This document shows positions 1 through 42,908 of a stretch of DNA of 42,908 nt, piece by piece (the stretch's first letter is position 1; each line of letters begins with the position of its first letter). This DNA comes from a virus, in IMG/VR virus record IMGVR_UViG_3300021247_000621, positions 1-42,908 of that record. One strand, given 5' to 3'. A program made the translations under genes and the position numbers. The notes under the pieces are model-generated. The model was given only the letters and a program-made list of their open reading frames with translations. It searched no databases and was not told the DNA's origin.

Positions 1-665
1 GGTGTTATAGTGTTAGTAGGTGTAATTGTGTTGGTAGGTGTTATTGTATTTGTAGGAGTCTGAGTCGGAGTTATAGTGTTGGTAGGTGTGATGGTATTCG
101 TTGGTGTGATTGTGTTAGTTGGAGTCTGTGTTGGTGTTATAGTGCTAGTTGGTGTAGATGAATTGACTGGTGTTGATGTATTAGTTGGTGTCTGAGTTGG
201 TGTTGATGTATTAGTTGGTGTAATTGTGTTAGTAGGTGTAATGGTATTCGTTTGGGTTGGTGTTATAGTGTTGGTAGGTGTGATTGTATTTGTTGGTGTT
301 TGAGTAGGTGTTATCGTATTTGTAGGTGTTTGGGTTTGTGTTGGTGTACGAGTTGGTGTTATAGTCTTTGTAGGAGTAATAGTTTGTGTTGGTGTGCGAG
401 TTGGTGTTATTGTATTTGTGGGTGTTGGCGTTGGGGTGGAACTTTCAGCAGGTGTTGATGTGTTAGTTGGTGTAATTGTGTTAGTAGGAGTAATAGTGTT
501 TGTTGGTGTATTTGTAGTAGTGTTAGTTGGTGTAATTGTATTAGTCGGGGTGTTTGTTGGTGTCTGTGTTGGAGTTTTAGTTTGAGTTCTTGTTGGAGTA
601 CTGGTCTGAGTGTTTGTTGGTGTATTAGTAGGTGTCTGAGTAGGAGTTGGTGTTGGTGTTGGCGT
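1..665 (-). repeat. Thr/Pro-rich repeat tract encoded in the giant protein
   Basis: On the minus strand this encodes more than 200 residues of repeats such as [15 protein letters not shown], with units of about 6 residues (18 bp) and irregular larger periods. The codons for Thr (ACA, ACT, ACC, ACG) and Pro (CCA, CCT, CCC, CCG) vary between units, so the repetition is stronger in protein than in DNA. The tract continues past base 1. It is probably an extended, flexible stalk or linker. Confidence 0.9.
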
Positions 666-3600
666 TTGTAAGTTAAAGAAACACCCAACAATAAAATCAA
701 ATGTACTTTCATCATTATTTGATGTAGTTACCACTACTTTAATAACCTCAGTGTATTCATTTAACGTAATAGTATCTGTACCTGTGCCACCTGTATAACT
801 ATCAGAGAGTGTTATCGGTGTATAAACATCAAAAACATCTTGATTTGTATATCCTGAATAGTCAAATGTTATTGAACCATACGATGTTGTTGGATTAATT
901 TTAACATAATAAACTAATGGTGTTGGTGAATATTCTCCATGTATTAATTCATTACAATCATAAACATCTTTTTCAACCAAACATGATACATTGAACTTAT
1001 ACCTTGTTTCTGGATTTGCATCTGCGATTACCCTTACTTTAATTATGTTAACATTAGATGGTATAAATATTTCTTCTGTCCCTGTTCCACCTGTAAATTT
1101 ATATGGTGTTGATGAAGCGTTAAATGGTACATAAACCTCAAATTCATCATTAATTGTGAAACCTGTATAATCAAATGTCACTACACCATTAATACCACTG
1201 GCGTTATTTATATTGATATAATAATCGGTTGGTGTAGCACTATAGTAACCTGTAACAATTTCATCACAAGGTAATGATACAACACTTGTTGGTGTTACCG
1301 TTGGTGTTTGTGTCTTAGTTACTGTTGGTGTAATTGTCGGTGTCGGTGTTGGTGTGTCAGTAGGTAATGTGTCAACAGTCAAACATGAAACATTGAAATC
1401 CCAAGATGATTCTGACACATAACTTGTTACATCAATTCTAATTATATTAAATGTTCCGTTAACATATATTTGTTCACTACCTGTACTACTATCAAAAATT
1501 TGTGGTGTTGTAGATGTTACAGGTGAATAAACTTCAAACTTATCAGGTGTTGAACCACCCGTATAATTAAACATAAAGTATCCACCTTGACCATTTGCTT
1601 GTATATCAACAAAGTATGTTTTAGGTGTTAATGAATAACCACCCGAAACGTTACGATTACATGGATATACAGTTGCAGGAGTGATACATGAAACACTAAA
1701 CGAATATCTTGATTCAGGGTTGGTGTTAGATGTTACCCTAACTCTTACAACATTGACATTTTGTGTCACACTAATAACCTCAGTACCTGACCCACCAACA
1801 AATGAATATGGTGTTGTTGTTGCAAGATATGGAACAAACACTTCAAATGTCTCAGAATCACCTAAACTATCATATGTAAGAGTGATTGTGCCATTGAGTT
1901 CACTAATATTATTGATATCAATATAATAATCAACAGGTGTTGCTGACCATGTACCTACAATTGTTTCATCACAATTATACGTGTTCTCACCAATAGGTGT
2001 CACTGTAGGTGTTGGTGTATTGGTTGGTGTTGTAGTATTGGTAGGTGTAATAGATGGTGTAACAGTATTTGTTGGTGTATTTGACGCAGTGATAGTTGGT
2101 GTTGGTGTATTTGTTCGTGTTTGTGTTACAGTCGGTGTAACAGTCTTAGTTGGTGTTGGTGTTGGTGTTTGTGATAAATCAGGTACAGGTGGTAATTCAC
2201 CACAGTTTGTCTCATATGTTCTTTCAAGTGAACTAATCGATGGTATTGTGTCACAATTATCAGAATTCGGAACATAATAATATTGTTGTAACTTCATATC
2301 CAAGTCAGTAAACTTGGTATACTCATGTTGCACCAATAATTGATAATCTTGATTACCGTTGAATAATATTATGTTAGATAAACCTGTATCATTTTGAATG
2401 TTTAAATTGAAATATAAATTTGGTTCACAATAATCTAAAGTAACCCCACTAACTTCAAATAATTCTCCATTATGTGAAATAAGGTAATCTCCACGTCTGG
2501 TATAATTAATTGTTTGTCCCACTTCTTCTAATTCAGGACAACAAGAATTTACAACATCTTGTGTTTGTACTGATTCGTCTGTTATTACTTGTAAAAATTC
2601 AGGTAATCTATTATCAAATTCATACGTTCTTTTATTTGTTATTGACCCATCTAATTCGTTTACATTTTTATTTGTATAAACTCTTAATCTTGTTGTTGGT
2701 AATACTTCAAATATTTCAATACCTGTTGCTCCTGTTGTTGTAATTACATTTTTCTTAATAGAACCCAAACAATCTTTTCCTGTAACAGTTACACCTGTGT
2801 ATAAGAATGTGAAAGAATAATCATTTAGTTCCTTTGCTTCAACTATTTGTTGATACGAATATGATGAGTTCGGTAGATACACTGCAGAAAGTATTGTATC
2901 ACCCGACATTATGTTTTGAACCTCAGTGACCACACAATCACCTGATATGATGAAATTTTCTATATCAACAGATGTTGTATTTTCATCAATAGTCGCACTA
3001 ACTACTTTTATTACTGTTGAACCACTTTTTATACCATAATCAAAACTTTGTCTGTATTGTACTTTTGGTTCTATTGTATACCCTGATGTATTCCCAACAG
3101 GTGTACAAACAGATTTTAATTGTAATCCTTGTAATTTAATTTTAACATCACAGTTTCCTGCATCAACAAATAACAAATCAACTTCTTCATGTTCTGTTAA
3201 TCCCGAAAATCTTAAAGTACAAACATCTTCAACTGTTAATCTTGACAAATCATTGTCACAATCAATAAAAGAATGAACAGGTGAATATGGTCCTCCACCA
3301 GTATCTAAGACACCAATAGTATTTCCTGTAAATTTAATTAATACATCACCGACTAATCTACAATTTTCAGTTCCACCTGAGAATATATCGTCTGTTTCAT
3401 ATTCAAAATTGACTTCAACACCACATGTTGGTCCTGTTTTATTATATTCAGTGGCAAATGTTAAATCGATATAATCTCTTATTGAACAATCATTAGTTCC
3501 GTAATAAATTGATGTGAAATATATTGTTGACCCAACAATTTGATACTTAATTCTTTCAACGGGATTATTTACTACATTCTCAATTAAATTGATTACTGCA

Positions 3601-6230
3601 CCGCTCCACAATGTTTGTATTTCTGCACTATCAGGTACTATATATGTTTTATAATCACATATTAATGGTAAATTATTAGAACTTACTGATAATGATGTGC
3701 AACCTCCTTCATCAATATAATTTTGTAAATCTGTCGCAAAACCTTCATATAATTTTGCAGATACTCCATTTACTGTTGAAGTTCCACTTATAATAACAAC
3801 TTCATCCTCAGTACTACCAGTGTATATTTCTCCATCAATATTGATAATTGGTACTAAAGTGATACTTGAAATACTTGAGAGTCCACGTAGATTATTTTCT
3901 TCACCTATCATGGTTTCTAAATCTTCTTCAATCGCCAATTCAAATTCAGGATATAATGATTGGTTGAATTTTTTAATTTCACAACCTTTTCTATATTGGA
4001 ATTTATTTCTACCAAAAACACTATTTTCTATCAAATTACCACCACTCCATAATGTTGTTGCGGGAATAAATTGTTCAATTAAATTAGTCCAATACGGACT
4101 CAATGTGTTAACAAATTCATTGATTGTTGGAAGATTATATGCGGTAAATCCTGTACTTGATAAATAAGATTTATATACGTCTTCTAACTTAATGTAATTC
4201 TTTTTGTATTTTATCAAATGAGAATTTTCAATTTGTGTACTGACAACCGTATTTAAAAACTGTGAAAATGTTACACCTGTTTGTGGTTGTAATGTTGCCG
4301 TACCAAATGATAATAATAGTTCTCTTGATTTTCTATAAATGTCATAGTCTTGTCCTCTTGAGGAGGATACATATACATTAATATTTTTTCTTTGTAATAT
4401 TAATGATGAAAATTCATTCGTTATATGTGATTTGACGTTATCGATTTCTGATTCTAATTCATATCCCGTATCTAATCCAGGTAAAGTTCTAAAAACGTCA
4501 AAATACTCTTCCCCGTATGTAAATTCTTTTGATTTTGTTTTTATGACTTTTGTTCTACCTGTTAATATTGAATTTTCTGTATCTAAAATATCTATTGACC
4601 TGTGTTGTAATGTTTTCTCGTACCAACCAGACCCTTTTTGAAAATATATGTCTGATGTAATATCAAAAGCCTTTCTTGGTAATCCTGTTAATTCATCTAC
4701 AGGATATGTTTCTCTTGTAAATGATGTTAATCCTGATAGTATAGCGTTATATATGTCATCCTGTAAATCTAATGATTTGGGCATAGATGTAACTCTATAC
4801 ACATATTCATCCATTACAATCATCGGTTCAGGTACACCTAAGAATTTTAGGAAGAAAATGATACTTTTTCTCGTTCCTTTGGATTTAAATAATTGTGCAA
4901 GATTTACTAAAATTCTTCTATAAAATTCATACTCAGATTCAATAACATTAGTACCTAAATTAACCCCACCATAAGAATTACTGACCCTTGTATATAAAAG
5001 TTGATTTAAACTCTTATCATCAGTTAAATTAAAAGTTTCTAATCCTAATGTATTTGCAAGATTTTTTAATAAAATATCGGGGACATTTTTTACACCGTCA
5101 TATGTCACATTACGCATGTATGCAATGTCATCTATGAATTTTTTTACCCTATCAAAACTTTGTCCGTATAATTGAAATACACTCTCACCTTTTTGTTCTT
5201 CTGTATCAAATTCATATAATTGAGGTGAGGACATGAATCTGATAAATAAATTGGATTTATAATTATCAACTTCATCCGCAATATCACTTAAACTTTCTAA
5301 ATAACTTTCATAGTCTAATCCAACTATTTTTGGATTCCAATTATCAACTGACAATGGCCAAGAAACACTTTCTTCAACAATTTCAATTTTTGTTTTATCT
5401 TGACTGTCTTTTGGTAATTTAAAAGTTGCTGTAAATTTTGGAAATGTTTCTCTATTTAATAAAACTTCTTCTAACTCATCTAAATTTTTATAAAACTCTT
5501 CAACTACCGCATCATTTGGTCTAATTAATACATTCTGAGTGTATGCAGTTAAACTGCCAAATGGTTTACCTTCAACTTTAAGTGTGATTTTTTTATTGTC
5601 TGTAGATTGATTAAAATTAGTAACGTTATATGTGTCTCCACTTATATCTAAAACATAATTTGTATAAGAAGAATAAAAATTTCTTATTGTTTGTTGTGAA
5701 TCATTTCCTAAATTATAATTAGGTTCAATTAATTTGATATCAAATGGATTAAATATCATCGATATCTGTAGTTCAAAACTTGATGTATTATAATTTACAT
5801 CATATGAAATGTTTCTAACAGTATTCGTATCTAAACTAATTGGACTGTTTTTGTCTACAAAAAAACCAGCAGGATATTTTTGAATTATGTTTGTTATTGA
5901 AGAAGATATCCGTTTTTTTAAGGACCCAAACAAAGATTTGTTACCGTCAGTTTTAGATGATTTGAAACGTACAGTTTCATCTTTTTTAGTTTCTATCGCA
6001 GTATTTGTTTTAGAATTAACTACAGTGTTTTCTAAATCGTCTAATGTTAAAAAATCTGAAAAAGGTTGTGTTGTAAAATTTTTATCATCCTTTTGAGGGA
6101 TAACTTTATCTAAAATGAAATTGGTATTTGTCAATTGACTAGTACCATCAGTGATTTGCACACCAATTAAATTATCATTAAATGTATCTGCTCCACTCGC
6201 CGCTTGACTTGGTACTTTTCTTTTTGCCAT
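1..6230 (-). CDS. Giant tail/baseplate-fiber protein with Thr/Pro linkers (C-terminus outside the window)
   Basis: One uninterrupted frame starts at ATG 6230 and is still open at base 1, giving 2076 complete codons. The ATG overlaps the previous stop as TAATG. Residues ~325-400 and ~428-477 look like a tail-protein module of contractile systems: the first contains SSPQLYEF and [10 protein letters not shown], the second [19 protein letters not shown], resembling the KGTR-type tail domain (TIGR02242/P2 gpI-like, recalled and not searched). The middle part (~480-1345) is β-rich and unrecognised. From ~1346 Thr/Pro-rich linkers alternate with four modules bounded by cysteines C1420/C1515, C1524/C1616, C1655/C1750 and C1759/C1850. 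All eight cysteines fall in this frame, which supports one continuous protein. It ends the outer-baseplate gene run, so I infer a baseplate-anchored fiber or host-contact protein. Its receptor role is unproven. Confidence 0.85.
681..956 (-). repeat. Cys-bounded β module D of the giant protein
   Basis: Residues ~1759-1850, beginning [15 protein letters not shown] and ending FIVGC. It shares with the other three modules the pattern C-x(5-7)-G-x-Y/W-S-x-TP, a central FDY-S/T-G then F-D/E-VY, and a final β strand ending in Cys. It follows module C after about 9 residues, and the long Thr/Pro tract follows it. Confidence 0.75.
981..1268 (-). repeat. Cys-bounded β module C of the giant protein
   Basis: Residues ~1655-1750, beginning [19 protein letters not shown] and ending KFNVSC. 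It is closest to module A: both have SATPxDYYI near the start and NPE-S/T-RY before the final Cys. This suggests that a two-module unit was duplicated. Confidence 0.75.
1286..1375 (-). repeat. Short Thr/Pro linker between module pairs
   Basis: Encodes about 30 residues of [18 protein letters not shown] type between modules B and C. It separates the two module pairs of the giant protein. Confidence 0.8.
1383..1661 (-). repeat. Cys-bounded β module B of the giant protein
   Basis: Residues ~1524-1616, beginning [19 protein letters not shown] and ending DFNVSC. It is the second member of the first pair, joined to module A by about 9 residues, and corresponds in position to module D of the second pair. 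Confidence 0.75.
1686..1973 (-). repeat. Cys-bounded β module A of the giant protein
   Basis: Residues ~1420-1515, beginning [19 protein letters not shown] and ending YSFSVSC. It is the first of the four modules. The Cys-to-Cys distance is 95 residues, the same as module C. Confidence 0.75.
1990..2190 (-). repeat. First Thr/Pro linker of the giant protein
   Basis: Encodes about 65 residues of Thr/Pro/Asn repeats ([13 protein letters not shown] and similar) between the unrecognised middle region and module A. The sequence style matches the other two linkers. Confidence 0.8.
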
Positions 6231-7150
6231 TATATTTCAGTAATAGTATCAAAATTTAATGTTTCATCAATATCTGTTCTACCTTCTCTAATCTCATAAA
6301 GTGTTTCATTAAATTCATCTTTAATTTCATAAAGATTGTATTGTTTATAGATATTGTTGTTATTATCATAAATGGTGTATATACCAGGTGCAACCGCTTT
6401 ACTTTGATTACCATACAATGCGTGTGCTAACGTTGATATATCGTGTTCTACCATTTCAATTTCTATTGTTGTTGGATTGAAAAATGTATTGGTTAATATG
6501 ATTTTTTGTGATGGTAATCCAATAAATGGTATTGTGTTAGGTTTATTTGAGGGGGCAGAAGATGGTGTCACAGTTAAAAACATCAAATTTGTCGCTTGGT
6601 CACTGTATTGATATCTTACTGCTTTTTGTGTTGTACTCGTTAAGTTTGTTGCTACAGGAGTACAATAAAAAGATGATGTTACTAATCTATAAAAATTAGG
6701 TATTTTTTTATTGTCAGTACTGTTTATGTACTCAATTCTATATCCAACCAATCCTTGTGGTGTGAATTTATTTCTATCTGCGTTTGGAACATTACTTAAA
6801 TCGATTATAATACCTCGTACTGAAGGTAATGACGCTAAAATTCCACAATCAGTAATAGTTGTCCTTATTTGTTTTGGTCTAATATGTAGTGTGTAAATTC
6901 CTAATTCAGTGAAATCATTAGACGATAATTTTAAATTATACAACCCACCTAATAATTCGATATTAGGTGCGTTTGCATCGTCTGTAGTATCAGAATTATG
7001 ATATATTGGTGTTAATAAATCAACAGCACTTAATTTTTTTAACGTTACTTCAGATGATGAAATTCTATCTGCAGAATAATGAAAGAATATATCAACATCT
7101 TCTGGTGATACGTCTGCTGGCCTTATTGTACCAAATGTTCCTAAAGACAT
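6230..7150 (-). CDS. Predicted baseplate/tail structural protein, 306 aa, unrecognised
   Basis: The ORF begins at ATG 7150 ([20 protein letters not shown]) and ends in TAATG shared with the start of the giant fiber-like gene, so the two are probably translationally coupled. No signal peptide or membrane segment is visible. The composition is rich in Asn, Thr, Ser and β-branched residues, as in phage baseplate and fiber adaptors. I recognise no family. Its position between the outer baseplate proteins and the giant protein suggests a connector, which is an inference. A TATTTATAAATA motif lies just upstream of its start. Confidence 0.8.
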
Positions 7151-7175
7151 AAAGTTTTATTTATAAATATGAATT

Positions 7176-8300
7176 TTATTGTTTTTTTATTATAAAAAAT
7201 TCATTTTGATAAACATCTAATTCACCTACACTATCAATTTCACTCAATCTAAAGTTATTTTCCAAAACACTTTGTTTTTTTCTATCAACAAAAATGTCTG
7301 AATATACTTGTGGTTCTTCAACAAAACCTAAGAAATGTTCGTTTCTTGTTATTAATTTATTGAAAACCTCTTCTTTTGTAAAATCTGATGTAGTCCCTGT
7401 TATCATAGTATATCCATCAGGATAATCTTTATAATATAAATTGTCAATAGTATATGCCGTATAATTTCCAATACTATCAGTTCCCGTTGTAGTTCCCAAA
7501 TATTCATTGGACCCATATAATTGTAATTCCCCTAATCTACTTTTACCTATCGCCAAATATGTAAAACCTGGATTAGTGTTTCCTGTGTTATTTGTGTAAT
7601 CTAAATTATTCAAATAATTTTGTGTTTGTCCTGTTGCGTTGTCATATGCAGGGACTACAATGTTTGTGAACGTACCTAACGGGTTATAATTAAATGTATT
7701 TTGAGGTAATGTTATTATTTTAGATAAACGTTCGGTACTCCAAGGAGAATTTAAAATTATCTTTATTTCGTAAACACCATCATTTGAATATGTGTGTGAT
7801 ACTGACGGTAAATTAGTATTTAAAATACCTAAATTTACTTCTATTGATGATGTTTCCCCATCTCCCCAATTTACTGTAAAGGTTTGTTCTACAATTTTTC
7901 TAAGTTTATCAGGATTTACCGTATTATAAACAGTTACCGTACTATTCGAAATTGTGTATGTAAAATTTACTATTTGTTCAACTTGTTCTAAATCTCCATC
8001 AAATCCAACCATAACACCAAATTCATCTACTTTAGATTCTAAGAATATTGGTATATTATAAGAATTAACAGAATCTGATTCTAATATTGAAGACCACCTG
8101 ACACCATTCCATTTATAATATCCAACAGGAACACTACCTGTAACATTATAATATATGTCATTTATATTAGGTCCATTATATATACTTCCTGACCAAGGGG
8201 TTAGTATGTCATTATAATCATACCAATTTTGACTTGTCAAAGAAACTAATTTTACTTCAGGAATATTTTTCTTGAGTATCTCGTATCTATTTTTTTCCAT
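7176..8300 (-). CDS. Structural protein with a PKD-like domain, 374 aa
   Basis: The chosen start is ATG 8300, which forms a TAATG overlap with the preceding stop; a TTG two codons upstream is the alternative. Residues ~138-185 look like a PKD/Ig-like domain: VNWGDGE, then SHTYSNDGVYEIKI, which is the usual WGDG...HTY..G.Y spacing. The C-terminal half has short Tyr/Gly-rich β segments and no membrane helix. PKD domains in phage virions usually decorate baseplates, fibers or capsids and may bind surface sugars. The genomic place favours a baseplate or fiber accessory; the exact function is unknown. Confidence 0.8.
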   Translation of the reverse strand: MEKNRYEILKKNIPEVKLVSLTSQNWYDYNDILTPWSGSIYNGPNINDIYYNVTGSVPVGYYKWNGVRWSSILESDSVNSYNIPIFLESKVDEFGVMVGFDGDLEQVEQIVNFTYTISNSTVTVYNTVNPDKLRKIVEQTFTVNWGDGETSSIEVNLGILNTNLPSVSHTYSNDGVYEIKIILNSPWSTERLSKIITLPQNTFNYNPLGTFTNIVVPAYDNATGQTQNYLNNLDYTNNTGNTNPGFTYLAIGKSRLGELQLYGSNEYLGTTTGTDSIGNYTAYTIDNLYYKDYPDGYTMITGTTSDFTKEEVFNKLITRNEHFLGFVEEPQVYSDIFVDRKKQSVLENNFRLSEIDSVGELDVYQNEFFIIKKQ

Positions 8301-9109
8301 TAACAATTACCTCCACCTTTTTCATAAAATTTTATTGGATTTGACCTCGTTCCTGCTCTATCACCCATAGTACCATCATATTCATGAATTCTATATGAAT
8401 AATTATTCATGTCAATTATTACCTTATAGTACATATCTTGAGTTTCATCTACTTCATGAGTAGTATCAAAACAAGTATTTGTAAAATCAAGAATAGAACC
8501 ATCACCACCATTAAAAAATTTTGCAGTCATGTAAAATGTATTTCCTGTAAGTTCAGTTTCATCATATGGTGTGTCATCTTGAAACCAATAGAAATACATA
8601 TTTTCTTTATTCTTATAATTTGACCCAATAAAAACAGGAACAAAAACATAATCATTAAAATCGTTCATTGTTAAATAAAACTTTTCTCCGATTGGTAAGT
8701 CTAAATTTTTAGCGAATATCAATCTCCTATTTGACCTGTCAGGTGATTCATCATTTGGTGTTTTGAAAAATTCTAATCTAAAAAAACTGTTTGTTGTTTG
8801 TTTAGTTAATTTTGCATTTTCTGAATTGGTTATACCTACCGCTTCGTAATTTTGTACATATGTACCTCCACTTAAAAAATAAAAGTAAAACCAAATATCG
8901 TTTTGTGTATGTAATGGATTTGTTGTCATCCCATCATATTCTTGATGGATATATCTAACTGTTTCATAATTTTCTATGTCATTGATTACTAAATCTAACA
9001 TTTCATTTTCATACTCAACAAATGACTCTGACCACCCTAAATTTGTTTTGAAATCAGTTTGATTGTTAAGTACAATATTTAAATTTTGTTGTGGTTTAAG
9101 TATTTTCAT
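8300..9109 (-). CDS. Predicted tail/baseplate protein, 269 aa, unrecognised
   Basis: ATG 9109 begins one base after the TGA of the upstream gene, and its own TAA overlaps the next ATG (TAATG). The protein is soluble and rich in Tyr, Phe, Asp and Asn (MKILKPQQNLNIVLNNQTDF at the start). The C-terminus has GDRAGTRSNP and ends KGGGNC. I see no recognised family. Tight packing with its neighbours indicates one operon of outer-baseplate or fiber proteins. Confidence 0.75.
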   Translation of the reverse strand: MKILKPQQNLNIVLNNQTDFKTNLGWSESFVEYENEMLDLVINDIENYETVRYIHQEYDGMTTNPLHTQNDIWFYFYFLSGGTYVQNYEAVGITNSENAKLTKQTTNSFFRLEFFKTPNDESPDRSNRRLIFAKNLDLPIGEKFYLTMNDFNDYVFVPVFIGSNYKNKENMYFYWFQDDTPYDETELTGNTFYMTAKFFNGGDGSILDFTNTCFDTTHEVDETQDMYYKVIIDMNNYSYRIHEYDGTMGDRAGTRSNPIKFYEKGGGNC

Positions 9110-9110
9110 A

Positions 9111-10880
9111 TCAACATTTAATTCTTAATGTTTTAAAATCTTTTATTCCATCTTTTTTAACTGTAAATGATTTTTCATTTTTAATATAAAAATTTATATT
9201 TTTTAACACAAAATGCATATCATTGACAAATGGGTAATTAGTTCCATATCCTTCGTCATCTATAAATCCATGTTCGTATAAATCTCTCCATTTCCATAGT
9301 TTTTCACTTTCATAATATTTTACGTTTTCTGGTAAATTGTATACGTTGTCTACTTTTGATGTCTCAATATATGGTGATAATTCTCTAAGTTTGACTCTAT
9401 GATGCGGTTGATAATATAATCCAAATAAATTAGTGGATGTTGCTCCTGAATAAAAATTAGGGTCATCTTGATTGTAATCAAAGATGTCTACAGATGGTGC
9501 AAATTTGTGTAAACATTCACTTACAATTCTTTCTTTAAATTCAAAATTGTTGTACTCAACAAACGCCCCAACTAATGTTGTTCCTTTAGATATTGCATCA
9601 CCCGAATTAAATGTATATGTTGTTGAATTTTCTGTTTTAGTGAAAGGTTGATATGTTATACTTTGTTCTTTTGATGTATCACCATCAAAATGTTGGTCTA
9701 TCCATGTATCATGAAAATTAAATTTATAACCAACTTTAGGTGGATAATTAAAGTATCCATTTTTATTTCTGAAAATGATAGAAACATAAACTTCTGTTGG
9801 TGTATATCCTAAGTTATTTGTAATTCCTGTTAAATAGAAAGGTTTTTTAAAATCAAATATTACACTCTCCATTCTATTTTTTTCTACTAAATAATCATTA
9901 ATACCCGCAGAATTTTCGTACAATAATTTTCTTTCATTTTCCCATATGGATGATTCGAATCCAATATTATCCATGATGTAATCATTGACATCTGTTAATG
10001 TTTTATGTTTATGAACATAATAAGTAGAAACAGTATTATCAATGTCTTTTTTATTTAAACATCTTCTACCAAATATTACCGTATTATCTGATAATGTTAT
10101 TGATGAACCAACCTCATTTTTCAATATTTTTATTATCCTCTTATCTGAATTATATTTTTCATCTCCAACCGCATCTATATAAAATATTTTATTTATAACA
10201 CTGATTGAATTTAGATTAGTATTATTCAAAATCACATATTCACCGACACTCATTCCATGGTCAACATCTGAAGTTAAAATGTAATATCTATCATCAGAAG
10301 AAATCACAAATGGTATTCCATCTTGTGCTTTGAAACTATATGTTGTGTTACCTGACGTAGTATATGATAATTGATACTGTGTATCTGAGGTATATACATA
10401 TGAAAGATATATATTCCAATTATGGTAAGGAGCATCTATATTTGTTATTGTTGTGTGACCTGTAAATTGAGTTAATAACTGCACATTAGGTGTGAAATTG
10501 ATTAAACTATCTCCACTTGACGGTGAGTTAACTTCTCTTAGTGTGTCTTTTCTCAGTAACGCAAATTCGTTATATGGGATAAATCCCGTATCATCACCGA
10601 CTTGACCAACACCAAGAAGATATAAATTATTTCTTAAATAGTCATATTGAGTTACACCAACGTACTCATTATTGAAAATCATTTTTATTTTACCATAGAT
10701 TCGATACTTAACACTTTCATTTCTTTCTTTATCATATAACTCTGAAACACTAAGTATGATATTCCTATCATTTTCTCTAAGTAAATTCTGAGTTGTACTT
10801 AATTCTAATAATGAATTTAATTCTTCATCAGGTGCATTAAAATATCTTTTTCTTGGTAAAACTATTTTGTTTTTCTTCAT
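9111..10880 (-). CDS. Predicted baseplate structural protein, 589 aa, unrecognised
   Basis: ATG 10880 overlaps the upstream stop as TAATG. The protein starts with a basic stretch (MKKNKIVLPRKRYF), then a short Leu-rich helix, and is otherwise β-rich with many aromatic residues. No catalytic motif or membrane helix is visible. By position, following gp25, gp6 and the 1399-aa protein, it could correspond to a T4 gp8- or gp10-type wedge component, but I cannot show homology from sequence. Coupled translation with both neighbours suggests fixed stoichiometry in the same complex. Confidence 0.8.
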   Translation of the reverse strand: MKKNKIVLPRKRYFNAPDEELNSLLELSTTQNLLRENDRNIILSVSELYDKERNESVKYRIYGKIKMIFNNEYVGVTQYDYLRNNLYLLGVGQVGDDTGFIPYNEFALLRKDTLREVNSPSSGDSLINFTPNVQLLTQFTGHTTITNIDAPYHNWNIYLSYVYTSDTQYQLSYTTSGNTTYSFKAQDGIPFVISSDDRYYILTSDVDHGMSVGEYVILNNTNLNSISVINKIFYIDAVGDEKYNSDKRIIKILKNEVGSSITLSDNTVIFGRRCLNKKDIDNTVSTYYVHKHKTLTDVNDYIMDNIGFESSIWENERKLLYENSAGINDYLVEKNRMESVIFDFKKPFYLTGITNNLGYTPTEVYVSIIFRNKNGYFNYPPKVGYKFNFHDTWIDQHFDGDTSKEQSITYQPFTKTENSTTYTFNSGDAISKGTTLVGAFVEYNNFEFKERIVSECLHKFAPSVDIFDYNQDDPNFYSGATSTNLFGLYYQPHHRVKLRELSPYIETSKVDNVYNLPENVKYYESEKLWKWRDLYEHGFIDDEGYGTNYPFVNDMHFVLKNINFYIKNEKSFTVKKDGIKDFKTLRIKC

Positions 10881-13800
10881 TATTCAACAGGTGTAAATGC
10901 ATTTTTAGGGCCGAAATATTTTGTGAATATATCAAATGCCGTTTTTTCAGGTTTTATACCAAAATAGAATAAAAATGGTGTTGATAAAACTTGTTTATTC
11001 CCACTGTAATTCTTTTGTGTTTGAAATAAAAATATTTCCTGTGAACCTGAAAGATATTGTTCTGTTTGTTTGACCCAAGTTTTATTTACAACCACATAAA
11101 TATCACCTCTGATTGGGTCTTTTTTAAAATCTGTTCCTCCATATGTCAAAACATGTAACCAAACATTACCTTCAATATATTCAAGAGCACCATTAGGTGA
11201 TGTATCAGGTGGAGTTAAACTTATTACATCCATTCTTTCTAAAATATCCTCATAATTACCATCAATCATGTATGTCGGATGTGAAATAGTCATAGGTCTC
11301 AACAAATATTCTTCCTCACCATCTGCCATGATGTAATTTGTTGTTGTAGAATTATGACTTGATATTGAATAGATTCTTTGTAATTTCATAGACGCTATAT
11401 TTGTCCTATCCCATTTTTGCAAATCGGAAATTGGTCCATATCCACCAAACCCATCATCTCTTTTATCCCATAAATAAAATGGAACGACTTGTGAAAAATC
11501 GCCTAATCTATTATTCAAACATCCTCTTACAAATGCACCGTTTTCATCAAATTTAAAATCTATTGGTGTTGGGCCATAAAGTCCGTTTCGTTTGAAATAT
11601 GAACCAAATTTAGGGTCTTCAGGGTCCATAAACTCATTATTGTAAATGAAGTATTGTGGACTATCTAAATCAAATTCTTCAATACCCGCTTCACAATTTA
11701 TTGACATCAATTGTAATAAATCACCATCTAACACCTTTATGTTCGACCCATACTGAGTACCACTAAAAAATTCATCAATTTTTAATTTGGCATTAGATGC
11801 ATCTAATCTATAGTTTAAAGCGTGTTCTACAATTAATGCAGGGTCTTGATATGATGTTTTGGAAATATCTCTTATGACTGAACATGATGAGTCAACCAAT
11901 GGGTCTGCACATATTTCGTAAAAGAATTCATCTCTAACACCTAAGTCATAAAATGTAGTAGGATGTAAAATTTGTTTTTGATATTGAGTTGATGATGGGA
12001 CATTATATAATTGTTGTCCAATAAATTCACCAATACCATTTTGGTATTTATACGGAGTACATCTATAATAAAAATTATCATCAATGATATTATAGAATAC
12101 CAATTCTCTTGGATATTTTGACCCCCCTTGGTTTAAATCATAGTTTGTTATATCATCCCACTTCAATTTCTTATCAAACTTAAAAAAGTATAAAACACCA
12201 CTTAACCAATTATCAATAAATGAATAGTTTATTATTCCACCACAAAATGTGGTTGTAACTCTTTTTCGATTATACCATTCATTTATTGCTTTCAAATTGT
12301 TACTACCGCCAGTAATCACAGGTATTATAGTATAAACACCATCTCTAAATTCAGATAAACCTGATTTTGTTTTTCGGTCATATGTTGTGTTACCTATTTT
12401 ATTCCACGTAACTTTATATGGTAATCTACCTGCATTAGATTCACCAATAATAGTTGACAATAATGTGTATCCTACAGGTTTAGTAGTAGATTCTTTAAAC
12501 TCACTTGGATATGCTGGTGGATTTAAAGGATTCGTTGGACTTCCATAATTATTAGTCGTACCCCAAAGAAATGTCCTTATTGTGGATTCGTCAAATACTT
12601 TGTCATATTTTTGACATCCTTGTTCTACTGTTAATTCAAGAGGTTCACTTGAATCTTGTACTAATTTAGACCTATCATGTATTCTTAATATTGCAAATGA
12701 ATTTGTGTCATCAATAACTTCAGTTTCGTAATCTACACCTGTAAGTTCTCTCCATTCTTGATATGTAAATTGAATATATTTACCTGTACCCAAACCTAAA
12801 TTTGACATTAAACCATTTCCATTATCAACAATAAATTTAATATCAGTAGGTTCATTTCCATTATTGAAAAAACTTACAAAATCATTAAAAACAATACTGT
12901 CACCACTTGAAGAAGAATAAACTAAAGCAAAATATTTTGAAGTATTAGAATCATTTGGAATCGTTAAGGTCATATTATGTAAGTTATCTAAATCAGAAAT
13001 ATTAATAGTTGATGTATTTACACACAAACCTTCGTTTGATTTAGATGACTCATTAGGAAATAAATCAGGTAACAAAGTGGTTCCATTTAAATCACTACTA
13101 CTAAAATTTGTAGAGTATTGCGATTGATTTATATATAATAAAACATATTTATTTCCTGATACAACATAATTATTAACTTTTAATTTAATTTCAGCAACTC
13201 TACAATAGTTATTTTGAAATGTTACGTCTTGAGTTACATAATCATCATCATTTAAACATTCTTCACAATCAGGATATGTTGTCAATGATAATTGAACTGT
13301 AAATTTATCTTGTATTTTATATGATAAATCTTTCAATTGTTCCCCGAATTTTCTAAATGGTCTCCACCAAAAAAGTGCAGGATGTGGAATTCTAAAGTCA
13401 TAGAAAAAATCAGATATTATATAAAAAAAACTTCCTAATATTTCACCAACTTTTATAAAAATTATATTAACAACAAAAAGTAAAAAAAGAAGTATTTGAG
13501 ATAATAATAAATTAAATTTGGTTCTATTTTTGAATGCAAAATTTGTAGGGAAATAATTAACTTTAGATGCACAATCTTCTTCCGTTGTTGGTCTAATCTG
13601 TTTCACACCTAAAAATGCATCTCTTCTTGCTGTTTCATAATGTGTTCCTTGAAAAGAAGATACAGTATAAACTTTACCATAAGAAAATTTATAAAAATAA
13701 TCTTCAGGTATACCATTATTATTAGTACCTAATATTAAATCTTTTCTATGATTTTTAACTGAGTTACTATAATTTGTAGTATCTAATGTTTCTCCAGATA

Positions 13801-15079
13801 TTGGATGAAGAACAGTTAAATAATCTTCAAATACATCAGAGAATTGGTATGTCGCTAACATACCCATACTATACTCCGCTCTATTGTGTGTTCCTCTAAC
13901 AATATCAGGAGTAAATTCTCTTATATTTGGAACCAAATATTTTGCGGTTGCTTTCTTTCTATCTTGAAAATCTAATCCAATCCTAAATCTTGATATAGTA
14001 GTTGTTGGAACTCCTTTGTTTTTATCATTTGTTATCTCTTGTTCACCGAATTCATTGGTGTACACGTAATCCATATTCATAGGTATTACCGCCATCGCCA
14101 CACCATCCTCATCAATAACTTCTGTGACGTTGTGATATTCTAACTCAGGATATACAGAAACACCATCAGAACCTATAACTTTGTTTCCTGTAAATCGAAC
14201 ACATTCTATTGTACCTGAACTTGTTTGTAAGTTACATTTATAACCAGATTTTGCTCGTATTTTACCATTTCGTTTAATTGAATCTGAATTATCATCAGTA
14301 AATGACGATACTAACATTAATGAAATAGGTTCTATCCTGATTCCCCTATCTGATAAATCAAAATCCGCTCTTGTAATCCCTATTTCACACAAATCTTGGT
14401 TACCCCAAAAAGGAAATACCTCTATCGTCTTATCGAAACTAATTATTTGAGGTAAACCATCAATGTCTGCACTTGATTTAAATTCATAATATCTTTCGAA
14501 ATTAGATTCACCTATACCTTTTTTTATAAAATCATATGGTCTTAAAGAAAAACAACCTATGTCAGATAAATCAATATCAATATGTAATCTTTGTGTACCT
14601 ATGGGAACACCCCATATCATAAAATCACCAGCATCATTAGTTTTAACTGTATAATTATAATATTTTTCGTATACCTCTAAAACTTCTTCTCTATTTAGTA
14701 CATCAGATTGACTCGGAAATGTTCCCGTAGGTTTATGTCCACCATGTTGTTTTTTTGATGGTAATAAATTATATCTGAATCCGTTTTCATTTTTATCCCT
14801 TAATTCAACATAAGGATATAAAGATGAAATTACAGGGTCATCAGAATCATTCTCAGATAAAGGAACAAAAATCGAAACTTTCGCATTAGGAATGCCTAAC
14901 CCATCATTTGCGGAAATTCTTCCAACAACAACTCCATAATCAGAACATAAAGTTGTATATACATCTCTTTGAGTAAACTTTAAAGAGAGTATTTCAAGTA
15001 AATCAAAGTCCTGTTTTAATTCGACAATGACCTTTTGGTCTTTTCCAATATTAGTTGAAATTCTATGTTTTTGTACCAT
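10880..15079 (-). CDS. Large baseplate-wedge-like protein with a hydrophobic membrane-like segment, 1399 aa
   Basis: I prefer ATG 15079; an in-frame GTG at 15082 directly precedes it. The N-terminal region has a transthyretin/carboxypeptidase-regulatory-like strand pair (YGVVVGRISANDGLGIPNAK, ~46-65, and NDAGDFMIWGVPIG, ~150), seemingly split by an insertion. Residues ~517-561 form a long hydrophobic stretch (LLLSQILLFLLFVVNIIFI, then a second block ILGSFFYIIS), long enough for one or two membrane helices, followed by WWRPF and a CEEC pair. The rest is β-rich. Position after gp6 matches T4 gp7 (1032 aa), so a gp7-like wedge role is plausible, but homology is not shown. The hydrophobic block is unusual for a baseplate subunit. 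Confidence 0.85.
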   Translation of the reverse strand: MVQKHRISTNIGKDQKVIVELKQDFDLLEILSLKFTQRDVYTTLCSDYGVVVGRISANDGLGIPNAKVSIFVPLSENDSDDPVISSLYPYVELRDKNENGFRYNLLPSKKQHGGHKPTGTFPSQSDVLNREEVLEVYEKYYNYTVKTNDAGDFMIWGVPIGTQRLHIDIDLSDIGCFSLRPYDFIKKGIGESNFERYYEFKSSADIDGLPQIISFDKTIEVFPFWGNQDLCEIGITRADFDLSDRGIRIEPISLMLVSSFTDDNSDSIKRNGKIRAKSGYKCNLQTSSGTIECVRFTGNKVIGSDGVSVYPELEYHNVTEVIDEDGVAMAVIPMNMDYVYTNEFGEQEITNDKNKGVPTTTISRFRIGLDFQDRKKATAKYLVPNIREFTPDIVRGTHNRAEYSMGMLATYQFSDVFEDYLTVLHPISGETLDTTNYSNSVKNHRKDLILGTNNNGIPEDYFYKFSYGKVYTVSSFQGTHYETARRDAFLGVKQIRPTTEEDCASKVNYFPTNFAFKNRTKFNLLLSQILLFLLFVVNIIFIKVGEILGSFFYIISDFFYDFRIPHPALFWWRPFRKFGEQLKDLSYKIQDKFTVQLSLTTYPDCEECLNDDDYVTQDVTFQNNYCRVAEIKLKVNNYVVSGNKYVLLYINQSQYSTNFSSSDLNGTTLLPDLFPNESSKSNEGLCVNTSTINISDLDNLHNMTLTIPNDSNTSKYFALVYSSSSGDSIVFNDFVSFFNNGNEPTDIKFIVDNGNGLMSNLGLGTGKYIQFTYQEWRELTGVDYETEVIDDTNSFAILRIHDRSKLVQDSSEPLELTVEQGCQKYDKVFDESTIRTFLWGTTNNYGSPTNPLNPPAYPSEFKESTTKPVGYTLLSTIIGESNAGRLPYKVTWNKIGNTTYDRKTKSGLSEFRDGVYTIIPVITGGSNNLKAINEWYNRKRVTTTFCGGIINYSFIDNWLSGVLYFFKFDKKLKWDDITNYDLNQGGSKYPRELVFYNIIDDNFYYRCTPYKYQNGIGEFIGQQLYNVPSSTQYQKQILHPTTFYDLGVRDEFFYEICADPLVDSSCSVIRDISKTSYQDPALIVEHALNYRLDASNAKLKIDEFFSGTQYGSNIKVLDGDLLQLMSINCEAGIEEFDLDSPQYFIYNNEFMDPEDPKFGSYFKRNGLYGPTPIDFKFDENGAFVRGCLNNRLGDFSQVVPFYLWDKRDDGFGGYGPISDLQKWDRTNIASMKLQRIYSISSHNSTTTNYIMADGEEEYLLRPMTISHPTYMIDGNYEDILERMDVISLTPPDTSPNGALEYIEGNVWLHVLTYGGTDFKKDPIRGDIYVVVNKTWVKQTEQYLSGSQEIFLFQTQKNYSGNKQVLSTPFLFYFGIKPEKTAFDIFTKYFGPKNAFTPVE

Positions 15080-15082
15080 CAC

Positions 15083-15120
15083 TATAATAAATAGAAAAAA
15101 TACTATTTTCTATTATTATA
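15083..15120 (-). other. AT-only long hairpin upstream of the 1399-aa gene
   Basis: ATAGAAAA (15091-15098) pairs with TTTTCTAT (15106-15113), and the outer TATAATA/TATTATA extends the stem with one bulged base. It lies in the 51-bp gap between the gp6 stop and the next start, ending a few bases before the start codon. It could modulate translation or processing. It lacks GC pairs, so it is a weak terminator candidate. Confidence 0.4.
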
Positions 15121-15133
15121 ATTAAAAAACAAT

Positions 15134-16966
15134 TTAAAATGAAGTCGTTCCTAATGTCTTGACCCTAATTTTAATGTCTTTATTCGGAAATCTAATTTGA
15201 TAAATTTGATTTGACATCATATAAATAGTCATATCAGATTGTTGTATTTCTTTAGTCGTACTATCTTTATACGGTTGAGATACTTCAGAACTTGAATATT
15301 CTCCCCCTATCATATTAAACACTCTAACATCAACAACATTGACTACTCCTGAAATATTTCCAATTAATCTAATTAAATCACCTACAAATAATGGGTCTCC
15401 CATTTTTCTTTTATCGATAGAAAAATATGTGGTAGTCTCATTAATCACAGATTTTAAAACATCTGTTTGTGAAACATTTTTATCAAGTACCAAATCGTAT
15501 TCTAATTTCAAATCTATAACCTCACCGTTATCTAAATCAACATAATCATTAATCATTCTGTATTCTGACAAATAATTGATGATGTTGTTTTTAAGTGTAT
15601 TTGAAACGACATCCGTCAAATTACCTCTATCATCATAAGATAATATTTTAACCACTACTTTATTATCTATTTCAACTACGTTCACTTTTGCAGGTGCACC
15701 AAATGTTGACGGCATGTTTTCAATTAATGATTTATAATCATTTAAAGTGACTGCTCTATTTTGTGCTGCGAAATTATAACCAACCATATTTCGAATTTCT
15801 TCTATTGTAGGTTGGTCTGCACCACCAATCGCAGGAGTAACATTTGTTACACGTAAAGATTGTGCAACTTGAGTGTTAATCGTACTGTTTGGACCTAAAA
15901 CATTAAATTCTACGTCATCAACACTTTGAATTACATTAACCCCTAAATTAGTGTCTTTACCCCCACCAATTCTATATCTAATAAAAAGAGTTGTGTTTGG
16001 TCTTGGTATCATTCCTAAAGACATATTATTTAAAAAAGTACCAATGTTGACTTTCATATTATTAGTAATATAATTGTCTAAATTATCTAATGGGTCTACA
16101 TTACCTGAACCAAACGTCATTGAAAAATAACCTTCGGGTGTGTACTCTGTAATAAATTTATTTACAACGGGTACATATGTCCCTGGTAAAAAATTGTTTC
16201 TATCTGATACTGTGGTTGAGTCGGGTACAAATACCTTATCTTCAATTAAACTTTTTACTTCGTACCACTTATTTACATTCGAATCAAATTCTGATGAACT
16301 TGGGTTTGCGCCAAATGATGTTCCTTCTTTGTGTATAACGGATGTAATCCCTAAAACATTCTGTTCAGGTAAATATATTTTTAAAAATGGTTTTTGGTCA
16401 ACATCTGTAATAACTCTTCTGAAAATTCTTGTAACACCATTAACAACCGCTTCTCTTTTTGTTATCGTATAAGAAATTAATTTATTATTACCATCAAAAT
16501 TAGGTATTTTCAATCTATTAGGTTCACCTCTACTATTGAATGGATTTGAAAAATCAATATCTTCTATAGTTTCAAATATCTGTCCTCCACCTGAAACTTG
16601 TGCGCCACCTTTTAAAATACCCAAGTATCTTTCATCTTCTTTATCCCCTCTTACAGGTACATTTATTGAAAAATCACATAGAGCAACAGATGGTCTATTA
16701 CCAGGAATTCTTAATCCATATGTTTTTGCAATATGAAACAAAGATTGTCTTTGTTGTGCAAAGTCTAACATTGTTTCTTGCCATACTCTATCTATATGAA
16801 AATGTAAATTATCTGAAACTGCTGCATTTAAATCCAATAAAACTGAAAATATTGATGCGTCATTAGTATTTTTTACTAAATCAGGGTAATATAATTTTGT
16901 TAGATTGACAAGTTCTTGTCTTAGACTCGCGAAATCTCTAACTGCGTATGATATTTTTTTTGCCAT
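15134..16966 (-). CDS. gp6: Baseplate wedge protein gp6-like (gpJ family)
   Basis: 610 aa, near the 660 aa of T4 gp6. The N-terminus (YAVRDFASLRQELVNLTKLY, then NDASIFSVLLDLNAAVSDNL and a WQETMLDFA helix) is the typical start of gp6/gpJ-like wedge proteins. The central ATTxxTP-type core is represented by RVTNVTPAIGGADQPTIEEI, followed by AAQNRAVTLNDYKSLI, the conserved 'R.vT..Dy..l' segment. gp6 forms the inner ring of the baseplate with gp25 and gp53. Its start lies one base after the gp25 stop, the classic gp25-gp6 pairing of contractile phages. Confidence 0.93.
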   Translation of the reverse strand: MAKKISYAVRDFASLRQELVNLTKLYYPDLVKNTNDASIFSVLLDLNAAVSDNLHFHIDRVWQETMLDFAQQRQSLFHIAKTYGLRIPGNRPSVALCDFSINVPVRGDKEDERYLGILKGGAQVSGGGQIFETIEDIDFSNPFNSRGEPNRLKIPNFDGNNKLISYTITKREAVVNGVTRIFRRVITDVDQKPFLKIYLPEQNVLGITSVIHKEGTSFGANPSSSEFDSNVNKWYEVKSLIEDKVFVPDSTTVSDRNNFLPGTYVPVVNKFITEYTPEGYFSMTFGSGNVDPLDNLDNYITNNMKVNIGTFLNNMSLGMIPRPNTTLFIRYRIGGGKDTNLGVNVIQSVDDVEFNVLGPNSTINTQVAQSLRVTNVTPAIGGADQPTIEEIRNMVGYNFAAQNRAVTLNDYKSLIENMPSTFGAPAKVNVVEIDNKVVVKILSYDDRGNLTDVVSNTLKNNIINYLSEYRMINDYVDLDNGEVIDLKLEYDLVLDKNVSQTDVLKSVINETTTYFSIDKRKMGDPLFVGDLIRLIGNISGVVNVVDVRVFNMIGGEYSSSEVSQPYKDSTTKEIQQSDMTIYMMSNQIYQIRFPNKDIKIRVKTLGTTSF

Positions 16967-16967
16967 T

Positions 16968-17417
16968 TTATATGTTTATAATTATAAAGTCAGATGATGA
17001 AAATGCACCATTATTTACAGTATAATCAATTTTTACTTTTGCGGTGTATGGTTTTGTTGATAAATCTGAAACCCTAAATAATCTGTTATCTTCATCTTCA
17101 GATATACTTGATGGTTCTGAAGTATCATCTTCAGCATTTATTACTGTTATTGAATTTATGTCTAAATTAGGTATGTACTTTTTTATTGATTCTCTTATTT
17201 CTTCTTCTATCAAACTCCAAGAAATGATGTCATTTTGGTCAAAAATAAATTCATATATTCTTGTACCAAAATCGGGCAAATAATATCTCGTACCTTTTCT
17301 TGTTAATAAAAGATGAATCAAATTTGCTCTAACCTCTTTTTCAGGGGTATCTGTCATTCTTAAAAAAGTACCTTTATCACTGTCCCTAAATGGGAAATCA
17401 ATACCATATGTAGCCAT
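16968..17417 (-). CDS. gp25: Baseplate wedge protein gp25-like
   Basis: 149 aa (T4 gp25: 132 aa). The signature lies in the first half: IDFPFRDS near the N-terminus, then LIHLLLTRKGTRYYLPDFGT with the P-x-FGT turn and a following FIFDQND segment, and an SLIEEEIRESIKKY helix. This is the GPW/gp25 domain. An acidic Ser/Glu/Asp loop (~95-110) is an insertion relative to T4. gp25 joins gp6 and gp53 in the inner wedge and contacts the first sheath ring. The gene is the first of its unit, just downstream of a terminator and preceded by TATTTATTTGAT. Confidence 0.93.
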   Translation of the reverse strand: MATYGIDFPFRDSDKGTFLRMTDTPEKEVRANLIHLLLTRKGTRYYLPDFGTRIYEFIFDQNDIISWSLIEEEIRESIKKYIPNLDINSITVINAEDDTSEPSSISEDEDNRLFRVSDLSTKPYTAKVKIDYTVNNGAFSSSDFIIINI

Positions 17418-17450
17418 ATCAAATAAATATAATGAATGAGAAAATGGTAA

Positions 17451-17481
17451 TAAATAAAAAACTCGGATTATTCATCCGAGT
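17451..17481 (-). terminator. Intrinsic terminator after the nucleotide-metabolism block
   Basis: A perfect 8-bp stem ACTCGGAT/ATCCGAGT (17461-17468 and 17474-17481) with a 5-nt loop is followed on the minus strand by a T run. The stem includes the last codons and stop of the small Cys-rich gene. It separates the replication block from the gp25 operon. The A/T runs on both sides could allow termination in both directions. Confidence 0.85.
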
Positions 17482-17662
17482 CTTTTTCTCTTTCTTTGAT
17501 TTTGGTTGTTCCTTTTATTCCTTTCGGGTCATAAGGACAATGTCTACATCCACTTTTTGCCGAACCACAACAATAACCTCTTTGTTTATGATATAACTCT
17601 GTGAATACGACCTTATTACCATCTAAATAATAATGAACACCTTCAACAAATGTTTTACTCAT
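17468..17662 (-). CDS. Small Cys-rich DUF5522-like protein, 64 aa
   Basis: The protein contains a YHKQRGYCCGSAKSGCRHCP core with four cysteines (CC-x5-CRHC) followed by PYDPKG and a charged tail. This matches my memory of the DUF5522 pattern (VxT..YHl.RG.CCg..CRHCPY), common in Bacteroidota. The cysteines may bind a metal ion; no function is established. It begins 15 bases after the ribonucleotide reductase and probably shares its transcript, which ends at the terminator in its last codons. The link to reductase function is only contextual. Confidence 0.85.
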   Translation of the reverse strand: MSKTFVEGVHYYLDGNKVVFTELYHKQRGYCCGSAKSGCRHCPYDPKGIKGTTKIKEREKDSDE

Positions 17663-17677
17663 ACCATATAAATATGG

Positions 17678-19936
17678 TTAAATTCGAACTATCTCGCAAC
17701 TGCCCCCTGCACAGCTCATTGCACCATAATCAGAGATATCTTTGAACTGTGGTTTATCAAGAATTTCTCCGAAATCTACTTCTTTGAATTGACGAGTAAT
17801 TGTTTCCCATTTGTGGAACAAGTGAATGTCTTTCAAACAATATACCATTCTTCTGATATCTCCTTTATAATAATTCTTTGCAAACTTCTTTGCTCTGTCC
17901 AACCAATACTTCTTGAGTAACACTTGCTCCCTCGTACCTGTTACAGGTAATCCCTCTATTAATGTGTCACATGCCAACCAAAGGTTGTTATCAAAGTAAT
18001 GAAGACCGTCTACAACCAATCCTGACGCTAATACAGACCCTTTACCATATTCACTGACAAGTTCCTCAAGATTCAATACTGAGGTGAATGGTGCTTGGTT
18101 AAAATCCTTGTCACCATAGTCAGACATAAATGATACTGCTGTGAAATCTTCCTTATTATCCCAAATGTAATCTACGATTGCATCTTTATCATCTATGATA
18201 ACTGTACAACTTGTGTTATGATTGATTGGATTATAAACACATCTTTCAGGATTAGTTCCTGCGTTGACCCAATTCTGTTGTACAAGTTTAATCAATTCAA
18301 GATGTTTGATACCTTTCATGTCCTTTTTGAATAATCCTTTCTTTGGATTCTCAACAGGAACAAATACCACATAATCACTCTTGGTTGTTGACCAAACACT
18401 TTCTTCAAGCAAGAATGGCATATTTTCTGTCAACCATTTTGCTGTGTTACTTTCTTTGTTCAATTGCATGATTCTGAAATATTTCTCAGAATGTTCAGGG
18501 TGAATACCTGATGCAGTACCCAATACTACAGATGCATTACCTGATGGTTTAACACATGTTGTTCTTGCTGCTTGGTTAATTTCAATAATATCTGCAACTT
18601 CCTTATTTACTCTCTTAACTATTTCTGCACCCTCTTTCAACAAGTCAGCATCGAAGAGTGATGGGTTATTCATCCAACCTGTAATGCTAACACCTAACAA
18701 TGCCTCTCTTTCAAAAATCTTTTGACTTACTTCACCCAAATATGGGAAGTTAGTGTAACCTGCTTGTAATGTACCAAGAACAGCAGCATCCTTACATGCC
18801 TTGAAGAACTTTTCTTTTGTTGTACATTTTTCAGCATTAATCTCATTTAAGTTACACCCTTGAATACCAAACTTATGTTTATTGTTACGTACATAATGTT
18901 CGATATCGTCATAATGTATCTTTGAAAAATCAATACTATCAAGGATTGGTAATTTTGCAATTTCAAAACATGGATTGAACATATCAAACCAACTGTTCGC
19001 AAATACAAAACCAATATCATTTGCACCATCGTTCAATTTAACCAAATAGTCGAATTGCTCTTTGGTAACTTCACTTCTAAGTAATATAACTGAGTTATTA
19101 CTTCTCGCTCTATGTGGATTGTCAACTCTCCAATTACCTGTCTTTGCATGAATCATTTCATCGTCATTAGGGTCAACAATCATATTAAGTGCTGACCTTC
19201 TAACTCCACCTGACAATACTGCGTCAGATGCATGACAGATAATATCAAATGCAAGGATTGGTCTAATCTTATTTCCTTCTTTCTCAATCCATTTTTCAAG
19301 GAGTTGTTCAATCTTTTCTAATGATTGCTTCAAACCTTCGTGACCTGGTGCTTTGAAACCACCACTAATGTATGTTCCTTTTTCTCTGATTTGAGAATAA
19401 TCAAATTTGACTTCATATCCTGCATATTCAGGAAATGGTTGTTCATCAACGAAATAAGATGACAAAAGAACACCAAGAGAATCTGCCCATCCTTCAATAG
19501 AATCAGGAATAACATATGTTTTTGTTCCTTTAGACCTTTTTTGGATTCTACTCAAGTTGTTTACAAATGGAATCAAGAGTCCACCACCAACACCACATCC
19601 TGATAAACCAAGGTAAAAGATTTCTTGAAACACTCTATTTCTTGCGATGTGTGTACTGGTACAGTTGAACATCTTTGTATTGTGCTTCATGATTTCATTG
19701 TACCTGTATTGAAGGTTCCTTTGTGATGCCAATACTACTTGGTCTTTCATACTTTCAACCACAGATTGAAGGTATGGTTCTAATGTGTCATTATAATTGG
19801 AATATTTTTTCCTGTGTCCATTTACAATGTCTTCACATGCCTCTTCCCAATTTTCATACCTACCTAATTCTTCTTTCCACTTGAAATAATCAGAATACAA
19901 TTTCAAGTCACTCAAAAACTTTTTTCCTTTTTGCAT
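17678..19936 (-). CDS. nrdJ: Adenosylcobalamin-dependent ribonucleoside-triphosphate reductase (class II RNR)
   Basis: 752 aa, about the length of the monomeric Lactobacillus leichmannii enzyme (739 aa). It reduces ribonucleotides to deoxyribonucleotides using a B12-generated thiyl radical. Visible features are the N-terminal redox Cys in MFNCTSTH (~92), SGCGVGGG (~113), FNPCFEI (~322) carrying the likely radical Cys, GIQGCNLNEI (~359) with the second active-site Cys, KPSGNASVVLG (~460), and the C-terminal shuttle pair in SCAGGSCEI (C742, C747). No small subunit is seen nearby, as expected for class II. Its coding sequence looks less AT-rich than the tail genes. It sits 15 bases after the helicase stop. 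Confidence 0.93.
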   Translation of the reverse strand: MQKGKKFLSDLKLYSDYFKWKEELGRYENWEEACEDIVNGHRKKYSNYNDTLEPYLQSVVESMKDQVVLASQRNLQYRYNEIMKHNTKMFNCTSTHIARNRVFQEIFYLGLSGCGVGGGLLIPFVNNLSRIQKRSKGTKTYVIPDSIEGWADSLGVLLSSYFVDEQPFPEYAGYEVKFDYSQIREKGTYISGGFKAPGHEGLKQSLEKIEQLLEKWIEKEGNKIRPILAFDIICHASDAVLSGGVRRSALNMIVDPNDDEMIHAKTGNWRVDNPHRARSNNSVILLRSEVTKEQFDYLVKLNDGANDIGFVFANSWFDMFNPCFEIAKLPILDSIDFSKIHYDDIEHYVRNNKHKFGIQGCNLNEINAEKCTTKEKFFKACKDAAVLGTLQAGYTNFPYLGEVSQKIFEREALLGVSITGWMNNPSLFDADLLKEGAEIVKRVNKEVADIIEINQAARTTCVKPSGNASVVLGTASGIHPEHSEKYFRIMQLNKESNTAKWLTENMPFLLEESVWSTTKSDYVVFVPVENPKKGLFKKDMKGIKHLELIKLVQQNWVNAGTNPERCVYNPINHNTSCTVIIDDKDAIVDYIWDNKEDFTAVSFMSDYGDKDFNQAPFTSVLNLEELVSEYGKGSVLASGLVVDGLHYFDNNLWLACDTLIEGLPVTGTREQVLLKKYWLDRAKKFAKNYYKGDIRRMVYCLKDIHLFHKWETITRQFKEVDFGEILDKPQFKDISDYGAMSCAGGSCEIVRI

Positions 19937-19951
19937 AACTTAATGTTTATT

Positions 19952-21328
19952 TTAATTTTTATTTGTCATTTCTTGTCTTTTCAAAAAAGCAGCTTTAGCT
20001 CTTTCTTGTCTGTCTTGAACTTTTTGTTCTTCAACACCTAACAAAGTATTTTGTGATTCAGTATCAATAATTATCAACTCATTATTAAATCTACAATTTT
20101 CAAATACGATTCCATCTTTACCTATTCTTGATTTCAATAATGCAATTGTCGCCAAATTGTGTTCTTTCTGCTCTAATGTCTTAGCAATTGACACTATCAC
20201 ATGTGCAATCTGAGCCTTTTTAATTGAACCACCCATTTGGTCAGTATTCACAACATCAGAAGATATTGAATCTCTACCACCTTGTGTTGCTGTCCAAATT
20301 GCAATATCGAATTCATTCGCCATTGCATCAAGTCTCCTCATGATTGAACCTTCACCTTTCCATTCATCACCATTATTTGATTTTTCAGGTTGGATACAAT
20401 CGACATAATCAATAACTAACAAATCAATTTTAAAACCATCTGCAATATTTTTTCTAACTATAGATTTAATTTGTGATATTGTTACTTCACTACTTGCTAA
20501 CTTCAAAAGTTTTAATCTACCTTTTGATTTATTTTTGATTGATTGAACTGTTTCAATAACTTCTTTCTTATTGTCAGGTTGGTCATCTGATGGTATACCT
20601 GTCCAAATAGTATAATGTTTTCTTTTGATATCTCCTAAGTTATCCTCAAAAAATATTTGAAGGACATTATAATCTAAGTTATATGCTGTGTTAGATATTT
20701 TAGTCAAAACAGTACTTTTACCAACACCAGTTGGTGCCAATACTACTGCTAATTCACCTCTACCTAAACCACCTTTTAATAGATTATCTATTCCAACAAT
20801 ACCTGTAGGAATTGGATGACGATAATTTTTTTCTAACGCATCTTCTAAATTATCAAATACATCTGAAGGTTCATTATCGTCAACACCGACTTGTAGAGCA
20901 TTAACAATTAGATTTTCAATCTCATCATATTTTTCGAATTCACCCCCTTCAATTATTTTATCAACACTTTTTAATACTTTTTTCAAGTTCTGTTGACGGC
21001 AAAAGTTAAGTGCTGTCTCTTGAACGTAATCAGTATTATGTTCTGAGTTTTTTAAAATTTCTAAGGTATCTAAATGAATCGCACAAGATGAATTGTTTCC
21101 ATTCTCATTTAAAATCTTTTGTGATAATGTAACATAATCAGGAACCCTTTCAAACTTATCATAAAACTCTTTTATGTTTTCCATGATAAATTTAAAAGAT
21201 GAATTCTCAAAGAATTTACTTTCAATAATATCTATAATCCTTTCTGCATATTTTTTATCTTCAATGATTGTTTTAATCAATTTTTGTTGAAAGTCAAATC
21301 CCAAGTATCCAAAGTTCTTTTCTGCCAT
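19952..21328 (-). CDS. gp41: Replicative DNA helicase, DnaB/gp41-like
   Basis: 458 aa, close to T4 gp41 (475 aa). An N-terminal helical domain (~1-150) precedes a RecA-fold helicase domain: Walker A APTGVGKST (~200), Walker B IDLLVIDYVD (~300), then WTATQGGRDS (motif 3 region) and QMGGSIKKAQIAHVIVSI with a likely arginine-finger region at LLKSRIGKDG. It would unwind the fork 5' to 3' as a hexamer. No primase is in this window. Flanking genes (5' nuclease, reductase, recombinase) support the role. Confidence 0.93.
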   Translation of the reverse strand: MAEKNFGYLGFDFQQKLIKTIIEDKKYAERIIDIIESKFFENSSFKFIMENIKEFYDKFERVPDYVTLSQKILNENGNNSSCAIHLDTLEILKNSEHNTDYVQETALNFCRQQNLKKVLKSVDKIIEGGEFEKYDEIENLIVNALQVGVDDNEPSDVFDNLEDALEKNYRHPIPTGIVGIDNLLKGGLGRGELAVVLAPTGVGKSTVLTKISNTAYNLDYNVLQIFFEDNLGDIKRKHYTIWTGIPSDDQPDNKKEVIETVQSIKNKSKGRLKLLKLASSEVTISQIKSIVRKNIADGFKIDLLVIDYVDCIQPEKSNNGDEWKGEGSIMRRLDAMANEFDIAIWTATQGGRDSISSDVVNTDQMGGSIKKAQIAHVIVSIAKTLEQKEHNLATIALLKSRIGKDGIVFENCRFNNELIIIDTESQNTLLGVEEQKVQDRQERAKAAFLKRQEMTNKN

Positions 21329-21339
21329 ATGTCTAATTA

Positions 21340-21780
21340 TTAAAGTTCGTATTGTAAATAAGTTGTCTCCAATTCTGTAGATGACAATATATCTGTCAAG
21401 TCTGACAAAATTGTTTTTAACCTATTGCGAATATCCACCGTGTATCTTATTTTCGGATGATAATAAAACGCGGGGAATATTCTTTGAATAAATACATTAT
21501 CATCTAACTTAATTTCTAATAAAAAATATTCTTTTTTGTCATCATTCAATTCTTCCACATTCTCAGAATTTAAGAAAAAATTTTGATTTTCACATAAATA
21601 ATCAGAACTTTTTATTTTCAAATCTTCTGAAATTGTGTCACAAATATTTTTCACGTAGTAATGCAAATCCAAAGATTTACGTGATTTTGGATTATGATTT
21701 TTAACATTGAAAAATCTTTGACAAATGATGTTCCCATCCAAACTAAGGAGAAATTCAAATTTTGTTAATTCTTGTTGCAT
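21340..21780 (-). CDS. Unknown 146-aa protein with an internal duplication
   Basis: The gene lies between the helicase and the 5' nuclease with gaps of 11-12 bases, so it is in the replication operon. I recognise no family. The protein seems to contain two related halves: residues ~8-50 (FEFLLSLDGNIICQRFFNV) and ~84-130 (YFLLEIKLDDNVFIQRIFPA), each with FLL-x5-D-N/D-x4-QR-x-F, then a Pro and an amphipathic helix. Two copies suggest a symmetric binding surface. A role as helicase loader or replication accessory is only positional inference. Confidence 0.75.
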   Translation of the reverse strand: MQQELTKFEFLLSLDGNIICQRFFNVKNHNPKSRKSLDLHYYVKNICDTISEDLKIKSSDYLCENQNFFLNSENVEELNDDKKEYFLLEIKLDDNVFIQRIFPAFYYHPKIRYTVDIRNRLKTILSDLTDILSSTELETTYLQYEL

Positions 21781-21792
21781 AGTTTTTAAATT

Positions 21793-22812
21793 TTAATCGT
21801 GTGTTTTTATTTTAATTGGTTTTTTATTTTTTTCTTTACGAGTCAATCTTAAAAAGGGATTTATGAAATTTATCCAAGCGTCATCAGTCTTAGGTAAAAT
21901 GTTAAATATCCCATCTTCTGTCATCATTTTAAGAGTGTTTTTGAATGACCTACCCTCAGGGTCTAATTTTTCGTATATCAAATTATGGATGTCTTCTTTT
22001 GCAACATCTGTTAATATTGGATTATCTAAACTTACTATCCTTTCATTGACATCGAAAAATTCGTCACCTAAAACACCATCTTTTGTAACCCCTGTGAGTA
22101 AATTTTTTAATGTATTATTGTGTTTGTCCTGTTCAAAAAGGGTTGTTGATTTTTCAATTATACCCTTGACAGTTAATTCTTCAGTTTTGACTTCAGGAAA
22201 TAAATTGATGAATTTTTTTATACCTAAACTTTTTATTCCATGTATATTGTCTGAAGAATCACCACAAATAATTTTGAGGATTTTTACATTTTGAAGTAAA
22301 ATCTCTTCATTCTTATAAAGAATTAAATCTCCCTTATTATAAATTTTATTATGTGATGGATTAAATATTTTAACGTTTGATGATGCTAATTGTGTTAAAT
22401 CACCATCGGAAGAATATACAATGATATGTTCATTTAAAGATTGTTGTATATAGTATGCAATACAATCATCTGTCTCACAATATTCATACTCACCTTGCCT
22501 AACATATATTTCTTCTAAATATTGTTTTACACGATTGCGTTGATATTTGTATGATGAAATTTCATCTTCAGAACGAAGTCTACTTTTTCTATTTGCTTTA
22601 TATTGCTGATATATTTTTTTTCTTGAAATAGAAGATTCTTCTCCGTCCCAAAAAACAACAATTTTATCTAAATGGTAGTTTTCAAATGCTCTCCTAAGAG
22701 TATTGAGAAAATGATAGATTCCTCCGATATGTACTCCTTTATAGAAATAATTTTTGACACCATAAAAACCAATTGTGAGTAAATTGTCTCCATCTACTAA
22801 TAATACTGACAT
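21793..22812 (-). CDS. rnh: 5'-3' exonuclease / RNase H of the FEN family
   Basis: 339 aa (T4 RNase H: 305 aa). FEN acidic residues are visible in order: D7 and D9 in LLVDGDN, D56/E58 in FWDGEES followed by a basic helical-arch region (RKKIYQQYKANRKSR), ETDD (113-116), SSDGD (134-138) and CGDSSDN (183-189), followed by a helix-3-turn-helix HGIKSLGIKKF. The enzyme would remove RNA primers and 5' flaps during lagging-strand synthesis. It sits between the recombinase and helicase genes. All key acidic positions are present, so it is probably active. Confidence 0.92.
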   Translation of the reverse strand: MSVLLVDGDNLLTIGFYGVKNYFYKGVHIGGIYHFLNTLRRAFENYHLDKIVVFWDGEESSISRKKIYQQYKANRKSRLRSEDEISSYKYQRNRVKQYLEEIYVRQGEYEYCETDDCIAYYIQQSLNEHIIVYSSDGDLTQLASSNVKIFNPSHNKIYNKGDLILYKNEEILLQNVKILKIICGDSSDNIHGIKSLGIKKFINLFPEVKTEELTVKGIIEKSTTLFEQDKHNNTLKNLLTGVTKDGVLGDEFFDVNERIVSLDNPILTDVAKEDIHNLIYEKLDPEGRSFKNTLKMMTEDGIFNILPKTDDAWINFINPFLRLTRKEKNKKPIKIKTHD

Positions 22813-22829
22813 TAATTAAATTATAATGA

Positions 22830-23834
22830 TTAAAAATCACTTTCATCATCGTCATCAATAACAGTTGTGGATTCTGCAAGAGTAAATTCTCCACCTAATT
22901 TCTCATTCCAAAAATTAGAGTATTCCTTCTTGTAATCTTCTAACGCCTCTTTCGTATCAGGAATATAACCATTATGTACAACAATAAGCTTGCCGTCTCT
23001 ATAACCCAATCCATTCACATGATTTTTAAGAATAGAAACTTTAGTTCTAACTGCATATGATACTTTTCTACCATTCTTAACAGCATCAATATGATTGATA
23101 CCTGATTTCTTTTGATTACCAAACAAGAACACTAATGCAGATGCTAACCATATTGCTTCACCTCCTTTTGCTTTGATTTCAGGTTGTCCATAAGGATTAT
23201 CAGGAAGTTCAACCCATGGTTGATTAACAATAATCATTGTGACATAATAAGGAGCATCTTTGGTTGGATAATCCTCTTTTTTGGATTTGGTAATCCTTGC
23301 GTGGATACCCATACCTATTTTGTCAGAAAGTGCAGATGCATTATGTTGTTTACCACCTTTACCTTCAAAAGTCATCTTACAAGGAATAGAACCAATGGAG
23401 TCCCAACAGATAAGAATGTTTCTTGGGATTTCACCTTTTTCGTGAGCATCCAAGATTTCATTTACAAAATCGGTTGCTTGTTCAATGTAATCAAATGAAT
23501 CATTAAATATAAAATCTCCAACCCATTCACCATCTGAATTTTTTTCAGCCTGAAACCCAAGTTCAAGTGCATGTTCCCACTTCCACTTACGTTCAGTAAT
23601 AATAAGTATTGGTAAATCTCCTTTCCTTTGTGCGTCAACTGCAGACAATATCATTGCAGTTGTTTTTGATGAGTTGGTATGTCCAAGAAACATATTAATG
23701 TTCCCCATAACAGGTCCAGGAAGACCACAGGCATCATTGAATGCTTTGCCACAGTAATAAAAGTTTTCAGGTTTGTATTTAGTACTACTTGAAAACTTAG
23801 ATATATAATCGAATGTTTTTTTCTTAATAGCCAT
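22830..23834 (-). CDS. uvsX: UvsX/RecA-like recombinase
   Basis: 334 aa (T4 UvsX: 391 aa). Walker A is GHTNSSKTT (51-59), with Ser in place of the usual Gly before Lys; UvsX proteins also deviate here. Walker B is ILICWDSIG (~138). MIIVNQPWVE and AKGGEAIWLAS (~230) correspond to RecA L2 and the following conserved segment. The C-terminus is acidic (DDDDESDF). It would form filaments on single-stranded DNA for recombination-dependent replication and repair. No UvsY-like loader is recognisable here. It starts after a strong terminator, so it may have its own promoter or depend on readthrough. Confidence 0.9.
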   Translation of the reverse strand: MAIKKKTFDYISKFSSSTKYKPENFYYCGKAFNDACGLPGPVMGNINMFLGHTNSSKTTAMILSAVDAQRKGDLPILIITERKWKWEHALELGFQAEKNSDGEWVGDFIFNDSFDYIEQATDFVNEILDAHEKGEIPRNILICWDSIGSIPCKMTFEGKGGKQHNASALSDKIGMGIHARITKSKKEDYPTKDAPYYVTMIIVNQPWVELPDNPYGQPEIKAKGGEAIWLASALVFLFGNQKKSGINHIDAVKNGRKVSYAVRTKVSILKNHVNGLGYRDGKLIVVHNGYIPDTKEALEDYKKEYSNFWNEKLGGEFTLAESTTVIDDDDESDF

Positions 23835-23855
23835 ATGTTATATTATTTTAATAAG

Positions 23856-23916
23856 GAAAAAGGAACCCCCACCAACAAACGGAAACAAAATTTTGATTTA
23901 TCAATGGTGGGGGTTC
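23856..23916 (-). terminator. Terminator with a 12-bp stem after the gp32-like gene
   Basis: GAACCCCCACCA (23863-23874) pairs perfectly with TGGTGGGGGTTC (23905-23916) around a 30-nt AT-rich loop, and on the minus strand a T-rich tract follows. The GC-rich stem stands out in this AT-rich DNA. It probably ends or attenuates the single-strand binding protein transcript. The large loop is unusual for an intrinsic terminator. Confidence 0.8.
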
Positions 23917-23932
23917 ACTAAATTGTGTTCAA

Positions 23933-24772
23933 TTAGAACGGAATATCATCATCAACTTCAGAATCTACTTGTGGGTCAGATACCACTACTTTGTTTTTTG
24001 GAGTCATATCGAACTCCTCAGTTACATTTGAGACCCATTTATTAGTTACTGAATCCCAACGGGGTTCTTCCCCTTTTGCTATCATTTCAAGATAATCTTC
24101 ACCCTTTTTTGAGTATACATCTGACCAAACCAAATCATCTTCAATCCATTGCTTTGCAATTTCAGGATTCTCATGGAGTGGTCCAGGGTCTTCAGGAATA
24201 ACTGAATTGACTACAGTATATTCCTTCCCATTTCCTGATTTGGCTAAGTTTAAAGAGAGAATCAAGTCCCTACCCTTATTTACATCAGTGATGTTACCTT
24301 TATTTTTGAAGATTGGGAAAATTTTATCAAAAATACCATCACCTTTAGCGTTATGTTTAAACCTCCAAAATTTTACACCGTCTTGTTCATTGTCTCTATC
24401 AATGACTTTTACAATATAAAACTTACGAGAACGATACATTTTTGCGTCCTCCTTACTTTGAGAATCACCTTGTAACATGAGACCTTCATAAACCTCATTA
24501 AGAGGTGACCTTTTACCTTCTTGTGCGGGGTCATATAATTTAACCCACTTACCACCTACCTGTACTTCATGAAATTTAACTTCCACAAAAGGTGAAGTTC
24601 CGTCTGCAGATGGTAAAATTCTAATTCTTTTCTCTTCTCCTTTTGACCCTTTAGGCAAAAGAGTAGTGAAATACTTTTTCATCCTGTCTTCTTGTGAGAC
24701 TTTTCCTGAGTTGCCACTTGTGGCTTGTTTGTTTTTTTCGTACTGTGCGATAATCGCGTCTAATGTTGACAT
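23933..24772 (-). CDS. gp32: Single-stranded DNA-binding protein, gp32-like
   Basis: 279 aa (T4 gp32: 301 aa). A basic N-terminal segment (DAIIAQYEKNK) precedes an OB-fold core (KRIRILPS, FVEVKFHEV, RKFYIVKVIDR, GVKFWRFKHN), and the acidic C-terminus ends DDDIPF, the usual partner-binding tail. It would coat single-stranded DNA and recruit replication and recombination proteins. There is no cysteine at all, so the zinc ribbon of T4 gp32 is missing; the place where it would be reads LYDPAQEGKRSPLNEVYEG. Terminators lie on both sides, so it is probably expressed as its own unit, as fits a protein needed in bulk. Confidence 0.92.
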   Translation of the reverse strand: MSTLDAIIAQYEKNKQATSGNSGKVSQEDRMKKYFTTLLPKGSKGEEKRIRILPSADGTSPFVEVKFHEVQVGGKWVKLYDPAQEGKRSPLNEVYEGLMLQGDSQSKEDAKMYRSRKFYIVKVIDRDNEQDGVKFWRFKHNAKGDGIFDKIFPIFKNKGNITDVNKGRDLILSLNLAKSGNGKEYTVVNSVIPEDPGPLHENPEIAKQWIEDDLVWSDVYSKKGEDYLEMIAKGEEPRWDSVTNKWVSNVTEEFDMTPKNKVVVSDPQVDSEVDDDIPF

Positions 24773-24811
24773 AAAAATTAGTGTTTAAAATTGTTGATAT
24801 TAAAAATCTAA

Positions 24812-24843
24812 ATAAAAAAGGTCAGAAAAAAAAATTTCTGACC
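24812..24843 (-). terminator. Terminator upstream of the gp32-like gene
   Basis: GGTCAGAAA (24820-24828) pairs with TTTCTGACC (24835-24843) around a 6-A loop. On the minus strand the stem is followed by TTTTTT. It ends the unit containing the Dps-like gene and leaves about 40 bases of AT-rich leader before the gp32-like start. Confidence 0.85.
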
Positions 24844-24866
24844 CTTAATTTTTGAAAAATATTCTA

Positions 24867-25250
24867 TTATTCGAAAGTAAGTAAATAAGATAGTTTGTTC
24901 AATTCTCCTAACATTTCATCACGAATATTCAATAAATTAGTATCTGTTGAATCAATATTATTTGACATGTCAATAAATTGTTTTCTCAAAATCTCAATAA
25001 ACTTCATCAAATCAACACTTTGATAATTCATTAATTCAATTGTTTTTGATTCTTCGTCTAATTCAAATCTACCGTATCTACCCATACATTGCTCTACAAA
25101 TGAATCAATTAATCCATCCATAACGTCATAAAAATCACCAAACGCAGTGTGTTGTGCGTGACTACCAACTCCTTTTGTTTGCCAATGAAGTATTTTTATT
25201 TGTGACTGTAGAGCCAAAAAAAAGTTCACATTAATACTTAAATTCTTCAT
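24867..25250 (-). CDS. Dps/ferritin-like protein, 127 aa
   Basis: H22-W23, H34, D49 and E53 (KILHWQTKG, AQHTAFGDFY, LIDSFVEQ) reproduce the Dps ferroxidase pattern. The gaps of 12, 15 and 4 residues equal those of E. coli Dps H51, H63, D78 and E82. The family is known in T4-like phages as a DUF5856-type ferritin-like protein (recalled). At 127 aa it is shorter than cellular Dps (~167 aa) and lacks its basic N-terminal tail. It could oxidise iron or protect DNA or host; a changed role is possible. Its start overlaps the upstream gene by 20 bases, and a terminator follows it. Confidence 0.8.
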   Translation of the reverse strand: MKNLSINVNFFLALQSQIKILHWQTKGVGSHAQHTAFGDFYDVMDGLIDSFVEQCMGRYGRFELDEESKTIELMNYQSVDLMKFIEILRKQFIDMSNNIDSTDTNLLNIRDEMLGELNKLSYLLTFE

Positions 25251-25881
25251 TTTCCAAGTTTGAATTAAAAGTGTCCCTTATACTATCCTTAGAATAGTTT
25301 ATCACATCATCTTTTGTCAAAACGTACTCATTTTTACCTGTCATTTGCATTTCTCCTTGTTTTTGTGCAAAAAACTGTTGTGGATTTTGATTAAATGGAT
25401 ACGAATCCAAAGACCTCATGTTTAATTTTTCTTCAGGTGATTTAGGTCTCATTTTTTCAACTTTAGTCCCTAAATCTTCTATTTTAGCAATAATGTTATC
25501 CATACTTGATAACTTTTGTTCCAAATCATCAAGTTTTGTGAAGATGTCATTCATTTTATTTTCAACACCTGAACTATCTGATTTTTTGTTTTCTAATTCT
25601 TTTTTGATACTCTTGGTCATATTAACCAAATCAGTAATATCAATTTCTTCGGTATCCGCCATAGAATCTTCAGGTGTCCCCATATCCCCCATACCTTCAT
25701 TTGGTGGTGGTGTATCTGTTGTTGGTGGTAAATCAGATGGTGGAGGAACATCTCCTCCTGGAGGAGGAGGTAAATCACCACCTGGTGCAGGAGGTAATTC
25801 CTGTTCATTCATTAATTTCTTAGCGTAATTGTTAATCTCTTTGTAACGATTAATTTCCTCTAATAATTTTTTTTCTAACAT
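25231..25881 (-). CDS. Pro-rich, coiled-coil protein of unknown role, 216 aa
   Basis: A charged N-terminal helix (~1-28) leads into a Pro/Gly-rich segment (~29-62; PPAPGGDLPPPPGGD type), an acidic stretch, and a predicted coiled coil (~85-145; heptad-like KLDDLEQKLSSMDNIIAKIE). A conserved-looking C-terminal part follows (MRSLDSYPFNQNPQQFFAQK, then KNEYVLTKDDV). It is probably elongated and oligomeric. I do not recognise the family. It starts 4 bases after the upstream small gene and overlaps the Dps-like gene, so all three are coupled. Confidence 0.75.
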   Translation of the reverse strand: MLEKKLLEEINRYKEINNYAKKLMNEQELPPAPGGDLPPPPGGDVPPPSDLPPTTDTPPPNEGMGDMGTPEDSMADTEEIDITDLVNMTKSIKKELENKKSDSSGVENKMNDIFTKLDDLEQKLSSMDNIIAKIEDLGTKVEKMRPKSPEEKLNMRSLDSYPFNQNPQQFFAQKQGEMQMTGKNEYVLTKDDVINYSKDSIRDTFNSNLENEEFKY

Positions 25882-25885
25882 GGCT

Positions 25886-26080
25886 TTAATCTTGTAATAA
25901 TTGTCTACCGTCTTCGGTTAGATATTTTTTATTTATTCTTTCTACTATTCCATCTTTTTCTCTTACAACATAACATTCACCCGTGACTAAATCACATTCT
26001 TCTTTTTCGTTAGGTTGTAATTTTTTTGTATTAGATTTATTTAAATAATTATCTAAAACATTATCAAATTTTTTTAACAT
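25886..26080 (-). CDS. Small hypothetical protein, 64 aa
   Basis: I place the start at ATG 26080 (MLKKFDNVLDNYL). An upstream in-frame ATG at 26143 would add 21 hydrophobic residues lying inside the end of the hub gene and is less likely. The protein is charged and soluble; it has two Cys (CDLVTGEC) and ends in KYLTEDGRQLLQD, a C-terminal pattern I associate with small proteins of T4-like phages. The function is unknown. TATTTATATAAAAAC lies 15 bases upstream of the start. Confidence 0.7.
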   Translation of the reverse strand: MLKKFDNVLDNYLNKSNTKKLQPNEKEECDLVTGECYVVREKDGIVERINKKYLTEDGRQLLQD

Positions 26081-26120
26081 AATTATGTTTTTATATAAAT
26101 ATAGAGAAATTATGAAATTT

Positions 26121-29100
26121 TTATTCCATATTAAAATATACAATACTTCCTTCCTCTAAACCTAATTTTTTCATTAATGCTTTTGACATACCAATACCGT
26201 AATTTTCTATATCAGGTCCAATGTCTATTGGTCCTGACACAACACTATTAGTTACTTGATATTTTACTTCTACTTCCTGTTTTGTTTTTGGATTAATAAA
26301 AATAGTTTTACCGTTTTTGTATTTATTAAACACATCATTAAATAATTGTATTTTCTCTATGTATATTGAATAAAATAAACAATTTTCATTATCTGATAAA
26401 TTTTTAACATCTTTCCACAATACTTTAGAACCATTTATTCTTGTTGCTATTTCCATTTCTCTGTCATCACCATTACTAAATGTATTTTTTTCTCCTCCCA
26501 TAATAACAACTCTTGCTCTTAACCATTTTGTTTGTGTTCTATTTTGTGATGAATATTTCATTAATTGTATGTTCGCGTTTTCACCATTATATGGTACACC
26601 AAATTCAGTATATCCCGCTTCATTAACTATGTTTTTATAGAAATCTTCTTCAGGTATTATTACACCAGGTTTAGTTGTATATGTGTTACCTTTATATGTG
26701 AACGAATAACCATTATCCAATATATTTCTATCAGTTTTAATTTTATTAATTGCTCTATCTTTAATCTTATCAAATAAGATTCTATATGATGATGTAAACG
26801 AATCTAATGGGTCAGGTAATGATTTATAAGGTATTCTTGTACCCTTAAATGATGTTGTAAAATTATTTGCTTTGATACTATGTGTCACTTCAGTTATCCA
26901 ATAAGAACCTTTGAACATAGGTATATTTTTGAGATAAAAGAACATAGTCGGTTGTATCATTGCATTACCGAAACAAGTAACATCACATGTATATGATGCT
27001 TGTCTATAGTAATCAAACAAACCAACATCAATATTATATGCACCCGCACCACTTTCAGTTCTTGCGATGTTTTCCATTACAACAAAAGATTCGGATGTGT
27101 TTTTCAAAGAAGATTGGTCAAGTTGAATTCCTTTAAATATAGATTGGTTTTGGTCACCAAAACTAACTTCAAATGCAACTGCTCTATTTGATTTAGATAA
27201 ATCTAATTGTTCAAAAGATTTTAGTGATGTAATTAATATTGGATTATTATTTGTTTGATAAATAGGAAATGAATCATCCGCAAATTTATATTTCTTACTT
27301 TGAACGTCAATATGTTTAGATGATTGTCCAACATATTGAATTATAATTTTAGGTGTTGACTCTTGATAATCTACCTCTAAAAATGTACCAAATATATTAC
27401 TTGCAACATTTTTAGATGGTGTAATTCTATTTTTAGTTTTTACATTATTTCCATAAAAATTAACATATGAAGGTAATGCCCTCATATCTAATCCTGAATT
27501 TTGTAAAAGAACAGAAATTACACCATATAAATTTATTTTAGAATTTTTAGTATCCCCTAAAGGTATTAATTTATCAATGTTAAGATACAATTTATCTCCA
27601 ATATCTTTATTTGCTTTATCCAAAAATAAAAATTCTTCTAATAATAATCTTTGTCCAATAGAATTACCACCAATCCATTTATCATTAAATGATTTAAAAT
27701 AATTATACAATTCTATTTTGGGGTCCTTATTATTATATCCTGATGATATTTGATTTAATGTAACAGTTTTAATTTTTTGATTTAACTTTCCAAAGTTTGA
27801 AATTAAATAATCTAAAAATAATTGTCTCCTATTTTCAAAACTTGGAATATCATTGATTGTTGCCTTTCTTAATATATTGACATCAAGATAATTCTTAAAT
27901 GTTGAAGATATCGCGGCACCCCCATTTTTTCTATACCCTGCGTATATTAGTATTATTGGTCTTAATTCTATAATATTATCTTCTTTCAATTCAATATTAT
28001 TTATTTGGAAAAATTCCCTATAATATCCATCAATATCTTCACCAAGATAAAGATTTATCAATTTTAAATTGTTGACAGTTAATTGAGAAGAATTATAAAA
28101 ATTATAAGACAAAGTATTACCCGTACTAACATCCGTGAATCCATATAATATATGTGTATCAAGTTCTTTTGGATTACCTAAAGTAATTTTAACTAAATTA
28201 GTAGTTGATAATATGTTTTTTGTTATATCTTGTAAGTTTGTTTTTTGTTTTTGTTTTAATTCTAAAATAATGTTTTCAACGTCATTAGATGTTATTAATG
28301 ATTTATTTACAGTAACAATATCTCTTAATATGTCTTGAAATTTCGTATACTTAACATTCGGAAATTTATAATCGATTGAATTGTCATTCACTCTTTCAGA
28401 TGCAAATTGTAAAAATATCTCTTCAAACTCTTCTAATATTTTTGGACTAAATGTTCCAAATAAATCAATTATCTTTCGATAATTTGTGTCAAAAGAATAT
28501 ATGTTATCAGAGTTAGTTTGTCCAGTAACATATGTTCTATGATATTGATTATATAGGGGAAAATTTAACCCATCATAATTATCATTCAGATATTCATCTG
28601 CCCATACTATTCTAAAGTTCTTTTGAGTTCCACTATCAAATGTTTCTGAATTTGTAATCAATTCCCCTGTTGTAGTATTGTCACTAGCGTTAATATTTTC
28701 ATTTCCTCCATCACATGGCAATAAAGTATATTTTTTTTCATCAGGTTTGTATTTTGAGTTATCTACAATAGATGTCCAAAAATTTAATAAATTACTCTCA
28801 GTCCTTTTCCTCATCAGTATTTTTTTATTTGTAACATTTTGAGAAAAAGATGTGTTACCTGATAACACGTCATAGTGATTGTAATCATTTACAATTTGAT
28901 GAAAAATTGCATCATAAAATGGATGTACACCAACATCAACTTGACCACTATATGTTATTGTATCAGAATTTGCGGTAAACGCAGTGAAATTAGGTGACGT
29001 TTGGTTATTATTAAAAAATATCGACCCATTGATTGGTCTTGTTTTATTATTAGGGTCTAACATATCTTCTAAAATATCAACTCCCTCAATCAGATATTTT

Positions 29101-31931
29101 TTATACCTATGATATATTGAACCCCATTTACATATCAAATGATATGGTATAAAATGTGTTGCACCAATTTCTCTGAATAACGATGAATATTTTACTTTTG
29201 ATGTGGTATTTGTGAAATTACTTAAATTTCTTAATGTATTATTTGATGGTGCATTTAATTGATAATTTATTTTATCATCTAATTCTGAGAATGGCAATGA
29301 ATTTAACAGTAAATAAGATGACGCTGCGTATTTACCATAACCATATTGTCTAAAAAAATCAAAATACAACTGTCTATGAAAAAAAGATGTATTCATGACA
29401 CTTGTTCTTGTATTATTAATTGTAATTAAATTATCAAATAAATTATTTTTATAATCCGATTTAACATAACTTATTTCTTTTACTGTCTGTATTAAAGATT
29501 CAGAAGGTACAACTTCAAACTCTATTTTGAATTTTAACTCTTCCTCAGAATAACTCGATTCATTAATATAAGACAAATATAAATTTGAATTAAATGGATA
29601 AATATTTTTTCTATATGATTCAGGTTGATAAGTTTTTAAATAATTTTTCAAATTTTCATATTCACCTGAAACAGAACTTTTATTTATTTTTATATTCTCC
29701 GTTATTTTATACGGTATATTCAAAGAATCAATCAAATATGGTAAAGTAGATAATTGGTCCAAATAATAAGGATATCTATCAATTGGAGAATAATCTTTTA
29801 AAGATTGTATTAAATCAGATGTTGTTTTTACTCTATCTTGAAGTATTGCAATTAATTCATTTTGTTCTTCAATTGCATTTTTTATATTGATAAATTCAAC
29901 ATCAGATAATTCTTTTATTGTTTTTGTATCAAATGAATCAACTAAGTTGTAAATATTCGCTCTTTCCCATATTTCATATAAAAAAGATGATGGGGATTTA
30001 TCAACATATGGAATGTTATCATTGACAATTGATATCGCATTTAGTGGTTGAATGTCGTTATTATTTTCATCATTCGGTAGTCTAAATTTAAGATTTTCTA
30101 TTCCTGTTTCTTTTTCTGCATTAGGGTCTACTTTGTTAGTCGCAACTTTAACATAATTTTCTAAAAATTCAACTTCAGGCCATATTCGAGAATCTCTTGA
30201 GTTTAATTTTGTTACTAAATCATCGTCACCTGGATACGCAACAACATTTTGTCTGTCTTTTTCAGATTGTTTTTTTATTTCGGGCCATGGGTATATATTC
30301 TTATCGTCTTTTGTTTCTTTTGATAAATTACCAATAATCTTTGCTCTCTCATCCGCAACTTTGAATGCTTTTTGATGAACTTCTTTCATTAATCGAATAT
30401 AGACATCAGCATTCGCCAATATTACTGCAAATATATTTTTTACTGTTGGCTCAAATCCAAGACCTAATTCTTTATCAAGAATTATTTTATTCATTTCATC
30501 TTCAACAAACTTTACTAATTTGTCTTTTTCATCATAAAATGTTTTTTTAATATCATTTATATCAGATATTAAGGTATCGAAATTCACTTCATATTGTCCA
30601 TTAGAATTATTTTTTCTGTAATATCTTTCACCCCACACTATTGGTTTTGAAAGAATATTACCAACAGAGAAATTTGAATTTCCTGTTTTTTTATCTTTCA
30701 TCAATTTTATGATAGCATCTGAAAATAATGAACTTGATTCAAGTTTTTCTTTATTGTTTTTAACTATCTTAAATAAAGTCTGACCGTTTTCTCCAATTAT
30801 ATTATCAGGTTTTGTTTTATCTTGTGATTTTAATTGATACCAATTTATACCTCCTTCAGTTGTAAAAGTATTTAGTAAATAAAATTTCGCCCATTCAATA
30901 CACGCTGACTCAAAATAGTTTATTGATTTTTCAAATTCATCTAATCCAACAAAAATATCGGGATTTAATCTATTATTTAAAATTTGTTTTTCCAATATTT
31001 TATCGAGAGATTGTGCTTTAAAAATAAGTTCACGTAATGTGATTACAGGAAAATTTGATTTTACTAATCCTTTTCTTTTGTATTCAGTATAAATTGACTT
31101 TAATATTGAGTACCCCCTTGAGCCTCTTGTAATTTCAACTTGTGTGTCCGTATTTTCACTATTTCCTTGAACTGAATTACTACTTTTTGTATTTTCAACA
31201 AAATACATATACGGGGCATTCTTAATTAAATCTAATGATATGTCATTTAAATATGCGAATGTGGAACCAACAAAACTTGTCTGAATGTCAAAATTTCCAG
31301 TACTGTCATTGAACTTTGTTGAAAACCTGACTAAATGAAGTCTATATCTTATTGCCTTACCATAATAACCTTTTAAGGTTAAATAAAAAATTGGCCAAGG
31401 TAAATGAAAGAATGTATTATATGGTGAATTTTCAGGAGATTCAAACAAAGTTTTACCTCTCACATCGACAAAACTTATATTTACTTGTGGAATTGAATTG
31501 ACACCTTTAATACTTATGTTTATAGATTCAATACCAAAAGATTGACCTGTTTCATCAAAATTATTTTTTAAAACCTTTTCATTGTTGGTTTGTTTTTCAT
31601 TTATATTTTTGTTATTTGTACTAACTTCTTGTTGATAAAAAGATTCGGACCACTTTGTATCATAATCACCACCATTCTGATTTCTTAGAAAATTAAAAGT
31701 ACCTTGTGCAATATTAACTAACGTATTTGTATCATTATCAGATTTCAAAATTGACCTCGGTATCAAATCTGCTTCTAAATTAACATACATTATCAAGTTC
31801 TCTTGACTAATATTTCTTGGTAATATATTACCATCTCTATCAACAACACTATTGGGGTCGATATATATTAAATTATTTTGGTCAACTTTTACTAATATTT
31901 TTTCACTATCTGATAAATTATTGTTCCCCAT
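26121..31931 (-). CDS. Giant baseplate hub-like protein, 1936 aa
   Basis: Two regions look like the tube-fold hub of contractile tails (T4 gp27 / P2 gpD type): residues ~130-235 (SINISIKGVNSIPQVNISFV, YLTLKGYYGK, FSTKFN) and ~1647-1697 (YTCDVTCFGNAMIQPTMFFY, then GSYWITEVTHSI and TTSFKGTRI). The second has the typical 'G.Y.I..V.H.i....T.f.G.R' ending of a hub domain. About 1400 unassigned residues lie between them, far beyond T4 gp27 (391 aa). No lysozyme motif of the T4 gp5 type is apparent. The start overlaps the gp53-like gene by 14 bases. Hub identity is likely; other domains are unassigned. Confidence 0.8.
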   Translation of the reverse strand: MGNNNLSDSEKILVKVDQNNLIYIDPNSVVDRDGNILPRNISQENLIMYVNLEADLIPRSILKSDNDTNTLVNIAQGTFNFLRNQNGGDYDTKWSESFYQQEVSTNNKNINEKQTNNEKVLKNNFDETGQSFGIESINISIKGVNSIPQVNISFVDVRGKTLFESPENSPYNTFFHLPWPIFYLTLKGYYGKAIRYRLHLVRFSTKFNDSTGNFDIQTSFVGSTFAYLNDISLDLIKNAPYMYFVENTKSSNSVQGNSENTDTQVEITRGSRGYSILKSIYTEYKRKGLVKSNFPVITLRELIFKAQSLDKILEKQILNNRLNPDIFVGLDEFEKSINYFESACIEWAKFYLLNTFTTEGGINWYQLKSQDKTKPDNIIGENGQTLFKIVKNNKEKLESSSLFSDAIIKLMKDKKTGNSNFSVGNILSKPIVWGERYYRKNNSNGQYEVNFDTLISDINDIKKTFYDEKDKLVKFVEDEMNKIILDKELGLGFEPTVKNIFAVILANADVYIRLMKEVHQKAFKVADERAKIIGNLSKETKDDKNIYPWPEIKKQSEKDRQNVVAYPGDDDLVTKLNSRDSRIWPEVEFLENYVKVATNKVDPNAEKETGIENLKFRLPNDENNNDIQPLNAISIVNDNIPYVDKSPSSFLYEIWERANIYNLVDSFDTKTIKELSDVEFINIKNAIEEQNELIAILQDRVKTTSDLIQSLKDYSPIDRYPYYLDQLSTLPYLIDSLNIPYKITENIKINKSSVSGEYENLKNYLKTYQPESYRKNIYPFNSNLYLSYINESSYSEEELKFKIEFEVVPSESLIQTVKEISYVKSDYKNNLFDNLITINNTRTSVMNTSFFHRQLYFDFFRQYGYGKYAASSYLLLNSLPFSELDDKINYQLNAPSNNTLRNLSNFTNTTSKVKYSSLFREIGATHFIPYHLICKWGSIYHRYKKYLIEGVDILEDMLDPNNKTRPINGSIFFNNNQTSPNFTAFTANSDTITYSGQVDVGVHPFYDAIFHQIVNDYNHYDVLSGNTSFSQNVTNKKILMRKRTESNLLNFWTSIVDNSKYKPDEKKYTLLPCDGGNENINASDNTTTGELITNSETFDSGTQKNFRIVWADEYLNDNYDGLNFPLYNQYHRTYVTGQTNSDNIYSFDTNYRKIIDLFGTFSPKILEEFEEIFLQFASERVNDNSIDYKFPNVKYTKFQDILRDIVTVNKSLITSNDVENIILELKQKQKTNLQDITKNILSTTNLVKITLGNPKELDTHILYGFTDVSTGNTLSYNFYNSSQLTVNNLKLINLYLGEDIDGYYREFFQINNIELKEDNIIELRPIILIYAGYRKNGGAAISSTFKNYLDVNILRKATINDIPSFENRRQLFLDYLISNFGKLNQKIKTVTLNQISSGYNNKDPKIELYNYFKSFNDKWIGGNSIGQRLLLEEFLFLDKANKDIGDKLYLNIDKLIPLGDTKNSKINLYGVISVLLQNSGLDMRALPSYVNFYGNNVKTKNRITPSKNVASNIFGTFLEVDYQESTPKIIIQYVGQSSKHIDVQSKKYKFADDSFPIYQTNNNPILITSLKSFEQLDLSKSNRAVAFEVSFGDQNQSIFKGIQLDQSSLKNTSESFVVMENIARTESGAGAYNIDVGLFDYYRQASYTCDVTCFGNAMIQPTMFFYLKNIPMFKGSYWITEVTHSIKANNFTTSFKGTRIPYKSLPDPLDSFTSSYRILFDKIKDRAINKIKTDRNILDNGYSFTYKGNTYTTKPGVIIPEEDFYKNIVNEAGYTEFGVPYNGENANIQLMKYSSQNRTQTKWLRARVVIMGGEKNTFSNGDDREMEIATRINGSKVLWKDVKNLSDNENCLFYSIYIEKIQLFNDVFNKYKNGKTIFINPKTKQEVEVKYQVTNSVVSGPIDIGPDIENYGIGMSKALMKKLGLEEGSIVYFNME

Positions 31932-32244
31932 AATATAAATTATATAAATCTACACCTCTTTTATAATCTTGTAAAGTACTTATCAATGGAAAGGGTATTC
32001 TAATAATAAAGTTGTCAGGTATTTCAAATTCTATACCACCAACCTCAGGATTAGCCATCATTATTAACCAACCAAATGTGGGTGACCCATAGTTGTCTTG
32101 TGATACTTTATCTAATCTTGTACGTCCTTTAATATATCTAATGTATTTATCAGTTGATTTTATAGGTATTTCAATTCCTGGTACAATTCTAAAATTACCA
32201 TCTTGTTCAAAATATTGATATCTATCAAAATAATTTCTACTCAT
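31918..32244 (-). CDS. gp53: gp53-like baseplate wedge protein with a LysM-like core, 108 aa
   Basis: The core RTRLDKVSQDNYGSPTFGWL, followed by IMMANP, is a LysM-type motif as found in T4 gp53 (D-x-[IV/LS]-x..YG.P..WW.I...N). After it comes EIPDNFIIRIPFP, the usual 'i.pG..l.iP' β hairpin. The protein is about half the length of T4 gp53 (196 aa) but holds the diagnostic part. gp53 clamps neighbouring wedges with gp25 and gp6. It begins one base after the 1599-aa gene and overlaps the hub gene, linking it to the baseplate core. Confidence 0.82.
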   Translation of the reverse strand: MSRNYFDRYQYFEQDGNFRIVPGIEIPIKSTDKYIRYIKGRTRLDKVSQDNYGSPTFGWLIMMANPEVGGIEFEIPDNFIIRIPFPLISTLQDYKRGVDLYNLYYGEQ

Positions 32245-32245
32245 T

Positions 32246-35200
32246 TCAAAGTTTCAATTTATAAAAGTTTAATTTGTCTTTTACAACTATTGGTGATTTG
32301 TTTATTTTTTCTCCATCAATATATATTGCATCAGTTGATGTTACTTCATTCGATGTATCAACTGTAAATGTCAAATTTTTATTTTCAACAATTTCTTTAT
32401 ATTTTTTAAATGTGAATTTTTTTGGTTCCACTAAATTGGTAAAATATTTATCTAAAGATTTTTTCATTTTATTTATTACAGAATCATTGTATATGATTTT
32501 ATCAGTAAAAATATTTATTATTTGTGATTTTTTATCCTTAAATAATGTTTTTAATATATCAGATATATCATTAGTTGTAAATGTTGGATTATTAAAATCT
32601 ATACTACTATCCAAATCTTCATAAAATTTTGTTGAATTTTCTTTGATATAATTTATACCATACTCATATTCATCATATAATAGATTTTTTGTAAATCCAC
32701 TTAATGTTACTTCAGTTCCTTTTTTTGTATTTGTTACTTTATCAGAATTAAGTAAAAAGTCTTTCCCGTGTTTTACAATGAAATTGACTTTATCCATAGA
32801 TTTTATGACCTCATCTCTTGATTCCTCTATTGCAAATATTTGAGAATTATTTGTTATGTCATCAAATATTATAGACAATTCTGTTTCTAAATATTTGTAT
32901 AAATAATCGTTATCCGTTTTACTTATTAAGTTTGCATCCATGAATTTATCAAAACCAAATATTGTAGATGGACTTGAATTTTTTAATGTATTGATAAATT
33001 GTCTTTTTAATATTTGAGTGTATACAAATAACTCTTTACCTTGAGGATATATTCCAACCAAATCAAATGATTCAGATGGTGAAGAAATACTATCTGTAGA
33101 TGTCCATACATCATATGTTTTAATTATTCTATAAGTGTTTGATAAAATCAAATTACTTATTTTTTTACCATAAAATGGTACAATTATATTGTACGCAGTC
33201 TTATAAATTTCAAAATAATTTTTGATTTTACTATGGACATCTATAATTAATTTTGAATATGTCAATGAATTATTATCAGTAGAAATATCACCAATATATT
33301 TACCGTCTCTCAATTCATTACCCTTATTCGAGTTATCAGGTTCAGGTGTTCTATTATCTCTTTTTTGTAAGTCTTCTAAAAATTCTTTAGTAAAAGTATT
33401 TGCATCTTGACCTCCAATCATAGTATTTGTCGGTATCGACCTTTCATCATAAATTTCTGTATTTGCATAATAATTTGAAGATAATGCGTTTTGTAATCTT
33501 TCAATTGGTTTTTCTAATCCTTGTCCACCCAAAAATGACATTTGTAAAGTAACGGTTGCAATCATCGGTTGTAACCCGATTCCTTCAGGATTATAATCCC
33601 ATGTTGAGTCATCGTATGATATTTGAGCATCTCTAATGACTACCTTAGAATGATAGAAATCACCTACACGTAATATACATATTGGTGGTGGACCAAATGT
33701 TGTGTTTCTTGCATTCAAATCATTTGTATCACTTACACCTTTTATTGGTAATGTGTCTCCAGGTCTTAAACATTGATGTATAAATGTTAATCTCGCATTT
33801 AATCCTTCAGGAGTTGTTGAATGAAAACCAGGATGAAAATATTTTAATTTTTCTCTTAATGAATTAAATATTACTGGCGATGATTCATCTAATCTTTTAA
33901 AATAATAACATTCCGATAATGTTTTCATTATGATTCTTTTCATAATGTCTATCGGTGGTTTTTTTAGTTTAGTCGGAATTTGAGTTGTACCGTCTACAAT
34001 AATACTTGTTGGTCCAATTACTTGTTGTGTTGCCGCTGTTTCATTTACTATTGGATTTATTTTATCTGATTTCACACTATAAGTTATATCTACATCAGAT
34101 TTTCTACAACTAAATGAAATTGGTGAAATAATACCTAATCTTGGTATTTTTTTAAAATCCCTATTAACACAATTAGTATCAAGAGAATTAGACGAATTTC
34201 CTGTTGAAGTTTCACCAACATTTTTGATTGAAACAGTTATCACGGTATCATAATCGTATCCAAAATCTTTTCTCAAAGAATAATCCTCATCAACAGAAGG
34301 ACTACCAGGTGTGTCTGTCCATCTTATTTTAGGTGGTGTTTTTCCTTGCTTCGTTATTTTTTCAAATATATCTAATAATATACTATACGACCTTCTTGAT
34401 GATAATTTTTGATTATAATCTAATTTATCTAAAGACGATGTTGTTGAATATATTTTTATCTTAATATTTTCTGCTTTACCTGATTCTAATTTTTCTTTCA
34501 ATTTAGTTAATTTAGAATCATATTCAGTGTAATTTTTTTCTGCATTTGTAAAATACTCATCTAATTTGTTTACTTGATTGGTGATTTTTGAAACATCAAC
34601 AATTGAATCTTGACCATAAATCTGATTTCTGTCATTTTTAGCTTGAACTAAATCATTACCACTGAAAACAGAATTTAATTCAGTTAAATCTGATTGTAAA
34701 TTGTTTTTCCATTCTGTTTTTTTAGAAATATAATTATTATATAAATTACTATATTTTTGAGTAGCAATTTCACTTGGGTCACCGATTGGTTCTTTATTAT
34801 CAAAATATAAAGTAATTTTAAGTGGTTCACCAACAGTACTACTACCTTCTTTTAAAGATGTTGAATTAGTGACAGCGGGAACATTTATATTTGTAACTTC
34901 CCCAAAATTAGTTTTTACATTATTTACAACATCGGGTTGTACATTTTTAGAATCATTTAAATATTGTTCAATATATTTAATATCTGTTGGGTCTAATGTA
35001 CTGTATCTTCTAATCAAATCATAGAAATCTAATGTTTCACATCCAGCAAAAAATGCATTAATATAATTATCAGCTTCTTCATCTGACATATTTGAGAAGA
35101 ATTCTCTCGTTAATAAATTCAATATACTTGGGTGGTCCACAACAATTTTGAAACTTAATGTACCACTTCTCGATGTGTTGTTATATGTATATATCGGTTC

Positions 35201-37045
35201 TGGTCTACCTATAAAAAGATTTTCATCCCATTTTGCACTATTACTTTCTGAAATTTTCAAGTCATATGGTGGAAACCACATTACTCTACCTCCATTTGGT
35301 CCTCTTTCACAAACAGGTAAATCTAAAACAGTAAAACCAGGTGAATTAGATGTTTTCCATGCTAAGTTTTCTATTGAAAACATGTACTTTTTTGCATAAA
35401 AACTTTTATTGTCTTTGTCTGTACCAAATGGATAGTTTTGAAATATATTAGATGAATTGTCAAAACTCTTTTTACCATTAGACATAGGGGCAATATTTAA
35501 ATTCCATGGGTCAGATACTACTGTTCCATCAAATTTTCTATTATTCCCACCTTTCTTCATTGTGTCAGAATAAGACAAATATGGTCTGTCTTTTGTCCAT
35601 GTTCTACAATATTCAACACCTGATTCTACTCCTGAAAATTTATCTACGTATTTTATAGATGAACCTCTTGATAAAAATTTTTCACCTTCTTTGAATATTC
35701 TTGAAGTTTGGTCAATCACATTACCAATATGTGACCTTGCTTCACCACCTTTAGGCATACTATCTAACAACTCTTGAGTAAATCCTAAAATAGAATCCTC
35801 TCTAAACTCATATTGTGTCGATAAAGATTTTGTCAGATTTGATGATTGTCCATTATATTCTTTATTGTTTTCACCTAATTTATTATTTGAATTCGTACTA
35901 ATCCAAGTCAATTTACCACTAATCTCACCACCATCACCTAATGATTTTATTCTTTCAAATAATCTTGCTTGTGTTTCATCAAACATGACACTTAAATAAT
36001 AGTTACTTCTAACTATATTTCCATTCATGTCTGACATAGAATTTAATACGTTATTTCCTCTATCATCACCAATATATGCAACACCTTCAGGTGCTTCTGT
36101 ACCTAAAAACTCTTTTACCCCTTGTGCTGCTTTTTCAATAAAATTGAATATTTTAGATGTATTTTGAGACCTCGCAGTCGTAGTATAATTTGGTGCATAT
36201 TTAGATTTTGATAGTAAATCAAATAATTGTTTTTTCTGACCACTACCACTATATTCAATTAATAAATCTGATGGTTTTCTTGTCTCTAAAGGTCTTCTTT
36301 GTACACCTAATAAAGATAATAACGCACCTGATGCATCTTGTAATGTTCTACCAACTTCAGTATTTGCAGTTTTTCTTCTTTCTGTTTGTCTATTAGGATT
36401 TGTCAGATAATCACCAGGAATCTCCGCCCAAGGAAATTCTAATCCTGCAACAGTCTGTACAAAATCAATACCTTTACCTACAGGTGTTTTTGCAACAGTA
36501 ATTGAATTATTAGACTCAACTAAAGGTTCTCTACCTGTTACAATATTAGTTGCTGTCGCTAAATTTCCTTGTAACGCATCTAATAATCTAATTCTACCTA
36601 ATGTAGATTTTAATAAATTTTGTTCAATTCTCGAATATACAGGACCTTTTTGGTTTTTATCACGTATATATGATGCTGCGAATTTAAATAACTCAGATTC
36701 ATTTTCATAATTATCATTACTCATGATACCCACCAAATTATACTGTCCATTTACAAAATAAGGTGTTCCATCATAATACATAGATAAATTTGCTCTCCTT
36801 GGAATTGTATCTAAAATATCCTTAACAAAATATTCTGACGGTTTGAAAACGTTATTTGTTTGTGGAATAGATAAATCTCTTTGTCTATCTGTATCAACCG
36901 CTCCTGGGTCAATATTAGAAAACTGACTTAAATTTTGTAATCTATAATTTTGTGCAGTAAAAGTTTGTGGTCCATTAGGTGCTTGTAATGTTCTGGATAA
37001 AACAAAATCTCTAAACTGTTTAGTTGTATCAAAATCTAATGGCAT
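32246..37045 (-). CDS. Large central tail/baseplate protein, 1599 aa, with a tube-initiator-like segment
   Basis: Residues ~1118-1168 (PPICILRVGDFYHSKVVIRD, then IATVTLQMSFLGGQ) follow the pattern of tail-tube or tube-initiator proteins (T4 gp48/gp54, contractile injection tube family), just after RPGDTLPI. Another β-rich region is near ~590-690 (PVCERGPNGGRVMWFPPYD, then SGTLSFKIVVDHP). A coiled-coil-like stretch lies at ~770-880. There are no membrane helices. It lies between the tape measure and gp53/hub genes, the usual place for hub or tube-initiator proteins. I infer a hub-tube connector, but family assignment needs a structure-level search. Confidence 0.75.
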   Translation of the reverse strand: MPLDFDTTKQFRDFVLSRTLQAPNGPQTFTAQNYRLQNLSQFSNIDPGAVDTDRQRDLSIPQTNNVFKPSEYFVKDILDTIPRRANLSMYYDGTPYFVNGQYNLVGIMSNDNYENESELFKFAASYIRDKNQKGPVYSRIEQNLLKSTLGRIRLLDALQGNLATATNIVTGREPLVESNNSITVAKTPVGKGIDFVQTVAGLEFPWAEIPGDYLTNPNRQTERRKTANTEVGRTLQDASGALLSLLGVQRRPLETRKPSDLLIEYSGSGQKKQLFDLLSKSKYAPNYTTTARSQNTSKIFNFIEKAAQGVKEFLGTEAPEGVAYIGDDRGNNVLNSMSDMNGNIVRSNYYLSVMFDETQARLFERIKSLGDGGEISGKLTWISTNSNNKLGENNKEYNGQSSNLTKSLSTQYEFREDSILGFTQELLDSMPKGGEARSHIGNVIDQTSRIFKEGEKFLSRGSSIKYVDKFSGVESGVEYCRTWTKDRPYLSYSDTMKKGGNNRKFDGTVVSDPWNLNIAPMSNGKKSFDNSSNIFQNYPFGTDKDNKSFYAKKYMFSIENLAWKTSNSPGFTVLDLPVCERGPNGGRVMWFPPYDLKISESNSAKWDENLFIGRPEPIYTYNNTSRSGTLSFKIVVDHPSILNLLTREFFSNMSDEEADNYINAFFAGCETLDFYDLIRRYSTLDPTDIKYIEQYLNDSKNVQPDVVNNVKTNFGEVTNINVPAVTNSTSLKEGSSTVGEPLKITLYFDNKEPIGDPSEIATQKYSNLYNNYISKKTEWKNNLQSDLTELNSVFSGNDLVQAKNDRNQIYGQDSIVDVSKITNQVNKLDEYFTNAEKNYTEYDSKLTKLKEKLESGKAENIKIKIYSTTSSLDKLDYNQKLSSRRSYSILLDIFEKITKQGKTPPKIRWTDTPGSPSVDEDYSLRKDFGYDYDTVITVSIKNVGETSTGNSSNSLDTNCVNRDFKKIPRLGIISPISFSCRKSDVDITYSVKSDKINPIVNETAATQQVIGPTSIIVDGTTQIPTKLKKPPIDIMKRIIMKTLSECYYFKRLDESSPVIFNSLREKLKYFHPGFHSTTPEGLNARLTFIHQCLRPGDTLPIKGVSDTNDLNARNTTFGPPPICILRVGDFYHSKVVIRDAQISYDDSTWDYNPEGIGLQPMIATVTLQMSFLGGQGLEKPIERLQNALSSNYYANTEIYDERSIPTNTMIGGQDANTFTKEFLEDLQKRDNRTPEPDNSNKGNELRDGKYIGDISTDNNSLTYSKLIIDVHSKIKNYFEIYKTAYNIIVPFYGKKISNLILSNTYRIIKTYDVWTSTDSISSPSESFDLVGIYPQGKELFVYTQILKRQFINTLKNSSPSTIFGFDKFMDANLISKTDNDYLYKYLETELSIIFDDITNNSQIFAIEESRDEVIKSMDKVNFIVKHGKDFLLNSDKVTNTKKGTEVTLSGFTKNLLYDEYEYGINYIKENSTKFYEDLDSSIDFNNPTFTTNDISDILKTLFKDKKSQIINIFTDKIIYNDSVINKMKKSLDKYFTNLVEPKKFTFKKYKEIVENKNLTFTVDTSNEVTSTDAIYIDGEKINKSPIVVKDKLNFYKLKL

Positions 37046-37095
37046 TTATTTGTTTTAATAATAAATAGAGCAAGAAAAAAAATCAATATCTATAA

Positions 37096-39417
37096 TTATA
37101 CCTTAGCAGCGGTTTGAGTTGATAAATAACTATTTTCTTCTATAGTTGTCATCTCTTCAAATAAGTTTGGATTCTTATATAGATATCTTGCAAATGTGTC
37201 CATAATAGCAGGGGACTTAACTAAATGTTCATGTTTGTGTGTATGTTCAACAGACAGTTTATTATCTTTAGATAATTTTTCACTTAAACTTGCAACATTA
37301 CCATCTAATCTTGTTAGTGATGTATTTAAAATTTCGTAATTAGTGTTTTTTGACATAATCGGTTCTAATGACGCGATATTGCCTGTAGATTTATTAGTGT
37401 TAATTTGTGATACTATAGAAGTATTTAAATTTAAGAAATTTTTTATGTCTGTATTAATTTCCTTTAAATAACCATTTGATTGTTTATTTTCAGAAGAAAT
37501 ACTTGCCATTGTCCCACCTAAATTTTTTATCTCTTCATTATATTTTGCGAACCCGTCTAATGATGATGGGGTCATTTTATTCAAGGAAGATAAATCAGTA
37601 TTAGTACTTGTTTTCGGTATTTGTGATTGTGGTGTAGATGTTTTTGGTTCCTGTATACCTTCTGTAGACTTATTCTGTAAATTTAGAACATCTTTAGCAC
37701 CATTCGCCCATTTTTCAATTAAACCATAAATCTCTTTTTTCGGGTCAATTTTTTTAAGTTGTTCATCATCAAAAGTATTAAACTTTTTAGATAATTTACT
37801 TACTGCATCAGAAATAGAATCACCTTCTTTTAATTTAACACCCATCATCTTTGCAGCTTCTCTAACCGCATCGTCAGTAATGTCTCCAATTGCTCTACCA
37901 CCAATATTTCTCATACGAGCAACAATCATACCCATCATATTTTCAATACGAGTTATACTTGTATATTGATTATTGATGACATCCTCTGGTGTTTTTTTAC
38001 TTATATCGTCTCTATATTTTTTTAATTGTTCAATTTGACTTTGATTCAAATCTTCTAATGCAACTGATGTACCTCCAAAAAATTCTTGTAATTCCTTAGA
38101 ACCACTTAAATCTATAACCATTTGACCATCTTTCATTTTTGCTATATTGGTTATAAATTCTTTTTCTTCATCACCCACAACTAATCCTGCTCTCATCATT
38201 GCAGATGCAGCTGCACTTTTTTCTGCGGTAGCAATTGCACCGTTTGCCAATTCTTGATATGAGACACCTAACTGAGAAGCCATTTCTCTTGCATACCTCA
38301 AATTGACACCTGTAATTTCAAATCTTTTTTGTTCTGTGTTATATGTTGCTAAATTTCCTGCCGCTTTAATTAAAGAATCTTGTAACCCTTCAACATTGTT
38401 TGTTGCCATATACATTAATTTCAATGGGTCATTGAAATCACCTATAGCACCACCAAGTACTTGTAAATTCGCAGATAATTCTATAGCACCTTCAGGACTC
38501 ATTACTTTATCTGCAATCTTGAATACTTCATTCATGGACATCCTGAATTCGGTAGATTTTTGAATCATTCTTGACAAACCCGCTACACCATTCTGAAATC
38601 CGTACTCATTTAACTTCCCAATATTCTGTGTCAATTCTTTAGTAACAGATTGAGCACGTAACCCTAAAGATACCGAACTCCTACCCACTTCTTCAATTCC
38701 TTTCATTGCGTCAACAGCACCTATACCAATTTTTTCAAATGCAGGAAGTAAGTCTGCCAATTCCTCAATATTTGTCAAATAAGCAGCACCAATCTTACCC
38801 GCCATTTCCCATGTTTCTTCATTCAATGTATAAAAACGACCTGTTTTTACAATCAAATCACCTGCGGTATTTGCTAATTGTTGGAAACTAATTCCGTATT
38901 GTAATAATTTAGGATTAGTATCTGTTAACGTTTTACGATATGCTTCTGCAAATTCAAAATTCAATCCTGTATCCTTATTAATTGCAGTTCTTAATGCGGA
39001 TTGTTCACTATAATAAAGTTCTAATTGTTTAATTGATTGGTCTTTTAATGCGGATAAGAATCCTCTCGCAACATCACTTGGATTAGTAAAAATAGACAAA
39101 CCACCGTTAGGTCCTGTCATAATATCTTTTAACGTATTAAAAATACCATTTAAATCAGTTGTTTCACTTTGTAAATTACCAAATTGAGCGCTACTCCTAA
39201 ATGGAGAAAAAATATCACCTGTTGATGAAAAGGAAGTAGAAGTCTGTGAAGAATTTCTGGTAGAATTTTTTTTATTCCACTCTTTATAAACCTCTTTGAA
39301 ACAATCAGGATTATTGAAGTCGTATCCCTCTGCTTTACATGCATTAAGATAATCCGTTTCATTTGTATAACGGGTCACTAATATCGAAGCTTTAATTCCT
39401 GTACCTGTACATGCCAT
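37096..39417 (-). CDS. gp29: Tail tape measure protein
   Basis: 773 aa (T4 gp29: 590 aa). After a short Cys-containing start and a Ser/Thr-rich linker, most of the chain is long Ala/Leu-rich helix. Examples are SLGLRAQSVTKELTQNIGKL and AMATAEKSAAASAMM-like stretches near ~390, with Gly/Ala-rich repeats such as VLGGAIGDFNDP, typical of tape measures. Thr/Ser/Asn-rich regions follow and the C-terminus contains HTHKHEHLVK, a His-rich patch. It sets tail length and fills the tube. Position right after the gp26/gp51-like pair is the usual place for a tape measure gene. It is preceded by TATTTATTTGT. Confidence 0.85.
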   Translation of the reverse strand: MACTGTGIKASILVTRYTNETDYLNACKAEGYDFNNPDCFKEVYKEWNKKNSTRNSSQTSTSFSSTGDIFSPFRSSAQFGNLQSETTDLNGIFNTLKDIMTGPNGGLSIFTNPSDVARGFLSALKDQSIKQLELYYSEQSALRTAINKDTGLNFEFAEAYRKTLTDTNPKLLQYGISFQQLANTAGDLIVKTGRFYTLNEETWEMAGKIGAAYLTNIEELADLLPAFEKIGIGAVDAMKGIEEVGRSSVSLGLRAQSVTKELTQNIGKLNEYGFQNGVAGLSRMIQKSTEFRMSMNEVFKIADKVMSPEGAIELSANLQVLGGAIGDFNDPLKLMYMATNNVEGLQDSLIKAAGNLATYNTEQKRFEITGVNLRYAREMASQLGVSYQELANGAIATAEKSAAASAMMRAGLVVGDEEKEFITNIAKMKDGQMVIDLSGSKELQEFFGGTSVALEDLNQSQIEQLKKYRDDISKKTPEDVINNQYTSITRIENMMGMIVARMRNIGGRAIGDITDDAVREAAKMMGVKLKEGDSISDAVSKLSKKFNTFDDEQLKKIDPKKEIYGLIEKWANGAKDVLNLQNKSTEGIQEPKTSTPQSQIPKTSTNTDLSSLNKMTPSSLDGFAKYNEEIKNLGGTMASISSENKQSNGYLKEINTDIKNFLNLNTSIVSQINTNKSTGNIASLEPIMSKNTNYEILNTSLTRLDGNVASLSEKLSKDNKLSVEHTHKHEHLVKSPAIMDTFARYLYKNPNLFEEMTTIEENSYLSTQTAAKV

Positions 39418-39433
39418 ACAAATAAATACAATA

Positions 39434-39604
39434 TTAATTATTTTCTAACTCAAGTATATACTCAATATAGTATCTCCTGATATAGATTGGCATACTCATT
39501 ACATCACCATATGTAAACCCTCTTTTAACGAGAAATAAAATTTCAGATAACTGATTTTTCTTATACTCCGTAGAAAACGCGAAAAAATTCAACCCCAAAG
39601 CCGA
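39434..39604 (-). CDS. gp51-like overlapping frame, probably made by +1 frameshifting from the gp26-like gene
   Basis: This frame opens after a TAA at 39607-39605 and runs to TAA at 39436-39434. It encodes FFAFSTEYKKNQLSEILFLV and then KRGFTYGDVMSMPIYIRRYY, a helical segment with the 'G-F-x-Y-x-D-V-x-x-MP-x-x-x-RR' pattern I associate with gp51-type assembly chaperones of T4-like phages. It has no ATG start before residue ~35 of the frame; only TTG at 39598 or 39592 could start it independently. The gp26-like frame crosses it at TTT TTT CGC, where a +1 slip would produce a 291-aa fusion. Position before the tape measure gene supports a chaperone role. Confidence 0.65.
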   Translation of the reverse strand, partial: SALGLNFFAFSTEYKKNQLSEILFLVKRGFTYGDVMSMPIYIRRYYIEYILELENN

Positions 39605-40310
39605 TTACAAATTCGACTTCTTCTCCTGATGGGGCGATTGTTTTTCTTCTCAAATTTAGTCCAGGTTTATTATCATTAATAAATTTTCTAAAACTTTGAG
39701 AATCTGTTATGGGTAAATTCTGAATGAAATTTCTAATATTCATTTGGTCTCTTACACCAGCAACACTTTTAATCATCATCTCCATCCTTTTAGTAACTGT
39801 TGGAGGAATATCAGGACCATTCCAATTTTTTGTCATATCATCAAGTTCTTTTTCTTGTTTTTTATTCAAAAACTTGAATGTTATGTCAATATTAGATTTT
39901 GGCATTACGTATTTATATTCTCCGTTTGAATCTGCAATTAAATTAAAATCCTTTAATTCCAAATTACTTAAATCAATTACATGTTCAAAATCTAATTCTG
40001 TTTTTGGGTCAACTAATTTTATTTTATATTCACTTCCAAAAGCAGTATTTCTTAAAAATATTAAAATACTTTCTTTGTCCTCATCAACAATATCTTCAAA
40101 ATTAATATCCCTATCTAATATTTTTCTTCTTAAAAGTTCTTCAATAATTGAATTATTATTCATTAAATTAGGTGCAGACAATACATTTTCATCCGCTGCA
40201 GTTAAATAAGCAACTCTCACTGATTTTTTACCATTTGTATAGTGTATTCCTCTACTTGGTAATTCAACTACATCATACGCAATTGTTGGGTCTATCCTTA
40301 ATTCTTCCAT
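39561..40310 (-). CDS. gp26: gp26-like baseplate/tail assembly protein, 249 aa
   Basis: The N-terminal half shows the T4 baseplate-protein (PF12322, gp26) pattern: VVELPSRGIHYTNGKKSVRV, then AYLTAADENVLSAPNLM and IIEELLRRKI. T4 gp26 is 208 aa. In many contractile phages this type of protein acts like the G tail-assembly chaperone, binding the tape measure. Here it precedes the tape measure gene directly, and its 3' end overlaps the gp51-like frame, so two products (249 aa and a ~291-aa fusion) are likely. Its leader AAATAAAATAATATGGAAGA is nearly the same as that of the gene before it. Confidence 0.85.
   Translation of the reverse strand: MEELRIDPTIAYDVVELPSRGIHYTNGKKSVRVAYLTAADENVLSAPNLMNNNSIIEELLRRKILDRDINFEDIVDEDKESILIFLRNTAFGSEYKIKLVDPKTELDFEHVIDLSNLELKDFNLIADSNGEYKYVMPKSNIDITFKFLNKKQEKELDDMTKNWNGPDIPPTVTKRMEMMIKSVAGVRDQMNIRNFIQNLPITDSQSFRKFINDNKPGLNLRRKTIAPSGEEVEFVIGFGVEFFRVFYGV
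39579..39590 (-). promoter_or_regulatory. Candidate ribosomal frameshift site (TTT TTT CGC)
   Basis: In the gp26-like frame the codons are GAA TTT TTT CGC. After the second TTT (39584-39582) tRNA-Phe can move +1 onto TTC, a better match for its GAA anticodon. The next in-frame codon, CGC, is expected to be rare in this AT-rich genome and could cause a pause. A -2 slip would give the same downstream frame. The gp26-like frame ends only six codons after the site. Confidence 0.5.
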
Positions 40311-40316
40311 ATTATT

Positions 40317-40736
40317 TTATTTTTTAATTGTTTTTTCTACTTCCTTATTAACTTCACTATATAATGTCATAGATTCGGCATCAGCAATGATTTTTATATC
40401 ATTCATTTGTAACTCACTATTAGCATAAGACTGTTTTCTACTAAAATTAATACCTTTGACTTTGAATCTTAAACCACTTATCGCATCACCAACAGGGTCT
40501 AAATATTTTATTACAACATCTGTGATATCAAAAATACTTTTAGGATTGAATGAATAAATACATGTTTCATAGAATCTTGTTATAAAAATGATATCAGTAC
40601 CTTCATTATATAATGAATACTCCTTGAATGAATACGAAGGAATGTCACTACCTATTAATTCAATAATATACCTGTTTTCCATTAATGGTTCAATTAATAT
40701 ACCAGAACGCATTATATCAATGTCTTTATTTTCCAT
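40317..40736 (-). CDS. Small tail-tube-like protein, 139 aa
   Basis: The sequence ENRYIIELIGSDIPSYSFKE, then DVVIKYLDPVGDAISGLRFK resembles the tube fold of gp19 (compare NRFILRFPSS and IKVQFKDPIGPS). This suggests a shortened tube paralog, for example a tube terminator or a minor tube protein. The similarity is by eye and weak, so gp48/gp54- or gp3-type roles are possible. It lies 6 bases before the gp26-like gene, downstream of the gp19 terminator. There is a polar Lys-rich C-terminus and no membrane segment. Confidence 0.7.
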   Translation of the reverse strand: MENKDIDIMRSGILIEPLMENRYIIELIGSDIPSYSFKEYSLYNEGTDIIFITRFYETCIYSFNPKSIFDITDVVIKYLDPVGDAISGLRFKVKGINFSRKQSYANSELQMNDIKIIADAESMTLYSEVNKEVEKTIKK

Positions 40737-40750
40737 AATATTTTATTTAA

Positions 40751-40783
40751 AATAAAAAATCCCATATATAATATATGGGATTT
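40751..40783 (-). terminator. Terminator after the tail tube gene
   Basis: AAATCCCATATAT and ATATATGGGATTT (40757-40783) form a near-perfect 13-bp palindromic stem with a single central base. On the minus strand the stem is followed by a T run. It lies between gp19 and the small tube-like gene and would limit readthrough from the abundant tube transcript. Confidence 0.8.
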
Positions 40784-40807
40784 AATATTAATTGTAAATA
40801 GATAGCA

Positions 40808-41296
40808 CTAGTAAACCTGAATACAACGGTCCATACGAAGAGATGCATCAATAGTTGCTAATTCATCTTGACTATAGTTCAAATCACCAAAGTTCAAGTT
40901 AGTTAAGAAACAACCTTGAAGAATCCATTTTTCAACTACAACACCTGTTGGGTCAAGCATTTCAAGTTCAACATCTTTCTTGTATCCCGCAGCATAACCC
41001 ATTCTACCTGTTACTGATTCTGCATGTAAACGGAACCATTCCATTAACGCTTGAGATGCAGAAGGACCAATAGGGTCTTTGAACTGTACTTTTATTTCTT
41101 CCCAATCAAATCTACCAGCAACATACGTTGATGTATTTAAGAAAGGAATTTCAACTGATTTTATTTTTGCAGTTGGTCTTGATGTTGAAAACACATACCA
41201 CTCATTTATACCAAGAGAAGAAGGGAATCTTAATATAAATCTATTCTTCCTTTTTGGTTCATATGGAAGAGGCATTTTCATTAGTAAATCGGCCAT
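40808..41296 (-). CDS. gp19: Tail tube protein gp19
   Basis: 162 aa, almost the same as T4 gp19 (163 aa). Diagnostic parts are the N-terminal KRKNRFILRFPSSLGINEWY, TSRPTAKIKSVEIPF, a loop with GRFDWEEIKVQFKDPIGP, and the C-terminal strand pair LQGCFLTNLNFGDLNYSQDE and LRMDRCIQVY. It polymerises into the inner tail tube on the baseplate. It follows the sheath gene after a 303-bp gap with a promoter-like element and is followed by a terminator, so it is probably a separate, strongly expressed unit. Confidence 0.95.
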   Translation of the reverse strand: MADLLMKMPLPYEPKRKNRFILRFPSSLGINEWYVFSTSRPTAKIKSVEIPFLNTSTYVAGRFDWEEIKVQFKDPIGPSASQALMEWFRLHAESVTGRMGYAAGYKKDVELEMLDPTGVVVEKWILQGCFLTNLNFGDLNYSQDELATIDASLRMDRCIQVY

Positions 41297-41363
41297 GTTG
41301 TATTAATTTTAGTAATTTCTATTATTTATTTTATTATAAATATCTGATTAATAAAAAAAATTT

Positions 41364-41394
41364 CAAATACTTATCAAGTACTTGATTTTGTCAA
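41364..41394 (-). promoter_or_regulatory. Putative promoter with palindromic operator before gp19
   Basis: On the minus strand TTGACA (41394-41389) is followed after 17 bases by AGTATT, which continues into TTTG (41367-41364). The spacing fits both a sigma70 promoter and the Bacteroidota TTG...TTTG pattern (TAnnTTTG with a poor TA part). The 14-bp perfect palindrome ATCAAGTACTTGAT (41373-41386) lies between the boxes and could bind a dimeric regulator. Confidence 0.5.
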
Positions 41395-41416
41395 TTTTTT
41401 TTTGTATTTTTTAAAT

Positions 41417-41517
41417 ACCCAGTATCCAGAACTAGAATAATAAATTAATAAATAAGTAAATAATTATTTAATTAATTAAATAATAAAAATAATAATACTA
41501 GCACTAGTATACTGGGT
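41417..41517. repeat. Inverted repeat flanking an AT-rich block
   Basis: ACCCAGTAT (41417-41425) and ATACTGGGT (41509-41517) are perfect inverted copies about 83 bases apart. Just inside each lies an ACTAG-containing sequence (AACTAGAAT and CTAGCACTAG). The core in between is nearly pure A/T. Confidence 0.6.
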
Positions 41518-41552
41518 GAAATGTTATATCGTTATTGTTCCATGTGAAACAT

Positions 41553-41584
41553 AAAAAAAGGGAGGTAATAACCTCCCTTTTTTA
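41553..41584 (-). terminator. Terminator after the tail sheath gene
   Basis: A-rich flank plus GGGAGGT (41560-41566), loop AATA, ACCTCCC (41571-41577) and a T run form a 13-bp stem typical of an intrinsic terminator. The T run on the minus strand follows the stem downstream of the sheath stop; the other side also has T's, so it could work in both directions. Confidence 0.9.
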
Positions 41585-41599
41585 TTTAGTAATCAAAGA

Positions 41600-42908
41600 T
41601 TAGATATTTTCAAAAGATGCTCCCGTTGGAGTAATAATAAACTCAACATCTATGAATTCAAGTGAACGAGTTGGTTTAATATATATTTTACCCCTCAAAG
41701 TGTTTGAATCAATATCTTCTGGGTCATTAGATACTGTAACTCTGAATTCGGTAAGACCTCTTTCTTTTTTAATTGATTCCAAAATTGGATTTACCAATCT
41801 CAAGAACTCATTTCTTACTTGTTCATCGTTTTGTTCAAACAATAACCTAATAGCTACAGCAGAAATCAATTTTCTTGCTCTAAGTAACAATCTTCTGACA
41901 TTCATTCTATCAAGTGCAGATTCTTTGACTTGAAGAGTTTTGTTACCCCAAATGATTGTTCCAGTATCCGCAAATGTCGCAATTGGATTGATTCTTGCTT
42001 GATACAAATCATCTCTTTCATCCAATGTAAGTTTTTTGTACGCTTTTACTGAATTAACCAAACCTCTTTGATAACCAGCAACTGCAAACCAAGGGAATGA
42101 AATATTATCTGTTAATGCAATATTTCTCACAACTTCACAAGTAGGTGGAACATATATCAAGTTACTACTGTCTTGGTCTCTTACTTGAATCCAGGGCCAA
42201 TATGTTGCAGAATAGTTAGAATCAACATCTAAAGTTTCCAAATCAGAAATAACTTCTTGGGATGTTTCTCTATTTTTAGATGCAATGATGTATAATGAAT
42301 CTGCTCTATCTGATTCAACCATATCTATCGCCTGTTGAGTTAAAGAACTATGGTCAGAGAAGTTGATACCAGGAGTTGCAAAAACGTTAATGTCAATCGC
42401 TTCAGGATTTGCGAAGGTTTGAATACCTTGTAAATATGAATAATAGTCGGAATTTCCTGTTGTATCGTCAAACACACCACTTGTAGCACTGTTTGATGAA
42501 TGATTAGATACATATGAGGTCTTACCAAAGATGTAGTTATCTGTGAATGTCCTTACATCTCTGTATATGTCCCAACCATCAAATCCACCTGCAGTTACAA
42601 ATGTGAACTTCCTGTATCCGATACTATCTAAAAGACCCTTATTAGTACCTTCTAAGTCATATGGTGTAGTTTCAAACTCATACCCTGTTGGAGTATTACC
42701 TGTCAATGTAGAGGCGTTTGTGGACAAATGGAAACCATGTGTGACACCTGTTGAACCTACTCCTTTATATTTCAACAAATCTTTATCAAATCTATATCCT
42801 AATTGACTTGACATACCTAAAGAAACCTTTTTTACTTTATCTCCATTAGATACTACAGGAGTACCATCAGGAAGATATCTAACGACATCACCAGCGGACA
42901 AGTAATCT
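41600..42908 (-). CDS. gp18: Contractile tail sheath protein gp18-like (N-terminus outside the window)
   Basis: 435 residues are visible; the frame is open past base 42908, so the apparent TTG start at 42901 is not the true start. The C-terminal part is typical for gp18: ARINPIATFADTGTIIWGNK, then LDRMNVRRLLLRARKLISAV, and the final domain IYIKPTRSLEFIDVEFIIT. Earlier FPWFAVAGYQRG is the conserved 'aG..rG' segment. T4 gp18 has 659 aa. The sheath contracts to drive the tube into the cell. It is followed by a strong terminator. Confidence 0.95.
   Translation of the reverse strand, partial: DYLSAGDVVRYLPDGTPVVSNGDKVKKVSLGMSSQLGYRFDKDLLKYKGVGSTGVTHGFHLSTNASTLTGNTPTGYEFETTPYDLEGTNKGLLDSIGYRKFTFVTAGGFDGWDIYRDVRTFTDNYIFGKTSYVSNHSSNSATSGVFDDTTGNSDYYSYLQGIQTFANPEAIDINVFATPGINFSDHSSLTQQAIDMVESDRADSLYIIASKNRETSQEVISDLETLDVDSNYSATYWPWIQVRDQDSSNLIYVPPTCEVVRNIALTDNISFPWFAVAGYQRGLVNSVKAYKKLTLDERDDLYQARINPIATFADTGTIIWGNKTLQVKESALDRMNVRRLLLRARKLISAVAIRLLFEQNDEQVRNEFLRLVNPILESIKKERGLTEFRVTVSNDPEDIDSNTLRGKIYIKPTRSLEFIDVEFIITPTGASFENI

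Follow-up and report, generated by a model that had tools for sequence, protein, structure and literature searches.

A probable programmed +1 frameshift in a gp26-type tail assembly chaperone gene of a T4-related virus

Analysis of a 42,908-nucleotide stretch of viral DNA (IMG/VR record IMGVR_UViG_3300021247_000621, hereafter the window) indicates, from sequence comparison, that a gp26-type gene and a second, overlapping reading frame very probably make up the tail assembly chaperone gene of a contractile-tailed virus related to T4, one that is read with a programmed +1 frameshift. The product of the first frame is a member of the T4_baseplate family (PF12322), scoring 28.8 bits against a gathering cut-off of 24.5 and aligning with positions 11-200 of the 219 in the model. 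The second frame, which the initial annotation had described as gp51-type and as overlapping the end of the gp26-like gene, is indeed open on the minus strand from 39604 to a stop at 39434-39436 and lies in the +1 frame relative to that gene. At the proposed site the minus strand reads GGG GTT GAA TTT TTT CGC GTT TTC TAC GGA GTA TAA, so that the TTT TTT CGC motif, the +1 path into the second frame and the 0-frame stop six codons on were all located where they had been described, and reading +1 at this site gives a fusion of 291 amino acids, the length that had been estimated. The features of the locus are as follows.

39561..40310, minus strand: short form, a 249-aa gp26-type putative tail assembly chaperone gene (TAC-N, lambda gpG analogue); PF12322 E 1.2e-6, phrog_150 E 8.1e-13; single copy in relatives
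39594..39596, minus strand: GGG codon in a GGGG run, four codons 5' of the slip codon; conserved, possible stimulator
39582..39584, minus strand: slip codon TTT in the 0 frame, the second TTT of TTT TTT CGC; would re-pair as TTC after a +1 slip
39579..39581, minus strand: A-site codon CGC, rare; a shifted ribosome would leave CGC and read GCG next
39561..39563, minus strand: 0-frame stop TAA, six sense codons past the slip codon
39434..39580, minus strand: +1-frame segment, 48 residues and a stop, putative tail at the C-terminus of the long form (lambda T / gp51 tail analogue); kept across 200 non-redundant relatives, with a codon-position pattern and an hhalign match to the gp51 C-terminus
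39437..40310, minus strand: predicted long form, a 291-aa fusion (TAC-NC, lambda gpGT / T4 gp51 analogue), computed by reading +1 at TTT/C
37096..39417, minus strand: putative tape measure gene, 773 aa, named from position and length
40317..40736, minus strand: 139-aa gene between tube and chaperone, without a profile match
40808..41296, minus strand: tail tube gene, gp19-like; phrog_4542 E 9.8e-27
41600..42907, minus strand: tail sheath gene, gp18-like, cut by the end of the window; phrog_23 E 5.3e-52

The gene order sheath, tube, gp26/gp51, tape measure had been put forward from the letters of the window. Profile searches bear out the sheath and the tube, and the order has to be amended by the 139-aa gene that stands between the tube and the gp26-like gene; in Xanthomonas phage phiXF1 a "tail tube initiator" is annotated at the corresponding place. 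The 773-aa gene is a putative tape measure gene by its position: it gave no profile hit and no similarity to the annotated tape measure of Flavobacterium phage immuto, and an annotated tape measure gene follows the chaperone gene in both immuto and Listeria phage LIS04. Two very long genes come after it in the window (32246-37045 and 26121-31931, 1599 and 1936 aa), the former with only a weak OmpA-like match (E 0.013).

Relatives of the locus were collected from IMG/VR with four protein or profile queries, together with named phages, and removal of gp26 proteins at least 90% identical left 210 non-redundant loci. In 200 of these a closed +1 extension of 30 aa or more follows the gene, 7 are cut by contig ends, and the 3 without such an extension are LR756511, RAS14 and P-SSM2. 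Of the 250 loci where both frames close, the +1 frame continues beyond the gene stop for 30 aa or more in 247 and the other frame in 44, the chance level of an open +1 extension of this length at internal positions being 6%. An in-frame TTT followed by T or C lies within the overlap in 200 of 200 loci, against 13% expected from the rest of the same genes; this motif was deliberately sought, so that the count tests a prior expectation and does not amount to a blind discovery, and the loci share descent and are therefore not independent trials. The presence of CGN or TGG as the next codon in nearly all loci is a feature that was not sought beforehand. The comparison of homologous loci suggested by the initial annotation thus shows that the frames still overlap, that the site is still TTT-C (or TTT-T) and that the direction is still +1. 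A separate gp51 gene, which would have spoken against the frameshift, was not found in relatives from the window's own clade, where 14 of 14 contigs of 118-298 kb carry one copy of the family, as against two in T4.

Downstream of the 0-frame stop, substitutions between moderately divergent pairs fall at the first, second and third +1-frame codon positions at 0.28, 0.16 and 0.49, and this codon-position constraint shows, at the level of sequence, that the second frame codes for protein. Fused relatives match phrog_150 without a break across the junction (residues 15-281 of locus L007 align with profile positions 17-271). All 43 of 43 relatives examined by profile match phrog_150, and 9 match phrog_634, a baseplate hub assembly catalyst family. 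The predicted fold of the fusion from a CGG-class relative (L071; pLDDT 88, pTM 0.74) renders the tail as three helices, and the predicted viral structures that it matches are those of baseplate hub and hub assembly proteins; no relative was found in the PDB by sequence or by fold. A single-sequence fold of the window's own gp26-like protein was poor (pLDDT 37) and was set aside. In the public records of immuto, Bacillus phage SP-15 and Microcystis phage Mel-JY01, the +1 tail is a stray small hypothetical ORF (L016:4854-4964, L026:3812-3931 and L018:4728-4964, respectively), and the long chaperone has thereby been missed.

The slip codon is TTT in 199 of 199 non-redundant relatives, although TTC accounts for 27% of Phe codons in the remainder of these genes, and the codon after it is CGN in 73 of the 199 and TGG in 113. 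CGC appears once in the approximately 3,350 codons of six window genes, at the slip site. Within the CGN class, CGN occupies the A site in 73 of 73 loci compared with about 5 per 1000 codons elsewhere; its third base varies (T, C, G, A), and AGA never takes its place, although it is the usual arginine codon (28.5 per 1000, all CGN together reaching about 5). Of the 73, 65 retain a GGG codon four codons before the slip codon; elsewhere GGG has a frequency of 4.6 per 1000 codons. Part of the site constraint can come from an overlap that encodes two proteins at once; the TTT TTT and GGG codons are still conserved upstream of the slip codon, where the +1 frame is not needed. Internal ribosome-binding elements are known from release factor 2 frameshifting, and the GGG codon might mimic such an element; since hosts related to Flavobacterium make little use of them, we treat this as a lead only. 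No consistent signal of downstream RNA structure was found in either class (mean z -0.3 for CGN and -0.8 for TGG). The sites combine a P-site UUU, a following Y and a slow or rare A-site codon, and a particular tendency of UUU_Ynn to undergo +1 shifting has been noted in bacteria (PMC5009743). A possible variant, TTC TTT CCC TAA, is seen in phiXF1 (L021, near 4630-4645), where a +1 shift could occur on UUU_C or on CCC_U beside the stop; the tail there is divergent, a candidate homologue.

The initial annotation had allowed the slip to be either +1 or -2, and the comparison favours +1. A -2 slip of the kind known from Mu (PMC5009743), here from TTT to an earlier TTT within the run of six T, would produce the same fusion with one extra Phe, giving a predicted junction ...VEFFFAFSTEYK with three Phe in place of ...VEFFAFSTEYK with two, and the T6/T7 run permits full re-pairing for it in the window and in most relatives. 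At ten non-redundant sites that keep the fusion frame, however, -2 re-pairing is impossible and +1 fits all of them; examples are AGC TTT CTT in the isolate immuto, TTC TTT CGT in Streptococcus phage GXN1, TTC TTT CGG (L099) and GAC TTT CTT. These ten sites argue for +1 if one mechanism serves the family, and a rare A-site codon is typical of +1 shifting, so we consider the -2 route unlikely. RNA polymerase slippage on the T run, which would alter the frame in the mRNA, draws some plausibility from the T6 or T7 runs at most sites, yet six T residues are short for such slippage, the frame relation is kept at sites where no run exceeds TTT or TTTT, and a ribosomal cause is indicated by the constraint on the CGN or TGG codon that comes next; we judge it highly improbable. 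That a homopolymer error in sequencing or assembly has split one continuous gene can be regarded as refuted, error-prone as homopolymers are, because the same frame relation recurs across independent samples (200 non-redundant contigs) and in the isolates immuto, Mel-JY01, SP-15 and Rhodothermus phage RM378, and is kept at sites without a homopolymer.

The second frame might instead be a separate overlapping gene, translated from a TTG start or by re-initiation after the stop. The claim that it has no normal start codon is only nearly right for the window, where no ATG or GTG precedes the conserved part and TTG codons are present at 39598 and 39592, and it is the relatives that decide the matter. 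Between the opening of the frame and 12 codons past the slip, 51 of 199 relatives have no ATG, GTG or TTG; in 49 of 186 the open +1 frame before the slip codon is at most 15 nt, and in L007 a TAG stands directly before AAT TTT TTC. Start positions are not conserved among relatives, and T4 gp51 carries the tail fused. Set against this are the cyanophage relatives, in which an invariant ATG lies 5 nt after the stop and gp51 is annotated as separate in Prochlorococcus phage P-SSM2. We rate a separate gene in the window as less likely again than a -2 slip, though ahead of polymerase slippage, and retain the programmed +1 frameshift as the preferred reading.

Comparison with T4 helps to explain what the two frames correspond to. 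Both T4 gp26 and T4 gp51 match PF12322 (E 8.8e-64 and 3.9e-52), and the extra length of gp51 is a C-terminal tail, which aligns with the segment coded in the +1 frame. The hhalign match of the tail to the gp51 C-terminus has an E-value of 6.9e-6 with cyanophage gp51 included and 3.2e-4 without, while other stretches of gp51 score 0.01 or worse, the best of these already reaching into the tail. By these comparisons gp26 and gp51 of T4 are paralogues, gp26 being the short form and gp51 the short form plus the tail; judged in this way, T4 gp26 is the counterpart of the window's unshifted product and the whole of T4 gp51 that of the window's predicted fusion. The proposal that gp26 and gp51 are the G and GT equivalents of this lineage is upheld as to a short and long pair and has to be corrected in one respect, as the second frame encodes only the C-terminal tail of gp51. 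T4 and the window share a protein family and differ in that T4 has two genes without a frameshift, divergent and without overlap, and the window has one gene with a predicted +1 shift. In the tree, T4 gp26 and gp51 group together (96/87), beside the cyanophages with their -1 arrangement and apart from the +1 group, a placement of the T4 pair for which the long branches call for caution. Both proteins are listed as hub assembly chaperones by Leiman et al., and gp51 is essential for T4 assembly, with its function unknown, and is absent from the particle (PMC3004832).

The arrangement in cyanophages differs from that of the window in direction. P-SSM2 gp26/gp51 belong to the same family, with the Phe-Phe junction and the TTTTTTCGN string in common, and phrog_150 spans both frames in that phage. 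In the cyanophage relatives (cyanophage-like contigs L290-L369, and P-SSM2 6495-7390 as L031/L044), the tail is in the -1 frame at 60 of 60 unique loci, at the same TTTTTTCGN string; with the invariant ATG that follows the gp26 stop, re-initiation is possible there as well as a -1 shift. The tail is likewise -1 in the jumbo Stenotrophomonas phage RAS14 (L020:3917-4977), where AGT TTT TTT ATC offers a perfect T_TTT_TTT slip, and a scan of IMG/VR with its copy found no relatives. In the huge phage LR756511.1 (L019, about 459860-460700) the tail is a separate ATG-started ORF directly after the gp26 stop, possibly a third arrangement without a fusion.

The frameshift-encoded G/GT chaperones of lambda were reportedly described by Levin (1993) and by Xu, Hendrix and Duda (2004). 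Lambda has overlapping frames between the tube and tape measure genes and a short chaperone accompanied by a C-terminally extended one (PMC5009743); the window has its overlapping frames between the tube gene and the putative tape measure gene, with a corresponding pair of predicted products. The lambda shift is -1 at a slippery heptamer, whereas the tail in the window is in the +1 frame, so that the locus would work like lambda with a different direction of shift; neither a sequence relation to the lambda chaperones nor a solved-structure match was found for the window protein. A UUU_CGN slip with a slow A-site codon is described for influenza A PA-X, at UCC_UUU_CGU, and for Amalgaviridae, which are RNA viruses of eukaryotes with unrelated proteins, only the site being alike (PMC5009743). 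Listeria phage PSA is a case of +1 frameshifting in phage structural genes, at CCC_UGA and CCC_UCC, and differs from the window in that its sites are proline codons in capsid and tail tube genes, with no chaperone involved (PMC5009743).

The arrangement suggests the following mechanism. Most ribosomes would end at the TAA and release the 249-aa short chaperone. With tRNA-Phe on TTT in the P site and a rare CGN (or, in the sister class, TGG) as the next codon, an opportunity to slip would arise, and in some ribosomes the tRNA would re-pair one base forward on TTC or TTT and continue in the +1 frame, adding the 48-residue helical tail of the long chaperone. The short and long forms may then coat the tape measure protein, with the tail recruiting tube subunits, as for lambda gpG/gpGT. 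That the shift occurs in this virus, the rate at which it does so and the chaperone role of its products are what we infer from the homology and from the conserved site.

The tail assembly chaperones of T4-like phages were reportedly identified by Vladimirov, Gautam and Davidson (Virology 2022). Later papers cite that study, one for the occurrence in some T4-like phages of a short gene together with a long, fused one (PMC10885494), another for -1 signals of the poly-T type in other such phages (PMC12846349). The roles of T4 gp26 and gp51 as tail assembly chaperones and the poly-T -1 sites of some T4-like phages are thus already published; the literature searched, which included few subscription papers, yielded no description of the UUU_CGN/UUU_UGG +1 class. 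Taken together, we lean toward a joint reading in which one family reaches its short and long forms by three routes, with the junction kept at the Phe-Phe motif: a +1 shift at UUU_CGN/UUU_UGG in a large clade of mostly uncultivated viruses; in cyanophages, either a -1 shift or re-initiation; and in the T4 family, gene duplication combined with in-frame fusion. In this reading the +1 class would be widespread and undescribed, and A-site codons that are rare or served by a single tRNA would drive it. The sequences compared here directly support gp51 as the long and gp26 as the short form of a single chaperone, and illustrate how a duplicated gene pair can replace a frameshift-encoded one. The bacterial-virus +1 sites gathered in this way, of one type (UUU_CGN, UUU_UGG), form a very large natural collection in which the part played by rare A-site codons in driving +1 slipping can be tested. 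The comparison further corrects the annotation of hundreds of viral genomes in which the long form has been missed or called as a stray small ORF.
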